Below, in pieces: positions 1 to 57,253 of a stretch of 57,253 nucleotides of DNA. Numbering within the stretch: position 1 is the first letter of the stretch; each line of letters opens with the position of its first letter. The stretch is from a virus: the IMG/VR virus record IMGVR_UViG_3300028829_007583, positions 1 to 57,253 of that record; one strand, written 5' to 3'. The position numbers were made by a program, and so were the translations under genes. The notes below the pieces were generated by a model, which saw nothing but the letters and a program-made list of their open reading frames with translations, was not told the origin of the DNA and ran no database searches.

Positions 1-2
1 CA

Positions 3-368
3 TTTCCAGATTATATAAAATCAAACATGCTTGAAGATAGTTGGACTATACGAGCTGTAACTGGAGCTCCAAATAACATACCTCTTAATAAAAAATGGAA
101 AGATCAAGCTCTTGCCTTTTTTGATAAACATAAATTTATAATTAGAGATATTAAAGAATCACAAAGCTTACTTCAACAGATTCTTACATATTGTTTTGAA
201 GAAAACCTTTCCGACCTAGATACTAGAAACATAAACGACAACAGGAGTAAGTATAAAACAAAAAAAGTTAAATTCGCAGAATTATCAATGGAAGAGCGCG
301 ATATTTTTAACGATAGGTCAAAGTGGGATATAGACTTATATCAAGAAATTTTAGAAAAAAAATATTGA
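3..368 (+). CDS. Sulfotransferase-like protein, C-terminal part (5' end outside window)
   Basis: The frame is open to the left edge; the first ATG inside it is at 27, but in-frame codons continue upstream, so this is most likely the end of a longer gene. The visible part, about 121 residues, has the look of the C-terminus of small sulfotransferase-family proteins: a segment ending in a helix that reports on an ESQSLL-type stretch, then an NDNRSK stretch and a closing DIDLYQEILEKK helix. The PAPS-binding N-terminus is not visible, so activity cannot be judged. It precedes two glycosyltransferase-like genes, which fits a surface-sugar modification cassette. An unrelated helical protein is possible. 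Confidence 0.45.
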   Translation, partial: FPDYIKSNMLEDSWTIRAVTGAPNNIPLNKKWKDQALAFFDKHKFIIRDIKESQSLLQQILTYCFEENLSDLDTRNINDNRSKYKTKKVKFAELSMEERDIFNDRSKWDIDLYQEILEKKY

Positions 369-386
369 TTTCTTAAAAGAGAAGAT

Positions 387-392
387 TATAAT
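387..392 (+). promoter_or_regulatory. TATAAT hexamer just upstream of the 402 start
   Basis: A perfect TATAAT lies nine bases before the ATG at 402, followed by an A-run. No Shine-Dalgarno is present. It fits the pattern of -10-like boxes next to start codons seen elsewhere here, but chance matches are common in such AT-rich DNA. Confidence 0.25.
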
Positions 393-401
393 AAAAAAAA
401 T

Positions 402-1064
402 ATGAAAGTAATACATTATTATCCGCCAATATATTCAATGTTTAAGCAAATGGCTGAAAGGAATTTTGAAAATTCCAGTTTTATATTGGAATCGAGAGAG
501 CTAGACGATTTTAAGAAAAAGAAGCTAGAGAAGGTCGAGCTAAATGGGGGATACAAAGTAAAAAAGCTGTGCGAAGATATAGAAGCTAATCTAGGAAATA
601 ATATTTTGTATCTTGATCCAGCTGTATATGTAAACCCAACTAAAGTTAGAGATCTATATAAATACCTTCTTAATTTTAAAGATGTTGATTTGTGTTTGCC
701 GAAGCATACTAAAAGAAGCGGATATTCGCCCTGTGTAATGAAAATAAAATGTACAAAGAAAATGTTGGCCTTTTTTGAGCACATCAGAGATAGGGTAAAG
801 AAAAGCAAGCAGTACACTGAAGAGCCAGTAATCAATAATGTAATAAAAGAATGGAAGGAAAGGATATCCTTTGAAGAGTTAAATGCTAAAATATTATGCA
901 CCCCTTTTATATCTAGCGAGGCTGTTAGGCAGAGTTATTACCTATGGAATGTCTGGACAAAAGCGGAAGGTCTGACTTCCTCTGAGGTTTATGACAATAA
1001 AGTTAAAATAGTATTTGATCATAGATTTATTAACAGAGAAGACTACAACTACTTTAAGTTGTAA
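402..1064 (+). CDS. Putative glycosyltransferase-like protein (GT-A style)
   Basis: A 220-residue protein. Residues about 68-80 read ILYLDPAVYVNP, with Asp72, in the position where small GT-A transferases carry the strand and acidic motif that bind the nucleotide-sugar metal; the residues after it (DVDLCLPKH) also fit that fold. A true DXD is not present, so this may be a divergent or inactive member. It is followed without a gap (TAA then ATG) by a second transferase-like gene, so the two are probably translated together. The likely role is modification of host or virion glycans. Function is inferred from fold-level resemblance only. Confidence 0.4.
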   Translation: MKVIHYYPPIYSMFKQMAERNFENSSFILESRELDDFKKKKLEKVELNGGYKVKKLCEDIEANLGNNILYLDPAVYVNPTKVRDLYKYLLNFKDVDLCLPKHTKRSGYSPCVMKIKCTKKMLAFFEHIRDRVKKSKQYTEEPVINNVIKEWKERISFEELNAKILCTPFISSEAVRQSYYLWNVWTKAEGLTSSEVYDNKVKIVFDHRFINREDYNYFKL

Positions 1065-1853
1065 ATGAAAATTTATACTTTTTTTGAGCCCGTAGAGGAC
1101 TCTCATGATAAACAGACCCAGGAAGGCTTACTAAAATCATGGAAAGATAATTGGATTGCTCATGGGTGGGAACCAGTAGTAATTAACAATGACCATGCAA
1201 AAAGTCATCATATGTACGATGAAATGGTCGAAAAAATGAGAAATTTCCACGTGTTATTTACGGGGAATAAAATTAAGCTATATGGAATTTACTGTTATAC
1301 GAGATGGCTAGCATATTCCGCCTTAGAATCTGAAGAGCAAATTTTTACTTGCGACTACGATTTAGTAAATAATGGACTGAAACCTGGAGCTATAAAACTC
1401 AAAGAGGGAATCAATCTCTATTCAGATTTTTGCCCATGTTTTGTTTCGGGAAAGTCTAAAGATTTTGAAAGATTTTCTAGGTTTATGATTTCCATAAGCG
1501 AACTTAGGTTCAACAGATTAAAAGGCAATATAAGAAACCTTTCTGGTACAAGGTCTGATATCTATCATGATCAAGATGTATTAGTTAATAATTTGTCTAA
1601 TAAAAATTCTAGATATGGAATAGAGTTATGCTCTGATTTAAATTTTAATCTATCTACTAAATATGTCGGACAAATGGCGGCAAAACAAACTTTCGATTCG
1701 TATATGTTTAAAAAACCAATTCCCCAAACTTTACATTTCTCAAGAAGTAGCATGTTGAGATTCAGAAAAGATGCGGGATTAAATGAAAAATATAAAGATA
1801 TTGACAACGATACATTAAGATTAAAAATTGTACAAGAAAAGTTTGGTAGCTAA
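1065..1853 (+). CDS. Putative glycosyltransferase with DXD motif
   Basis: A 262-residue protein. The N-terminus has the GT-A pattern seen in small phage and bacterial transferases: LLKSWKDNWIAHGWEPVVIN, then a YTRWLAY helix, then a CDYDLVNNG segment in which Asp97 and Asp99 form a DXD motif suited to metal and nucleotide-sugar binding. A later His-Asp (YHDQDVL) could be the usual downstream motif. The gene begins directly after the TAA of the preceding gene, with no Shine-Dalgarno, suggesting coupled translation. Sugar donor and acceptor cannot be read from sequence. Together with the sulfotransferase-like remnant it forms a probable glycan-modifying cassette. Confidence 0.55.
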   Translation: MKIYTFFEPVEDSHDKQTQEGLLKSWKDNWIAHGWEPVVINNDHAKSHHMYDEMVEKMRNFHVLFTGNKIKLYGIYCYTRWLAYSALESEEQIFTCDYDLVNNGLKPGAIKLKEGINLYSDFCPCFVSGKSKDFERFSRFMISISELRFNRLKGNIRNLSGTRSDIYHDQDVLVNNLSNKNSRYGIELCSDLNFNLSTKYVGQMAAKQTFDSYMFKKPIPQTLHFSRSSMLRFRKDAGLNEKYKDIDNDTLRLKIVQEKFGS

Positions 1854-1858
1854 AAAAA

Positions 1859-1885
1859 ACACAACAAAACCCCGTTTAGTTGTGT
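1859..1885. terminator. Strong hairpin; intrinsic-terminator polarity on the minus strand
   Basis: A 12-bp stem with a single mismatch (1859-1870 against 1874-1885) closes a CCC loop. The run of A before the left arm means that, read on the minus strand, the hairpin is followed by a T tract. On the plus strand, where both neighbouring genes lie, no T tract follows. It could stop antisense transcripts or act as an mRNA-stabilising or processing hairpin between the sugar cassette and the adhesin gene. Confidence 0.4.
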
Positions 1886-1896
1886 ATATCTATTAT
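1882..1896 (+). promoter_or_regulatory. Candidate promoter directly upstream of the adhesin gene at 1901
   Basis: GTGTATATC is followed at once by TATTAT (1891-1896), four bases before the ATG at 1901. There is no Shine-Dalgarno. If this is the -10 box, transcription would start at or very near the start codon. Confidence 0.35.
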
Positions 1897-1900
1897 ATAT

Positions 1901-4435
1901 ATGGCAGAAACAGCACCTTACTCACGAATAATAATTAAAACAGTAGATAATACTGATTATATATCAATCCCATTTGGTAAGCCAGAATATTTTGGTTCGT
2001 CGAAAAAGTTTAACTTCAGGATAACCTGGGGAGATGGAAAAATAACCAATTTAAAAAACAATTACAATTACAAGGATGTATCTTGGGATAGAAACTACGA
2101 TAGTAGCGGCAGACCTCAAAACCCAGCCCCTCAAAGCGATACCGCTTTAACTATAACACATAAATACGAAACAGCAGGTCAATACGATATAGAAGTCAGA
2201 GGTGGCTTTGATAACAGTATGGATGATCAAGGAAACTCTCTTAATAACAATGATAACCAATTAACTTTGAAGCTATGTTTTGCCAAGTCATCAGATAGAA
2301 TGTCATGCAGAGGAACGCCAGAGGTAATAGAAGAAATAAATGGGATAGGCGGAGCTCACAGAGGGGAAATATATGTACATGGACAAGGAGATTTTGAAGA
2401 TTTTATCAACTTAAAAGAGATTAATTGTGGTATTAGATTATTAACCTCAGCAAATCCTAAATCAAATTTACTTTACGATGGAGGGGCTGGAAAAGTCGCT
2501 TTTATAAATACTTTTAAAAATTGTGAAAAAATAGGATTAGGAAAGAAAAACAGAATAAGAACGTTACCCCAAGGAGATGCCAAAATAATAGACATGGAGG
2601 GATGTTTTGACAATTGTGGGTACAATGGATTTTTACCATGGGACACATCTTTAGTTACGAACTGGAAAAGAGCATTCAGGAAGAGTAAAAACCACGCGAA
2701 AATCGCCTTTGACTTTTCTGCCGCTGAAAATTTAGATTATGCATTAGAAGACTCTTATGCAGGTAGAGCTTATAGATTGCCAGTTACCGTAAACAAAGGC
2801 GGTTCAGGAATTGTTGATGCAAAATGGAAATTTGTACTTGCAAAACAAACAGATAACATTGCAATATGGTCTAATGATGGGTCCACGTTACCAGGAGATC
2901 CTGGAGGAAAACAGCCACAGGGAAGCATCGTCGGGAAGACGAACGATAGCGGTAATTTCAATGTTAACTTAGGTGATATTAATTTAATGGAGTGCATAGA
3001 TCCTGATTCATATTTAGACCAAGAGACCGAAAATGATTTTATTAATTTAAGATTGCACTCTTGGTGCTCAACGGATGGTGGGTCGTCTTTTCAAAAAATT
3101 TCGAATAAAAATTTAAATTTAAATGTAATAGGGACTCTAAAATTAGAGTCTGATTTTCTATTTGGAGATTTGCGGAATGTAGTTTCTATGGTTGGGACTT
3201 TTAAAGACCACAAGAAGTTTGATGCGAATTTATTGAGAAGATGTTTTACATCAAATGTGGTTTACAAACTAGAAGATATGGAAGCGTGTTTTGAGGGGGT
3301 AGATTTCCTTAAACTAAGAAATTCTAACGATAACGGTACTAGATTTAGATTAAGATTGACTAATGCAAAACCAATATCAATTAAATCATATATCAGGAAC
3401 TCAAAAAATGCATTTGATATAAGATACATGGATGGATCTAGGATAACAAATATATCGCATTTCGTTCAAAATACAGATTACAACCAAACAATAAGTTTTG
3501 ACATGCAAAAAGTAACAGATACTTCTTATGCATTTGCTGGTTGTACTGGAAATCCATACATAAGAACTCTATGGCTTCTAAGAAGTGGAGATGGGAAAAA
3601 TTTTGCAAATATAAATTGCGAAGGAATGTTTGAAGGAAGTTCAAACTGGGATACAGATTTACCATGGAAACACTTAAAGCCAACATCTACAGAGAGAATG
3701 TTTAATAATTGCTCTAGTGATTTTAAATCTTCCATGGGTTTTGGCACTTTTGATAATTGTACTACAATACGAGCTATGTTCAGAAACTCAGGCGTGAAAG
3801 CGATAGGAAACTTAGCGGCACTTAGTTTAAAGAATGTGGTAGATGCAAGTTATGCATTCAAAGGAACTCAAAATGATGTATCTGTAAATAGATGGTTTTC
3901 TAACCCAAATATAGAACATAAGATTGAAAATATAGATGGTATGTTCGAAGGATCAGTAAATACAACAATAACGAACTTATGGGCTGAAGTTATAAGTAAA
4001 ACAGTGAAATCGGCAAGAGCTGTTTTCAAGAACAATCGAGCTGTACCTTTAGACAATATAGTTAAAACATTTAGAAATACATCACAAGACAATGTTGTAG
4101 AACAGATAGACGAATTTTTCAGAGGCATCTTGCTAAAAACAGGGGAATTCAACACTGATCAAAGAAGATTTATTAGACAATGGCATGTAAACAATAAATG
4201 CGAAAATCAATTTAATGTTCTCAAAGCCGTGTCCTTTGGAGGGCCTGCAACATATTCAAGCTGTAGATATAAAAATTATGAATCTGACGATCAAATTGTT
4301 ATAGAGCCAGAATATGAAGAAGTAAACCTATATCAAAAATCAGAAGTAACATACGATCACATTTGTGAAGACCAATTAATAGATGAAGTGTCAATTCCAG
4401 AAGGATTAGATACAGTATTCATGGCAATATACTAA
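1901..4435 (+). CDS. PKD-like / BspA (DUF285)-like repeat protein, putative adhesin
   Basis: An 844-residue protein. The ATG at 1901 (MAETAPYSR) is preferred over an in-frame TTG at 1880 that lies inside a hairpin. The N-terminus has WGDG at residues 43-46 and an HKYETAGQYDIEV strand starting at His87, the pattern of a PKD-like beta-sandwich that precedes BspA/DUF285 repeats in bacterial surface proteins. Degenerate repeats follow along most of the chain, with units such as MEGCFDNC, MFEGSSNWDTDLPW, MFNNCSSDF and AMFRNSG, which fit BspA-type leucine-rich repeats. There is no signal peptide or membrane segment, as expected for a virion part. It is the first of a pair (second copy at 6771) around a serine protease gene. 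A host-binding role is inferred. Confidence 0.6.
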   Translation: MAETAPYSRIIIKTVDNTDYISIPFGKPEYFGSSKKFNFRITWGDGKITNLKNNYNYKDVSWDRNYDSSGRPQNPAPQSDTALTITHKYETAGQYDIEVRGGFDNSMDDQGNSLNNNDNQLTLKLCFAKSSDRMSCRGTPEVIEEINGIGGAHRGEIYVHGQGDFEDFINLKEINCGIRLLTSANPKSNLLYDGGAGKVAFINTFKNCEKIGLGKKNRIRTLPQGDAKIIDMEGCFDNCGYNGFLPWDTSLVTNWKRAFRKSKNHAKIAFDFSAAENLDYALEDSYAGRAYRLPVTVNKGGSGIVDAKWKFVLAKQTDNIAIWSNDGSTLPGDPGGKQPQGSIVGKTNDSGNFNVNLGDINLMECIDPDSYLDQETENDFINLRLHSWCSTDGGSSFQKISNKNLNLNVIGTLKLESDFLFGDLRNVVSMVGTFKDHKKFDANLLRRCFTSNVVYKLEDMEACFEGVDFLKLRNSNDNGTRFRLRLTNAKPISIKSYIRNSKNAFDIRYMDGSRITNISHFVQNTDYNQTISFDMQKVTDTSYAFAGCTGNPYIRTLWLLRSGDGKNFANINCEGMFEGSSNWDTDLPWKHLKPTSTERMFNNCSSDFKSSMGFGTFDNCTTIRAMFRNSGVKAIGNLAALSLKNVVDASYAFKGTQNDVSVNRWFSNPNIEHKIENIDGMFEGSVNTTITNLWAEVISKTVKSARAVFKNNRAVPLDNIVKTFRNTSQDNVVEQIDEFFRGILLKTGEFNTDQRRFIRQWHVNNKCENQFNVLKAVSFGGPATYSSCRYKNYESDDQIVIEPEYEEVNLYQKSEVTYDHICEDQLIDEVSIPEGLDTVFMAIY

Positions 4436-4437
4436 TC

Positions 4438-6750
4438 ATGAGCGATAAAGAAAAAATACTAGAAGAAGCGGAAAGACTTCTTGAAAATTTTAAAATAACA
4501 TCAATCTCTTTTGGTCCGATGGTAAAACCTGGGACAAAAGATTTAGTTGAAGCGGTAAAAGTAGGAGTTAAGGAAATGCTTGAAGATTTGCCGAACTATT
4601 TAGAAATAGAAGGTCAAAGATATGATGTCTATCAGTCATGCGAAAGAGTAATCCTTTGTGACGAAACTGAATTATCTGTTCCTACTAATAAGGCCGAAGG
4701 AGAGAAATTGCAGTCTTGGTATAAAGTCGGAACGCAAACTGCAGATGGAAGTATATTAAGTTCAGTAATCCACGAAAATGATTGTGGAGTAGCCTCCCCG
4801 CTAGAAAACAAAAAAAAGATAAGACCTTTAAAGAGTGGAGCTGCAATAAGTGCGGACAAAAAAAGCATCGGAACGTTAGGGTGTTTCGCTATCGATAATG
4901 AAGATGGAAAACTTGTAGCCTTAACCAATGCTCATGTAGTAAATGGAGGGGTAATACCTTTGTTAACATCAAAACAAGAAGGAATAGGAAGGGACTACAG
5001 TATACTAGGAAAAAAAGTATATCAAGGCGATTTTACTAAAGATGACGGAACAGTTTACGAAACATCTTATTCAAAAATTACAGAAGATGATGTTGTAGGA
5101 ATAGTAAAAAGATATCTTCCTGCTGGAATCGCATACACCTTTCAGGGAAAATATTGGAAGCAACATATAAAAGAAGATCAATTTCAAATTGACGCTGCAT
5201 TAATAGCGGTAAAAAAAGGTACAGTAGATGCTGAGTCATGGAAACTAGTAGGAGTGGACAATGCTGATTTCAATGACGGTGGACCTCCTACATTTTGTGG
5301 TGAAGTAGAATTTCGTGAATGGCTAAGAGATAGCTATTGGTCGGGGTATACCCAGGATGTGGGCGGAGGAGTAGATGAATTTAATACTCCTAATGAGCCT
5401 GACATGATCATTTCTGGAGCTGCAACGGGAGCAAAAGACGGAACAAAAACTGGACCCGATGATTACAGGTGGAGAATATCTGGACCCCTTAAGTTCCAGG
5501 AAATGGAAATAGATGGAGGTGGAAAGCTTGTGTCTATAAATGCCAGAGATAATGTAGCCTTAGTAAGACAACAAAACAAAGATAGATATAGGCCGAATGC
5601 AGATGATACCTTGTTCGTCGATACTGTACCTAGAGGAGATTGGAATTGTGCAGATAATATACTGCCTGGAGATTCTGGGTCTGTTGTATATTCAAAAATA
5701 AACGGATCATGGAAAGCGGTTTGCTTGGTTTACGCAACCAAATCTAGTATAGGCGGAACCCAACAAGATCCTGTTACAATATATACAGAAGGTCTTGTGA
5801 TTCCTTTTTATATAGTTGCAAAACTCATGAATATATCAGAATGGGATGGAATAGTAAATGATTCTATATTCTCAGAAAATAGCGAGAGCGGTTTCAGGGT
5901 TGACACCAGACATGTAAAGGGGTTAAGCGGCATATACAAACATAGAGTCGGCGGTAAATCATATTTTCAGGCTGGTTTAGTTCCAAGAGAGCCAAGGCCA
6001 TACCCCCCAATGAAAGAATCCTTCCAAGCCGAAGAAGAACTTAAACCGATTCCACAGTCTTCGCTAATAGAGCAATTTGTTAAATATGACAGTGTTACTG
6101 TTGACACTCCTGCAGGCAGATCGTGGAATGATAACGAAAAAGGCTACTATTCAGACCCTGTATGGTTTAAGATTACAAATCTTAATATTTCTGAATCAAA
6201 TATACCTGCTATAATCAAAGGAAGTGGGCTGGATTATGGAGTATTATCGCTAGACTTAGCTATAGTACATAACGACCAAATAAATAATTTAGAAGATATT
6301 TACTTTTCTCCAGAGAGTAGAAAAACAGCGATTTATGGATCAGTCCCCATATTAGAAATTTTTGGAAACAGTATAAAGTCTAGTTTAAGCGGAGGATTAG
6401 ATAATATACTGCCAAGATTAAAAAGTTTATTAGATGGAGGACAATCAGATGCTGATAATGGATTAAGATCTCCGAACCTTTATAGATTAAGATTTAAAAA
6501 TGGAGCTAGAACAGGAAAACTTCAAAGCTCTTCAAGCATCAATATAACCAACACTACATGCTATAAAGAATATGTGCCATGGGAATTCGGTTCTGATAAA
6601 AAATTAAAAGGTGCAGCTAAGGCCGAACCTGCCGCACTTGAAGATTGGGTGGACCGAGGAGCAAGTATAGTTTTAGTACTTTCTTATGTAGGAAAAGATT
6701 TGAACTATGTTGTGGATCAAGTAACTGTGACATCTTTAAAGAATAAATAA
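4438..6750 (+). CDS. Trypsin-like serine protease with large unassigned C-terminal region
   Basis: A 770-residue protein with an intact trypsin-fold triad: His166 in LTNAHVVNG, Asp252 in QIDAALIAV and Ser413 in PGDSGSVVY. The GDSGS oxyanion motif and the following VCLVYA strand are typical of chymotrypsin-fold peptidases. A long insert separates Asp and Ser. Residues about 1-120 are a helical N-terminal part; residues about 520-770 are beta-rich and not recognised. No signal peptide is present. The gene starts two bases after the stop of the adhesin-like gene and is followed by its paralogue, so the three are probably one transcript. Prohead proteases are normally of other folds, so processing of virion adhesins, the tape measure or host surface proteins is more likely than head maturation. 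The substrate is unknown. Confidence 0.75.
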   Translation: MSDKEKILEEAERLLENFKITSISFGPMVKPGTKDLVEAVKVGVKEMLEDLPNYLEIEGQRYDVYQSCERVILCDETELSVPTNKAEGEKLQSWYKVGTQTADGSILSSVIHENDCGVASPLENKKKIRPLKSGAAISADKKSIGTLGCFAIDNEDGKLVALTNAHVVNGGVIPLLTSKQEGIGRDYSILGKKVYQGDFTKDDGTVYETSYSKITEDDVVGIVKRYLPAGIAYTFQGKYWKQHIKEDQFQIDAALIAVKKGTVDAESWKLVGVDNADFNDGGPPTFCGEVEFREWLRDSYWSGYTQDVGGGVDEFNTPNEPDMIISGAATGAKDGTKTGPDDYRWRISGPLKFQEMEIDGGGKLVSINARDNVALVRQQNKDRYRPNADDTLFVDTVPRGDWNCADNILPGDSGSVVYSKINGSWKAVCLVYATKSSIGGTQQDPVTIYTEGLVIPFYIVAKLMNISEWDGIVNDSIFSENSESGFRVDTRHVKGLSGIYKHRVGGKSYFQAGLVPREPRPYPPMKESFQAEEELKPIPQSSLIEQFVKYDSVTVDTPAGRSWNDNEKGYYSDPVWFKITNLNISESNIPAIIKGSGLDYGVLSLDLAIVHNDQINNLEDIYFSPESRKTAIYGSVPILEIFGNSIKSSLSGGLDNILPRLKSLLDGGQSDADNGLRSPNLYRLRFKNGARTGKLQSSSSINITNTTCYKEYVPWEFGSDKKLKGAAKAEPAALEDWVDRGASIVLVLSYVGKDLNYVVDQVTVTSLKNK

Positions 6751-6770
6751 AAACCAAGAGATTTAATTAA

Positions 6771-9311
6771 ATGGCAACTACAATAGGAACGTTTCCCCAA
6801 GCATCGAGCAATACTAACAATATAGGCGGCGATGAAAAAGTAATGGTGTTAACCATTAACACATCTGGATACGAAGACACCCATCAATGGCAACCAGGAA
6901 AACACAACGTTACAGTTGAACACCCATTTGAGTATGGAACAGCGGGCCAGTGGGAGGGTGATAAATACTCAAACACCATAGTAATACCAATCTGGAGAGT
7001 TGGAGCAGCAGGAGTAACAATAAATTGGGGAGATGGTCACTCAACAAATTTACCTGCAAATTGGGAGTGGACTGGAAGCAGTAATCATAATAATTTTTTT
7101 ACAATTTGGAGAAATGCTGCAACAGGTGCAAACAATACTCAACAAATTATAGATGGTGGATATGAAAATTTAGTCCACAAATATTCAACTTCTGGCCAAC
7201 ATACAATTACAATAACTGGAGACGTTGAAAGATTTGGGGCATGGTTTGAACTCCACAATGAAGAACAGTTTCAACACTGGGGCAGTATTGGACCTGGAAG
7301 TTACAATGGAATTTATACGCGAAATTTATATAAGTATTCATGTTGCTTTTCATCAAGAGTAACTTCTATAGGGGAATTTCCTTTCTGGAATGATTGCGAA
7401 TGGATATATCCTTTTATATTATCAAATATCACGAGCTGGAATAAAAATTCAATTTTTAAAGGCTTTAAATGTATAGGTGGATTCGTTTCTCATATTGAAG
7501 ACAGAGATAATGCTGGCACTTATAAGTCTGCTGGTTTTGATGCAAGCTTTACATCTCAAGCTCCTGGCCCTTTTGATAATTGGACAGCGAGTAGTGATTA
7601 TACTGAGCAAGTTTCAAACGGACTTAAGCTTAGGACATGGTCTGGAGGTAGTTATGAATACTCTTATCTCGTCAAGTCTTTAGATTATGCACTTAGAGGT
7701 AGAAATAATTTCGCTTCAGAAGTTTATGACACCAATGGGCCGAATTTTCAGAATATAAGCACAGACCAGTGTGGGAGAATAAAATTTAATGGAGATTTAT
7801 ACTTAAAAAATTTGAGTATACCATCTGATGGATTTTATGGGAGGCTCGTCAGGGAAGTAAGTAACAATGATAAAAAAATTCAAATTGGAAAATTAGGCTT
7901 TACTCAATTTTACGAGTCTGATGATGCTATTCCTTATTCATGGATGAAATACGGTATAGATAATGCTTTATTCTCATTTGACGACGATTCTAGTTTAAAT
8001 TTATCAGCGGGAGTTGTGCCGACTTGGCCTATCTTAGAAGCATTTAAGTCGGAGTTAGGATCAGTTAAATCAACAGAAGGCATAGATTCTTTTGATGAAT
8101 TTTTCAAAGATGAAGTGGTTACTCAGGGAGATATAAATGCTTTAGCTGAGCTTTGTAAATTCAATCCTAACGCAAGTTTTAAAAGTATGTTTGAGAACGC
8201 TACATTTAGAACTGATATAGATATAGAGTCATGGGTTTTAAATGGTTCAGATTTAACAAACATGTTTAAGGGGGCTACGTTTGAAGCAGGAATAAAACTC
8301 CCCAAAATAGAAAATCCAGCGTCATTAGTAAGCTTTTTCGAGAATGCCACTGTAGCTGGAACGATAGAAGGTTTAGAAGGGTTAGTTTTAAGCGAAGCGA
8401 CTAAAATAGAAAACATATTTAAAAATACAACTCTTTCTGGGGGTGGAATATCTAACATAGGAAACTGGAAAGGTATTGGTGAAGGCCAACTATTCAATCT
8501 TATTATAGAGCATCTGGACAATATTAAAGATGGAAATCCCGACAATAAACTAGAGAGTTTTAGTACAGTGACAAATGATATTGTGTTACCAGGAGAATTA
8601 GATTTTATTTCAGAAATAAAAGATTGGTATAGAATAATGCCAAAACAGAGTGGAGATAATAAGAATGCGAATGGGGGTTATAGTTATAACCCAGCAAATA
8701 TTAGTAAAATATATGAAGCCTATGGTTCGGGTGGAGCTAGAAATAGTTCAAATAATATAATCCCTAATTTTACTGAAGCTGGAAAATACGCATTTATTGT
8801 TGATACACAACTTTCTAATAACTATACTACTCCTACTAGTGTGCAGGATGACAAAGATAGCCTTTTTGCTGGGTCTTACCCCTCTGTTTATGATTTAGCT
8901 CTATATAACACAGATGAAGAGTTGGATTTTAATAAAGACGAATCACTTTTAGTAAACGTAGATATTAATGATGCAAAAAAAATATCTAAATACTCGGCGG
9001 ACGATGTAATTTCATACAGCTCATATCTTGCAAAAAATGTAGTATCAGACAGTTTTACAGCAGGAACTATAGCAAAGGACATAGGAAGAAGATCTTATAT
9101 TGCTGTCATTGATGTAGATAAATCTTTATATACAAAAACTAAGCTTTACTTGAGATTCAAAAGCGAAAATACCTGGTCATCAGGTGGGGTAGAAAATGCA
9201 CAGGTTGATCTTGGTGAAGATGTAAGAGTACAACTATACAATCCTCAGTGGAATGGGGCTTATAACGATTTACTCACCGCCCAAAAAGAAGCTGAAGATT
9301 CAGGAGTTTAA
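6771..9311 (+). CDS. Second PKD-like / BspA (DUF285)-like repeat protein
   Basis: An 846-residue protein related in plan to the one at 1901. WGDG stands at residues 86-89 and HKYSTSGQHTITITG starts at His136, marking a PKD-like N-terminal domain. Residues about 460-570 carry clear BspA-type units (SFKSMFENATF, DLTNMFKGATF, FFENATV, IENIFKNTTLSG). The C-terminal 200 residues are a separate beta-rich region not shared with the first protein. The start ATG has only a weak AAGAGA upstream. The two copies are too different at base level to be a recent duplication. A host-surface or receptor-binding role is inferred from the family and from neighbours (protease, esterase). Confidence 0.55.
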   Translation: MATTIGTFPQASSNTNNIGGDEKVMVLTINTSGYEDTHQWQPGKHNVTVEHPFEYGTAGQWEGDKYSNTIVIPIWRVGAAGVTINWGDGHSTNLPANWEWTGSSNHNNFFTIWRNAATGANNTQQIIDGGYENLVHKYSTSGQHTITITGDVERFGAWFELHNEEQFQHWGSIGPGSYNGIYTRNLYKYSCCFSSRVTSIGEFPFWNDCEWIYPFILSNITSWNKNSIFKGFKCIGGFVSHIEDRDNAGTYKSAGFDASFTSQAPGPFDNWTASSDYTEQVSNGLKLRTWSGGSYEYSYLVKSLDYALRGRNNFASEVYDTNGPNFQNISTDQCGRIKFNGDLYLKNLSIPSDGFYGRLVREVSNNDKKIQIGKLGFTQFYESDDAIPYSWMKYGIDNALFSFDDDSSLNLSAGVVPTWPILEAFKSELGSVKSTEGIDSFDEFFKDEVVTQGDINALAELCKFNPNASFKSMFENATFRTDIDIESWVLNGSDLTNMFKGATFEAGIKLPKIENPASLVSFFENATVAGTIEGLEGLVLSEATKIENIFKNTTLSGGGISNIGNWKGIGEGQLFNLIIEHLDNIKDGNPDNKLESFSTVTNDIVLPGELDFISEIKDWYRIMPKQSGDNKNANGGYSYNPANISKIYEAYGSGGARNSSNNIIPNFTEAGKYAFIVDTQLSNNYTTPTSVQDDKDSLFAGSYPSVYDLALYNTDEELDFNKDESLLVNVDINDAKKISKYSADDVISYSSYLAKNVVSDSFTAGTIAKDIGRRSYIAVIDVDKSLYTKTKLYLRFKSENTWSSGGVENAQVDLGEDVRVQLYNPQWNGAYNDLLTAQKEAEDSGV

Positions 9312-9320
9312 TTAGAAAAA

Positions 9321-9356
9321 CATTCATTAGTTAATATAATATTCTACTAATGAATG
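9321..9356. promoter_or_regulatory. Perfect 11-bp inverted repeat enclosing a -10-like box and the esterase start codon
   Basis: CATTCATTAGT (9321-9331) is exactly complementary to ACTAATGAATG (9346-9356), with 14 bases between them containing TAATATAATAT. The right arm contains the ATG (9350-9352) of the esterase gene. In RNA the start codon would be paired; in DNA the dyad brackets a promoter-like box, as an operator would. Confidence 0.5.
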
Positions 9357-10189
9357 GATCAGGAAAAAGAGTCAAAGACTACCCTTTTATAGAAAAATCA
9401 GGGGTTAAGGTTTTAATGGATATCTATTATCCTGAAAGTGATTTGGACGACAAGAAGCCGATATTAATATATTACCACGGCGGAGGCTGGGACAAGGGCG
9501 ATAAAAATAAAATAGAAATAGGCTTGTTTAAAAGAGTTTCTCGAAATTTGTTAAGTAAAGGTTTCGCTATTTGCTCAGTAGGATACAGGAAGGGAGATAA
9601 ATATGCCATAAGAGATTGTGTGAGTGATTGTCAAGATGCGGTAAAATTTTTAGTTTCAAAAAAAGAGGTTATAGGTATAGACGAAAACAAAATATTTTTA
9701 TTTGGAGACTCTGCGGGAGGTCAAATAGCAAAACTCATATCAATGATAAAATGTCCTGATTTCGATGAAGCAAAAAACTTCAAGGATGTAAAATATAGAA
9801 TAAAAGCTTGTGCATGCTGGTATAGCCCAGTTGACTTTGGAAATATATCTTTAGACAGAAACCGCAGTAAAGACAGATTTGAACTAAGAATAATGAATAA
9901 TTCAGACCCCAAGGATAAAGAGATTCGTTATAAAGAAATTAGTCCTATAAGACATATAAGCAAAGATGATCCAGAACTACTATTAGTACACGGAGAAAAG
10001 GATGCCGTTATATCATTTGCCCATTCAGAAATGATAAGAAATCATTATAAAAAAATAGGAAAAGAAGTAGAGCTATTAAAAATCAAGAATGCTGGGCATA
10101 ACTTCAGGGAAGTCGAAGGTGATATATCCCCAAATAAAGATGATATAGTAAAAAAGACCGTTGACTTTTTTTTAAAAAACAAAAGTTAA
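9350..10189 (+). CDS. Alpha/beta-hydrolase esterase (carboxylesterase / acetyl-esterase type)
   Basis: A 279-residue protein with all hallmarks of the HGGG carboxylesterase group: HGGGW at residues 43-47 (oxyanion hole), nucleophile Ser121 in GDSAGG, Asp218 in VHGEKDAV and His250 in NAGHNF. The length is normal for a single-domain enzyme. There is no signal peptide. It may remove acetyl or other ester groups from a host surface polysaccharide, since it follows putative adhesins and a protease, or act inside the infected cell. The ATG lies inside a perfect inverted repeat, so expression may be controlled separately from the genes before it. The next gene is the portal, after a hairpin. Fold and catalytic residues are clear; the substrate is not. 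Confidence 0.8.
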   Translation: MNGSGKRVKDYPFIEKSGVKVLMDIYYPESDLDDKKPILIYYHGGGWDKGDKNKIEIGLFKRVSRNLLSKGFAICSVGYRKGDKYAIRDCVSDCQDAVKFLVSKKEVIGIDENKIFLFGDSAGGQIAKLISMIKCPDFDEAKNFKDVKYRIKACACWYSPVDFGNISLDRNRSKDRFELRIMNNSDPKDKEIRYKEISPIRHISKDDPELLLVHGEKDAVISFAHSEMIRNHYKKIGKEVELLKIKNAGHNFREVEGDISPNKDDIVKKTVDFFLKNKS

Positions 10190-10223
10190 AAGTAACTTTA
10201 AAAGTTAACTTTAGACTTTTGTT
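10178..10223 (+). terminator. Imperfect long hairpin at the end of the esterase gene
   Basis: AACAAAAGT (10178-10186) pairs with ACTTTTGTT (10215-10223), and an inner AAAGT/ACTTT pair extends the stem. It includes the esterase stop codon. The stem is AT-rich and the T tract is only part of the right arm, so as a terminator it would be weak; attenuation before the portal gene is possible. Confidence 0.3.
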
Positions 10224-10230
10224 ATAAAAC

Positions 10231-10239
10231 GTGTATTAT
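10231..10239 (+). promoter_or_regulatory. Candidate late promoter for the head genes (GTGTATTAT)
   Basis: GTGTATTAT ends four bases before the portal ATG at 10244. No Shine-Dalgarno is present. It matches the recurring GTGTAAWAT-like element of this window and lies just after a hairpin, a sensible place for a new transcription unit. Confidence 0.4.
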
Positions 10240-10243
10240 ACAT

Positions 10244-12280
10244 ATGATGAGTAAGAGAAAATACACAAAGAAGTCTGCCTACTGGAATAAGTTTTCAGTA
10301 GGCTCAAATTCTAACAAAGATGGGGTGGAGTCCTTACTTCAAAATTCGGACATTAAACCTGTACTTGCTGGAGAGAATTATTATATATCAAATGCTTCTG
10401 CGTTTAGTGGTGGTTCGGGATCTACATCTAGAAGAAAAAATTTCATATCATCATCTTCAAAAAATAATAGGTTTTCTAATATAAGACAGGGGACGCTACC
10501 TTATACTCCAAGCTCAGATGGGGTTAATGTAAGAGATGCTATAGAATTATGCCAAAAAGCATATGCAAATGTTCCTATATTCAGGAATGCTATAGATATA
10601 ATGGCCGAATTAGCTAACTCCAATATATGTGTTGAAGGCGGAAATGAAGCTTCAAAAAAGTTTGTTGAAAAATGGTTTTCGAAAATAAACTTATGGTCAC
10701 TAAAAGATCAATTTTTCAGGGAATACTATAGGAGTGGAAATGTTTTCATGTATAGACTAGATGGTAAATTTTCAGCAGAAGACTTTGCTAAACTAAATAA
10801 AATTTATGGATCAAATCATTTAAAAGAAGGAGAGATACCAATAAGATATGTATTACTGAACCCTTATGATATTGTGGCGAACAGAGCTACATCATTTAGA
10901 GGTAATGCGTATAAAAAGATATTATCAGAATACGAGTTGGAAAAACTTCAAAACCCAAAGACTGAAGAGGATAAAGAAATATTCGATTCACTACCCGAAG
11001 ATGTTAGAAAAAAGATAAAAACAGGGGGTTGGAGCGGAGATGGAGTTTCTATGGATCTTGATTCTTCAAAATTAATACATGCATTTTATAAAAAACAAGA
11101 CTACGAACCATTTGCCATACCTTTCGGTTTTCCTGTGCTAGATGACATAAACTGGAAGATGGAACTTAAAAAGGTTGACCAAGCGATAAGTAGGACTATA
11201 GAAAATGTAATTCTATTAATAACCATGGGTACTGATCCCGATAAAGGAGGCATCAATCCTAATAACTTAAATGCAATGCAGTCTCTTTTTCAAAATGAAA
11301 GTGTTGGTAGAGTTTTAGTTTCTGATTATACAACCAAAGCAGAATTTATATTACCAGACATAAGCAAAGTAATTGGCCCAGAAAAATATAAGATAGTAAA
11401 CGAAGATATAACTCAAGGCTTGCAAAATGTTATTGTCGGAGATGAAAAATACAAAAACACCCAAGTTAAAGCTGAAATTTTCTTAGAAAGATTAAAAGAA
11501 GCTAGACAGTCTTTTATGCATAATTTTCTTCAGCCTCAAATTAAAATGGTTTGCAAGGCAATGGGTTTTAAAGTTTTCCCAACAGCAAAATTTGAAGAAA
11601 TAGATATTAAAGATGAAGTTCAGCTGCAGAGAGTAGTCACTAGATTAATTGAAATGGGGATATTGACTCCAGAACAAGGAGTTAAAGCTATTAAAACAGG
11701 AATATACCCAGAAGAATCTGAAATCGAAAAAGCTCAAACTCATTATATAGAGAAAAGAAAAGAGGGAATGTATAATCCATTAGTTGGAGGGCTCCCTATG
11801 GTTGATGTAGATGGAGATGGCCAGGTAGATACTATACCCAGCTCTAGCGAAGAAACTAACTCTCCTGGTCCTTCTTCAAAAACCCCAACGCCAAAAGGAT
11901 CAGGGAGACCAGTGGGAAGACCTAGGGGAACCAAAGGTATACCAAGAACAGTAAATGCGGCGGAAGAGGAAATATATTCAAGAAAAGATATACAAGAAAT
12001 TATATATAAAACTCAAGACCTGGAAGATCATATAAAAAAATCTTTTGCAAAAAAAATGAATAAAGATTTAAGCGATGATCATTTAGAAATGTGCAAAGAG
12101 TTAACTAAAAGTATAGTTTTGGCGAAAGAGTCGAACCAATGGAAAAGATGCGCCAACTCTTGTATTAAAGATTATTCGAAGATAGAAAGTTTACCTGTAT
12201 TAAAAAATATTTTAGACATTTCTGAAGAAAAAGAGTTAGAGGTTTATGCAGCATCGTTACTTTATCACAGTAAAAAATAA
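10244..12280 (+). CDS. Portal protein
   Basis: A 678-residue protein (a second ATG follows at 10247). Residues about 100-170 read as a portal N-terminal region (AIELCQKAYANVPIFRNAID, then a helix leading to REYYRSGNVFMYRL), typical of the portal clip and stem families that form the dodecameric DNA gate at one capsid vertex. A Pro/Ser/Gly-rich stretch at about 545-575, containing GRPVGRPRGTKG, is probably flexible, and is followed by a short helical C-terminus of about 100 residues. Position directly before a protease/scaffold, decoration protein and major capsid protein is the canonical head order. The large terminase that usually precedes it is not in the window. Confidence 0.85.
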   Translation: MMSKRKYTKKSAYWNKFSVGSNSNKDGVESLLQNSDIKPVLAGENYYISNASAFSGGSGSTSRRKNFISSSSKNNRFSNIRQGTLPYTPSSDGVNVRDAIELCQKAYANVPIFRNAIDIMAELANSNICVEGGNEASKKFVEKWFSKINLWSLKDQFFREYYRSGNVFMYRLDGKFSAEDFAKLNKIYGSNHLKEGEIPIRYVLLNPYDIVANRATSFRGNAYKKILSEYELEKLQNPKTEEDKEIFDSLPEDVRKKIKTGGWSGDGVSMDLDSSKLIHAFYKKQDYEPFAIPFGFPVLDDINWKMELKKVDQAISRTIENVILLITMGTDPDKGGINPNNLNAMQSLFQNESVGRVLVSDYTTKAEFILPDISKVIGPEKYKIVNEDITQGLQNVIVGDEKYKNTQVKAEIFLERLKEARQSFMHNFLQPQIKMVCKAMGFKVFPTAKFEEIDIKDEVQLQRVVTRLIEMGILTPEQGVKAIKTGIYPEESEIEKAQTHYIEKRKEGMYNPLVGGLPMVDVDGDGQVDTIPSSSEETNSPGPSSKTPTPKGSGRPVGRPRGTKGIPRTVNAAEEEIYSRKDIQEIIYKTQDLEDHIKKSFAKKMNKDLSDDHLEMCKELTKSIVLAKESNQWKRCANSCIKDYSKIESLPVLKNILDISEEKELEVYAASLLYHSKK

Positions 12281-12296
12281 CGTTTAACTTTTTTTT

Positions 12297-12305
12297 GTGT
12301 AATAT
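12297..12305 (+). promoter_or_regulatory. Candidate promoter (GTGTAATAT) before the protease/scaffold gene
   Basis: GTGTAATAT follows a T-run after the portal stop and lies 30 bases before the ATG at 12336. It is an exact match to the element at 22780-22788. Confidence 0.4.
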
Positions 12306-12335
12306 GCTTTGTACCAGTTCCTTCAATAAATAACT

Positions 12336-13955
12336 ATGTATAAATATAAAACATTTTTTTCAAGCGAAATACAGGCTTCTACTTTTTCAAAGGATCAGGG
12401 GGATAACATATCTAAAGCTTCCTTGGAGTCTCTGAAATCTTTAATGCCTAATAATATAGATTTAGAAGGTAATATAGATTTACTAGCTGTAGCATTTAAT
12501 GCTGCGGTCGTAAATGTGTTCAATAAAAATCATGATGGAATAAATACCGAAACAGCCAAAGCGGTTTCTAAATATTTTATTCACAAGCCTACTAATATAG
12601 AACACAAGAAGCAAAAAGTAGTAGGGCATATTATATCTTCTGGTTATTCAAAATTTGGGACAAATGAAATAATTAAAGCTGAAGATATAGAAGATTCTTA
12701 CGAACCTTTCAATATAGCACTATCTGCATTAGTTTATAAAACAGTCAATTCAGACTTCGCAGATCTTATAGAGAAATCATCGAATCCAGAAGATGGAATG
12801 TATAATACAATTTCAGCGAGCTGGGAAATAGGATTCAATGATTATGCAATAGCAGTAGGGAGCAAAAATTTAAAAGAGGCTGAAATTATAACTGATAAAG
12901 TTCATAAAGAAGAATTAAAAAAATATTTAAAAGCTTTTGATGGAGAGGGATTAATGGATGATGGTACTGAAATTTATAGGCTAGTAGCTGGCGATGTATA
13001 CCCTTTAGGGATTGGATTTACCACCAATCCCGCAGCAAATGTAAAGGGCTTAGTGAATATAGATAAAAAAAAAGAAGAGGTAATACAAGACTCGGAAGCT
13101 CAGGAAAAACCAGAAAAAATAGAAATTAATTTTAATGATTTTTTAAAAAAAATAATAAATATTAAAAAAAATTCTTCACATACGGAAAAAACGCATGTAA
13201 TTTCAGACAAACCGAATTTAATTAAAACCGTTCAAAAAATGGAAACTAAAGAACTAATCGATCAACTCAAGGATACAATCTTAGCATCTAGCTCTGATAA
13301 GTTTTCTGAAGAAGCCGTCGCTAACATCGTTAAAGTAGTATCTGATGCTATCAGAGAAAAGAGCGATGTCTACGTACAAGAAAAGGCTGAATTAGAAAAT
13401 GAAAAACAAGAAGCTGAAGCCGCTAAGTTGGAATCTGAAAATAAGATTAAAGAACTTGAGGAAAAATTAACAGCATCTGAAGGAATACTTTCGAAGATTC
13501 AAGCAGAGCAAGAAGAAGCAAAAAGACTTCAAATTTTCAATGATAGAATGAGCTCTATCGATGAGAGTTATGAGTTATCTGATGAAGATAGGAAAATCTT
13601 AGCTTCTGAAATTAAAGATTTATCGAATGAAGATGAAGCTTTTGCAACATATAATGACAAGTTGCAAGTCATCTACAAGCACAAAAGCAAATCCTTTCTT
13701 GAAGAACAAGAAAAAGCTTTTAATGAAAAAGTTCTAGCAGAAGTAGAAAAAAGAATATCTTCAACTACTGAAGCATCTGAAGCAACCGAATCAGCAGAAG
13801 AAGTTGTAGAAGATCAAGTAGAAGAAGTTCTTGAAAACGTTGAATCAAGCGAGGACATTTCCTCAAACAACGGAGAGTCTACAGAAAAAGAACTATCTTT
13901 AGCCGATAAATTTAAATCAGCTTTCACCAAAGAATCCATAACAATTAAATACTAA
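12336..13955 (+). CDS. Prohead protease fused to capsid scaffold
   Basis: A 539-residue protein in the position of the head maturation protease. Residues about 1-240 form a compact domain with His90 in NIEHKKQKVVGH and Ser160/Ser162 in ISASWEIGF, the kind of His...Ser arrangement found in prohead protease folds; exact catalytic residues are not certain. Residues about 245-300 are a Lys-rich linker. From Met302 (13239) the chain becomes a charged, Glu-rich coiled coil (EKAELENEKQEAEAAKLE and onward), as in scaffolding proteins. Base use also changes near this point, towards codons like those of the capsid genes. The arrangement recalls lambda C/Nu3, where a nested start makes a separate scaffold. 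The next gene begins six bases after its stop. Confidence 0.6.
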   Translation: MYKYKTFFSSEIQASTFSKDQGDNISKASLESLKSLMPNNIDLEGNIDLLAVAFNAAVVNVFNKNHDGINTETAKAVSKYFIHKPTNIEHKKQKVVGHIISSGYSKFGTNEIIKAEDIEDSYEPFNIALSALVYKTVNSDFADLIEKSSNPEDGMYNTISASWEIGFNDYAIAVGSKNLKEAEIITDKVHKEELKKYLKAFDGEGLMDDGTEIYRLVAGDVYPLGIGFTTNPAANVKGLVNIDKKKEEVIQDSEAQEKPEKIEINFNDFLKKIINIKKNSSHTEKTHVISDKPNLIKTVQKMETKELIDQLKDTILASSSDKFSEEAVANIVKVVSDAIREKSDVYVQEKAELENEKQEAEAAKLESENKIKELEEKLTASEGILSKIQAEQEEAKRLQIFNDRMSSIDESYELSDEDRKILASEIKDLSNEDEAFATYNDKLQVIYKHKSKSFLEEQEKAFNEKVLAEVEKRISSTTEASEATESAEEVVEDQVEEVLENVESSEDISSNNGESTEKELSLADKFKSAFTKESITIKY

Positions 13956-13961
13956 TAAACC

Positions 13962-14639
13962 ATGGCACACAGACTATTACCTTTTAGACAGTACGACGAG
14001 AATGACGTAGTCAATCTCTTCTCCCTGGACGCTAAGACCTTGAGTTCAGACCTCAAGCTCATGAAGCCAGGCGACGATGATATTAACGCAGACGGAGTTC
14101 TTGTTTCCGTAACCAACGGAAACATGACTGAGAACGATGTTATTGAACTTGGCGAAGACAGCAGATTCGCAAACAACTATAGTTCTCCAGTAGGTCGCAA
14201 TCCTTATCCTACCAATCCTCTCAAAGTTGCTCCTGCAGCTTCTGGAGTTAATCCTCTTGGTGTTACTCTTAATCAAACTCTTGCAGTTGACGAGAATGGA
14301 GAAAGCTTGCTTTTCAATCCAATCAAGAAAGACGAGCTTCAAGCTGTTCTTTCTGGTCAAACCGTTCCAGTTTTAGGAAAGGGCATTATTACTGTGCATG
14401 AAAATGCCACACATGTAGGCGCAATTGGAGCTGAAGAAGCAATAATTGGATCAAATGTAATCTGCGGAGGAGAAGGTAAATTCGCATTCTTGGCGGCTCA
14501 AGCTGCTGGTGCCAGAACTCAGAGGATCGGAAAATTGATAGCTACTGGTCACAGAGGCGGAGGACAAGCGAACAGATCTCCAGGGGTCAACGCTGACTTC
14601 CAGAGCGGTACCTACTATGTAATTAATCTAGATTGCTAA
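13962..14639 (+). CDS. Putative capsid decoration / head-stabilising protein
   Basis: A 225-residue protein between scaffold and major capsid protein, where head decoration proteins usually lie. It is Gly- and Ala-rich towards the C-terminus, has no cysteine-rich or membrane features, and contains a beta-rich region at about 140-200 (GKGIITVHENATHVGAIGAE). Codon choice is distinctly richer in C- and G-ending codons than in the surrounding genes, as in the major capsid gene, which suggests very high expression. No Shine-Dalgarno is seen before the ATG. The role is inferred from position, size and codon use. Confidence 0.6.
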   Translation: MAHRLLPFRQYDENDVVNLFSLDAKTLSSDLKLMKPGDDDINADGVLVSVTNGNMTENDVIELGEDSRFANNYSSPVGRNPYPTNPLKVAPAASGVNPLGVTLNQTLAVDENGESLLFNPIKKDELQAVLSGQTVPVLGKGIITVHENATHVGAIGAEEAIIGSNVICGGEGKFAFLAAQAAGARTQRIGKLIATGHRGGGQANRSPGVNADFQSGTYYVINLDC

Positions 14640-14669
14640 AATATTAACATTTAACATATAAGTTTTAAA

Positions 14670-15716
14670 ATGAATATTACACTAAAGAGAACCGACGAGC
14701 AAATCGAACTAGTCAAGGCTATGGCCTCCAAGGACAGAGCTGTTTCTTATGAAGCACAACAAGCTCTCGCTGCCTTTATCGGGCCTGTATTGGCTGAGGT
14801 AGTAGATAATGCTCCCACTTTAAGTAACCTGTTTTCCGCTTTTCAATTCGCTGCTGATGACAATCCAAGTATCCCTTTGGATCTTTATCATGATGTAACT
14901 GACGACGAGTATATCAAGGTTTACACTTCTAACACTGCTGGTGGTCTTCCTTCCAGTCATGTTACTCCCACCCATAGTGAGTTAAAGCTCGCTACTTACA
15001 GGTTGGAAAGTGCTATTGACTTTGATAAGCGTTATGCATCACGTTCAAGACTTGATGTCGTGAGTAAGAGCATGTCTAGACTTGCTCAGGAAATTATGCT
15101 TCAACAAGAAGCTGCTTCCGCAAGCTTGATCATGGGCACCATCTCTGACAACGAGAACAAGTGCTATACCACCACTGAGGTTGGCGGCACTCTTGATATG
15201 GACGACTTTAATGCCCTTCTTACCAAGGCCAAAAGAAACAATCCTGCATGGAATGCTGGTACTCCTGAGCGTAGCCGTGGAATTACCGATCTTATTGTTT
15301 CTCCAGAGGTTGTTCAACAATTGAGATCTTTTGCTTACAATCCAATTTCAACCACGGGTGATTTTATTCCTGCTAGCGATGCTACAAGAAACACCTTGTT
15401 CTCACAAGCTGGAATGACTGAGTTCTTTGGAATTTCCATCATGGAGATTTACGAGCTAGGACCAAACCAAAAATACCAACAAGTAGCTAAAAAGCTAATT
15501 GGCGGTCATACTAGAAATGATTTCGCTCTTGCTCTTGACAGAAGTCGTGAGTCTATGCTTCGTGCAGTTGCTGTTGATGCTGAGTCAGGAACTTCCTTGA
15601 CTGTTAATGCTGACGATCAGTACGTTACCAGACAAAAGAAGATCGGTTACTATACCGAACTTGAAGAAGGTCGTACTATCATCAACGATAGCGCAATCAT
15701 CGGTTTGGGTATCTAA
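14670..15716 (+). CDS. Major capsid protein (HK97-fold type)
   Basis: A 348-residue protein in the canonical position after scaffold and decoration genes, followed by the strongest terminator of the window. The N-terminus is helical, then comes an E-loop-like region (residues about 75-125), a long helix with QEIMLQQEAASASLIMG, and a C-terminal region with IGGHTRNDFALALDRSRESMLR. This pattern fits HK97-fold capsid proteins of marine siphoviruses. Codon use is the least AT-biased of the window, fitting the most abundant virion protein. The 5' leader has no Shine-Dalgarno. There is no separate protease-cleaved delta domain that I can identify. Confidence 0.85.
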   Translation: MNITLKRTDEQIELVKAMASKDRAVSYEAQQALAAFIGPVLAEVVDNAPTLSNLFSAFQFAADDNPSIPLDLYHDVTDDEYIKVYTSNTAGGLPSSHVTPTHSELKLATYRLESAIDFDKRYASRSRLDVVSKSMSRLAQEIMLQQEAASASLIMGTISDNENKCYTTTEVGGTLDMDDFNALLTKAKRNNPAWNAGTPERSRGITDLIVSPEVVQQLRSFAYNPISTTGDFIPASDATRNTLFSQAGMTEFFGISIMEIYELGPNQKYQQVAKKLIGGHTRNDFALALDRSRESMLRAVAVDAESGTSLTVNADDQYVTRQKKIGYYTELEEGRTIINDSAIIGLGI

Positions 15717-15737
15717 AAATACTCAATTGAGTTTAGA

Positions 15738-15773
15738 AAACGCGGTAGCTTTCGAGTTACCGCGTTTTTTTTT
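15738..15773 (+). terminator. Strong intrinsic terminator after the capsid gene
   Basis: A 10-bp stem (CGCGGTAGCT, 15741-15750, pairing with 15755-15764, one G-T pair) closes a TTCG tetraloop, is preceded by A residues and is followed by nine T. It ends the head transcription unit. Confidence 0.95.
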
Positions 15774-15793
15774 GGATTTTTTTTGATGAAAAA

Positions 15794-15802
15794 GTATAAT
15801 AT
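15794..15802 (+). promoter_or_regulatory. Candidate promoter after the capsid terminator
   Basis: GTATAATAT follows closely after the terminator T tract and precedes the gene at 15845 by 42 bases. A second GTGTA/TACAC dyad lies between it and the start codon. Confidence 0.4.
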
Positions 15803-15844
15803 ATTGTGTAGATATATTGTACACATGCCAACCATTTAAATATC

Positions 15845-16237
15845 ATGCCTAGAAAAAAAACAACCACCACAAAGAAAAGAGTAAAGAAGGAAATAGAATT
15901 TGCAGACGGCAAAGTTGAAGACGAAAAACACGCTCTATCTAAAGACATAGAAGAAATTTTAATGCCATCGAAAAATCCTTTCGGAACAAACTCTCAGGAA
16001 GAATTAGATGAAAGCCTGGAGGGAATGAACCTCAGGCAAATGCAAGAACTTGCGGTAAAGGCTAGTGTATTTCCTTCTGGGAACAAAACCACTCTTAAGA
16101 GAAAAATTAAAAAAGAATTTTCAGTAAAATTTGGAACTAAAGATGGGTCTAGGAAGTACAACTTCCCAACAGAATCCCCGCTGGTAAAAGACGAACAAGT
16201 TGCAAAAAGCGTACTAGAAATATTAAATAAAAGATGA
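15845..16237 (+). CDS. Small basic protein with SAP-like helix-extended-helix motif
   Basis: A 130-residue protein with a Lys/Arg/Thr-rich N-terminus (MPRKKTTTTKKRVKK). Residues about 58-92 (LEGMNLRQMQELAVKASVF, then a short loop with PSGNKTTLKRK) fit a SAP/HeH-type fold, a small nucleic-acid-binding motif also found in phage head-joining genes. It lies first after the capsid terminator and overlaps the next start by ATGA. A role in head completion or DNA contact at the head vertex is possible. Other small phage helical proteins could look alike. Confidence 0.45.
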   Translation: MPRKKTTTTKKRVKKEIEFADGKVEDEKHALSKDIEEILMPSKNPFGTNSQEELDESLEGMNLRQMQELAVKASVFPSGNKTTLKRKIKKEFSVKFGTKDGSRKYNFPTESPLVKDEQVAKSVLEILNKR

Positions 16238-16752
16238 GCTATAGCTTTGACCATTCGGTCAATGAAATCGGCAACTTAGCATCAGGAATATACAAATTTG
16301 ATTTCGACGAAAATAGTCAATTTGTAAACCCTAGTTATCTTTCTGGTTGGTTGCAGAATAATATTGGCGAACTAAATGTTCTTACCCACACTAATTATAG
16401 TGGGGTGAATCCTGGCATGGGAAGCCAAGAACAAAGTATATATAGGCATATCTTTTTACGGGATTACTACAAGAAGTTGGGAAGAAAAGCTTTATTAGGG
16501 GTGAGTTATATTCCTTCATCTCAATCAGGATCAGGAGAAGTTGTAACATCAGATTGGACAGAACTAAGAGAAGGAGATAGTGTAATTAAGAGGAAGGCTA
16601 TGCTAGCAAGTCCTTCAGAAAAAATCACCACATCAAGGCAATACACCCAGCTTTCTAATGAATCAGCAAATGAATTAGAAAAATTATTATACAAGTATAA
16701 TATATCAAAAGGCGGGCCAAGGCAGGTAGCAGGAAAAGACTCTCCTGCTTAA
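16234..16752 (+). CDS. Putative head-tail connector protein
   Basis: A 172-residue protein translated from an ATGA overlap with the SAP-like gene. It has an aromatic central region (IYRHIFLRDYYKKLGRKALL) and a TSDWTELREGDSVIKR stretch. I do not recognise the family. Position directly after the capsid genes and before neck genes suggests an adaptor or head-completion protein. Its TAA stop overlaps the stop of the converging minus-strand gene by four bases, so no terminator separates the two transcripts. Confidence 0.4.
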   Translation: MSYSFDHSVNEIGNLASGIYKFDFDENSQFVNPSYLSGWLQNNIGELNVLTHTNYSGVNPGMGSQEQSIYRHIFLRDYYKKLGRKALLGVSYIPSSQSGSGEVVTSDWTELREGDSVIKRKAMLASPSEKITTSRQYTQLSNESANELEKLLYKYNISKGGPRQVAGKDSPA

Positions 16753-17738
16753 GAAAGATCCATAAGATCTTTCATGTTAAGGCTACCCCCTTTTTTTCTC
16801 GCAGCTTCAGAAAGTGAGCTTCCAGATTTAATGGAAGTTTTTTCGACTCCCATGTATTCGTAATCTTCTGCGGTTGCGCCAAAAACAGTAGAGGCTCCAT
16901 CTTTATTTAAATGCTCTTTCATTTTCTCTCTACTTTTAGAGTTGCTTGAAAAATCTAATAATGCCGCTGGATCTTTTCTTATTTTTTCGGGGATATCTTG
17001 GTTGTTATCGAATATATTTTTAAAAACTCTACTGTAAGTTAGTATAGATAACTGGTTATTAGTTAAATCAATTGCAGACTTACCAAAAAAACTATGTGGG
17101 CCGTCAGCCATATACATAAATGGAAAAAAGAATTCCTCTAAAATTATTTTTTGTATATTTTCCTCGCTGACAGATTTTACAACAGAATTATTTATTTCTG
17201 TTAGCTCTTTTATTTCACTGTAAGATAAGCTTGCAAAAAAATCATCAGACAAATATTTAGTTTTAAGATCTTTATCTTTGTAAAAACAATTTATGATAAA
17301 GTAATCATTTATTTGTTTGGAAGAATAACTTTCTGCAGTATTTCCAAGTATAGATTGCCTCTCAGACAATTTATTATTTAATTTTCCCTGCTCTTCATCG
17401 ATTATTTTTTGATGAGCATCTCTTTCTGATTTTAAATTTAAATTAGATTTTGTTTTTAATAAGTTATCTATAAAAATTTCTTGACCATCTATAAATGACT
17501 CATCTTTTTCTGACCAAATATCATTTTCTATAGCTTCCTCTAAGCATTTTTTCTCAGTTTGCAGACCTCTTCCTATAGCTTTCTTTAAGAAAAGGTCTTG
17601 CTTTTCATTGATGTCTATGTAATCGTTTGCATGGAGGTGCTTTACATAAACTTCCTCTTTTTTGTAATAAGATTTGCTATACCCTAGGCAAACATCTCTA
17701 AATATTTTTCTGTAGAAGTAATCGTCTTTCTCATACAT
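16749..17738 (-). CDS. Helical protein, possible second tail assembly chaperone
   Basis: A 329-residue, highly charged helical protein, last gene of a three-gene minus-strand island. It overlaps the preceding gene (17731-18492) by eight bases in the +1 frame, with GGA just before its ATG, which implies coupled translation. Residues about 120-180 are probably coiled coil. Residues about 265-325 are Ser/Lys-rich with a conserved-looking YMGVEKTSIKSGSSLSEAA segment. Tail assembly chaperones normally lie as an overlapping pair before the tape measure gene; no such pair is found between the tube and tape measure genes here, so this pair is a candidate. That role is inference from absence and overlap only. 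Confidence 0.3.
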   Translation of the reverse strand: MYEKDDYFYRKIFRDVCLGYSKSYYKKEEVYVKHLHANDYIDINEKQDLFLKKAIGRGLQTEKKCLEEAIENDIWSEKDESFIDGQEIFIDNLLKTKSNLNLKSERDAHQKIIDEEQGKLNNKLSERQSILGNTAESYSSKQINDYFIINCFYKDKDLKTKYLSDDFFASLSYSEIKELTEINNSVVKSVSEENIQKIILEEFFFPFMYMADGPHSFFGKSAIDLTNNQLSILTYSRVFKNIFDNNQDIPEKIRKDPAALLDFSSNSKSREKMKEHLNKDGASTVFGATAEDYEYMGVEKTSIKSGSSLSEAARKKGGSLNMKDLMDLS

Positions 17739-18492
17739 TTCCAGAGTCTATATCGTCATTCAAACTATCGAAATCTTCTTTTGACGCGTTAGCACTGAAA
17801 TACCAAAAACTTAATACAGATAAAAGTTTATCTTTAACAAGGTCAAAGATTTCATGGCCGTTTTCATCAATATCATAATATTGTTCTATTTTATCTTGAA
17901 CTTCTTCTCCGTTAAAGAATGGCTTAGCATCAAGATCTTCGTCTTCTTGATAAAAAGACAAATGGACTAAATACCACAATATAACTTTATTTTGAGCTTT
18001 GCTGTCTGCGGTATGATTAAAAAGCGAAGAGTAAGATGTTTCCATGTCTACTATATCCCTCCTCTTTTCTGCCATTTCACCTAAGAGGTTACTTAACTTT
18101 TTTTCATCCTTATCATCCTTTTTTGGCTTGGAGGAAAGCCTGCTGTATCTATTTTGGAGATCTCCAAGTTCGCTATACCTTCGAGTTAGAAGTTTGGCAT
18201 CATCTTCTGTTAGAAGGCCTCCTGTGTCACTATATTTTTTAGCTAGCATTGCTTTTGTAAGAATGCCCCTCTTAATGCATTTACTCATCTCAATGCTATA
18301 TTCAATGTCAGCTTCTTCTAAATCTCTTCTATTTGGCTCTTTCAATATAATTTTAACTGGTACTGGCTTCTTTTTGGTTTCCTCAACGGAGTATTCTTCC
18401 ATCTTGCCAGTTTCTTTATTCTTTCTTTTCTTTGTTACTGATTCTGTGACGTCTCTTTCGACATCAACACTGAAGCTATATATTTCTTTCAT
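17731..18492 (-). CDS. Putative tail assembly chaperone-like protein
   Basis: A 253-residue acidic protein. The central part holds VKIILKEPNRRDLEEADIEY followed by an IEMSKCIKRGILTKAML helix, a style of sequence I associate with tail assembly proteins of long-tailed marine phages, although I cannot confirm this without a search. Residues about 110-160 form a charged coiled coil. It is the middle gene of the minus-strand island, 11 bases after the 18504-18809 gene and overlapping the following gene by eight bases. No obvious slippery site was found in the overlap. Confidence 0.35.
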   Translation of the reverse strand: MKEIYSFSVDVERDVTESVTKKRKNKETGKMEEYSVEETKKKPVPVKIILKEPNRRDLEEADIEYSIEMSKCIKRGILTKAMLAKKYSDTGGLLTEDDAKLLTRRYSELGDLQNRYSRLSSKPKKDDKDEKKLSNLLGEMAEKRRDIVDMETSYSSLFNHTADSKAQNKVILWYLVHLSFYQEDEDLDAKPFFNGEEVQDKIEQYYDIDENGHEIFDLVKDKLLSVLSFWYFSANASKEDFDSLNDDIDSGNV

Positions 18493-18503
18493 ATTGATAG
18501 ATG

Positions 18504-18809
18504 TTACTCGTAATAATTATTGAATTTAAAATGCACTATGAATTTGTCAAGATCTTCATTTTGATTCCTTAAGGAATCGTTCCCCATATCTAATACTCTT
18601 TTTCTTAAGTATTGCATTTTCTTGAAATCAAAATAATTAGCTTGGTCAATCAGTGCGTGATATTTTTCAGGTAAAGAGATTTTTAATTTAGTAAAATGTA
18701 TATTATGGTCTTCGTTCAAATCTTCAAGTAGATGAAGGAAGCTTTTAAATAAACCTTTAACATGCTTTTCATATCTATCCTGAAGTATTTCCTTGTCTTT
18801 ATCACTCAT
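18504..18809 (-). CDS. Small helical protein of unknown function
   Basis: A 101-residue, charged, probably all-helical protein, first gene of the minus-strand island. It is acidic at both ends with an aromatic centre (ALIDQANYFDFKKMQYL). No family is recognised. It starts opposite the 18878 gene across a 68-base divergent region. Its position with the two following genes suggests a shared role in tail assembly or in a non-virion function. Confidence 0.45.
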   Translation of the reverse strand: MSDKDKEILQDRYEKHVKGLFKSFLHLLEDLNEDHNIHFTKLKISLPEKYHALIDQANYFDFKKMQYLRKRVLDMGNDSLRNQNEDLDKFIVHFKFNNYYE

Positions 18810-18877
18810 GATACAATTAAGATATTATATTTTAATAAATATTTTTTTCTATAAAAAGTGTAATTTATATTTAAGAC
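18810..18877. promoter_or_regulatory. Divergent promoter region
   Basis: This 68-base AT-rich region separates divergent genes. The plus strand holds GTGTAATTT (18858-18866), eleven bases before the ATG at 18878. The minus strand holds AATATAATATC upstream of the ATG at 18809. Both are candidate -10 elements. Confidence 0.4.
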
Positions 18878-19336
18878 ATGCCTAATTTGATACCAGATTC
18901 CGAGAAACAGGCTTTACAGCAGGCTTTCAATGATATACATGATACCTTTTCTAGGCCAGTCTACTACATAAAAGAAGCTAAAACTGTAGTACTACAAACA
19001 AGCCCTTCGTTCAATTCTATTTATAGCCAAGGAGCGTCGTTAAAAAAATCAATTAAAAAAACAATTAATTCTGGCCAGTTCAATGCTAGAATAACATATG
19101 ACACAGATAAAGCTAATTCTTACTTGAATGACCCTGAGATAGATTCTCAATTAAAATTAAGACTCCCCGACGGATATGTTAGAATAAAAGTTGACTCCAG
19201 TGGATATAATATAATTAAGGAAACAAAGAGGGTTTTATTTGATGAAAGAACTTTTTCTATAGAAAGCGATGTCCGCCCTCACGGTCTTTTTTCACCCAGC
19301 TATTATACTTTCTTTTTACTACCTACCGAAAAATAA
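18878..19336 (+). CDS. Putative neck / head-closure protein
   Basis: A 152-residue protein opening with LIPDSEKQALQQAFNDIHDT, a helix that in siphovirus neck genes precedes a small beta-barrel. The rest (LPDGYVRIKVDSSGYNIIKE and RVLFDERTFSIES) is beta-rich. Size and place, between connector and tail tube genes and followed by two more genes in the same unit, suggest a head-closure or adaptor protein of the neck. The family is not securely identified. The start has no Shine-Dalgarno and lies next to a promoter-like element. Confidence 0.45.
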   Translation: MPNLIPDSEKQALQQAFNDIHDTFSRPVYYIKEAKTVVLQTSPSFNSIYSQGASLKKSIKKTINSGQFNARITYDTDKANSYLNDPEIDSQLKLRLPDGYVRIKVDSSGYNIIKETKRVLFDERTFSIESDVRPHGLFSPSYYTFFLLPTEK

Positions 19337-19337
19337 G

Positions 19338-19985
19338 ATGATATCTAGCAGTGTAATTAGATCTATAAATTCTCAACTACAAAGAGAGATAGGAGCCAAA
19401 GTAGAAGCTATAGTAATAAAAGAATTTGAAGCAATTAAGCGACAAATGATAGATGAATTTGAAAATCATTTAATAACAAGAGAAATAGAAGCGGGAGAAT
19501 CCTCTAGTAATATTAGCGGCACTCTTAGTGGTTATGGAAATTTATTTACATTTATAGGTTTTCAAGAAGGGGATAGTCCATTATCGGAAGTGAGAAGAAG
19601 ATTGGAGGCAACATCTATAAGGAAGACTTCTTATCGAGCAGGTAAATGGGAATTCATAACAACAGAGCCGACTAAAGAGGAGTTATTCTCAATGACACCA
19701 TTGCCTTGGGCAAGCGGAAGAAGCTGGATAGACGGAATAGAAACTGGCTTATCTGGACTAGGTTATTATTTATACATAAGAGGTAAAGATTTAAAAGGAT
19801 CGAGGTCTGGACCTGCAATACAGCTAAAAGGCGGAAAGAAATCAGATTCAGCTTTTGGTGGAGATTCTACAGGTGGAGCAATTAAAAACCAGAGATCCAG
19901 GTACAAGAGAGTCTCTTATATGTCAAAGATTTTAAGAAATTTCAATGCGAAAACTTTAGCTTTAACAAAAAGGGCTATAACATGA
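19338..19985 (+). CDS. Putative tail-completion / neck protein
   Basis: A 215-residue protein. The ATG at 19338, one base after the previous stop, is preferred over an in-frame start at 19269 that would overlap the upstream gene. The N-terminal 45 residues form an amphipathic helix (INSQLQREIGAKVEAIVIKE), followed by a mixed region with WASGRSWIDGIETGLSGLGYY and a basic C-terminus. This layout resembles HK97 gp10-like tail-completion proteins but at greater length. It overlaps the next gene by ATGA. Confidence 0.4.
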   Translation: MISSSVIRSINSQLQREIGAKVEAIVIKEFEAIKRQMIDEFENHLITREIEAGESSSNISGTLSGYGNLFTFIGFQEGDSPLSEVRRRLEATSIRKTSYRAGKWEFITTEPTKEELFSMTPLPWASGRSWIDGIETGLSGLGYYLYIRGKDLKGSRSGPAIQLKGGKKSDSAFGGDSTGGAIKNQRSRYKRVSYMSKILRNFNAKTLALTKRAIT

Positions 19986-20842
19986 AGCCTAATTTCGCGC
20001 ATGAAGCTACGACCAGTTTCTCGATGTGGTTTGAACATCACCTAGTGGAGCATGGAGAAGCATTCGAAAACAAAACTGGAATTTTGTATTATGTTGAGGA
20101 CGAAAGGCTTCCCGATGGTTTCTTTAGGTACAGTAGTCCATACAAACAATGGGTAACAGAAAGCGGTGCAGGGGGAGCATTTGTACCAACTGGAATATCT
20201 GGATCTAACGGAATAATAGAGAAAAACAATAAAAGCGATGGATATTTTATAGACTTTAATAACGGAGGAATTGTTGTAACAGGAGATTCCGCATCAGACT
20301 CAATGAATCTAAGTGGAGCATTCTCCGTTAAAGAGTTTAATATTTATAATACTAATGAGACAGAAGAATCTTTAGTAATCGAAAATAAGTTTGTAGCAAA
20401 TAGTAGATTCTCTATACCAGAAAGTGGGATCGCTCCATATGACATGGTCACCCCTGCTGTTTTTATAAATAATGAATATATGGAAAACACTCCTTATGCA
20501 TTTGGGGGTGAAGATAAAACCACAGTAAGTTTCAAGTCAGTAGTTCTTGCGGAGAATTTATACCAATTAGATGGAATACTATCTTTGTTTTCTGATACAA
20601 GGAATGTATGCTTTCCTAAAATGAATTTTGAAGACTATCCTATAAACGAATATGGAGACCTGAAGACTGGAAAATACTCATACAAGGAATTGGTTTTACA
20701 GAAAGGAAGTAACCTTTTTAATATAGAAAGAGCTGTTACATCTAAGATAAGTGAGAACGTTAGAACTAAGATATCGCCTTCACTTTATGTAGGATTTATT
20801 GATTTTGAAATATCTCAACCCAGATTTCCTAGGATTTATTAA
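19982..20842 (+). CDS. Virion protein of unknown function, possible tail terminator
   Basis: A 286-residue beta-rich protein without recognisable family. It begins with a helix (FSMWFEHHLVEHGEAF), which is then followed by Gly- and Ser-rich strands. The last gene before the tail tube gene usually encodes the tail terminator or a neck protein, and the N-terminal helix would fit a terminator-like protein, but it is twice the usual size. AGGG lies eight bases before its ATG, which overlaps the previous stop (ATGA). Confidence 0.35.
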   Translation: MKPNFAHEATTSFSMWFEHHLVEHGEAFENKTGILYYVEDERLPDGFFRYSSPYKQWVTESGAGGAFVPTGISGSNGIIEKNNKSDGYFIDFNNGGIVVTGDSASDSMNLSGAFSVKEFNIYNTNETEESLVIENKFVANSRFSIPESGIAPYDMVTPAVFINNEYMENTPYAFGGEDKTTVSFKSVVLAENLYQLDGILSLFSDTRNVCFPKMNFEDYPINEYGDLKTGKYSYKELVLQKGSNLFNIERAVTSKISENVRTKISPSLYVGFIDFEISQPRFPRIY

Positions 20843-20946
20843 TTTTAATAAAAATAAAAAAATTTTCACATTATATTATATTTAATGTAATTTAGAATGA
20901 ACCCAATTTGTCAAAATATCAACATTAATTAACAACTTTAAAAATC
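20843..20946 (+). promoter_or_regulatory. AT-rich leader with promoter-like dyad before the tail tube gene
   Basis: These 104 gene-free bases contain ACATTA (with TATTATATT between) and TAATGT, a hairpin around TATATT-like boxes, at about 20871-20891, followed by a 56-base leader without Shine-Dalgarno. A promoter for the highly expressed tail tube gene is plausible. Confidence 0.3.
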
Positions 20947-22695
20947 ATGGCCAGAAATAGAGTAATTTATCAAAGTGAAGCGCTTTTCGTTAGCCCTAAT
21001 GCTACTGGCGCACACTTTACATGTACAGCTGTCATAACAGGAATGGGACCAACTGGAGTGGCGGGTGTCGGACCTAACCTCGGAGGTCTAGGAGGACCTT
21101 CACTAGAAAGTGGAAATGCTTTAGGATTGCATACCCTAACAAACCCTATCGGTTTGTCAGAGGACCCAATTATATTAAAAAATAGAAGCAATGACAACTT
21201 TAGTAATGCAAGATTGGCAAGGGCAAGAAGTGTTGGTATAAAAATTGGTGACCCAGGGCTTTTAGACATCATTAACATTAGTGGTGCCGCTGAAGCTTCA
21301 ATAAATGAAGAATTACGTTCAAAATTTGGCTGGGAGCCAGTAGGATCACCAAGTATAAATGGAGCTTCAAATCAAAATCTAGCTAGAGCTTTAATGGCTG
21401 GCGGGCAGACTGGACAATTAGCATTCTTCTCTAGAAAAGATAATTGGGATAATGCTACTGGTGCATATTATAATGAAATCCCTGGGCCAGCTGTTAGAGA
21501 TGTAATACCTGACAAAAACCACACACCTATAGGTGTGTTTTTACAACCATGGTCTGGATCATATGAAAATATGATTTCACAGGTTCATAGAGTTCAAAGT
21601 GCTAACTATAGTTTCACTATTAATAGAACAGATGTTAATACATTTGGACAATTGGCTAGAATAGATGCTATTGCTCTTGAGCCGCCCACAGTTAACTTAG
21701 ATTTTACATATTATCCTACGGACGGCTTCAACGAAAGAAACCTTGGGTTTTATGTTCAAGGAGAAGATGGTTTAGGAAAAGGAATGGGATCCGAAGGAAA
21801 GAATGCTGCTGCAGATCACCTTAAGGCAGATAATGCTGGCAAGAACTTCTTCATCCTTACAACTCCTGAATCTACTGATGCATTCAATACAACAGATGCG
21901 GTTTCAGAAAGAAGTGTTATAGGTCTCGGAAATGGATTCTTGAGTGATTACACAATCGAAGCATCTGTTGGATCAATACCTACCGCAAATACTACCATTG
22001 AGTTGTACAATGCCAAGTCAGATATCGGAACTACAGGAGTAACTATCCCTGGAATTGGCCTCAAGGATGGTGTACCTTCTAGCGGAATTAACTTCAGTCT
22101 TGGTCATCCTGAGGCATTAAGAGGTGACTACAAAGGAGCATCTCCAAGTACGGGGCTTTTTGGAACTTCCTCAATCACAGCATTGAGGCCTGGAGATATC
22201 CAACTTGAGATTCCAAATGGACTATCTATGATAGCTAAGGTTTCTGGAGAAGGATCTATACATATTCAAAACTTCAGCCTCAGTATGCCATTGAGCAGAA
22301 GCCCAATCGATAGATTAGGTACTAGGTTCGCATTTTCTAGAGTTGTAGATCTTCCTGTTACAGCATCCTTGAGTGTAAGTGCTCTAATGTCTGATGTCGG
22401 AACTGGAAACCTTGCATCCCTGCTTGATGATTGTAAAGAGCATGACATCAAAGTTAAGATGATGGGGCAAGTAGGCTGTGAATTTGGTAATCCAAAAATA
22501 GAAGCTTTAACTATAGACTTCAAAGGTGCACGTGTTGATAGTGAATCGATATCATCTGATATAGGAAGTAATAAGAGTATTGATCTTACTTTTACTACCC
22601 AAATCGGTGGGCCAGAAGATCTTATCCATGGAGTATTTATTTCTGGAGCTAACAGGAATAAAATTCCTGAGTATGCTAATGTTCCAAACAGATAA
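20947..22695 (+). CDS. Major tail tube protein (two tube-like domains)
   Basis: A 582-residue protein in the major tail protein position directly before the tape measure gene and followed by a strong terminator, as befits an abundant product. A tube-like signature appears twice: at about residues 220-258 (YSFTINRTDVNTFGQLA, then a VNLDFTYYP strand) and again at about 442-490 (NFSLSMPLSRSPIDRLG, then a LSVSALMSD strand). The same two-part pattern recurs in the products at 33539, 34366 and 54415, so these form one family. The N-terminal 120 residues are Gly-rich and unique to this copy. Codons of the second half are less AT-rich than average, consistent with high expression. Confidence 0.65.
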   Translation: MARNRVIYQSEALFVSPNATGAHFTCTAVITGMGPTGVAGVGPNLGGLGGPSLESGNALGLHTLTNPIGLSEDPIILKNRSNDNFSNARLARARSVGIKIGDPGLLDIINISGAAEASINEELRSKFGWEPVGSPSINGASNQNLARALMAGGQTGQLAFFSRKDNWDNATGAYYNEIPGPAVRDVIPDKNHTPIGVFLQPWSGSYENMISQVHRVQSANYSFTINRTDVNTFGQLARIDAIALEPPTVNLDFTYYPTDGFNERNLGFYVQGEDGLGKGMGSEGKNAAADHLKADNAGKNFFILTTPESTDAFNTTDAVSERSVIGLGNGFLSDYTIEASVGSIPTANTTIELYNAKSDIGTTGVTIPGIGLKDGVPSSGINFSLGHPEALRGDYKGASPSTGLFGTSSITALRPGDIQLEIPNGLSMIAKVSGEGSIHIQNFSLSMPLSRSPIDRLGTRFAFSRVVDLPVTASLSVSALMSDVGTGNLASLLDDCKEHDIKVKMMGQVGCEFGNPKIEALTIDFKGARVDSESISSDIGSNKSIDLTFTTQIGGPEDLIHGVFISGANRNKIPEYANVPNR

Positions 22696-22715
22696 CACAG
22701 GATAACTAAAAATTT

Positions 22716-22746
22716 AAAAACCCGCCAATTAGGCGGGTTTTTTTTT
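22716..22746 (+). terminator. Strong intrinsic terminator after the tail tube gene
   Basis: CCCGCC (22721-22726) pairs with GGCGGG (22732-22737) around an AATTA loop, preceded by A residues and followed by nine T. It separates the tube gene from the tape measure unit. Confidence 0.95.
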
Positions 22747-22779
22747 GGATATTTTACAGGTGTTTTAATTCCTTTTTAT

Positions 22780-22788
22780 GTGTAATAT
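22780..22788 (+). promoter_or_regulatory. Candidate promoter (GTGTAATAT) for the tape measure and tail-tip genes
   Basis: GTGTAATAT follows the terminator and lies 18 bases before the ATG. It is followed by AAGGAATAAGGAA, one of the few Shine-Dalgarno-like sequences in the window. Confidence 0.45.
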
Positions 22789-22806
22789 TAGTTAAGGAAT
22801 AAGGAA

Positions 22807-25800
22807 ATGCCTCTAAAAATACCAACAATACAGGTCGGACTAGAAAAGTCTATACAAAAGGCTGTAAAAAATGTCAGCGCTAGAGGGGGCTTAAATTTAA
22901 GCTTAAATGATAAAAATTTCACAAGACCACTAGGCAAAATAACTGGGTCTGTAAGTGAATTTAATAGATCCTTAGAGGCTTCAAATGCTAGAGTATTAGC
23001 TTTCGGAGCTTCTGTCGGAATGATACAAGGTGTGCAAACTGCATTTAAGGCCTTGTTGCAAACCACCATACAGGTAGAAAAGCAATTAACGGAAATTAAT
23101 ATCGTCATGGGACTGACGAATAGCCAATTAGATGATTTCTCAAAAGGATTATTTAAAGTAGCAAAAAATACTGCTCAATCTTTCTCTACTGTAGCTACTG
23201 CAGCCACAGAACTAGCAAGACAAGGTTTAACAATGGAAGAAACCTTGAAAAGGACAAATGATGCTCTCATACTGACTAGGCTGACTGGATTAGACGCAGC
23301 TAGTGCGGTGAATGGTTTAACTGCCGCATTAAATACATTTAATAAAGCTGGTCTAGATTCTACTCAAATTTTAAGTAAAATGGCTGCCGTAGACGTGCAG
23401 TTTGCTGTTAGCACAGAAGATTTAATAGATGCTGTTTCTAGAGCTGGTGCTGTAGCTCAAGATGCAGGAGTTAGTTTTGATGAATTACTAGGTGCTGTTA
23501 CTGCAGCTCAACAAATGACAGCTAGAGGTGGTAAGGTTATCGGTAATAGTTTTAAAACTATTTTCACCCGTGTACAAAGATCTACCACGATTAGTAGGCT
23601 TGAGGAGCTTGGAATAGCCGTAAGAGATGTAGCGGGTAACACACTCCCAGCAATTAGAGTATTAGAAAACTTATCAGCCACTTATGATAAGCTAGCAGAT
23701 ACTACAAAAGCTGCTGTAGCTGAACAAGTTGGTGGAGTTTTCCAAATAAACATTTTAAAAGCTGCTATAAATGACCTTTCTTCATCAAATAGCATTCTAG
23801 CTAGAGCAACTCAAATATCTGCAAGTGCAAGTGATGAAGCATACAAAAAGAATGAAATATTAAATAGATCATTATCTGCATTATCATCACAAGCAGCAAC
23901 GAGTATAACTGAATTATCTAATATAATTGGAGAGATTGGATTCTCGAATCAAATAAGAGATTATCTTACATTTATAAGAGATCAGGTATCAAGCATAAAT
24001 GATTTTCTCGGTCAAAAAGAAGGGGAATCTGCTGGAGCTGATTTTGCCAAAGGGCTCATTAAAGGCATAGGTAATGTTATTAGTGGTCCAGGTTTACTAT
24101 TAGCGGCTGGTGTTTTAATAAAATTATTCGCAAAAACTTCTACATTTTTAGTGGGAAGTGCTAAAGAATTGATGGGTGTTGTTAGCGCTAGCCAAAGGCA
24201 AAAACAAGTTCAAGAATCAATAGTAGCTGTATTAGGGGAAAATAGTAGTCTTCAAAAAAGAATATTAGCCCAAGAGGGAAACAGGGCGGCACAAGAGAAG
24301 ACCATATTAACATTACTTCAGGCTCAGTCTAGAGAGCAGCAAAGAATAGCTGCTACAGCAAAAGCTGTTGGACCAGCTATACTAAGAGCTGGATTTAACA
24401 CCTCTTTACAAAGAGGAGGGAAGATAGCTAGTAGCGGCTTAATCCCAAACTATGTCACCCCGAAAGAAAAAGAAATGGAAAAACAGGGAGCCAGGGACGG
24501 TGGATACACTCCTGGCACCGTTAAATCCATGGACATAAAAGGAAAAGGAAGAATAATATATAATACAGCGGAAAAAGTTAAAAAATTTTCAGGAATGTCT
24601 GAGCCAGCAATATTACCACCTTGGAGAAGTAAGGCAGGAAGAAAGTACAAAAACACATTTGAAGAAACTCACGGATTCAACCCTTATGCTAATAAAGGAA
24701 TGATTCCTAATTATTCAAAATCTAGATCTAATATTACTTTTAAGGAGATGGGGGGAGGTCAAATTGGGGGCCCCCCAAGGCAGGTCTTATTTAAATCTAC
24801 GGTTGGAGGGGAGAAGTTCACAGATGCTCAAACAATGGAGATCGTAGACCCCAAAAACGGTGGCAAAATGGGACTGCAAGTTATTTTCACTGGAGACTCT
24901 CCCTCCGAAATGAGAGGAAAAGGATACGGAAGAGAGTTGTACGAATACATGGCGAAGTATGCCAAGAGGAATGGCTACGGAGGCTTATATGGAGATATGG
25001 GGACTTCCATATCAGCAATGAGAGTTGTAGATAGCATAGCAAAAAGAAAAAGCTTTAAAGTTGAAAAAAATCCAGACTTGAAGTTCATAAAAGATGACTT
25101 CGAAGAAGAAGGAATCTGGGGGAGCGACGACTGGACATATAGATTGTCAAACAAAGGCTTAATCCCGAATTACGGAGCATTTTCTCATGATAAAAATTTA
25201 TTAGGAAGCTTACTCGCTAATGATTTCGCCAAAGATGGAAGGATAAAATATCTTGACGCTCTTAGTTATGTTGACGAAAAAGGTTTAACATCTATATTAA
25301 AAAGCTTCAATAAATATGGAGAGCATGATGGCTGGAAGGCTTCTTGGCCTGGAATGCCCGTCAATCAGTTAATGAAGAATTTCCCCAAATACAGTACTGG
25401 CGGAAAACCTTACGATAGTGGAGCCAAAGGGCTTTACAGTGGATTAACCCCAACAAGAATAAAAGAAATATTAGAGAAGCCTGAAATAACAAGGCAATTT
25501 TATAAATATATAACTGGAAAAACATCCTCAATAGATGTGGAGTCTGGCTTGACACCTCAAGAAAAAGATTATTTTAAATCTAATTTTGGGATGGTTCCTA
25601 AATTAAAACACATAGAGGACGGTTTCGTTTCCAGTGGGGCGAATCAAAAAAAGAAAAATCTTAATGCACTAAGATATGACTTTCTTAAAGCAGGGCCTAA
25701 AGGTGGCAGCTCCACCATGAGCAAAATTAAAACTCAGTTCAGGGGAACTCTATTTAAAGACCCTAAAAGAAGAGCTAATCTTTTTAGGCAAAATAATGAA

Positions 25801-28800
25801 TTAGCACCAGATCCTATACTGCAATTACCTTATGACCCAGGCAGGAGGCATATTGACCCCAATATAAGAATGGCGCAGCCTGGTGACTACTTAAAAGCCC
25901 AGCAATTAAAGCTTGAACAAGAAATGATGGGGTCTCAATCTGGAATTCTAAGAGGATCCTCTTTTAGAGCTAGTGATATGGGTAGAATGAGGTCAGCACT
26001 GTCATTTAATACATCAGCCAGAGATTATCAAAATAAATTTTTAGTAAACGAATTCGAAGAGTTAATGAAAGGCCAAGAAGGAAAAAGAGATCCAATGTCT
26101 TTTTCTAAAGCCGAAAGAAGAATAAGCGGAAGATTAAAAGTAAATCCAAGAATTAGGAGTTTTTACGAAAATATGACAAGAGCCACTCGATCAAAATGGG
26201 GCTTTTCTGGAGGAATGATTCCTAATTTTGGATTAAAAATAAATGCTGGAGCCATGAAAAGCATTGGACTTCAGTCTACATTAGGTCAAGCTAAAAGTAG
26301 GCAAGAAGGAGTTATAGGCATGTCAGAGCTGGATAAAATCCTGCAAAGTAATTTATTTAAATCAATTAAATACCTCCCGCTAAAAAGCGACACTCCAATC
26401 ATGATAAAAAATGCAAGGTATGGAGTTCATAGCTTAAAGAAAGGAGCTCCCCCACCAAAAGGATTCAAAAGTTGGAAAGATTTTGACGAGAATAGCCCAC
26501 TTGGTAGAACCAGAGTGGTTTATGCTAAGCCAAAAACTGAATCTGAAAAACCTTTTAAGAGGCTTAAGCTTGAAAGAATAGAAAGTATAAACCATCAAGG
26601 AAAAACCCTTACAGTTGACCCTAATTTAGCTAACAACGGTTTAATTCCGAACTTTATTTTTAAGAAATTAAAAACTGTATCTCAGGCCGTAAAAACATTT
26701 AAAGAGGATACTGGGGCATTTTCAGCTGGAACCAGAAATAACATTTGGAGTACTACTCAAAATAAAATCAAGCTGAGATCTAGTAATTACGATGATGTCA
26801 GGCAATTTGTTAATAGCAAGAGTTTTAGACTATTAGATCCAGCAGAACAAAAAAGAATAAAATCCGATCTGAAAGCTCAATCCGAATCATTGAACATGAA
26901 TGATGTTACCAGGCCTTATTTTCAGTATGATGATCCTGATTACCAAGGAGCAATTCATGCAAATAAAGGTTTGATACCAAATTACTCAAAGCTTTTTTCA
27001 GAAGGAGCGAAAAATGTTTTATCTAAAAACCCTCAGTATACTGGAGCTGTTCAAGAAGCAATTCAAAGAGAGGCTTCTTTTGGATTAACCCCCAAGGTCG
27101 TGGAAGCTCACTCATTAAAGAGCTCTAAGAATCCTGGTCTTGCCGTAGTAAACCAAGAGCAGGAATCTGGAAGTTTACAAAAAGCCAGAATTCTTCATGG
27201 AGGGTTGAACCCTAATCAAAAAACTTCAGCCGTTCCCAACTATGCAAAAACACAAGTTGATGTAACCAAAGTACTACAATTAAGAAAAGAATCTGTAAGA
27301 AACATAAATGATGTAGGTTTAAATTCAGTATCTAAATCTTTTGATAGAGCGGCTAATGTGATAGATAAGTTTTCAACAAGCGTCAAAAGCGCTCAATCTT
27401 ACCTCGGCCAACAAGGTACTGAATACGCAAAATCATCAGAGTTAATTAAAGAAGCTAATCTAAGAGAAAAAGCGAGGCTCGGAACTTTAGAAAAAGAGAC
27501 TTCGGCTAGAAAAAAATACATGAGAGAGGTTCTTAGAAAGGACTCCCTAGCGAAACTTTCTTCACGATCTGGACCAGTAGGAGAATTGGCAACACAATTT
27601 ATGGGCTCTAGTAATTTTGAAAAAGATTTAAAATTCAGAATGGGGGTAGCCAAGGAAGCTAATGACTTTGAAACATTAAAAGGTCTGAAAAAGTTTGACA
27701 AGGCAATAGACGAAAGTGCCAGAGGCATGTTTAATAATGCAACCACAAAAGCTAGTATATTAAATAGCCAACTCAGAGAGAGTACAAAAGACGGAAATAA
27801 ACTAAAAAGATTTCAAGGGGCAGAAGGTTTTGGCAAAAGAGAAATGAGGAAATTTTTTAGTCAAAGCTTTCTTCAAGAAAGAGGCATCCAAACACTTGAC
27901 AGTAAAGAGTCCATGAATGTTATGGCTTCAATGGGAGAAAGGGGAGAAAAAGCATTTCAAGATTATGTAAAATCCCAAGGCGTAATGTCTAGCAATAAAA
28001 CTTTAGCAAGAGCAGGTCTTAGAACTGGAGATTTCTCATCATTGCTTGGAGGAAATGATGGAAAAAACTTCATAAAACAATTAGAAAAGTACCAAAGAAT
28101 GGTTGACGGCGGTGCTAAGGGCAAGGGCACAGCCAGAAGAGAGCTTATGAGAGAGGCTGCCAGAATTGGTGCAGATTCAGCTTCTTCAGAGAAACTCCAA
28201 AGCATGGTGCTTTCAACTCAAAAACAAGTTAAAGATGATGCTCCTAAAGGAGCACCGCAATCAGCAAGAGATAGAATATCAGGAGGAAGAATTTCTGGAG
28301 CTCTTGGATCCTTCCAGTCTGGAATGTCTGGATCTGGATTAAGATCTCAAGGGTTTATGGGACTCGTTGGGAATAGAGCAGGGCAAGGAATCAATAGATT
28401 TGGAACTGGAGCGAAAAACTTTATGAAGGGTGGGTTTGGTGCAGCTGGTGGGCAAATGGGATTAGGCCTCTCTATAGCCGCCCCAATGTTAGCGGGCATG
28501 GTGGCAAATAAAACCCCAAGGGAAGATAGAGCCGTATTACAAAATGGACAATTTAATGTTCAGGGAACTGGAGCAGATACGGCATCTAGTACATTGATGG
28601 GTGTTGGTATGGGAGCTATATTTGGTGCTCCAGGCGCTATTGTAGGAGGTGTTATAGGATTTGTACAGTCTCTTACGAAGGCAACTCTAACTATAGATGA
28701 ACAAATAAGAGTAAGAGAAAAAGAAATAGCCATCATAGGTCAAAATGTTCAAGCAGCCCAATCTCTTCAGAATTTATCATCAGCTAGGGCTGAAGCTTTT

Positions 28801-31800
28801 GCCGTAGGAGACTCTGATAGAATCGCAGAAATTGATACAGCAATGAATAGAGCTTTGGCTGGGGTCAATGATAAAAAAACATTAACAGCTTTAGCTGCAT
28901 CAGGGGGAGATTCAGATGCTTTGTCAAAAATACAAAGACAACTACAAGATCAAATGACAAACGCTGTTAGTGTTCAGAATTTTGGAGTAGCTCTAAAGAA
29001 TTCCGACCAACAAAAAGCAGCAAAAAATGCTGGAGTTGCAATGGGAGGAATGATAGCCCAAGCAATAAGAAATGAAAATGTAGATGAATCTACTGCACTA
29101 GATATATTGAGAAATATACAGACTAGTACGGCTCAAAAAGAAAAAAGTGGAATGCTTGACACTAAAAGCCTAAATGCTTTAAGGAAAAAAGCCTCAGGAG
29201 GTCAAGAGTTAACCAGTGGACTAGGTATGGCAGGAGGTCTTGCTGGAGGACTGATGGCTGGAGGAGCTGCCTTGAGTATGTCTGGAGTAGGCATGCCGCT
29301 TGGGTTGGCAATGGCGGCTGCAGGAGCAGGAATAGGCATGTTAAGCGGAAGAGCTTGGGAAAGTGGAGCAGCTAAAAGTGATTTAGAAAAACAACAAAAA
29401 TTAGGATTAGATGAAATTAACGAACTATCAAAACTAGTAGATGCTGGAGCGATGACAGAGACTGCAATGAATCAATTAGTTGCAGCTTTTAGGGAGGGAG
29501 AAATAAGCATGGGAGATATAGCTAAAGAAGCAGAATCTGCCGTTGTAGAGTTTCAAAAAATTAAAAAAGCATCTGATAGAGCAAGCTCTGCGTTATTTAA
29601 TATAGATCAATCATTCAAAAGAACTATTGGCAAAATGGTTGTTGATTTAGAAGTTAACAAGATAAGATCAGCAGCTGAATCTAACGCAAGAAAATCGAAT
29701 GTTAATTTCACATCTCAATTCATGTCGCCAATTAGTGCTAGTGATTTCTTAGCAAGAGAACAATCTAAAATATTAGCTTCGGATGCTCAAGGCAGAGTAG
29801 GACAATTTCAAAGAGAAACAGATATTAATTTCCTTAGAGGAGTTCAATCAAAATCAAAAAGTTTAAATTTCGGCGGGCCACAAATGGAGTTCGTAAGAAA
29901 GACGGTCGAAGATCAAGGAGTTGGCTCGATAGAGTCAATGATCAGAAGAAGGGAAATGTCTGGAGTAATGAATTTAAACCTAAATACAAAAAATCTTGAC
30001 GATATATTTGAAAAAGTAGGAGTAAAAGGTGGGGTCGATGCTTTCAATAAAGATAGCAAAATAACAATGCCAGAAAACTTGAACGAACTGAAAGACCTTC
30101 TTGGCACTGGAGATAAAGATGAACAAAAAAGAATAATGGATGAGCTTGTCGCAAACCTACCTAAGGCAAGACAAGAAGGATCCATGCAAACTAAATTTAC
30201 AAGAGCTCTTGAAGGAGCAGATGTTCAAACTTTAACAGAAATAATAGATTTAAGGAAAGAGCAGTTTAGAATTGTTCAGGAGCAAATACTGGCTGAAAGA
30301 AAAAATTTAAGCATACAAATAGCTCAACAAAAAATACAAACACAAATACAGGCGAAGCTTGAAAGCTTAAGGCAGGAATCTTCAAATAGAAGTATGGCCT
30401 TAGACACTAATATGATAGGTGTGAGAGGGAGGGCTGACACAAACAGATCACTCACTGGTTTTGAAGCTCAATCTCCTATTTTTAGAGGAATGTCTTCTGA
30501 CGCGGAAGAGTCAAAAAGACAGACTGGTCTAAGAAAAAGAGTTTTTGATGAAGATATAAAAGTTAGAAAAGCTGAAGCTTTAAATATGTTAAAAAAAGAG
30601 GCTGTCAGACTTTTATCTGAGAAAAATTTAGTTGATGCATTAAATGATTTAAAATCATCAATAGAAAAAGAAACTGATTTTGCAGCTACAGAAGGAAATC
30701 AAGTAGGCTCACAAAAAGGGCAACAGATTCCAGTAAAGACTGAGCCGTCATCCGCAGCCAGTTCGGCATCTGGAGCGGGAGCTGGAAAAAGTCCAGCTGT
30801 AAAAATGGGAAAACAAATGTCTTCGTTTAAAACGAGCGGAAACAATGAGGAAGGCTCAAAGAGGATAAAGGAAATAGGAAAAAAGATAGATCAAAATAAT
30901 ATAGAAATAAAAACTCAAGAGAGTAAGCTGAACACTGAAAGTAGTGTAGAAGACACACTAGCAACAAAACTTAAAAAATATAAAGGTGTATTAAAACAAC
31001 TTGAAAACTTAAATAACTTGCCTGAAAACAAAACCTCTTTCAGTAAGCCTGGCAATCTATTCAAACGTAACGAACGAGATGATTCAAGAGAAAGCGCAAA
31101 AAGAAAACTTCAAGATTTGGATCTTAATCAATTTTCAAAAGTTACAGGAACTCGCCTTGATGTTTTTGATGGATTTGATTCAGGAGATTCTGGGGGGAGC
31201 TATGTACAAACTAGCAGGGATGCAACTGATGCCGAAATGATCAAATCAATGACAGATCTTGTTGAAAAAACAGAATCCCAACTACAAGAGACTAGAAGTA
31301 AAAAAGGATCTACAGAGAGTGCTATAGAAAAAGCTAAATCAGAAATCCAAGAACAAAAAAAGCAGATCGAAGAAATAGAAAAGCAAATGGCAGAAGGTGT
31401 TGTTGAGCTTTCTGACACTCTTAAAGGCCAAAATATAAGTTTAAAAAACATCAATGTAGAAAAGACAGCAAATTTAACTAAAGATTTATTTAAGGCTGAT
31501 TCAATAGAAGGACTTACCGAAACTCTAAATAAGAATTTAGAAGATATTAAGGCTAATGACCCTTCTGGACAAATAGCTCTTCAGCTTCAAGGATGGGGAG
31601 AGTTGGTTAACAATGTTGGAGCTAGTCTAGATGATGCCGTTCGAGCATTTAACGTAGAAGAGGCTAAGAGAGCTCAAGAAGAATTTAATAGAAATTTGAC
31701 ATTTTCAAATTATTCAAGCGGAGCATTTGAGCAGCTTAATGCCATTAATCAAGGACAGAAAACCATTCGCGCTGGTGTTGGAGTAGGAATTATGGATAAA

Positions 31801-33537
31801 GTTGTTGACCAGGAAAGAAGGCAACTAAATTTTGACACAATAAACCAAGATCCAACATCAACACCACTAGAAAGAGCAAGAGGAAAAGCAGAACTACAAT
31901 CATTCACCATAGGAACAAAAGATCAAAGAGTTCAAATGGGGAGCCTCAGGGACGAACAAGCCCTTCAAAATAGAGATTTAATTGATGCTGAAAGAGACAG
32001 ATTAAATGCAGTATCCGCAGGAAAAGCAGCTAAGACTGACGAAGCAAAGTTTGCCGCAAAAAGTGTGGAAGAATCAGCTGTTGCTAGAATAGCAGAATTA
32101 AAAGGTACAATAGAAAACCTTGACAAAAGTATGCTAGACTTAGCTCATCAAATGGAGAGAACTACCCCAAGAGATAAAGGGTTCGTCTCTGAATTTAAAC
32201 AAAATACATCGATGGGGCTTGAGTTAGGTTTTGCTGAAATAGAAGCTCAATCTGAGCAAATATATACAAGACTAGGACAAGACTTGCCAATGGTTTTCAG
32301 AGATGGTCTTGTAGACGCAATGCAAGCAGCCTTAGACGGAAGTCAAAAATTAGGAGATTCCTTTGAGCAAATAGGAATGTCTTTATTACAAAACATACAG
32401 AAAGCATTCCTGACAAGTGCTTCAAACAGAATAACTGGTGCCGTAGGATCTGTGTTTGGGCTAGACGGTTATAATACTGGGGGATATGTAAATGGTGGAA
32501 GTGGAATAAAAGATGATGTCCCAGCGATGTTAATGGGGGGAGAGTATGTAATCAAAAGGAGTGCTGTACAAAAATACGGAGTAAACTTTTTAGAAAACTT
32601 AAATCAAGGAAGTATACAAGGGTTTGCTGGAGGAGGAGCCGTTCTTAATGTAGGATCTCCAATGGCAGCAGAAAGAGAGTCTTATGTAGACAAAAGTAAA
32701 TATGGAAATGTAACTAGATATAAAACAAAACAAGCTGGTATAGGAATCAATAGTCAGCTTACTGGATATGCAATAGCAAATGATAGAAGTATACAGAAAT
32801 ACTTTAGAGATCAAGAGACTCAATTTAATCAGAATTTAAATACAAAAAAACAAGAAGAAGCAAGACAGAAAAATAAAGATTACGAGAAGAAGGCAAAGAA
32901 AAGAAGCTTTTGGAATATGGTTATAGGAATAGCTGGATCCGCTTTATTGGGGAAAGCTGTTCAATGGGGTACTGATAAGTTCAAGCAAACCGATTTTTAC
33001 AAAAATAGAGCTGCAGCTAAGGCTGAAAGGTCTATGGCGGATAATGGATATGTTCAAGTAAGAGGTAAAAGCATTCAGCGATTATACCCAAAACCTTCAG
33101 ACCAATCTGGTGTCAGGAAAATGATTAGCAATGCCCACAGGGATGGAGGCTGGAAAGCTGCATCTACAATAATGCGGGATAATAATATAAGAGGTACTGT
33201 TGACGAAACTGGGGTACAACTAAATAAAGGCGGCGCAGTACCAGCAAGGCTTACTGGAGGGGAATATGTAATGAGTCCAGGAGCTGTTAAAACTTATGGC
33301 TCTTCATTGATGCAGAATTTAAACAATGGCTCCATACAAACTGGCGGTCAATCTGGTCAATCTGGTCAAGTAAGTAATGTTTCCCATGGAGATGTGAATA
33401 TAAGTATAAATGTAGACAATTCTGGAGGAGCTTCTTCTGGAGGAGATTTAAATTCACCAGAGTTTGCGTCAAAAGTCAAGAGTGCAGTAATGAATATAAT
33501 TTCACAAGAAAAAAGAGTTGGAGGGAGTTTGAGGTAA
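22807..33537 (+). CDS. Tail tape measure protein (TP901-type core) with modular insert
   Basis: A 3576-residue protein. Residues about 60-340 match the TP901-type tape measure core (VEKQLTEINIVMG, ELARQGLTMEETL, TAARGGKVIGNSFKTIFTR-like segments). Residues about 543-1480 are not tape-measure-like and are cut by repeats of G-L/M-I-P-N-Y/F at 544, 631, 784, (degenerate) 928, 1136, 1278, 1388 and (AVPNYA) 1475. The stretch 640-780 contains RGKGYG (703-708), the acetyl-CoA motif of GNAT enzymes. Hydrophobic Gly/Ala stretches at about 420-440, 1931-1957, 2139-2182 and 3369-3385 could cross membranes during injection. The C-terminus has two copies of a GGEYV(I/M) motif, at about 3244 and 3484. At 0.15 nm per residue the full chain predicts a tail near 530 nm, or about 400 nm if the insert is left out. 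Confidence 0.9.
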   Translation: MPLKIPTIQVGLEKSIQKAVKNVSARGGLNLSLNDKNFTRPLGKITGSVSEFNRSLEASNARVLAFGASVGMIQGVQTAFKALLQTTIQVEKQLTEINIVMGLTNSQLDDFSKGLFKVAKNTAQSFSTVATAATELARQGLTMEETLKRTNDALILTRLTGLDAASAVNGLTAALNTFNKAGLDSTQILSKMAAVDVQFAVSTEDLIDAVSRAGAVAQDAGVSFDELLGAVTAAQQMTARGGKVIGNSFKTIFTRVQRSTTISRLEELGIAVRDVAGNTLPAIRVLENLSATYDKLADTTKAAVAEQVGGVFQINILKAAINDLSSSNSILARATQISASASDEAYKKNEILNRSLSALSSQAATSITELSNIIGEIGFSNQIRDYLTFIRDQVSSINDFLGQKEGESAGADFAKGLIKGIGNVISGPGLLLAAGVLIKLFAKTSTFLVGSAKELMGVVSASQRQKQVQESIVAVLGENSSLQKRILAQEGNRAAQEKTILTLLQAQSREQQRIAATAKAVGPAILRAGFNTSLQRGGKIASSGLIPNYVTPKEKEMEKQGARDGGYTPGTVKSMDIKGKGRIIYNTAEKVKKFSGMSEPAILPPWRSKAGRKYKNTFEETHGFNPYANKGMIPNYSKSRSNITFKEMGGGQIGGPPRQVLFKSTVGGEKFTDAQTMEIVDPKNGGKMGLQVIFTGDSPSEMRGKGYGRELYEYMAKYAKRNGYGGLYGDMGTSISAMRVVDSIAKRKSFKVEKNPDLKFIKDDFEEEGIWGSDDWTYRLSNKGLIPNYGAFSHDKNLLGSLLANDFAKDGRIKYLDALSYVDEKGLTSILKSFNKYGEHDGWKASWPGMPVNQLMKNFPKYSTGGKPYDSGAKGLYSGLTPTRIKEILEKPEITRQFYKYITGKTSSIDVESGLTPQEKDYFKSNFGMVPKLKHIEDGFVSSGANQKKKNLNALRYDFLKAGPKGGSSTMSKIKTQFRGTLFKDPKRRANLFRQNNELAPDPILQLPYDPGRRHIDPNIRMAQPGDYLKAQQLKLEQEMMGSQSGILRGSSFRASDMGRMRSALSFNTSARDYQNKFLVNEFEELMKGQEGKRDPMSFSKAERRISGRLKVNPRIRSFYENMTRATRSKWGFSGGMIPNFGLKINAGAMKSIGLQSTLGQAKSRQEGVIGMSELDKILQSNLFKSIKYLPLKSDTPIMIKNARYGVHSLKKGAPPPKGFKSWKDFDENSPLGRTRVVYAKPKTESEKPFKRLKLERIESINHQGKTLTVDPNLANNGLIPNFIFKKLKTVSQAVKTFKEDTGAFSAGTRNNIWSTTQNKIKLRSSNYDDVRQFVNSKSFRLLDPAEQKRIKSDLKAQSESLNMNDVTRPYFQYDDPDYQGAIHANKGLIPNYSKLFSEGAKNVLSKNPQYTGAVQEAIQREASFGLTPKVVEAHSLKSSKNPGLAVVNQEQESGSLQKARILHGGLNPNQKTSAVPNYAKTQVDVTKVLQLRKESVRNINDVGLNSVSKSFDRAANVIDKFSTSVKSAQSYLGQQGTEYAKSSELIKEANLREKARLGTLEKETSARKKYMREVLRKDSLAKLSSRSGPVGELATQFMGSSNFEKDLKFRMGVAKEANDFETLKGLKKFDKAIDESARGMFNNATTKASILNSQLRESTKDGNKLKRFQGAEGFGKREMRKFFSQSFLQERGIQTLDSKESMNVMASMGERGEKAFQDYVKSQGVMSSNKTLARAGLRTGDFSSLLGGNDGKNFIKQLEKYQRMVDGGAKGKGTARRELMREAARIGADSASSEKLQSMVLSTQKQVKDDAPKGAPQSARDRISGGRISGALGSFQSGMSGSGLRSQGFMGLVGNRAGQGINRFGTGAKNFMKGGFGAAGGQMGLGLSIAAPMLAGMVANKTPREDRAVLQNGQFNVQGTGADTASSTLMGVGMGAIFGAPGAIVGGVIGFVQSLTKATLTIDEQIRVREKEIAIIGQNVQAAQSLQNLSSARAEAFAVGDSDRIAEIDTAMNRALAGVNDKKTLTALAASGGDSDALSKIQRQLQDQMTNAVSVQNFGVALKNSDQQKAAKNAGVAMGGMIAQAIRNENVDESTALDILRNIQTSTAQKEKSGMLDTKSLNALRKKASGGQELTSGLGMAGGLAGGLMAGGAALSMSGVGMPLGLAMAAAGAGIGMLSGRAWESGAAKSDLEKQQKLGLDEINELSKLVDAGAMTETAMNQLVAAFREGEISMGDIAKEAESAVVEFQKIKKASDRASSALFNIDQSFKRTIGKMVVDLEVNKIRSAAESNARKSNVNFTSQFMSPISASDFLAREQSKILASDAQGRVGQFQRETDINFLRGVQSKSKSLNFGGPQMEFVRKTVEDQGVGSIESMIRRREMSGVMNLNLNTKNLDDIFEKVGVKGGVDAFNKDSKITMPENLNELKDLLGTGDKDEQKRIMDELVANLPKARQEGSMQTKFTRALEGADVQTLTEIIDLRKEQFRIVQEQILAERKNLSIQIAQQKIQTQIQAKLESLRQESSNRSMALDTNMIGVRGRADTNRSLTGFEAQSPIFRGMSSDAEESKRQTGLRKRVFDEDIKVRKAEALNMLKKEAVRLLSEKNLVDALNDLKSSIEKETDFAATEGNQVGSQKGQQIPVKTEPSSAASSASGAGAGKSPAVKMGKQMSSFKTSGNNEEGSKRIKEIGKKIDQNNIEIKTQESKLNTESSVEDTLATKLKKYKGVLKQLENLNNLPENKTSFSKPGNLFKRNERDDSRESAKRKLQDLDLNQFSKVTGTRLDVFDGFDSGDSGGSYVQTSRDATDAEMIKSMTDLVEKTESQLQETRSKKGSTESAIEKAKSEIQEQKKQIEEIEKQMAEGVVELSDTLKGQNISLKNINVEKTANLTKDLFKADSIEGLTETLNKNLEDIKANDPSGQIALQLQGWGELVNNVGASLDDAVRAFNVEEAKRAQEEFNRNLTFSNYSSGAFEQLNAINQGQKTIRAGVGVGIMDKVVDQERRQLNFDTINQDPTSTPLERARGKAELQSFTIGTKDQRVQMGSLRDEQALQNRDLIDAERDRLNAVSAGKAAKTDEAKFAAKSVEESAVARIAELKGTIENLDKSMLDLAHQMERTTPRDKGFVSEFKQNTSMGLELGFAEIEAQSEQIYTRLGQDLPMVFRDGLVDAMQAALDGSQKLGDSFEQIGMSLLQNIQKAFLTSASNRITGAVGSVFGLDGYNTGGYVNGGSGIKDDVPAMLMGGEYVIKRSAVQKYGVNFLENLNQGSIQGFAGGGAVLNVGSPMAAERESYVDKSKYGNVTRYKTKQAGIGINSQLTGYAIANDRSIQKYFRDQETQFNQNLNTKKQEEARQKNKDYEKKAKKRSFWNMVIGIAGSALLGKAVQWGTDKFKQTDFYKNRAAAKAERSMADNGYVQVRGKSIQRLYPKPSDQSGVRKMISNAHRDGGWKAASTIMRDNNIRGTVDETGVQLNKGGAVPARLTGGEYVMSPGAVKTYGSSLMQNLNNGSIQTGGQSGQSGQVSNVSHGDVNISINVDNSGGASSGGDLNSPEFASKVKSAVMNIISQEKRVGGSLR
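24433..27246 (+). repeat. Eight dispersed G-L/M-I-P-N-Y/F motifs inside the tape measure
   Basis: Copies start at nucleotides 24436, 24697, 25156, 25588 (GMVPKL, degenerate), 26212, 26638, 26968 and 27229 (AVPNYA). Most are preceded by Asn/Lys/Ser and Gly. The spacers are 82 to 200 residues long and differ from each other, so this is not a simple tandem repeat but a boundary signal between different modules. The codons differ between copies, arguing against recent duplication. Confidence 0.8.
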
Positions 33538-33538
33538 A

Positions 33539-34369
33539 ATGGGCGGTTATGTACATAATGCGGATCAATCATTCTATATAAATGGACTGCAAATTTCTGG
33601 TGTAAGATCTGTATCTGCAAATTATCAAATACCATCAGAAGATAATGATTTTTTAGGTTATGTCGGGGCTGCAGATTTTATGCAAAACGCTCCAGGAGTG
33701 GCAAACTTTTCTGTAGAAAGGTCTATGATAACAATGGATCAACCAATAACAGAATTATTAGTTACTAATTCTGGGTTTGATGGAGGACTTACCTTCAACA
33801 ATAAAAATTTTAACTTTCAGAGTGGATATATAAATTCATATCAATGCTCGTTTTCTGTAGATAGTGTTGCGGAATCATCTTTAAGTTTAACAGCATTTGG
33901 TGAAGTTGGTCCAAATGTAGAAATAAAAAAAAACACTCAGGAGCAAAAAGAATTATTTATTCCTACAAACAGCGGTATAAAAGTAGAATGCGACGGAAGG
34001 GAAAGTAATAGGGTTCTAAGTTTTTCGTTTTCTACTAACATTAAAAATGATCCAGTATATAAAATAGGTTCAATATATCCCTGTGAAATAGTTCAGTCCT
34101 TGCCTATAAGGCAAACATTTAATATTGAAATGGAAATAGATGATTTTGATTCAAAAAATGTATATGATTATATGAGGACTGGAATACATTTTGAAACGAT
34201 AAGGGTTAAGTTACAAAATCAATGCGGAGAAAAAAGAGAAGTTGAGTACTTATTTAAAGATGCTCATTTGTTGTCTCAAAACCTAAGCACAGACGCTGAA
34301 AACAATACAAAAGTTGAGCTTTCATATTCTACGGTTTCTAGATATAAACCCGATATTTTTTATAAATGA
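33539..34369 (+). CDS. Tail-tube-like paralogue, putative distal tail protein
   Basis: A 276-residue protein directly after the tape measure gene, the place of the distal tail or tail-tip starter protein. It shows the two-part tube-like pattern of this phage: residues about 25-65 (ANYQIPSEDNDFLGYVG) and about 158-200 (LSFSFSTNIKNDPVYKIG). The start follows the previous stop by one base, with GAGG before the ATG. It ends in an ATGA overlap with a second tube-like gene. A role as an adaptor ring between tube and tip is likely; exact identity is inferred. Confidence 0.5.
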   Translation: MGGYVHNADQSFYINGLQISGVRSVSANYQIPSEDNDFLGYVGAADFMQNAPGVANFSVERSMITMDQPITELLVTNSGFDGGLTFNNKNFNFQSGYINSYQCSFSVDSVAESSLSLTAFGEVGPNVEIKKNTQEQKELFIPTNSGIKVECDGRESNRVLSFSFSTNIKNDPVYKIGSIYPCEIVQSLPIRQTFNIEMEIDDFDSKNVYDYMRTGIHFETIRVKLQNQCGEKREVEYLFKDAHLLSQNLSTDAENNTKVELSYSTVSRYKPDIFYK

Positions 34370-35127
34370 AATATATAAGACATCAAGAATGCGAAATACA
34401 GATAAATGGAGAAAAATTTTTTGCAAAAGATGCTTCTTTGTCAACATCAACTTCTATTGAGGCAAAACGGGTATACGGAGGAGAATTAAGAAATTATCTG
34501 GCAAGCTCTGCTGAAAGTGCAAATGTACAGTTTAGTTATTATTTAACTGGGAAAGAAGACTCCATAGGATTTTTAACTGGAAATAATTCTTGCTCTGGAA
34601 GTTTTTGTGGAATAAATTTTTCTGGAGCATATTTAACTAACTATGGAATAGAGATAGCTCCATATAAGCCTGTGCAATTCAGTGCATCATTTGATATTTA
34701 TAGTGGGTTTGAGAGTGAAACTAAAACTGGATCCTTCACTACAGACCCAGTGAAATTCGCAAACGGAGCATATACTGAACTTTTAAATTTTAATAAAAAT
34801 AATATAGGCTTAGATTTTCCAACAAATATATCATACTCAGTAGAATGCGAAAGAAAACCTAGCTATGTAATAGGACAACAATATCCTCAGGATGTGGTCC
34901 AGGGAAAGGTATCGAGAATGATTTCTATAAATGGAGAAAACATTGGAAAGGTCATCGATTATTCAGGTAGGGATTTTGCAAAAGTATCCATATCTCCCAA
35001 AACAATGGATTATGCAGCAAGAGGTAGAACTATAGAATGTGAGGGAATAATAACAAGTCAAAATTTAAGCATATCAACTAAAGGCTTAATGAATGGTAGT
35101 ATAGAAGTAATGGAGAGTATGAGATGA
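34366..35127 (+). CDS. Tail-tube-like paralogue, putative tail-tip adaptor
   Basis: A 253-residue protein with the same two-part plan as the previous gene and the tail tube protein: residues about 22-60 (ASLSTSTSIEAKRVYGGE, then VQFSYYL) and about 154-180 (ISYSVECERKPSYVIGQQYP). It overlaps both neighbours by ATGA, so the three genes after the tape measure are tightly coupled. Probably forms another ring at the tail end. No enzymatic motif is seen. Confidence 0.5.
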   Translation: MKYIRHQECEIQINGEKFFAKDASLSTSTSIEAKRVYGGELRNYLASSAESANVQFSYYLTGKEDSIGFLTGNNSCSGSFCGINFSGAYLTNYGIEIAPYKPVQFSASFDIYSGFESETKTGSFTTDPVKFANGAYTELLNFNKNNIGLDFPTNISYSVECERKPSYVIGQQYPQDVVQGKVSRMISINGENIGKVIDYSGRDFAKVSISPKTMDYAARGRTIECEGIITSQNLSISTKGLMNGSIEVMESMR

Positions 35128-36098
35128 ATACTTTAAACAAAACAAGATTCTGGAATTTAGAAAAAGATTATTATGTAGACTCTGAAAATGTGGGGTCTGA
35201 TTTTTATAATAATTACGAAAGTTTTATAAAAGGATCAAAAATAGATTCAAACCTTAAAAATTTTAAATACAATAACCCCTTTTCTTTTATTCCTTCTTAT
35301 AATTCATCTGTATCTATAACTTTTTTAAATAAAGTATCTTCCTATGGAGATAATTATATATCAATAGAACCACGGTCATTGAATAGAATAATTTTTGAAG
35401 CTAACTTAAGTTTTGATAATAGAAATGACGATGAATCTTCTAATATAGTTGAATACATTAATTCCAAAAAAGGGGCTGATTATTTTCCGCTTCAAATGAT
35501 AGATAGGAATGGATTAAGTAATGAAAATGCATATAAATCCCTATTTTCGATAAAACCTTATTTTGTGCAAGAATTTAGTTGCAATAAGATTACTTCCAGT
35601 TCAACCTACAAAGGAGATAATAATATTCAATTAATTTTTCTGAATGATTTAATAACACAAACAACTGTTAGAAATATAATTTATGTAAATTCTATGCCTG
35701 AAGACAAAAAACAGATAGTAAATGAATATTGGCATAAAGAAAAACTAGATATAAGACCTTCTTACCCACTTTCAAGAGAAGAAGATTTTAAAGTCTCTAA
35801 TGTTAATTTAGGAAGTTCAAAAACATACATAGAAAAAGATGGAGTTAACCCAAAATTAGCTACAATAAACTTAAATTTTAATGGCATAGACGACGATACT
35901 TTGTTAAAACTTTTAGCATTTTTTCTATCAAAACAAGGGTATGAAAGTTTTGAATTTGAACTAGAAAAGCCAGAAAAGAAAGTTATAAATGTAACAGCTT
36001 CGAAAATACAGCATACTTTTCTTTACATGAACTCTCATAATGTAAGCATTAGTATTTCAGAAGTCCCCGTGAGGAGAAAATTTTTCTTCAAACCTTAG
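35124..36098 (+). CDS. Putative minor tail protein (lambda gpM position)
   Basis: A 324-residue protein between the tube-like rings and the gpL relative, the place of lambda gpM. Its last 100 residues (LATINLNFNGIDDDTLLKLL, then YESFEFELEKPEKKV and a closing SISISEVPVRRKFF strand) have the beta-rich look of tail-tip ring proteins, but the protein is about three times as long as gpM. The N-terminal 220 residues are not recognised. The ATGA overlap couples it to the preceding gene; a promoter-like box separates it from the next. Confidence 0.4.
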   Translation: MNTLNKTRFWNLEKDYYVDSENVGSDFYNNYESFIKGSKIDSNLKNFKYNNPFSFIPSYNSSVSITFLNKVSSYGDNYISIEPRSLNRIIFEANLSFDNRNDDESSNIVEYINSKKGADYFPLQMIDRNGLSNENAYKSLFSIKPYFVQEFSCNKITSSSTYKGDNNIQLIFLNDLITQTTVRNIIYVNSMPEDKKQIVNEYWHKEKLDIRPSYPLSREEDFKVSNVNLGSSKTYIEKDGVNPKLATINLNFNGIDDDTLLKLLAFFLSKQGYESFEFELEKPEKKVINVTASKIQHTFLYMNSHNVSISISEVPVRRKFFFKP

Positions 36099-36120
36099 TC
36101 GAAAAAACTTGAATAAAAAA

Positions 36121-36126
36121 TATTAT
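36121..36126 (+). promoter_or_regulatory. Candidate -10 box (TATTAT) five bases before the gpL-like gene
   Basis: TATTAT is followed by ATATA and the ATG at 36132, without Shine-Dalgarno. Same arrangement as at 1891-1901. Confidence 0.3.
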
Positions 36127-36131
36127 ATATA

Positions 36132-37037
36132 ATGGCATTTCTAAAAAAAGAAGAGGTAAACGCGGAACTCTTTAATCATAGCAAAAATTCCTGTATAGAA
36201 TTTCTGGAAATATCAGAGATTCCAAACTCCAGCGATGTTATAAGATTCCACGGGGGTTTAAATTCGATACATGAATCTGTTTACTTTGATAGTAAAGAAT
36301 ATTTTTACATACCATATGAGGGTAGTGATTTCGGGACCAGATCTGACGGAAGAGTTTCAAGGCCGACTATAAAGATCATAAACTTTAGCGGTTTTCTTTC
36401 TAAATTTATGATGGGCAAAGATGATCTACTAAAATCAAGGGTTAAGAGAATTAGAACTTTCTTTAGATTCCTGGATAAAGAAAACTTTTTAAATTATGAT
36501 TCAGAGAAGCAATTCTGGGACTCAATGGGAATAAACCCTGATCCAGAAGCTGTACTCAGGCCTGATATTTGGTATATAAATCAAAAAATAGAAGAAAATA
36601 AATTCTTTGTCGAGTTTGAGCTTTCTAATGCATTAGATTTAGAGGGGTCAACTCTACCAAGAAGACAAATAATAAACAATTATTGCTATTGGAAATACAG
36701 AGGGAAGGGATGCAGGTATTCAGGGGGAGTCGTTGCAGATTCTAATAATGTTAAATTTGACAAAACGAGCTTAACACCAAAAGGTGAGTGGGCCGAAGGC
36801 ATTGATTATGTTTTAGGAAATGTAGTTTATTTATGGACTAGAGAGGGGCACGGGCAAAGAGCTTTAATGTATGTTTGCACTGAACCTCACACATCTTCAG
36901 ATGAAACCAGACCTTCAATAAATTCTAAAAATTGGGCAATGGATGCATGCTCGAAAACATTAAAAGGATGCAGAATGAGATTTGGTGAGAAATCCGTACT
37001 TCCTTATGGCGGATTCCCGTCAAGTAGACTTTACTAA
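36132..37037 (+). CDS. L: Minor tail protein L (tail tip, iron-sulfur type)
   Basis: A 301-residue protein with the clear signature of the lambda gpL family: LDLEGSTLPRRQIINNYCYW and a four-cysteine set, Cys185 and Cys194 (NYCYWKYRGKGCRY) with Cys273 and Cys280 (DACSKTLKGCRMRFG), ending in LPYGGFPSS. In lambda, gpL binds a 4Fe-4S cluster through C-terminal cysteines and links the tip to gpJ; all four are present here. Compared with lambda it has a longer insert between the two pairs. The order L, K, I, J that follows is lambda-like. Confidence 0.9.
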   Translation: MAFLKKEEVNAELFNHSKNSCIEFLEISEIPNSSDVIRFHGGLNSIHESVYFDSKEYFYIPYEGSDFGTRSDGRVSRPTIKIINFSGFLSKFMMGKDDLLKSRVKRIRTFFRFLDKENFLNYDSEKQFWDSMGINPDPEAVLRPDIWYINQKIEENKFFVEFELSNALDLEGSTLPRRQIINNYCYWKYRGKGCRYSGGVVADSNNVKFDKTSLTPKGEWAEGIDYVLGNVVYLWTREGHGQRALMYVCTEPHTSSDETRPSINSKNWAMDACSKTLKGCRMRFGEKSVLPYGGFPSSRLY

Positions 37038-37039
37038 AA

Positions 37040-37420
37040 ATGCAAGAAGAAATTTTAAATAATATAAAAAAAATATCGGAAGCTAATCCTGAAGAGGAAG
37101 TGTGCGGCTTCTGGGTCTCTTGCAAGAAGCAACCAATAATTCAATGCAAAAATGTAGCACTAGATCGGGAAAACAACTTTGAAATATCTGCGGAAGAATA
37201 TATAAACACATTTAATACAAAAAATATAATTCTACTATTTCATTCTCACCCAAAAGACACCGAAAGATTTTCAAAAGAAGATTTGTATATAAGTCAGCAA
37301 TTAGAGATGCCAATATTAGTATACAGTAATGCAACAAAAAAATTTAATTTTTATAAGCCAGATTCAATAAAAAAAAATAAAACACTAAATACTATAGAAA
37401 AAAGTGTAGTTACATACTAA
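37040..37420 (+). CDS. Tail assembly protein K, JAMM/MPN domain only
   Basis: A 126-residue JAMM-type domain: a Glu near residue 19-20 (PEEEVCGFW), His68 and His70 in LLFHSHPKD, then Ser78 and Asp81 in RFSKEDL, matching E...HxHPx(n)SxxD of zinc isopeptidase-fold proteins. Lambda gpK joins this domain to a C-terminal NlpC/P60 peptidase; here the chain stops after the JAMM part and no NlpC/P60 gene follows. It begins three bases after the gpL stop. The metal-binding residues are intact, so it may be active in tail-tip assembly or in cutting the cell wall. Confidence 0.8.
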   Translation: MQEEILNNIKKISEANPEEEVCGFWVSCKKQPIIQCKNVALDRENNFEISAEEYINTFNTKNIILLFHSHPKDTERFSKEDLYISQQLEMPILVYSNATKKFNFYKPDSIKKNKTLNTIEKSVVTY

Positions 37421-37430
37421 GGAAAAGGAA

Positions 37431-38144
37431 ATGAAAATTATTCTGCACGGACATATAGGAACAAAATTTGGCAAAGAATGGGATTTAAGTGTAAAGTCTC
37501 CAAATGAAGGTCTCAGGGCTATAGATGCTAATACGGGTGGATTCTTTTCTTATTTGGGGAGTAAAGAGAATGAAAATTTATATTTTAGGATATACAGGGA
37601 TAAGAATTCTATAGGAAATCATGAAGAACTCGGACTTGAGTCGAGTAATACAAATACTGTACATTTTTTTCCTATAATTAAGGGGTCTTCTGAAAGGTCA
37701 AGAGAGGCCAATAGAATGATGGGATATGGAGCACTTGGCCTGGGTGTATCTTGGGGTCTGGATTACTTAGGAGCACAAATAGGCGGAACATTTGGTGCAA
37801 TTCTGGGTTGGGTTGCTGATATAGGTTATGAAATAAGTGCCTCCATGATGATACAAGGAGCAATGATGCATTTAACAAAAGATCCTCCCGACCCTCCTAA
37901 TCATGAAGATGCTCAAATAGCATCAAAATCAACTACATCTTATACTTTTTCTAGACCTCTAAATAATACTACCCAGGGTGCTGTTGTTCCAGTTGGTTAT
38001 GGGAGATTAAGAATAGGTAGTCATGTAATATCTTCTCATTTGATGAACAGTAGACTAGCAGCATTTAATCAAGTAAGAAATTCGACAGAAGATGATAATG
38101 GAAATTTAGTAGGAGCTGTCAATGTTGATCACTATACACTATAA
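37431..38144 (+). CDS. Tail assembly protein I-like
   Basis: A 237-residue protein. The start (MKIILHGHIGTKFG) and the C-terminal motif VPVGYGRLRIGSHVISS are typical of lambda gpI-type tail assembly proteins. A Gly/Ala-rich hydrophobic segment lies at about residues 100-150 (MMGYGALGLGVSWGLDYLG and following), as in this family. AAGGAAAAGGAA directly precedes the ATG, one of few Shine-Dalgarno sequences here. The gpJ relative follows after three bases. Confidence 0.75.
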   Translation: MKIILHGHIGTKFGKEWDLSVKSPNEGLRAIDANTGGFFSYLGSKENENLYFRIYRDKNSIGNHEELGLESSNTNTVHFFPIIKGSSERSREANRMMGYGALGLGVSWGLDYLGAQIGGTFGAILGWVADIGYEISASMMIQGAMMHLTKDPPDPPNHEDAQIASKSTTSYTFSRPLNNTTQGAVVPVGYGRLRIGSHVISSHLMNSRLAAFNQVRNSTEDDNGNLVGAVNVDHYTL

Positions 38145-38147
38145 GTC

Positions 38148-41100
38148 ATGCCTTTTAACTTATACTGTAATGCTTCTGATACTACCCCAAGATTATTTAG
38201 GAGGGAAATAAGGGGAAGTTTTCAACCATCCGAAGAAGATAAAGAAAAATTACAATCAACAGCATTTATAAAGGCAATGGACCTTTTGTGTGAAGGTCCG
38301 ATAGAAGGAATAGTAGATGCAACTGGAAAATTGGCAAAGGGGTCTGATATATTCAAGGGTATATATTTAAACGAAGTCCCTGTACAATTAACAAAAAAAG
38401 GCGCTCCGCTTTATAATTTTAGAAATGTTTCAATAGCTTACAAAAAAGGAACTGAGAGTCAAACCCCTTTTTATACAGAACAAGATGACGATTTTTATTG
38501 GTTAAAAGATTTTTCTTATACATCAAAAACCGTACCCGTCGGAGTAAGCTTAGATAACCAAACAATATTAGAGGCAACATCTCAAGCAAAAAAATTAAAT
38601 GCACAAGCTTCTTATTCTATAGTAGATCAAGATGTTGACTATGTAGGTTTAACAATTGGCATAAGCGAATGTTACACAATAGATGAGGACGGACAACATC
38701 AAATAAATGAAGGCGGATTCCAGATATATGGAGACATAACTGGTGTTGTTCACAGAAGCCTTGGAGAAGAGGAAGTGGCAAGAATAGTAGATGATGGAGT
38801 TGATGAACAAAATGTAGTCGTGCATGTAAAAGGGCTATCTTTAAATGCTTACAAAGAAGATATATTTTTTAAACTAAAAGACTCTAAAGATATTGGATCT
38901 AGTAGGCCTAGACACATACATATCAAAAACACAACAACTCAATCTTTAAATTTTAGAAATAAATTTTCTGCATCTCTTGATACTGTTACTGAAATAGTAG
39001 ATGTAAATTTAAGTAATCCAAATTCAGCAGTTGTAGCCGCAGTCGTAAGTGCAGAGAATTTTTCTGGGCCACCAACGAGATCATACGATGTAAAGTTAAA
39101 AAAAGTAAAAGTTCCTAAAAATTATGTAGACAAACTTGAAGGTCCAGATGGACCAACAAAAATTAGAGCTTATGGCTCTGAATATGGCGCAGCTGGATCA
39201 GAAGCTGATAGTGAAAATAGGCATGAGGGTATTTGGGACGGAACATTTAAAGAAGAATTAGAATGGACCGATAATCCTGCATGGGTACTTTACGATTTAA
39301 TAACAAACGATAGGTATGGATTAGGCGACTACATAAGAGAAGAAGATGTAGATAAATGGGAATTGTATAAGATAGCAAAATATTGTGACGACCTTGTTCC
39401 TACATCAAGGCCAGCTAAAGGCGATGGGTTTATTCAGGAAAGAAGGTTTACATGTAATCTTCTTCTAACCAATGCATCCGATGCATATCAAACTCTAAAT
39501 GAAATATGCTCTATATTCAGGGGAATAGCATACTTTAACAATTTAGAGATTTTTGTAGCTATGAATTCCCTAAAGGTGCCTATGGCAACCTTTACCAATG
39601 ATAATGTAGCAGATGGAATATTTAGATATGGAGGAGCTCCAGAGCATACAAAGTTTACAGCGGTAAAGGTCGCTTATAAAGATAAGACTGATTCATTTTT
39701 ACCAAAATATGCATACATAGAAGATGCAGAGGGAATAATAAGATATGGTTTAAGATTAAAATCTTTAGCTGCGGCGGGCTGCACTTCAAGAGACCAAGCT
39801 CTAAGAATGGGAAGGTGGACATTGCTAACATCTAATTTAGAGGAAGAGACGGTAAGTTTTGCTACAGATAGGCAGGCTGAATACATACAACCTGGACAGG
39901 TCTTCACTGTATATGATGAATTAAGGCAATCTTTTAGAATAGGCGGAAGGGTAAAAGCTATACAAAGATCAACCGATTCTGTGGAAGGGAATTTTCTTCT
40001 GTTAGACCAGCAAATTGATACAGATAAATATGACATGACGTCAATATCTTTTCTTATTCCAAGCAAAGATTATCAGGGAGATGGAAACACCCATCAATTT
40101 AAAGAATTTATACATAGGAATGGTTATAATATTGGAGCTCAAGACAATGGAGAAAGAAATTTTGAAGTTATACCCCTTCATTCAGAATCCTCAAATAACA
40201 CTTCTTTACATAATTATATAGAAAACACCCCTTCTGGGGCAAAAATCTTAACTGATGAAAATCAGGACTTGTTATTAAAAAGGACAGTATCTGGATCTCA
40301 TATAAGCAATGAAGCTAGATATAAAACTTTTAATGATTACTTACTATCTAGCGATGTTCTTAAGGATCTAAGGAATGGAGAAGATAGAGCTGAAATAACA
40401 GATAAGATAAGAGAAGGAGCTTTATATTTAATACATGGAGTGTCTAAAGACGGAACCGTTTCAGATTTTAAAGGGAAGAATTATCAGTTAATATCCAAAC
40501 AAGAAAATTCAGATGGAACATTTGCAATTTCAGCATTAGAGTATGATTCTGGAAAATTTGATAAGACAGATGCATTATCAACAATATACACAGAGACAAC
40601 ATATAATTATGACCCTTCAGAAGGAGGAGATAGCGGGGGTCCAGGCGAAGATGAAGAACCCCCAGAGCAACCTCCCGTGCCTCCACCAACGGAGCCGCCA
40701 GTAGTAAACCTTGGATATCCAAAAATAAATACGGTAGATTTAATAGTTCAAAGTAGTGGGGTTATAAACTCCCAAGGAGAAACAAAGTCAAGAGTATCTT
40801 ATTATTTTCATAACACACAAGAGAACAAACCTTACTATAGAAATAATTTATCTGCAGGGTACTATGGTTTTAGAGTTTCTATGATATCTGATAAATATTA
40901 TGGAAGACTACTCACAGCTAGAGATAATGGAGAAAAGGTTCTGCAACATGGCCAATATATAGTGTCTGGAGAACAAGACTGCGGTGACTATAGAGTTCTA
41001 TACGATAACACACAAACAGCATCGGAATACTACCTTACTCCGAGCGGAAAAGCTGTTCTTGGAGGTCAAGATAATAATTCTGTAGCTATAGCAGAATTTA

Positions 41101-44100
41101 AATCATCTGAATTTAATCCATTTTTAACTGTTGAAAGACCTAGAGCTGTATATGAATTTGCAGACTTAAAAGCAGAAGGTTGTAACGTTTTTCAAGAAGA
41201 ATACGAAGACAAAATACTTACCGATGTTCTTTCTGGGGAATTTGACCTTCCCGACCCAGAAGCTTATTATGAATTAAGATGGTTTGAGGGAAATTCATTC
41301 GGAAAAAGCCCTGAGAAAGTAATGATATTTAAGGGGGTTAAAGATGTTACACCTCCCGCTGTTCCCACCAACTTCAACGTTTCAATAAATCAACTTTTCC
41401 CCAATCAGTTGAATTTTGAATGGGATCACCAAGAAGGCAAAGACAGCGATTTAATAGGATTTAGGATATATACTGGGCACGAAGGGGGTGAAGACCCAAA
41501 TATAAAATTCAGTAAATACTCCGATGATATAAATCCAAGAAACTCTTTCCATACTCCCAAACAAGGGTCATCTTTCGCTGAAGTAGTAGGAAAAAATGCA
41601 AGATATTTCACTTATGAGGCTGATACTTCTGACGGAACTCTAAGAAACAATAAAGGGGAGCCTATAGGATTTGGAGATAAAGCAGCTTTTCACATAAGAG
41701 CTTTTGACTATTCTGAAAATTTAAGCGATGGAGCGAATAGTAATACACTTTCCTTAACTAATGTATCAGCAGCGCCAGATATTTATTTATCTGGAGAAAT
41801 AGTAGAGGAAGCCGTAGGGACAGACAGTTATAGATGGAGCCCAATACTGCATGTTTTTTATTCTGGATCCTATCACACTTTTAAGTCATTCAAAAATTAT
41901 CATTTAAAAATAAATGACGAAACATACGGGTTTGGATCTCCTAATTCTTATGTAATACCATTACAGGATGTCAAGCCAGCCCCTGAAAGCTTTGGAGTTC
42001 AAGGCTCTGGCTATTACGAAATAAGATCAGTTCTTCCTGGTGCCACTTATTACGGAGAAATATATGCCGTAATGAATGACGGAAGAGAATCAAGAGAAGG
42101 TAATCATACTGCAACTATACCACAGGATACATTCCCCCCAGCAAAACTAAACGACTTTAGGGTTTCAAAACAGTTTTCAAATTTTAGATTTTCATGGGAT
42201 GAACCTGAAGAAAGAGATGTTGCCAAAATTCTTTTATATACAGGAAGTGGGCATTCTAATTGGGGAGTGCAGTTAAATAAAGAAAGCGAGACAAGTAACT
42301 TAACTAACCCTGAGTTCAAACCTCAAACAGAACACTTCTTAGTTTCAGATCCTACAGATTTCCCAGCAGCACCGATAGACAAATTCAGAGAAATAGGATC
42401 AGAGTCTTGGGAGAAAACCAAATTCCCATTTCACGCGGTTCCAGTTGACACATCTAACAATACAGGTATGTATAGCAATTATACATATAGATATGTAAAT
42501 CTAGCTGGACCCGAAGTTCATACAAGTGGAGAGGCTCACCCAGACGGTCGTTCATTAATTCATGTTTTTTACTCTGGAATAGGTCAAAATGATGAATCAT
42601 TTAAATATTACGAAACAGAGTATCAAGATGTAACATCCAACGACTCTTTCTTAATAAACTCTTATTCTGATTCAAAAAAATCTAGCCTAGATCATTCTTT
42701 GATCGGAAAAGGTTCGGGGCATTTTAGCTTTGAGGCTTTAGGCACTCATTTATATGAAGTAAGAACTAGAGTTATATTCGACTCTTTTGAATCAAATTTT
42801 TCTGATGATGTTAGATTAAGCAATTATGAATATGGAATAACCTCTGATTTTATATATGCTCCGCCAGATAGAATACCTCCTGGAAGACCAGAATGGATAG
42901 CGGCTCAAAAAAATGGACCTAATGTATTTTTATCTTGGGATAATCCGCCAGACAGAGATTTAAAATCAATACTTCTTTATACTGGATATCAAAACTTTAC
43001 AGGCGAAAAAGATGGAACATATTTACATCAGAATACATTGACTAATGTCGATTTAATAGCTTTAAAAAACTTTAGAAAAAATTCAGAAAATGATTTATAT
43101 TTTTGGTTAAGAGCTGTAGACACCTCAAATAATACTGGAGAATGGAGCATAGGGAACACAGCCATAGGAAATCCAGATCAAATAGATCCTTTTGGAAAAC
43201 CTTATAATAGTGGGCAAAGAATTGGAATCGGTTTACCAGAACCTCTTCATAGAGAGCATATAATAGCTACTACAGGAATAGAAACAGATGAAAAGGGAGA
43301 TGGTACATCAAAACCTTTTATATCTTATATGATAACTGGTCATCTTGATTACCAAAGAGCTTATTATAAAGTAGACCTATCAAGAAAAAATAATTATTCA
43401 ATACTAAAAGGAACACAGAATATTGATATAGAACACGGCCCAAGAACTAATACAATGACGGGCAGTGGAATATTTACAGATTTAATAGCTAACGAAGACT
43501 ATTATTTAAGAGCTAGATTTCAAGAATTTGACGGAAGAGTTAGTGCATATACTGATTGCATACAAAACCCAATAAAAACACCAAAAGATACTACACCACC
43601 AAAAAACCCAACAAATTTTGTAATAGTATCTGGCCCAAAACAAAATATTATAAACTGGAAATGGGAAGGTGGGGTTTCAAAAGATTTAGCATCTTTATTA
43701 GTTTATAAAACAGGAATACCAACAGGAAGAATAAGCAAAAAATCTTCAGAGGATAATTGCTGGGCTTCTGCTCATATAAGCGGGTATTTTCAAAAAAATA
43801 TAGACGAATATGCTTTTCAGTTAGCTCCATCCACATCGTTTATTGATAACGATGTAGTCACTGGATTAAATTATAATTGGGGCTTGCCTGGAAATGTTAA
43901 TGGAAAATACGAAAGGCCTTTAAATAATGTTTATTATCATTATTTTATTAAAACTATAGATAGGTCGGGCAATACTGGCATTGGATTTGTATCTGGAGTT
44001 TCTCAGGACACCCATACCTCATATCCAATCAACCCATCTAAAACAGTTCACTCATCTTTTGCTAATGATAGTTATGCACAAACACCGCACAATCAAGGTT

Positions 44101-44561
44101 ATGTAACTGGGGGGGCAATCAGTGCAAGCTACATTTCAAATGTATATGCTGGAGATATAATATCATCTAAAATCACATCTACTGATTTTATTTTAGCTCA
44201 CCCAAGCGGCAGGATATTAAGCGATTCGGTTCATACTCTTGGACCCTCATACGGACCTAATCCTGGGCCAAATGTGCATGAGTATGACTACTTGGCTGGA
44301 CCTGGATTATATATGGATCATAAAATGTTCAGAATCGGTGACCCTGATGGATTTGGAATGTTTTGGACTGGAGAAAAACTTGTAGACGGATCATTTAAGC
44401 AGCCGACCTTTAGGCATGATCCTGATGGATGGCATGCTATAGATATAGACCCTAATACTCTTGAAATCAGGGGCAATCTAACTGCTGGAACTATACAGAT
44501 AGGAGCTAATCAACAAGCAGCATTAGATGTAGACCAATATGGAAATTTAAGAAAACTATGA
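38148..44561 (+). CDS. J: Host-specificity protein J-like central tail fibre with FN3-type supradomain repeats
   Basis: A 2137-residue protein. Residues about 20-800 match the gpJ core (DKEKLQSTAFIKAMDLLCEG, GIYLNEVPV, then WVLYDLITNDRYGLGDYI), which forms the tail tip and closes the tube. A Pro-rich hinge lies at about 825-850 (PPEQPPVPPPTEPP). After it come alternating FN3-like domains: type A at about 1069, 1329, 1577 and 1817 (PP...F...W...D...LLYTG) and type B at about 1232, 1470 and 1723 (HVFYSG), giving a repeat unit of about 250 residues. The C-terminus enters a shaft repeat (FRIGDPDG, LEIRGNLTAGTIQIG, DVDQYGNLRK) that stops at TGA and resumes in the +1 frame. It probably binds the host receptor. 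Confidence 0.85.
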   Translation: MPFNLYCNASDTTPRLFRREIRGSFQPSEEDKEKLQSTAFIKAMDLLCEGPIEGIVDATGKLAKGSDIFKGIYLNEVPVQLTKKGAPLYNFRNVSIAYKKGTESQTPFYTEQDDDFYWLKDFSYTSKTVPVGVSLDNQTILEATSQAKKLNAQASYSIVDQDVDYVGLTIGISECYTIDEDGQHQINEGGFQIYGDITGVVHRSLGEEEVARIVDDGVDEQNVVVHVKGLSLNAYKEDIFFKLKDSKDIGSSRPRHIHIKNTTTQSLNFRNKFSASLDTVTEIVDVNLSNPNSAVVAAVVSAENFSGPPTRSYDVKLKKVKVPKNYVDKLEGPDGPTKIRAYGSEYGAAGSEADSENRHEGIWDGTFKEELEWTDNPAWVLYDLITNDRYGLGDYIREEDVDKWELYKIAKYCDDLVPTSRPAKGDGFIQERRFTCNLLLTNASDAYQTLNEICSIFRGIAYFNNLEIFVAMNSLKVPMATFTNDNVADGIFRYGGAPEHTKFTAVKVAYKDKTDSFLPKYAYIEDAEGIIRYGLRLKSLAAAGCTSRDQALRMGRWTLLTSNLEEETVSFATDRQAEYIQPGQVFTVYDELRQSFRIGGRVKAIQRSTDSVEGNFLLLDQQIDTDKYDMTSISFLIPSKDYQGDGNTHQFKEFIHRNGYNIGAQDNGERNFEVIPLHSESSNNTSLHNYIENTPSGAKILTDENQDLLLKRTVSGSHISNEARYKTFNDYLLSSDVLKDLRNGEDRAEITDKIREGALYLIHGVSKDGTVSDFKGKNYQLISKQENSDGTFAISALEYDSGKFDKTDALSTIYTETTYNYDPSEGGDSGGPGEDEEPPEQPPVPPPTEPPVVNLGYPKINTVDLIVQSSGVINSQGETKSRVSYYFHNTQENKPYYRNNLSAGYYGFRVSMISDKYYGRLLTARDNGEKVLQHGQYIVSGEQDCGDYRVLYDNTQTASEYYLTPSGKAVLGGQDNNSVAIAEFKSSEFNPFLTVERPRAVYEFADLKAEGCNVFQEEYEDKILTDVLSGEFDLPDPEAYYELRWFEGNSFGKSPEKVMIFKGVKDVTPPAVPTNFNVSINQLFPNQLNFEWDHQEGKDSDLIGFRIYTGHEGGEDPNIKFSKYSDDINPRNSFHTPKQGSSFAEVVGKNARYFTYEADTSDGTLRNNKGEPIGFGDKAAFHIRAFDYSENLSDGANSNTLSLTNVSAAPDIYLSGEIVEEAVGTDSYRWSPILHVFYSGSYHTFKSFKNYHLKINDETYGFGSPNSYVIPLQDVKPAPESFGVQGSGYYEIRSVLPGATYYGEIYAVMNDGRESREGNHTATIPQDTFPPAKLNDFRVSKQFSNFRFSWDEPEERDVAKILLYTGSGHSNWGVQLNKESETSNLTNPEFKPQTEHFLVSDPTDFPAAPIDKFREIGSESWEKTKFPFHAVPVDTSNNTGMYSNYTYRYVNLAGPEVHTSGEAHPDGRSLIHVFYSGIGQNDESFKYYETEYQDVTSNDSFLINSYSDSKKSSLDHSLIGKGSGHFSFEALGTHLYEVRTRVIFDSFESNFSDDVRLSNYEYGITSDFIYAPPDRIPPGRPEWIAAQKNGPNVFLSWDNPPDRDLKSILLYTGYQNFTGEKDGTYLHQNTLTNVDLIALKNFRKNSENDLYFWLRAVDTSNNTGEWSIGNTAIGNPDQIDPFGKPYNSGQRIGIGLPEPLHREHIIATTGIETDEKGDGTSKPFISYMITGHLDYQRAYYKVDLSRKNNYSILKGTQNIDIEHGPRTNTMTGSGIFTDLIANEDYYLRARFQEFDGRVSAYTDCIQNPIKTPKDTTPPKNPTNFVIVSGPKQNIINWKWEGGVSKDLASLLVYKTGIPTGRISKKSSEDNCWASAHISGYFQKNIDEYAFQLAPSTSFIDNDVVTGLNYNWGLPGNVNGKYERPLNNVYYHYFIKTIDRSGNTGIGFVSGVSQDTHTSYPINPSKTVHSSFANDSYAQTPHNQGYVTGGAISASYISNVYAGDIISSKITSTDFILAHPSGRILSDSVHTLGPSYGPNPGPNVHEYDYLAGPGLYMDHKMFRIGDPDGFGMFWTGEKLVDGSFKQPTFRHDPDGWHAIDIDPNTLEIRGNLTAGTIQIGANQQAALDVDQYGNLRKL

Positions 44562-44586
44562 ACTATCTGACCTTGCTGGAGGAGGG
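44550..44586 (+). other. Possible +1 frameshift site joining the J fibre and its shaft
   Basis: The J frame ends AGA AAA CTA TGA (44550-44561). The +1 frame is open from 44551 and reads in front of the next gene as ELSDLAGGG then MFIEMHW, with no break. A CTA-TGA junction recalls the CTT-TGA shift site of prfB. GGAGGAGGG before the ATG at 44587 is the alternative reading: a Shine-Dalgarno for separate translation. Confidence 0.35.
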
Positions 44587-46611
44587 ATGTTCATAGAAAT
44601 GCACTGGACTAGAGATGGAGGAAAATACCACGGAATAGAAACCAGACAAGTATTAGATATCAACTTAAGGCAAGACAGGGATTACGAACAAGGATTCGGC
44701 AAGGTCAGATTAGGGGGGGCAGCAGGCTCGTTTGACGGAGTTAGTCTTACAACCAGATATGGAAATACATATGGATTAAAAGGGGTAACAACAACAGGAG
44801 CATTAATATATTGGGATAAACCCGAACATAAAAACCATGCCTTATATCAACAGCCAAAAGATAGAGATTGGTTTCAAATACATAATGCAAAATTCAAAGT
44901 TCTTAATGATGGATCTGTTTTTGCAGATAGTGCTCAAATAGGTGGAGTTGTTACGGCTGACTCTTTTCAGGCTGGCAATAATATAACACTGGGAGACGAA
45001 GAAAACAAGTACAATACATTAATATCTAGTTATGGATTTATAGATGATTTGCCCTGTAAAGACACAGCTCAAGATGGAAGAGGATGGGGGATAAGGGGAG
45101 ATGGTCATGCAGTATTTAAAAGTATAGATATTAGGTCGGGAATAATTAGTGGTGTTTCTTTTGCAGCTGGAGATTGTGATAGTAGAGATCATTTTAGGGT
45201 AAATACAAGAGGGGATATATCTGTAGGGCCAAGCAATTACTATGCAAAAAATAATTTTTATGTTACAAGGCACGGAGAACTTCATGCTACTGATGCATTC
45301 TTTTCTGGAGATGTTACTATAACTGGAACATTAGATGTAGGAGAAGGCCTCCAGATAGCAACAGACATAAGAGGACATAAAGACGGAGACCCAGCCACAT
45401 TTCATGCCGAAGGTACTAAAGGTATTTTAATAACGAAAGATGATATTAGGTCAACTAATTATAATGATGCCAACTTTACACTACCTTCTATGGTTGGACA
45501 TGGTAGACCGCAAAATAGAGGATGGAAAATTACCAATGATGGGAATGCTGTATTTTTTGGAGCATATGTAACTGGAGGTTTTTTAAGCGGAAATAGCATA
45601 ATAGCTGGAGAAGGAACCTCTGAAAACCCTTATTTTAAAATAAGTTCAGATGGTGAAATGCAGGTCGGGGGTTTTGGCCCAGGTGTCACAGCCACTTCGG
45701 CACCAAAATCTGGCCAAGGACTTTTTATAAATAGAAAAGGTGCCCTTTATGCTCAAGATGCATACATAAGAGGTAATATAACAGGAGATGCGGGAAAGAT
45801 AGGGTCTTTATATCTAGCAAGGAATTACTTAGCTACATACGATCATAGCACAGAAGGCAGAAATACTAGAAGCTCTCACAAATGGCAGGAAGGAAAAACA
45901 GGTCTATATCTAGGTAAGAATGGAGATTTTTCTATATCAAATAAAGAAGGTTTAATTTTTGCATATGATCCAGATCATAATTCTAGTTATGTTACAATTA
46001 CTGGTATTGCGTCAAGTAGTAATAGACAAAGTGAAATGGCTGATCTGACAAATCAAAATAGTCAAATACCATGGAAAGGCGACGGAAAAGGTAGGGGGTT
46101 TGTTTTTGCTGGTGATGGAGATAGTTGGCTAGCTAATTTTTCAACAGACCCTTATAGTGCATCTGGAATAGCTGGGTTAGTAGAAACTCAAATAAATGGA
46201 GATATACAAAGCCCAGAACAAAATAAAAAATACACAGTAATGGCAAAGTCTCCAATAGGGTATGATGTTTTAGGAATATACATGGAAACAGATGCGGGCA
46301 CAGCAACAGTACAATGGAGTAAAAATGCAACAAATGTAGGTCAAAGATCTGTATTAGGATTGGAGCGAAATGGAGCGGGTTATGTAAATATGTCTGTAGA
46401 TACAAATGGATCATATCATGATTTTATAGGAAAAAGATACAAGCATGGAACCGATAGTTATGTAGCTGTGGTAGGATCTGCCGCTAATGTAATTAATCCA
46501 GATAATGCGGATTGTTATATAGTATGTACTCCAACCGCTGTAGCTGGAGCAACCTCATTAAGGTTTAGGATAGACTTAAAAAGGAATGGAAATTTAGACG
46601 GGAAAAACTAA
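44587..46611 (+). CDS. Tail fibre shaft protein, probable continuation of J
   Basis: A 674-residue protein if it starts at the ATG at 44587 (GGAGGAGGG directly before). It is built of shaft repeats of the kind with which the upstream J frame ends: FKVLNDGSVFADSAQIGG, WGIRGDGHAVFKSIDI, FYVTRHGELHATDAFFSG, WKITNDGNAVFFGAYVTGG, LFINRKGALYAQDAYIRG. The first repeat appears without a start-like N-terminal domain, which argues that it belongs to the same chain as J. The last 150 residues, beyond the repeats, are a separate beta-rich tip. The stop is immediately followed by a promoter-like box and a small coiled-coil gene. Confidence 0.6.
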   Translation: MFIEMHWTRDGGKYHGIETRQVLDINLRQDRDYEQGFGKVRLGGAAGSFDGVSLTTRYGNTYGLKGVTTTGALIYWDKPEHKNHALYQQPKDRDWFQIHNAKFKVLNDGSVFADSAQIGGVVTADSFQAGNNITLGDEENKYNTLISSYGFIDDLPCKDTAQDGRGWGIRGDGHAVFKSIDIRSGIISGVSFAAGDCDSRDHFRVNTRGDISVGPSNYYAKNNFYVTRHGELHATDAFFSGDVTITGTLDVGEGLQIATDIRGHKDGDPATFHAEGTKGILITKDDIRSTNYNDANFTLPSMVGHGRPQNRGWKITNDGNAVFFGAYVTGGFLSGNSIIAGEGTSENPYFKISSDGEMQVGGFGPGVTATSAPKSGQGLFINRKGALYAQDAYIRGNITGDAGKIGSLYLARNYLATYDHSTEGRNTRSSHKWQEGKTGLYLGKNGDFSISNKEGLIFAYDPDHNSSYVTITGIASSSNRQSEMADLTNQNSQIPWKGDGKGRGFVFAGDGDSWLANFSTDPYSASGIAGLVETQINGDIQSPEQNKKYTVMAKSPIGYDVLGIYMETDAGTATVQWSKNATNVGQRSVLGLERNGAGYVNMSVDTNGSYHDFIGKRYKHGTDSYVAVVGSAANVINPDNADCYIVCTPTAVAGATSLRFRIDLKRNGNLDGKN

Positions 46612-46617
46612 TATAAT
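46612..46617 (+). promoter_or_regulatory. TATAAT hexamer two bases before the 46620 start
   Basis: TATAAT lies two bases before the ATG at 46620 and right after the previous stop. If used as a -10 box, transcription would begin inside the coding sequence, so it may serve the next gene (46791) or be chance. Confidence 0.2.
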
Positions 46618-46619
46618 AT

Positions 46620-46784
46620 ATGAATATTAGAGAGTTAGATGCCTTAAACATAAAAGCCATGCTTTGTGACATTTTATTAGAAAAAGAACAATTAGAAAAA
46701 AATATAAATATATTAAAGGGAGAGCTGGAAAGAAGGGAAAATGACAGACAGGTAAAAGTACAAAATGGTGAAGGGGGAAAGTGA
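46620..46784 (+). CDS. Small coiled-coil protein (54 residues)
   Basis: A 54-residue protein that reads MNIRELDALNIKAML and continues as a charged helix (EKEQLEKNINILKGELERRE). Heptad spacing of Leu/Ile suggests a short coiled coil, as in small proteins that sit beside fibre genes in marine phages. It fills the gap between two fibre genes, eight bases after one stop and six before the next start. Supported by its clean frame, size of gap and helical composition; no family is identified. Confidence 0.6.
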   Translation: MNIRELDALNIKAMLCDILLEKEQLEKNINILKGELERRENDRQVKVQNGEGGK

Positions 46785-46790
46785 TAAATT

Positions 46791-49700
46791 GTGCCATTCG
46801 ATCAAATTTATTGGAATCATTACGGGGGTGGAAACTTTGCTGATAAAGGTTTCTTTGATGTTAGCGAATCGCAAGATGTAAGATTCGGAGTAACTGCAAC
46901 AAGCGACAGTCATTCAACTTTTTCTTTTTACGGCAAAAGGCGAGATAAGGTTGGGTCTTTTTGGGATCTTCTATACAGAGATCCAAATTTCCCATTCAAC
47001 GCTCATTCATTTGGAAATGCAAATGGAAACAATGGAATAGGAGATGGTGGGTTTTGGGATGAACCAGACGATCCCCCTCAGCCCACAGCCAACAATGGTA
47101 ATACAAAAAATGCATGTGAAGAAAGTAAAGGATGGACAGACAGTGGGTTTAATGGAGTATGCAAACCAGCAAGAGAATGGCATGTAGGTATAACCGAATC
47201 GATGGTTTACAGTTGGCCTGGAATAGAAGATAGATGTTATACTAATTTTAACGTCAATGATATAAAAAAAACAGGAAACTCAGGAAATAATATCGAGGGC
47301 GTTTATGAAAATCCGACTGAAGATAATTTATTCCAATCCCAAAATAGAGAAAGCTGCCATAATATATCAAACACATCAAGAGTAAAAGATGCCCAAAACA
47401 CTTTTATAGGAATACATAAAGACTATCCTCTGACAGTAACAGCGACTCAATCCATGAGGGGGTACTATTTAATATTAAAAAGAAAGAGGTTTACTTACAA
47501 TGAATATAAAAGTAAACACACCAAGCAATATGGAGGTAATAGTTCTAGCCCGCACTGGCAAAAAGGGGGCAATATAAAATTAAGTAATACCGATTCCAGA
47601 CAAGGTAATTTTTTAAGATTAAATGTCGCAGTAGATACAGACAGAGAAAATCCATGGATAGATAAACCATATGATTCGACAGAAGAAATGGCTACCGACA
47701 ACATAACTGGAATATTATGTTCTCCATTAGGAGCTCCTTTATCAACAACTAGAGATTATGAAGAAATTTATAATTGGGGAGGTGGTTATAATTGGAGAGC
47801 AGCAGGCGAATCTGGATTATCTGGAAGAACTGTAGAAGATGATTTATTGGGTGTTTTTCGGGATTATGTTCCTTGGGCTGGGATTTTTCCAATTCCTTTA
47901 GACGATCAAGATAAAGAAATAAACGGCTGGATCTATGATTGGACTGTATACATTGTAAACATTGCATTATGGAAAACATATAAACCAAATGCAGCTTCAG
48001 AAACCGCTGCAGCGAAAACCTTATATGATAGCGCGCAAGCAACTACAAATGCACAGTGGATATCCTATCAGGCTTTACAAGACGATGCCGAAGCAAAAGA
48101 AGCAGAATATGATAGGCTTAAAGCTATTGCAGACGATGCTTTCCAAGACGCTGAAGATGCCCAGACCGCCTTAAATACTGCAAATACTGCAGAATCTAAT
48201 GCATGGGATGCTTATATCGGCAGATTCAATAGTTATACTCCAGTAACTAATTCCACATTCGAACTTAGTGAGTATTTCGAATGGGACTCATCGATTCTTG
48301 GAACAACTTTATACAACGAAAAGGTGGCTGAAGATGTCTATGCAGAATGGTATGATTGGTGTGCAGAATATGCAGGCTATACGGATGATACTGGTTATAC
48401 CTGGACGGCTAATGATTCTATTGGTTATAAATGCGCTAATGGTACAGACAATGGAAATGATTTATGGGGTGCTTATAATGACATGGTTTGGTGGCAAAAT
48501 CTTGCGGATAGTGAATTAGTAGCGGTAAATGCACTAGGTGCTGCGCACACTGCATCCGAAGCCGTTGTAGCCGATGCAGTAGCGGCTCAAGTAGCTGCTG
48601 CCGCAGCCAGCGATGCTGCGAATGAAGATTCAAATGCGGCTGCAGATGCTTCAGATGCAGCACAGCTACTTCCTGCTCCAGCATACACAGAGTGGCAGAG
48701 GTTGGACGGAATTTCTGCTGACCTGTATGAAGATTATATAATAGCTGAAACCTATGAATCAAGAGTTGACGAACAAATTGCAGCATGGGAAACAGAAGAG
48801 GCTAAATATCCAAATAATGCTAATTCTTCCATGAGGGATAGAATAAAAAATCCAACATTTTACACGTCAACAAGATTAAATTGGAGATTACCTCAATTTA
48901 CAAACGATACAGGGGAAATAGATACGGAATTAGATGTTATAGCTCCAACTGGAGAAGATCATGATGGATCTGTCAAGGTGATGGATGCAGTAATACATCC
49001 AACTTTTGTGCCAAGAGAAAGGGCCGAAACGGGCTCTGTATACATAAAAAGCATAACAATTAAAAAGAATAATCAGGTGTTAAGGCCAGCTCAGGATAGT
49101 ATTGGAACTTATATACAAGTTCCAAGTCAAGAAATATACACAGACAGAAGTTCTACTATAAAAGCATCAGGAAGTAAAGATCAAAAATGGGTAACTTTTA
49201 CAAATTTATACAATAATAAAACGGATATAATTCACAGATATATATCTGATACTTTTTATATAAAATTTCCATCTGGAGATTGGTATGAAATAGCATCCGT
49301 AGAAAACGCTGGTAATAAAATTCAATTAACAGAAAATTTAAAAGAAACTTTATCTTCTTCAAATTTTATACTTTATATACCTAGAGGATCTCCTAATGTT
49401 AACTATACATGGGGACATTATGACTTGACGGAATTCGATAAAGATACGTATGAAGAATTAGTAGATAAGTCAAAAAAGCACATGTGGCATAAAGATGATA
49501 ATCTAGAAGAAATACCTGAAGAACTGATAGACCCGCAGGGTAATTACGGTTTTACAGATGATGAAAAAGCTGCTTTGATGCATGTTATAAATGATAGTAC
49601 AGCAATATTAGTTAGAGATTTATTTACAAACACATCGGTAGACCCAGATAGAGATACCCTTGATACATTATATGCAAGCCCAACAATGGGCCTGGAAACA

Positions 49701-50780
49701 GGACATACTGGTAAAGCAACCAGACATCCATATTTTTCTAACGAACTATCGGAAAGTTTACATATTAGGAATGATTTCTTTACTTGGGCTTATTATGAAT
49801 ATCTGTATTTTGGTGCTCCAGCAGGGCAAAGTGGACACATATCTGCAAAAGTGAAAGGAAATGTATCTTGGGATAAATATAGTTGGGTTCAATATTGGGA
49901 ATGGAAAGGAACTAACTGGCAACTCGAAACAGAAGCGTTAGGCAAATATGCGACAAGTGGATTTTCAAATTTAAACCAATCAGAATTTGATGGTTTTACG
50001 CATAGATATACAGACTTATACGGAGTTGATATACCAAGTAAAGCTAAGCAGTTTTGGTATGGCGGTATTGATAAATCTTCTTCAGCTTTATGGCCGTCTT
50101 ATGAAAATAATATAGCAGCATTATGCGCTGAAAATGAACATAACCCGTTTCACCAATCCTTTACTACACACTATGGAAGTTGGGTAGATGAATTTGCAGA
50201 AGGTTACACAAACTGGAATCATTCTATTAGGGGTATAGATTTAGGAGCAGATTCAAATAATACGCCATCAACACAAAGAGTTCTAGATAGACCTTGGTTT
50301 AGTTATTGTGCATTTAATAGAGTTCCAGGCTTGCAAATAAATTATAGAAGCAGCTTGAATTACTCAAATCAAAGAATGCTAATGGCTTTCGCAATGACTC
50401 ATAGAAATTTAAACGAGATGGATAATGCAGATAGAGCCAAACCAATTCATGCACTTATGGATGCTAAATATGAAAAAATATTAAAAAGGCCATCTGTTTT
50501 AGCTCAATATGGTTATGTTGGAGATTTATTTGGATACTCTAATGAAGACGTAGGATTTGCTAATAATGATTGGATAGATCATAATATGACAATATACGAA
50601 AGTAACGAATCAATATCTGCTGGAACTACATTTGAAGTATCTTTACATCAAGCAGGGACAGAATTTAATGATGACCCAAGAACTGAATTTGAAAAAAGAG
50701 CAGTAGATGATAATCAGGTCGGAGATGGAAGATCAAAGATAGCTTTAGATAACTATACTTTGTATGTTGTTGCAAAATAA
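46791..50780 (+). CDS. Large tail fibre / receptor-binding protein with Ala-rich helical insert
   Basis: A 1329-residue protein starting at GTG (46791), which is the first possible start after an in-frame TAA. The N-terminus (MPFDQIYWNHYGG) is aromatic; residues about 110-240 contain several Cys. Residues about 395-670 are an Ala/Asp/Glu-rich helical stretch (SEAVVADAVAAQVAAAAASD and similar), with base composition richer in G and C than the flanks. The remainder is beta-rich with many Trp and Tyr (HMWHKDDN, WVQYWEWKGTNW), as in receptor-binding tips. It follows the J shaft and precedes a minus-strand cassette. A fibre role is inferred from place, size and composition. Confidence 0.5.
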   Translation: MPFDQIYWNHYGGGNFADKGFFDVSESQDVRFGVTATSDSHSTFSFYGKRRDKVGSFWDLLYRDPNFPFNAHSFGNANGNNGIGDGGFWDEPDDPPQPTANNGNTKNACEESKGWTDSGFNGVCKPAREWHVGITESMVYSWPGIEDRCYTNFNVNDIKKTGNSGNNIEGVYENPTEDNLFQSQNRESCHNISNTSRVKDAQNTFIGIHKDYPLTVTATQSMRGYYLILKRKRFTYNEYKSKHTKQYGGNSSSPHWQKGGNIKLSNTDSRQGNFLRLNVAVDTDRENPWIDKPYDSTEEMATDNITGILCSPLGAPLSTTRDYEEIYNWGGGYNWRAAGESGLSGRTVEDDLLGVFRDYVPWAGIFPIPLDDQDKEINGWIYDWTVYIVNIALWKTYKPNAASETAAAKTLYDSAQATTNAQWISYQALQDDAEAKEAEYDRLKAIADDAFQDAEDAQTALNTANTAESNAWDAYIGRFNSYTPVTNSTFELSEYFEWDSSILGTTLYNEKVAEDVYAEWYDWCAEYAGYTDDTGYTWTANDSIGYKCANGTDNGNDLWGAYNDMVWWQNLADSELVAVNALGAAHTASEAVVADAVAAQVAAAAASDAANEDSNAAADASDAAQLLPAPAYTEWQRLDGISADLYEDYIIAETYESRVDEQIAAWETEEAKYPNNANSSMRDRIKNPTFYTSTRLNWRLPQFTNDTGEIDTELDVIAPTGEDHDGSVKVMDAVIHPTFVPRERAETGSVYIKSITIKKNNQVLRPAQDSIGTYIQVPSQEIYTDRSSTIKASGSKDQKWVTFTNLYNNKTDIIHRYISDTFYIKFPSGDWYEIASVENAGNKIQLTENLKETLSSSNFILYIPRGSPNVNYTWGHYDLTEFDKDTYEELVDKSKKHMWHKDDNLEEIPEELIDPQGNYGFTDDEKAALMHVINDSTAILVRDLFTNTSVDPDRDTLDTLYASPTMGLETGHTGKATRHPYFSNELSESLHIRNDFFTWAYYEYLYFGAPAGQSGHISAKVKGNVSWDKYSWVQYWEWKGTNWQLETEALGKYATSGFSNLNQSEFDGFTHRYTDLYGVDIPSKAKQFWYGGIDKSSSALWPSYENNIAALCAENEHNPFHQSFTTHYGSWVDEFAEGYTNWNHSIRGIDLGADSNNTPSTQRVLDRPWFSYCAFNRVPGLQINYRSSLNYSNQRMLMAFAMTHRNLNEMDNADRAKPIHALMDAKYEKILKRPSVLAQYGYVGDLFGYSNEDVGFANNDWIDHNMTIYESNESISAGTTFEVSLHQAGTEFNDDPRTEFEKRAVDDNQVGDGRSKIALDNYTLYVVAK

Positions 50781-50786
50781 AATTTA

Positions 50787-51965
50787 TTAACAACAATCGT
50801 TGTTTCCACAAAAGGATTGGGATGTAGGGGTTTGAGAATTATTAGCTAATTGAGTTTGCCCTTCATATGTTGGACCTTGACTTCCATCATTAGAACATGT
50901 ATTACCACAATTACCTCCTGTATTTGAAGCAGTGTGACCACTTCTACCTGGGAAATAAAACCTCTGAGTTTTTGTAGGTAAATACGGGTTGGGCAACGGA
51001 ATTAAAAAAGAGTTATATCCTGGATGTTGGGCTAACCTATTTTTCATAGCCTTGGATAACAGGCCTTTATTTGGTTTCAGTTCTGAATTTTTATAGAAAA
51101 AGTTGGCTGGATTTTGATATAAAAGAGATGATATTGATTTCATATCTAAAGATCTTCCATGAGCATAAAAAACATTCTCTTCTTTAACAAAAGACCAAAC
51201 TTCAGTTTGAACTTTTTTCTTTTGCCCGTTTATTGTTTTTGTTTGCTTTCTATTGGCTGAAGTATCTACATTGGATAACGATTCTACATTTTCAGCATAT
51301 TCCGACAAGTACTCGCTAATATTCTGTCTGTTAGATTGGACGGTATCACCTAATCTAGCCCCAATTCTTTTCCCCTCATTAGCGCTTATTAATTGCCCTT
51401 CAATTGGATTGTCATATATAATCTCGCTTGCAAGCTTTCCATTTTTAGGATAATAGATTCTGAAAGATGTGTTTATGGGATCTCCTCTGTAAAAAGAATG
51501 AGTGCAAGTATTAAAAACATAAATATCTTTATCGCTCATCATTTCGCAAAGAATTTCCACGAAAACCACTTCTCCATTTTGAATTTTTTTTACATCTAAT
51601 ATTGGAAAATTTGCATCTGTATATAAGTCTCCATCCTCACCTTTCCAGCTTGCTTCAGCATTACTGGAATACTTTACTGAATTTTTGAAATTACTATGAA
51701 CTGAAATTATTGTCCAAGATACTGAAACTGGTTTAAAATTTAATGCATTGAACCTTGGTATAGAACAGGCAAAATTAGCTGTAGTTCCATTTTCATTAGT
51801 TACTGTTTTTGTTACTGTCGAATCTAGATTTAAATAGGGAGTATATATATCAGTATATATATCTATTTTTTTTAATTCCTCATTCTGTATATTAACATAT
51901 TCTTCTCTTGAAAGAGCTGCTGCAGCTTTCTTAACTTCGTCTATATCTACAAATTCATCACTCAT
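50787..51965 (-). CDS. Virion-type protein with Cys-rich C-terminus, unknown function
   Basis: A 392-residue protein; the ATG at 51965 (MSDEFVDIDEVKKAAAALS) is preferred over an in-frame start at 51980 that would overlap the upstream gene. The N-terminus is helical, the middle beta-rich. The last 45 residues are Gly/Asn/Ser-rich and hold five cysteines, with NCGNTCSNDG and a terminal CGNNDCC. Such ends may form disulphides in an exposed fibre or bind metal. It follows the LRR-like gene by one base on the minus strand, so the two are one unit. Its stop lies six bases from the stop of the converging fibre gene. Confidence 0.45.
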   Translation of the reverse strand: MSDEFVDIDEVKKAAAALSREEYVNIQNEELKKIDIYTDIYTPYLNLDSTVTKTVTNENGTTANFACSIPRFNALNFKPVSVSWTIISVHSNFKNSVKYSSNAEASWKGEDGDLYTDANFPILDVKKIQNGEVVFVEILCEMMSDKDIYVFNTCTHSFYRGDPINTSFRIYYPKNGKLASEIIYDNPIEGQLISANEGKRIGARLGDTVQSNRQNISEYLSEYAENVESLSNVDTSANRKQTKTINGQKKKVQTEVWSFVKEENVFYAHGRSLDMKSISSLLYQNPANFFYKNSELKPNKGLLSKAMKNRLAQHPGYNSFLIPLPNPYLPTKTQRFYFPGRSGHTASNTGGNCGNTCSNDGSQGPTYEGQTQLANNSQTPTSQSFCGNNDCC

Positions 51966-51966
51966 T

Positions 51967-54357
51967 TTAAACAGTATCAAAAGGGTCTTGGTCTAATGGC
52001 ACATATGATGGGTAATCGGTCCAGTCTATTTTTTTTGATTTTTCTGCGACTTGATTAATAACCGAATCGCTGCTTGCTTCAGATGGATCAAGCTGTTCAT
52101 GTTTTTTGTGTGCAAAAATTTGCGAGGGATGAACATTCCAGGCATCTGATTTTTTTTCAGGGCCAGCGCTCTCCATGTGATTATAAATATCTCCAAAATG
52201 ATTTTCTACAACTTGAACATATCTTTGATTATGCGCATAGAAATATGCCCAATTAGGACTATGAGAACCTCCATCTTTATAATAAAAAGGTTCATCTGTA
52301 TAATCTAATTCAACTATCCATCCTCTTACTTTAGTAAGATATTCAGCTAATTGAACAGTAGCTGCATTGATATCATACATGGGGGCATTAGTAATTCCAT
52401 GTATGGGAAGAAATTCTGAAAGAGCATTATGCTGCTTGTCTCCATCAAAATTTTCCAAAGCTTCTTCGTATTTACCATTACTGGTAATTATAAGCTCGTC
52501 TTCTCCTTCGCCTTCTTCGAATGTAAAAATCTTATTTAAAGTACTCTGTCTATATGTTTTCATCAGATAGGGGTCGTATCTTCCAGTTATGTTTGGAAGC
52601 CCTGGGTATTTATGCACTCCTGTATAAAATACTGCCCTAGAAATCCAATCTTGATTTTCATTCCTTTGGTTTTTTCCGTTAAAATAACCATTGTGTTGAC
52701 CATTTGAATAACATGTATAAAGGGCAGCATATATACCAGTATTATTAAATCTGTTACCGTAAAGGTTTACATTGTTAAGTTGATTATTTGTAATAAATTG
52801 AGCGAAACATCCTTTAGGAAAAAGTTCATCTTTATCTCTATCGAGTTCAGTTAAGTTGTAATATGGACACCTACTGTGAGCTGGGGGATTTTTGTAACGT
52901 CTTCTCCAGGGCTGATTTCTAACTCCATTTTTTAAAAACGATAAATCTGAAATTGGGCCCATTTGATTTAAGAAATCAAGATTACATCCAGAAACACTAA
53001 ACTCAGTAAGAAAAGGCATGCATCTTGGATCGAAGTACATATACTCAAGATTTGGGCAATCCATAAATTTAAATCTTCGAACACCTTCAACAGAATCTTT
53101 AAGGCCAGGATGGATTCTTACAGATTTTAACTGATTTGTATCTGATACACTAACAATATTAAATCTATCATATTTGTGTCCCCAAAATGAAAAAGGAGCC
53201 CCGTATTGAAAATTATACAAAGCATTGTAATCTTTAACTCCTTGTTCTATAAGAGAATATTTATTTATTCCATATGGTTGAATCCATCTGGATTTAGCTC
53301 TTGTTATTTTAAAAACAGGTTTAGCGTTGAGAACTCGTAGTTCTTGTTCTGTATTGTTTATATTTAAGGGTTTATCAAATTCAACATCCATGCTCATGTT
53401 TACATGGTTTTTGTAGGCTTTTGTTGGAATCACCATTTGATTTGCAGGTTCCCAATAGTAACCAGTAAGAAGGTATCCGTAATCTTCTGGATCATCTTGT
53501 TTGATATATTGTCCTATTACATGATTTCTTTTTGGATCCACGGTATCTCCTATCGCTAAATCGTAAATTTTATATTGAATTCCAATTTCTGCAGTAACAT
53601 CATACCTCTCTTCTCTTCCCCAAACTGCGGTACCTATAGATTCAATTCCAGTTTTTACATAATTTAGATGATAAAGAGCATAGTCATCATCAGAACCATC
53701 GTATCCTGCTAAAGTTCCGCTTATAAAGCTTGGGTCTGTCTGGTATTCTGGTCTAATATAAATATTACTTTCCCTATCTCCCTTCGATTTTGCCTGAAGT
53801 TGAAAAGGGCCCCATCGAGGCTCTGATATATCACCTAACTTGGAAACCAGATATCCGCTCGAACCACTTACTAAATCTTCATCTATTATGGTTTGAATCT
53901 CTTCTGATGTATAACAATACTTAACTGGTCTGCTAACTTTTTCATTGCCATTAGCCTCTAAATATGAAATTCTATAAAAATTACCCCAATATTGGTTGTG
54001 GTACTGTTTAGATTCCTCGATCATACCTCCCCATATATCACCTTTCAATAAGTTATGGTATCTTACAACATCCTGATGAACAAAAGGTTTTTCATCTTCA
54101 TTCGGTTGAGTGTTTTGGAAAGATTTATTGTTTTGATGTTCTATGCCAAGGGGGTCCTTGAGATGATCGTAATCATTTATTGATATATTAAACTTTTTAG
54201 CAATCTTTTTTAGGTAATAAGTAGGCCTATCAATTAGATCCCTGACCGTCAGTTTATCTTCTATACTATTCCAGCTGGGCAGCTGATTAGCTATCACTCC
54301 ACCCCTAGGAGAAATTCTGCCTGCACCAGCCTTTATGTTACGAACTTTTTTAGCCAT
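51967..54357 (-). CDS. Large protein with LRR-like segment, putative host-binding protein
   Basis: A 796-residue protein; the ATG at 54357 is chosen over a TTG one codon upstream. Residues about 410-480 read as leucine-rich repeat-like units (LKSVRIHPGLKDSVEGVRRF, FKFMDCPNLEYMYF, LTEFSVSGCNLDFL) and a further unit near 540 (NNQLNNVNLYGNRFNNTG). The rest is aromatic and mixed, with no enzyme motif found. Divergent from the 54415 gene and with its own promoter-like box seven bases upstream. Together with the two BspA-like genes it is the third LRR-type protein of the window; a host-surface contact role is likely. Confidence 0.5.
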   Translation of the reverse strand: MAKKVRNIKAGAGRISPRGGVIANQLPSWNSIEDKLTVRDLIDRPTYYLKKIAKKFNISINDYDHLKDPLGIEHQNNKSFQNTQPNEDEKPFVHQDVVRYHNLLKGDIWGGMIEESKQYHNQYWGNFYRISYLEANGNEKVSRPVKYCYTSEEIQTIIDEDLVSGSSGYLVSKLGDISEPRWGPFQLQAKSKGDRESNIYIRPEYQTDPSFISGTLAGYDGSDDDYALYHLNYVKTGIESIGTAVWGREERYDVTAEIGIQYKIYDLAIGDTVDPKRNHVIGQYIKQDDPEDYGYLLTGYYWEPANQMVIPTKAYKNHVNMSMDVEFDKPLNINNTEQELRVLNAKPVFKITRAKSRWIQPYGINKYSLIEQGVKDYNALYNFQYGAPFSFWGHKYDRFNIVSVSDTNQLKSVRIHPGLKDSVEGVRRFKFMDCPNLEYMYFDPRCMPFLTEFSVSGCNLDFLNQMGPISDLSFLKNGVRNQPWRRRYKNPPAHSRCPYYNLTELDRDKDELFPKGCFAQFITNNQLNNVNLYGNRFNNTGIYAALYTCYSNGQHNGYFNGKNQRNENQDWISRAVFYTGVHKYPGLPNITGRYDPYLMKTYRQSTLNKIFTFEEGEGEDELIITSNGKYEEALENFDGDKQHNALSEFLPIHGITNAPMYDINAATVQLAEYLTKVRGWIVELDYTDEPFYYKDGGSHSPNWAYFYAHNQRYVQVVENHFGDIYNHMESAGPEKKSDAWNVHPSQIFAHKKHEQLDPSEASSDSVINQVAEKSKKIDWTDYPSYVPLDQDPFDTV

Positions 54358-54414
54358 CAAATATATTATACACTAGAATGAAAAAAATGCTATTTTAATG
54401 TGTAAAATATTTAT
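54358..54414. promoter_or_regulatory. Divergent promoters with matching GTGTA(T/A)AAT boxes
   Basis: The minus strand has GTGTATAAT at 54373-54365, seven bases before the ATG at 54357. The plus strand has GTGTAAAAT at 54400-54408, six bases before the ATG at 54415. The same element at the same short distance on both strands of one 57-base region is the best support for the promoter motif and for near-leaderless transcripts. Confidence 0.55.
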
Positions 54415-55566
54415 ATGGTAAACAATTCCATACTAAGGTACAATTCGGCGAGACTATTTGGTCAGTCAAGGACCGCTGGCGAAACTATAAATCCAATAAC
54501 CTTAGTAACAGATTTCCAATTTGGTTTCAATATAAATAGAGAAACTATAAAATCGGTAGGTTATAGCGAAATACTAAGACCTGTAGTAGCCAACCAAAGG
54601 CCTTACTTTAGTTTTTCATATTACCTTTCTGATGTTGATAACGAAAAATTATTTAGAATGCCTGTCACAGCGGACGAAGCAATACACGAAAAAATGCCCA
54701 TGTTTACAGGTCTTGAAACAATGGACTTTTTCTTTTTATCTTCTGAAAGTGGTCAAGATTTTATAGACATCAATAAAGATGAACTTTCAGCCTGTGTTTT
54801 TACGGGAGCGTTTTTAACTTCATATAGTATGGAAATACTGACATCTGGAGTTATAAAAATAAATGTTTCTTGGGAGGCTGACAATGTAAAATTTCAAAAA
54901 TTTAAAAATGTTTCTGGTTATGAGTTCATAGATTATGATGTAGAAGATTTAAATATGACAACCCAGAGTGATTTTGAATTAAATGATGGGGTAGAAGATA
55001 TTAATTTAGATGTAGGAGGATTTGGAGTTCAAGGTGGGCTCCAGTCTTTTAACTTTTCAGCAGACATTCCAACCAAAACCCTTTATGATTTCGGTCAATA
55101 TTCACACAAAAAAGATATAAAATTTCCAGTAGAGGGCAGGATCTCAGCTAAAGCATTTGTGAGAAGCCAGATGGAAGGAAGATTGGACAATATACTTTGT
55201 TCTGATAAAGGGGTTGATTTTTTGTTCTCAAATTATAGACAAGATTGCGAAAACCCTCAATATAGAAATTATAAATCTGGGTTTTTATTTAAAAATGCAC
55301 AAATTTTATCACAAAAATACAGTTTAAACACTAACAGGGGTAATTATTTCGTAGCAGATTTAGAATTTATAATATATATAACAAAAGAAAAAGGGGTATA
55401 TATATCTAAACACATAACCCCAAAGACTGATGGAACATTTCAAGGGGAAGATGGGAATGAAATACTTAACTTAATTTTAGAGGTTGAGGGTGGTGGAGGG
55501 GGAATTTTATCAGAAGTTGCTGGTGATATGATTAATTCACTGAGAGATTTAAGAAACAAAGTGTAA
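54415..55566 (+). CDS. Tail-tube-like paralogue
   Basis: A 383-residue protein with the two-part tube-like pattern: residues about 34-72 (FQFGFNINRETIKSVGYS, then FSFSYYL) and about 209-250 (LQSFNFSADIPTKTLYDFG). The spacing of the two halves and the I-x-R ... V-x-G core are as in the products at 20947, 33539 and 34366. It stands in the fibre region, far from the tube gene, so it may form a ring that anchors a fibre. A Gly-rich run (VEGGGGGILSE) precedes a short helical C-terminus. A promoter-like box lies six bases before the ATG. Confidence 0.5.
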   Translation: MVNNSILRYNSARLFGQSRTAGETINPITLVTDFQFGFNINRETIKSVGYSEILRPVVANQRPYFSFSYYLSDVDNEKLFRMPVTADEAIHEKMPMFTGLETMDFFFLSSESGQDFIDINKDELSACVFTGAFLTSYSMEILTSGVIKINVSWEADNVKFQKFKNVSGYEFIDYDVEDLNMTTQSDFELNDGVEDINLDVGGFGVQGGLQSFNFSADIPTKTLYDFGQYSHKKDIKFPVEGRISAKAFVRSQMEGRLDNILCSDKGVDFLFSNYRQDCENPQYRNYKSGFLFKNAQILSQKYSLNTNRGNYFVADLEFIIYITKEKGVYISKHITPKTDGTFQGEDGNEILNLILEVEGGGGGILSEVAGDMINSLRDLRNKV

Positions 55567-55575
55567 TAATAATTA

Positions 55576-57253
55576 ATGGCTATAGATAGAAAAATATCGG
55601 ACCTTGACAACTTACCAGGTTTGCAGTTCACACCACCTCAAGATGGTGACTATTTCCTTATAGCTAGAGAGGATGTAAATAACTATAAATTAAGCTACGG
55701 AAGAGTTTATGCTCAGTTGCGTGAAAATGTAGTTTTTACTACTGGAAATCAAGCAATAGAGGGAGAGAAAACTTTCCATGATTATATACACGCCCCACTC
55801 ATTAAAGGCGGGTTAGAAGGTAATGTAACAGGAGATCTTCAAGGTACAGCTAGATATGTGCAAGATGGACTATATCTGACTGGGGATCAATATGTTAGTG
55901 GAATAAAAACATTCGAACAATTTATTGTTGGTAATGTTAGTGGTGATTTATCGGGAATAGCTAGGCATGTGGTCCATGGAGTATACACTACTGGGGATCA
56001 AGATATATATGGGGTAAAAACTTTTGACGAGTTTTTAATAGGTAATGTAAGCGGAAACCTCTCTGGCACAGCAAGATATGTAGTAGACGGGGTTTATGTT
56101 ACTGGAGATCAAACCATATATGGTCATAAAACATTCAACTCTTTTATATCCTCTAATGTAAGCGGAAATCTTTCGGGGATAGCAAGGTATGTACAGGATG
56201 GTGTGTATACCACTGGTAATCAAACAATAAGTGGGGTTAAAGATTTCAGAGAAGACCTACTTGTAAGCGGTAAATCTATTGAGGTTTTAATAAAATCTGG
56301 AATATCTGATGTAGAAAAAGAAATTAGCTCCCTTCAAGAGTTTTCTGTTCTAACGACAGGAGATCAAATAATAAGTGGGGTTAAAACTTTTGATTCATTT
56401 ATCTCAGGAAATGTTAGTGGTAATCTTTCGGGAACAGCAAGGTATGTACAAGACGGCGTATATACAACAGGTAACCAAATCATTAGCGGAGTAAAAACTT
56501 TTGATTCGTTTATCTCAGGAAATGTTAGTGGTAATCTTTCGGGAACCGCTCTTTATGTCCAAAGTGGAGTCTATACTACTGGAGATCAACAAATAACAGG
56601 TAGAAAAGATTTTCTGGGAGAGCTTTACATAAGCGGAAAGCCTTTCTCTCAATACAGTACAAAATTAGACGAACATCAAGTTTTAATAATTACTGGGTTT
56701 AATCAAACAGTAAGCGGAAGAAAAGTTTTTCAAGACTACTTAGTTCCATCTGGAGGGATAACAACAACAGGGGAAGATAAAAGTTTACTTATAACTGCTG
56801 ACGAAAATGAGCTAGTAGATGTTCCAGGAAAATCTTTAGTTATAAATTTCGAAAGTGGGGTTTATATTACTGGCTCCGACCTACATGTCCAAGGTAAAAT
56901 TTATGCTGATGAAATCGAAGCCGTAGACTCTATTATGGGGAACTCTGGAGCTATGGTTCTCACCGATGGTAGAGACCCAACCTTATTTGAGGGTCCAGAT
57001 GAAAGTCTTACGATGGCGTTCAAGAGTGGGGTTTACATCACAGGTTCCGACCTGCGTGTCGATGGTAAGATTTACGCCCAGGAAATCGATGCTGTAGACT
57101 CTATTATGGGGGACTCTGGAGCTATGGTTCTCACCGATGGTAGAGACCCAACCTTATTTGAGGGTCCAGATGAAAGTCTTACGATGGCTTTCAAGAGTGG
57201 GGTCTTTATCACAGGTTCCGACCTGCGTGTCGATGGCAAGATTTACGCCCAAG
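55576..57253 (+). CDS. Repetitive tail fibre protein, 3' end outside window
   Basis: The frame is open from the ATG at 55576 to the right edge (559 codons). The N-terminal 80 residues (ISDLDNLPGLQFTPPQDGDY) are followed by six copies of a 37-residue repeat with core GNVSGNLSGTARYVQDG and TTGDQTISGVKTF. Copies four and five are separated by a short coiled-coil segment with SGKSIEVLIKSGISDVEKE. After about residue 425 a 57-residue repeat begins (SGVYITGSDLRVDGKIYA, SIMGDSGAMVLTDGRDPT), whose last copies are nearly identical at base level. Such GDQTISG-type repeats form beta-structured fibre shafts. The tip lies beyond the window. Confidence 0.8.
   Translation, partial: MAIDRKISDLDNLPGLQFTPPQDGDYFLIAREDVNNYKLSYGRVYAQLRENVVFTTGNQAIEGEKTFHDYIHAPLIKGGLEGNVTGDLQGTARYVQDGLYLTGDQYVSGIKTFEQFIVGNVSGDLSGIARHVVHGVYTTGDQDIYGVKTFDEFLIGNVSGNLSGTARYVVDGVYVTGDQTIYGHKTFNSFISSNVSGNLSGIARYVQDGVYTTGNQTISGVKDFREDLLVSGKSIEVLIKSGISDVEKEISSLQEFSVLTTGDQIISGVKTFDSFISGNVSGNLSGTARYVQDGVYTTGNQIISGVKTFDSFISGNVSGNLSGTALYVQSGVYTTGDQQITGRKDFLGELYISGKPFSQYSTKLDEHQVLIITGFNQTVSGRKVFQDYLVPSGGITTTGEDKSLLITADENELVDVPGKSLVINFESGVYITGSDLHVQGKIYADEIEAVDSIMGNSGAMVLTDGRDPTLFEGPDESLTMAFKSGVYITGSDLRVDGKIYAQEIDAVDSIMGDSGAMVLTDGRDPTLFEGPDESLTMAFKSGVFITGSDLRVDGKIYAQ
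55819..56628 (+). repeat. 111-bp repeat, six copies in two blocks
   Basis: Copies start at 55819, 55930, 56041, 56152 and then 56407 and 56518, each exactly 111 bases (37 codons) apart within its block. The copies at 56407 and 56518 are almost identical over their first half. The two blocks are separated by a non-repeated 144-base segment coding for a coiled-coil. Confidence 0.85.
56854..57253 (+). repeat. 171-bp tandem repeat running out of the window
   Basis: Repeat units begin at 56854, 57025 and 57196 (57 codons each). Units two and three are nearly identical, unit one is diverged. The near-identical part uses more G- and C-ending codons (for example GACCTGCGTGTCGATGG) than the rest of the gene, suggesting a recently gained and then duplicated unit. 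Copy number beyond 57253 is unknown. Confidence 0.85.

Follow-up and report, generated by a model that had tools for sequence, protein, structure and literature searches.

Single enzymes fused to a tape measure protein (TMP) are already known. The Thermus phage P23-45 carries a virion RNA polymerase fused to its TMP, and the part of that report available to us describes one fixed N-terminal enzyme and no array, seam or exchange (PMC10770324). Many siphophage TMPs contain small enzyme-like motifs, such as mt3 of mycobacteriophage TM4, a peptidoglycan hydrolase that is dispensable for viability and helps to infect stationary cells; in the accessible part of that paper the mycobacteriophage motifs are cell-wall related, with neither an array nor a conserved separator described (PMC1796659). 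In the bacterial contractile injection systems of Tme and Sle1, a TMP-like carrier is loaded in a tail-like particle, and the functional C-terminal region of the Sle1 type varies between relatives, according to the available parts of two reports (PMC11126660, PMC13277306). Polymorphic toxins, as portrayed in the portions of the sources we drew on, likewise combine a constant carrier with exchangeable functional cassettes, the variable toxin domain being C-terminal (PMC3482391, PMC5576092). Finally, the polyvalent proteins of phages and conjugative elements are multidomain conflict proteins thought to be delivered on invasion, in a paper whose main text has 0 occurrences of tape measures (Iyer et al. 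2017, PMC5512222).

Here we describe the TMP of an uncultured siphovirus, which resembles each of these systems in part. Its functional block is internal, multi-module and combinatorial, unlike the single enzyme of P23-45. It is followed by a long C-terminal part, in contrast to the C-terminal functional domain of Tme and Sle1, and it differs from polymorphic toxins in its internal position and in that it may carry many cassettes at once. A variable domain at the C-terminus, as in polymorphic toxins and TMP-related effectors of contractile injection systems, is not what we find: in all 39 complete TMPs that we compared, a C-terminal part of widely varying length (936-2097 aa) follows the block. 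Polyvalent proteins hold several conflict-type domains in one polypeptide; the TMPs have up to ten variable segments each, with several enzyme families across the set and one module identified in our TMP. The carrier and the seam motif differ from those of polyvalent proteins. Full-text searches of an open-access library turned up no swappable multi-cassette TMP array whose modules meet at a conserved joint. We consider it rather probable that the block consists of virion-carried effector modules that enter with the DNA and are swapped at the motif.

A three-part tape measure protein with an internal module block

The window, meaning the whole stretch of DNA analyzed, is IMG/VR record IMGVR_UViG_3300028829_007583, positions 1-57,253 (57,253 nucleotides). 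The TMP features described below lie on its plus strand. The TMP is encoded by an open reading frame of 3576 aa at 22807..33537, the N-terminal part of which matches PHROG tape measure families (phrog_4211, E 5.5e-54) and the Pfam family PhageMin_Tail (PF10145, E 1.8e-25, cut-off passed). The gene lies upstream of lambda-like tail-tip genes, with minor tail, tail assembly and central fibre J families at 35124-44561. We divide the protein into an N-terminal tape measure domain (aa 1-543, 22807..24435), which has a hydrophobic stretch at aa 420-438 and is matched by a homologous part in all 65 related TMPs; a payload block; and a C-terminal part of about 2097 aa, presumably a rod (27244..33537), in which aa 1932-1950 and 2161-2179 are hydrophobic. 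The window's group has seven complete TMPs, in which the C-terminal part measures 2023-2097 aa and the block 685-1090 aa. We count this near-constancy as support for a ruler part that would be separate from the payload block.

The related TMPs were found with the first module of the block, module A, as query: the best 80 of 214 matching contigs were kept, and removal of 15 near-duplicates left 65. In the 39 complete TMPs, 539-564 residues precede module A. Across the 65, the block consists of module A first, a module Z near the end and one to ten variable segments between them; Z is present in 56, and in 54 no delimited module follows it. Three block queries run by tblastn against 50,697 phage records gave no match, and the N-terminal part alone matched 205 phage records at less than 60% identity. 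One relative's contig (L117) is binned as Candidatus Neomarinimicrobiota and two others occur in Halobacteriovorax MAGs, bins being weak evidence of a host.

In the window the constant modules are A (aa 550-630, 24454..24696; alignment A4, 13 rows) and Z (aa 1394-1473, 26986..27225; alignment A3, 7 rows). The variable modules between them are a GNAT acetyltransferase-like module (aa 637-783, 24715..25155), the mainly helical module 5 (aa 790-1135, 25174..26211; 12 loci), whose predicted model has an internal low-confidence stretch, the alpha/beta module 3 (aa 1142-1277, 26230..26637; alignment A1, 12 rows, and a predicted model) and the helical module 8 (aa 1284-1387, 26656..26967; 7 loci). 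A reading of the sequence alone had held that these segments do not resemble each other. All-against-all BLASTP of segments of the TMP and its relatives agrees, in that the variable modules of the window cluster with other phages' modules; the exception is the 346-aa and 104-aa segments, which fall in one loose cluster at E 1e-3, apparently because some relatives (for example L002) hold both in one segment, and which a 50% coverage requirement splits apart. The clusters are single-linkage and some chain: cluster 3 includes doubtful members in L067 and L076 (two of them 12% identical), and one clustering merges Z with two nuclease-like clusters.

A conserved motif marks the module borders

TMP residues 544-1479 hold six strict copies of the motif G-[LM]-I-P-N-[YF] and one degenerate copy: GLIPNY at residue 544 (24436..24453), GMIPNY at 631 (24697..24714), GLIPNY at 784 (25156..25173), GMIPNF at 1136 (26212..26229), GLIPNF at 1278 (26638..26655), GLIPNY at 1388 (26968..26985) and the degenerate SAVPNY at 1474 (27226..27243). 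A look-alike inside module 5, FGMVPK, lacks the N-[FY]. The sequence-only reading had placed the block correctly at 24433-27246, the motifs running from 24436 to 27243; its count of eight copies and its spacing of 82-200 residues need revision, the actual spacings being 87, 153, 352, 142, 110 and 86.

The motif is far commoner in these proteins than chance would give. In 2000 shuffles of the TMP, strict copies averaged 0.0005 and never exceeded 1. When all six frames of the window are translated, a looser pattern is confined to this open reading frame, apart from two minus-strand sites that we take as chance. All 342 strict motifs of the 65 distinct related TMPs sit inside the block, which for this count was taken to the protein end in the nine TMPs without Z (eight ended by the contig end, plus L061). 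Across the 80 loci (L021-L100) all 415 strict motifs lie in TMP open reading frames, and none occurs in other stop-free frames of at least 100 aa. The statement of the sequence-only reading that IPNF-type motifs occur in other tape measures is borne out, and they are common among uncultured phages: in a DNA pattern scan that found at least 120 stretches, GFIPNFA lay in a stop-free frame in 114 of the 120 listed, and TMP N-terminal homology was present in 73 of those 114 frames among the matches listed.

Structure prediction places the motifs between domains. The AlphaFold model of the window's block shows separate domains, with seven of seven motifs in stretches of pLDDT below 50 between them, a result that is suggestive rather than proof because 336 of 953 residues fall below 50 (mean pLDDT 59.0). 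In the model of a relative's block (mean pLDDT 57.1), four of four motifs likewise lie in such stretches between domains. The window model was built from an alignment of 17 rows (A9), to which module A contributes 2 relatives and the GNAT module 1; a whole-block alignment with module homologues as separate fragments (A7) was misaligned and left out. Many alignment rows end at motifs, which may itself lower model confidence there. Several short viral-library matches to the window model are titled acetyltransferases; the best match to the whole model, A0A1V0SDN7, is meaningless (rmsd 42.9). Low in confidence as it is, the model is not one continuous helical rod over residues 540-1480. Since the motifs lie between predicted domains and, as described below, cassette ends are mostly at the motif, there is good support for the proposal that the motif lies at domain borders.

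A short conserved motif at domain borders, confined to the TMP and lying in predicted flexible linkers, could above all be a protease site, with the precursor cleaved at each copy as the virion matures and its modules stored as separate proteins of the particle. This reading is compatible with delivery and differs in the role given to the seam. We consider it unlikely: scans of 20 window proteins with PHROGs and of 10 with Pfam identified no protease, and the motif resembles no cleavage site known to us.

Enzyme-like modules in the window and its relatives

A function could be assigned to just one of the window's four variable modules. In the eight-row alignment of the GNAT-like module, R67, G68, G70, Y71 and G72 are invariant, and the window's RGKGYG fits what we take to be the acetyl-CoA loop signature, [RQ]-x-x-G-x-[GA]. 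Acetyltransf_1 matches the window TMP at E 0.095 (13.4 bits, under the cut-off of 20.7) and the best relative module at E 0.0017. The VIA search with the predicted module returned 1z4e (Z 9.2, rmsd 3.6, 101 aligned), presumably a GNAT protein although titled a transcriptional regulator. Nearly all of the 50 VIA rows listed are titled acetyltransferases, and we place weight on this agreement because a best Z of 7-8 is common. Foldseek gave no match at E 0.001, and a solved-structure profile search gave weak acetyltransferase matches (best E 0.3). We assign aa 637-783 a predicted GNAT acetyltransferase fold.

For the other modules, Pfam gave no match to the window copy of module 5, module 3 had neither a Pfam nor a PDB-sequence match, and solved-structure profile searches returned nothing credible for modules 3, 5 and 8 or the A-nuclease-Z set. 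Two candidates were set aside: a ribosomal protein S18 chain matched by module 8 (E 7.5e-5), which we take as chance along with weaker matches, and a WYL domain suggested by eye for module 3, for which Pfam was empty up to E 10 in five of five module-3 sequences.

The relatives' modules include further enzyme families. SNase and a nucleotidyltransferase C-terminal region pass the Pfam cut-off; a further Pfam scan matched HATPase_c_3, a GHKL-ATPase family, at 3.8e-5 and SNase at 1.9e-9. A nuclease-like pattern, G..FE/D/[DE]xK, was found in 99 of 320 segments versus 2 of 320 shuffled ones, in counts from non-independent segments with a pattern written after one alignment; it is in none of the window's modules. 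Across 25 relatives' modules (alignment A10), E264, D287 and K311 are invariant, and the residue two positions ahead of the K is always D or E. A PD-(D/E)XK reading of these modules found no support in fold searches (with a low-confidence model), PDB sequence profiles or Pfam. Scanning 143 modules with PADLOC and PHROGs produced isolated matches, most of them weak and each in one member, and the Pfam names FliG_N, NAM-associated and Flav_NS3-hel_C on modules are probably chance.

These identities bear on whether the modules instead act locally as the tail crosses the envelope, staying with a membrane-inserted TMP in the manner of the mycobacteriophage peptidoglycan-hydrolase motifs. The precedent is motif 3 of TM4, which aids stationary-cell infection (PMC1796659). 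Moreover, 38 of the 39 complete TMPs have a hydrophobic 19-mer in the N-terminal part, before the block, and 22 of 39 have a hydrophobic stretch after it, so the block may be a loop of a membrane protein. We nevertheless regard local action as quite unlikely: no peptidoglycan hydrolase appears among the Pfam families listed at E 0.01 for 143 + 92 modules, and the GNAT, SNase, GHKL-ATPase and nucleotidyltransferase families work with cofactors or substrates found in the cytoplasm. Were the block anchored in the membrane and turned toward the cytoplasm, this would be a form of the delivery reading.

Modules are exchanged between relatives and appear to be under purifying selection

The same modules recur in differing order among relatives. 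Module 3 has five kinds of left and five of right neighbor across 12 loci (eight and seven across 14 loci if the two doubtful ones are kept), and module 8 has only Z as its right neighbor in seven loci. Two pairs of phages have nearly identical N-terminal parts and different arrays (L067/L076, 99.0% identical; L044/L071, 96.8%). Alignment ends fall within 6 nt of a motif in five of nine cases in the first pair and seven of eight in the second, a zone that makes up 5-7% of the block. Among the differences between L067 and L076 is a whole module that sits between two motif copies in one phage and is cleanly missing from the other. Over its first 400 aa, the C-terminal part is just 41% identical between them despite the shared N-terminal part, and we therefore regard the two as mosaic rather than clonal. 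Tandem copies of whole cassettes also occur, identical at 238 of 240 nt in L071 and 520 of 525 nt in L038.

The sequence-only reading had proposed looking for exchange of spacers between relatives, and both the reordering and the divergent arrays show it. A cassette architecture of the block is well supported, as is the reading that cassettes are gained, lost, duplicated and exchanged, with breakpoints mostly at the motif. Module similarity exceeds that of the carriers' N-terminal parts in only 16 of 518 pairs, indicating that recent transfers are visible, yet most modules diverge faster than the N-terminal part. Motif codons were more alike than expected within the array in 6 of 60 phages (p<0.05), led by L029, L067 and L076; overall likeness was 0.501 versus 0.473, inside the null range (maximum 0.510), and gives no general signal of homogenization.

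Across the nine module sets for which usable pairs existed, median dN/dS ranges over 0.125-0.273, calculated from unsaturated pairs of 65-99% identity (none for module 8 and one each for module 5 and cluster 14). We count this as support for modules that are probably under purifying selection.

Near-identical N-terminal parts with different arrays would also fit an arms race in which the modules are a changeable coat of the TMP, shuffled bulky domains that hide or alter the surface seen by host defences or superinfection-exclusion proteins. The SNIPE defence system associates with the lambda TMP during injection, and phage escape maps to the TMP (PMC13190303). We judge a coat very unlikely: the acetyl-CoA loop is intact in eight of eight GNAT modules, other cofactor-using enzyme families occur among the relatives' modules, the E/D/[DE]xK set is invariant in 25 nuclease-like modules and dN/dS is low, a combination that points to catalysis rather than bulk. 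That the block is a passive spacer lengthening the ruler, made of chance domains without function, is scarcely credible: TMP length sets tail length in siphophages, but dN/dS is well below 1, conserved active-site motifs recur and the C-terminal part of the window's group keeps its length whatever that of the block.

A proposed mechanism for module delivery

The reading we prefer remains that of effector modules carried in the virion. Independently folding modules would stand in a row, connected through flexible linkers bearing G-x-[IV]-P-N-[FY]-A, with the constant entry module A and end module Z framing the payload block. The modules, presumed enzymes and host-directed effectors, would ride in the virion as parts of the TMP. 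The TMP would be ejected ahead of the DNA, so that the modules could reach the host cytoplasm and act before any phage gene is expressed; one of them here would be the predicted acetyl-CoA-dependent acetyltransferase. Acetyl-CoA and nucleotides are cytoplasmic, and such enzymes therefore make most sense there. A tail lumen of about 4 nm would presumably have little room for three TMP copies with folded modules, so the modules would need unfolding or storage elsewhere. We infer delivery of the modules with the DNA by analogy with the TMP-fused RNA polymerase of P23-45.

The role of the motif is less certain at both levels. In the protein it may keep modules apart, and perhaps serve as a chaperone or protease recognition site in threading or release; in the DNA the repeated 18-nt seam could allow in-frame recombination to swap whole modules. 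More broadly, and with a chance we would put a little short of even, many uncultured tailed phages may carry a combinatorial injectable array in the TMP. G-x-[IV]-P-N-[FY] would then be a general cassette joint, at once a DNA recombination seam and a protein signal for threading, release or processing, and any module between two seams, from A to Z, would be packaged in the tail and delivered to the cytoplasm before gene expression.

If the modules are delivered, these phages would pre-load a toolkit that works before the first transcript, and the arrays would list candidate enzymes for counter-defence and host takeover in phages that have not been cultured. Two old questions would also become testable, namely what tails contain besides DNA and how folded protein passes through the tail tube. 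Our findings suggest that these viruses may swap sets of helper proteins and inject them along with their DNA.

Architecture of the tape measure protein

The motif block lies within an open reading frame at window positions 22807-33537 that encodes a protein of 3576 aa. The N-terminal part of this protein matches PhageMin_Tail in Pfam and tape measures in PHROGs, and lambda-like tail-tip genes follow downstream, which identifies the phage as a siphovirus by gene content. A sequence-only reading had placed eight copies of a short motif, G-[LM]-I-P-N-[YF], 82-200 residues apart at 24433-27246. The coordinates hold and the block proves to be real and of general reach, while the count and the spacing range need correction: the tape measure protein (TMP) contains six strict motifs and one degenerate copy, starting at residues 544-1474; shuffled versions of the sequence contain a mean of 0.0005 strict motifs.

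Elsewhere in the window, an esterase-like gene occupies 9350-10189, and large open reading frames of ~400-1330 aa (1880-9311, 10244-12280 and 46791-54360) gave no match in PHROGs or Pfam, one library being searched per frame. Two minus-strand frames at 16749-18492, for which Pfam gave no match, break the plus-strand gene run ahead of the tail genes.

A search of IMG/VR with the N-terminal part retrieved 19 loci, including one (L017) that matches the query at 100% identity and the window at 99.93% across 21,626 nt. The block is reached by 18 of them, and all 18 contain 3-11 motifs, scored with a slightly looser pattern, at differing positions. With the constant first module (A) as query, 214 contigs were found; the best 80 of the 214 were kept, and removal of 15 near-duplicates left 65 distinct TMPs. 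Module A is present in all 65 by construction, and the region before it matches the window N-terminal part in every case (37-99.8% identity). A contig from a Candidatus Neomarinimicrobiota bin (L117, JAQXAG010000048.1) encodes a TMP with the module order of the window and similar neighbour genes. Five of these neighbours share 67-76% amino acid identity with the window and the TMP itself 58%, making the bin a possible, weak hint at the host.

Module A is preceded by 539-564 residues in the 39 complete TMPs. The constant end module (Z) occurs in 56 of the 65 TMPs, closing the row of delimited modules in 54 of them; eight of the nine that lack it are cut by the contig end. Between A and Z, 25 complete TMPs carry one variable segment and 14 carry two to seven, and incomplete long TMPs carry up to ten. 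Of the 332 segments, those of at least 20 aa form 39 multi-member clusters and 31 singletons. When loci from a pattern scan are added, 623 segments of at least 40 aa fall into 102 clusters among the matches listed.

Glycine opens the motif in 93% of copies though the search pattern did not require it; the next residue is mostly F, L, H or Y, and A follows the motif in 52%. All 342 strict motifs in the 65 TMPs lie inside the block, which is taken to extend to the C-terminus in TMPs lacking Z, and all 415 strict motifs in the 80 loci fall in TMP frames; the motif is exclusive to the TMP in the loci examined. A scan of DNA for the pattern GFIPNFA, independent of these searches, found at least 120 stretches. 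Among the matches listed, the pattern falls in a stop-free frame of 60 aa or longer in 114 of 120; of these 114 frames, 104 contain at least two motifs and only 31 show a simple A or Z signature. TMP N-part homology is found, again among the matches listed, in 73 of the 114 frames and in 72 of the 104; frames lacking it may be cut or different. Judged by these signatures and this homology, the motif appears to range more widely than the A-Z family.

Exchange of modules at the motif

Variable modules recur in different orders. The window has A-GNAT-m5-m3-m8-Z, and relatives have orders including A-m5-m3-GNAT-Z, A-m3-GNAT-m5-m8-Z and A-m5-m3-m8-Z. Across 12 loci, module 3 has five types of neighbour on its left and five on its right. 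Two pairs of related loci have near-identical N-terminal parts and different arrays (L067/L076, 99.0% identity; L044/L071, 96.8%). Over the first 400 aa of the region after the block (the C part), L044/L071 share 92.7% identity and L067/L076 only 41.4%, so that the latter pair is a mosaic.

The breakpoints fall mostly at the motif. In L067/L076, a 4.25-kb stretch of homology stops where the motif behind module A ends, to within one base, and restarts exactly where a later motif begins; a 266-aa unit of L067 is missing from L076 with the seam intact. Block alignments end no more than 6 nt from a motif in 5 of 9 cases for L067/L076 and 7 of 8 for L044/L071 (binomial p of 3.4e-5 and 1.2e-8 in the coordinates of the first member, the ends not being fully independent). 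Two tandem duplications also start at a motif; the copies match at 238 of 240 nt in one and at 520 of 525 in the other. Modules are closer than the N-terminal parts of their carriers in only 16 of 518 pairs, suggesting that most exchanges are old or that modules evolve faster. Taken as a whole, a modular TMP block that undergoes exchange is very likely.

Module 8 (window 26656-26967) directly precedes Z in 7 of 7 loci that carry it, so that it may belong to the end module as an optional piece instead of being a free cassette.

Contents and predicted structure of the modules

One enzyme fold, GNAT, is predicted in the window phage (residues 637-783). The modelled fold is supported by a VIA structure comparison (Z 9.2, rmsd 3.6, 101 aligned), and Foldseek returned 2dxq at probability 1.00 with weak E-values (0.012 for 2dxq, none under 0.001); the acetyl-CoA loop is intact. 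No family was found for window modules 3, 5, 8, A and Z.

Pfam searches of relatives' segments at E 0.01 gave 10 families in 143 segments and 14 in 92, most single-member, including GNAT, SNase, GHKL-type ATPase, AAA, nucleotidyltransferase C-terminal region, PGDYG and CI-type HTH. Of these, SNase in L068 and the nucleotidyltransferase region in L040 passed their curated cut-offs. In a module common among short TMPs, an E-D-[DE]xK set is invariant across 25 rows; the module is naturally read as a PD-(D/E)XK nuclease, but fold, profile and Pfam searches of relatives' modules gave no confirmation. A nuclease-like pattern, composed after seeing this alignment, occurs in 99 of 320 segments and 2 of 320 shuffled ones; no module of the window shows it. 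In short TMPs the nuclease-like module is often the sole cargo from A to Z (for example, L093:10001-11287 and L051:10001-11302).

By eye, L044:12761-13531 and clusters 14 and 18 of the 623-segment clustering resemble protein kinases and HAD phosphatase; the HAD phosphatase-like DWDGT occurs in 5 of 320 segments. Segments of three further relatives (L041:2529-3278, L032:5178-6212 and L033:12074-12613) look like ADP-ribosyltransferases, a family that Pfam did not match in them. Nine module sets offered usable pairs, and their median dN/dS values span 0.125-0.273.

An AlphaFold model of window TMP residues 538-1490, built from an alignment of 17 rows, has mean pLDDT 59.0, pTM 0.34 and 336 of 953 residues below 50. 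This weak model suggests separate alpha/beta and helical domains, and not the continuous helical rod that had been named beforehand as the contrary outcome. It also agrees with the proposal that motifs mark domain borders: all seven window motifs lie in stretches with pLDDT below 50, stretches that also occur within modules such as module 5. A short relative's model (25 rows spanning the motifs; mean pLDDT 57.1, 117 of 429 residues below 50) likewise places 4 of 4 motifs in such stretches.

Proposed delivery of the block

TMPs exit the tail before the DNA and pass into the envelope or membrane; acetyl-CoA and nucleotides are cytoplasmic. Of the 39 complete TMPs, 38 have a hydrophobic stretch ahead of the block and 22 have one behind it. 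If the TMP inserts into the membrane, the block might therefore form a loop exposed to the cytoplasm; alternatively, it might be freed through cuts at the seams, although cleavage at the motif, raised in the sequence-only reading, seems unlikely. Fitting folded modules into the lumen of the tail is the chief difficulty for delivery.

Single-enzyme TMP precedents were found in open-access full-text literature, and an array of this kind was not found there. Phage P23-45 sets a precedent for an enzyme that travels in the virion fused to the TMP and acts early (PMC10770324).

The length of the C part varies between TMP groups. Within the window's group, the seven complete TMPs combine a near-constant C part (2023-2097 aa) with a variable block (685-1090), suggesting that payload and ruler are separate in the TMP. 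The modules carried in this payload are, somewhat more probably than otherwise, effectors delivered by the phage.
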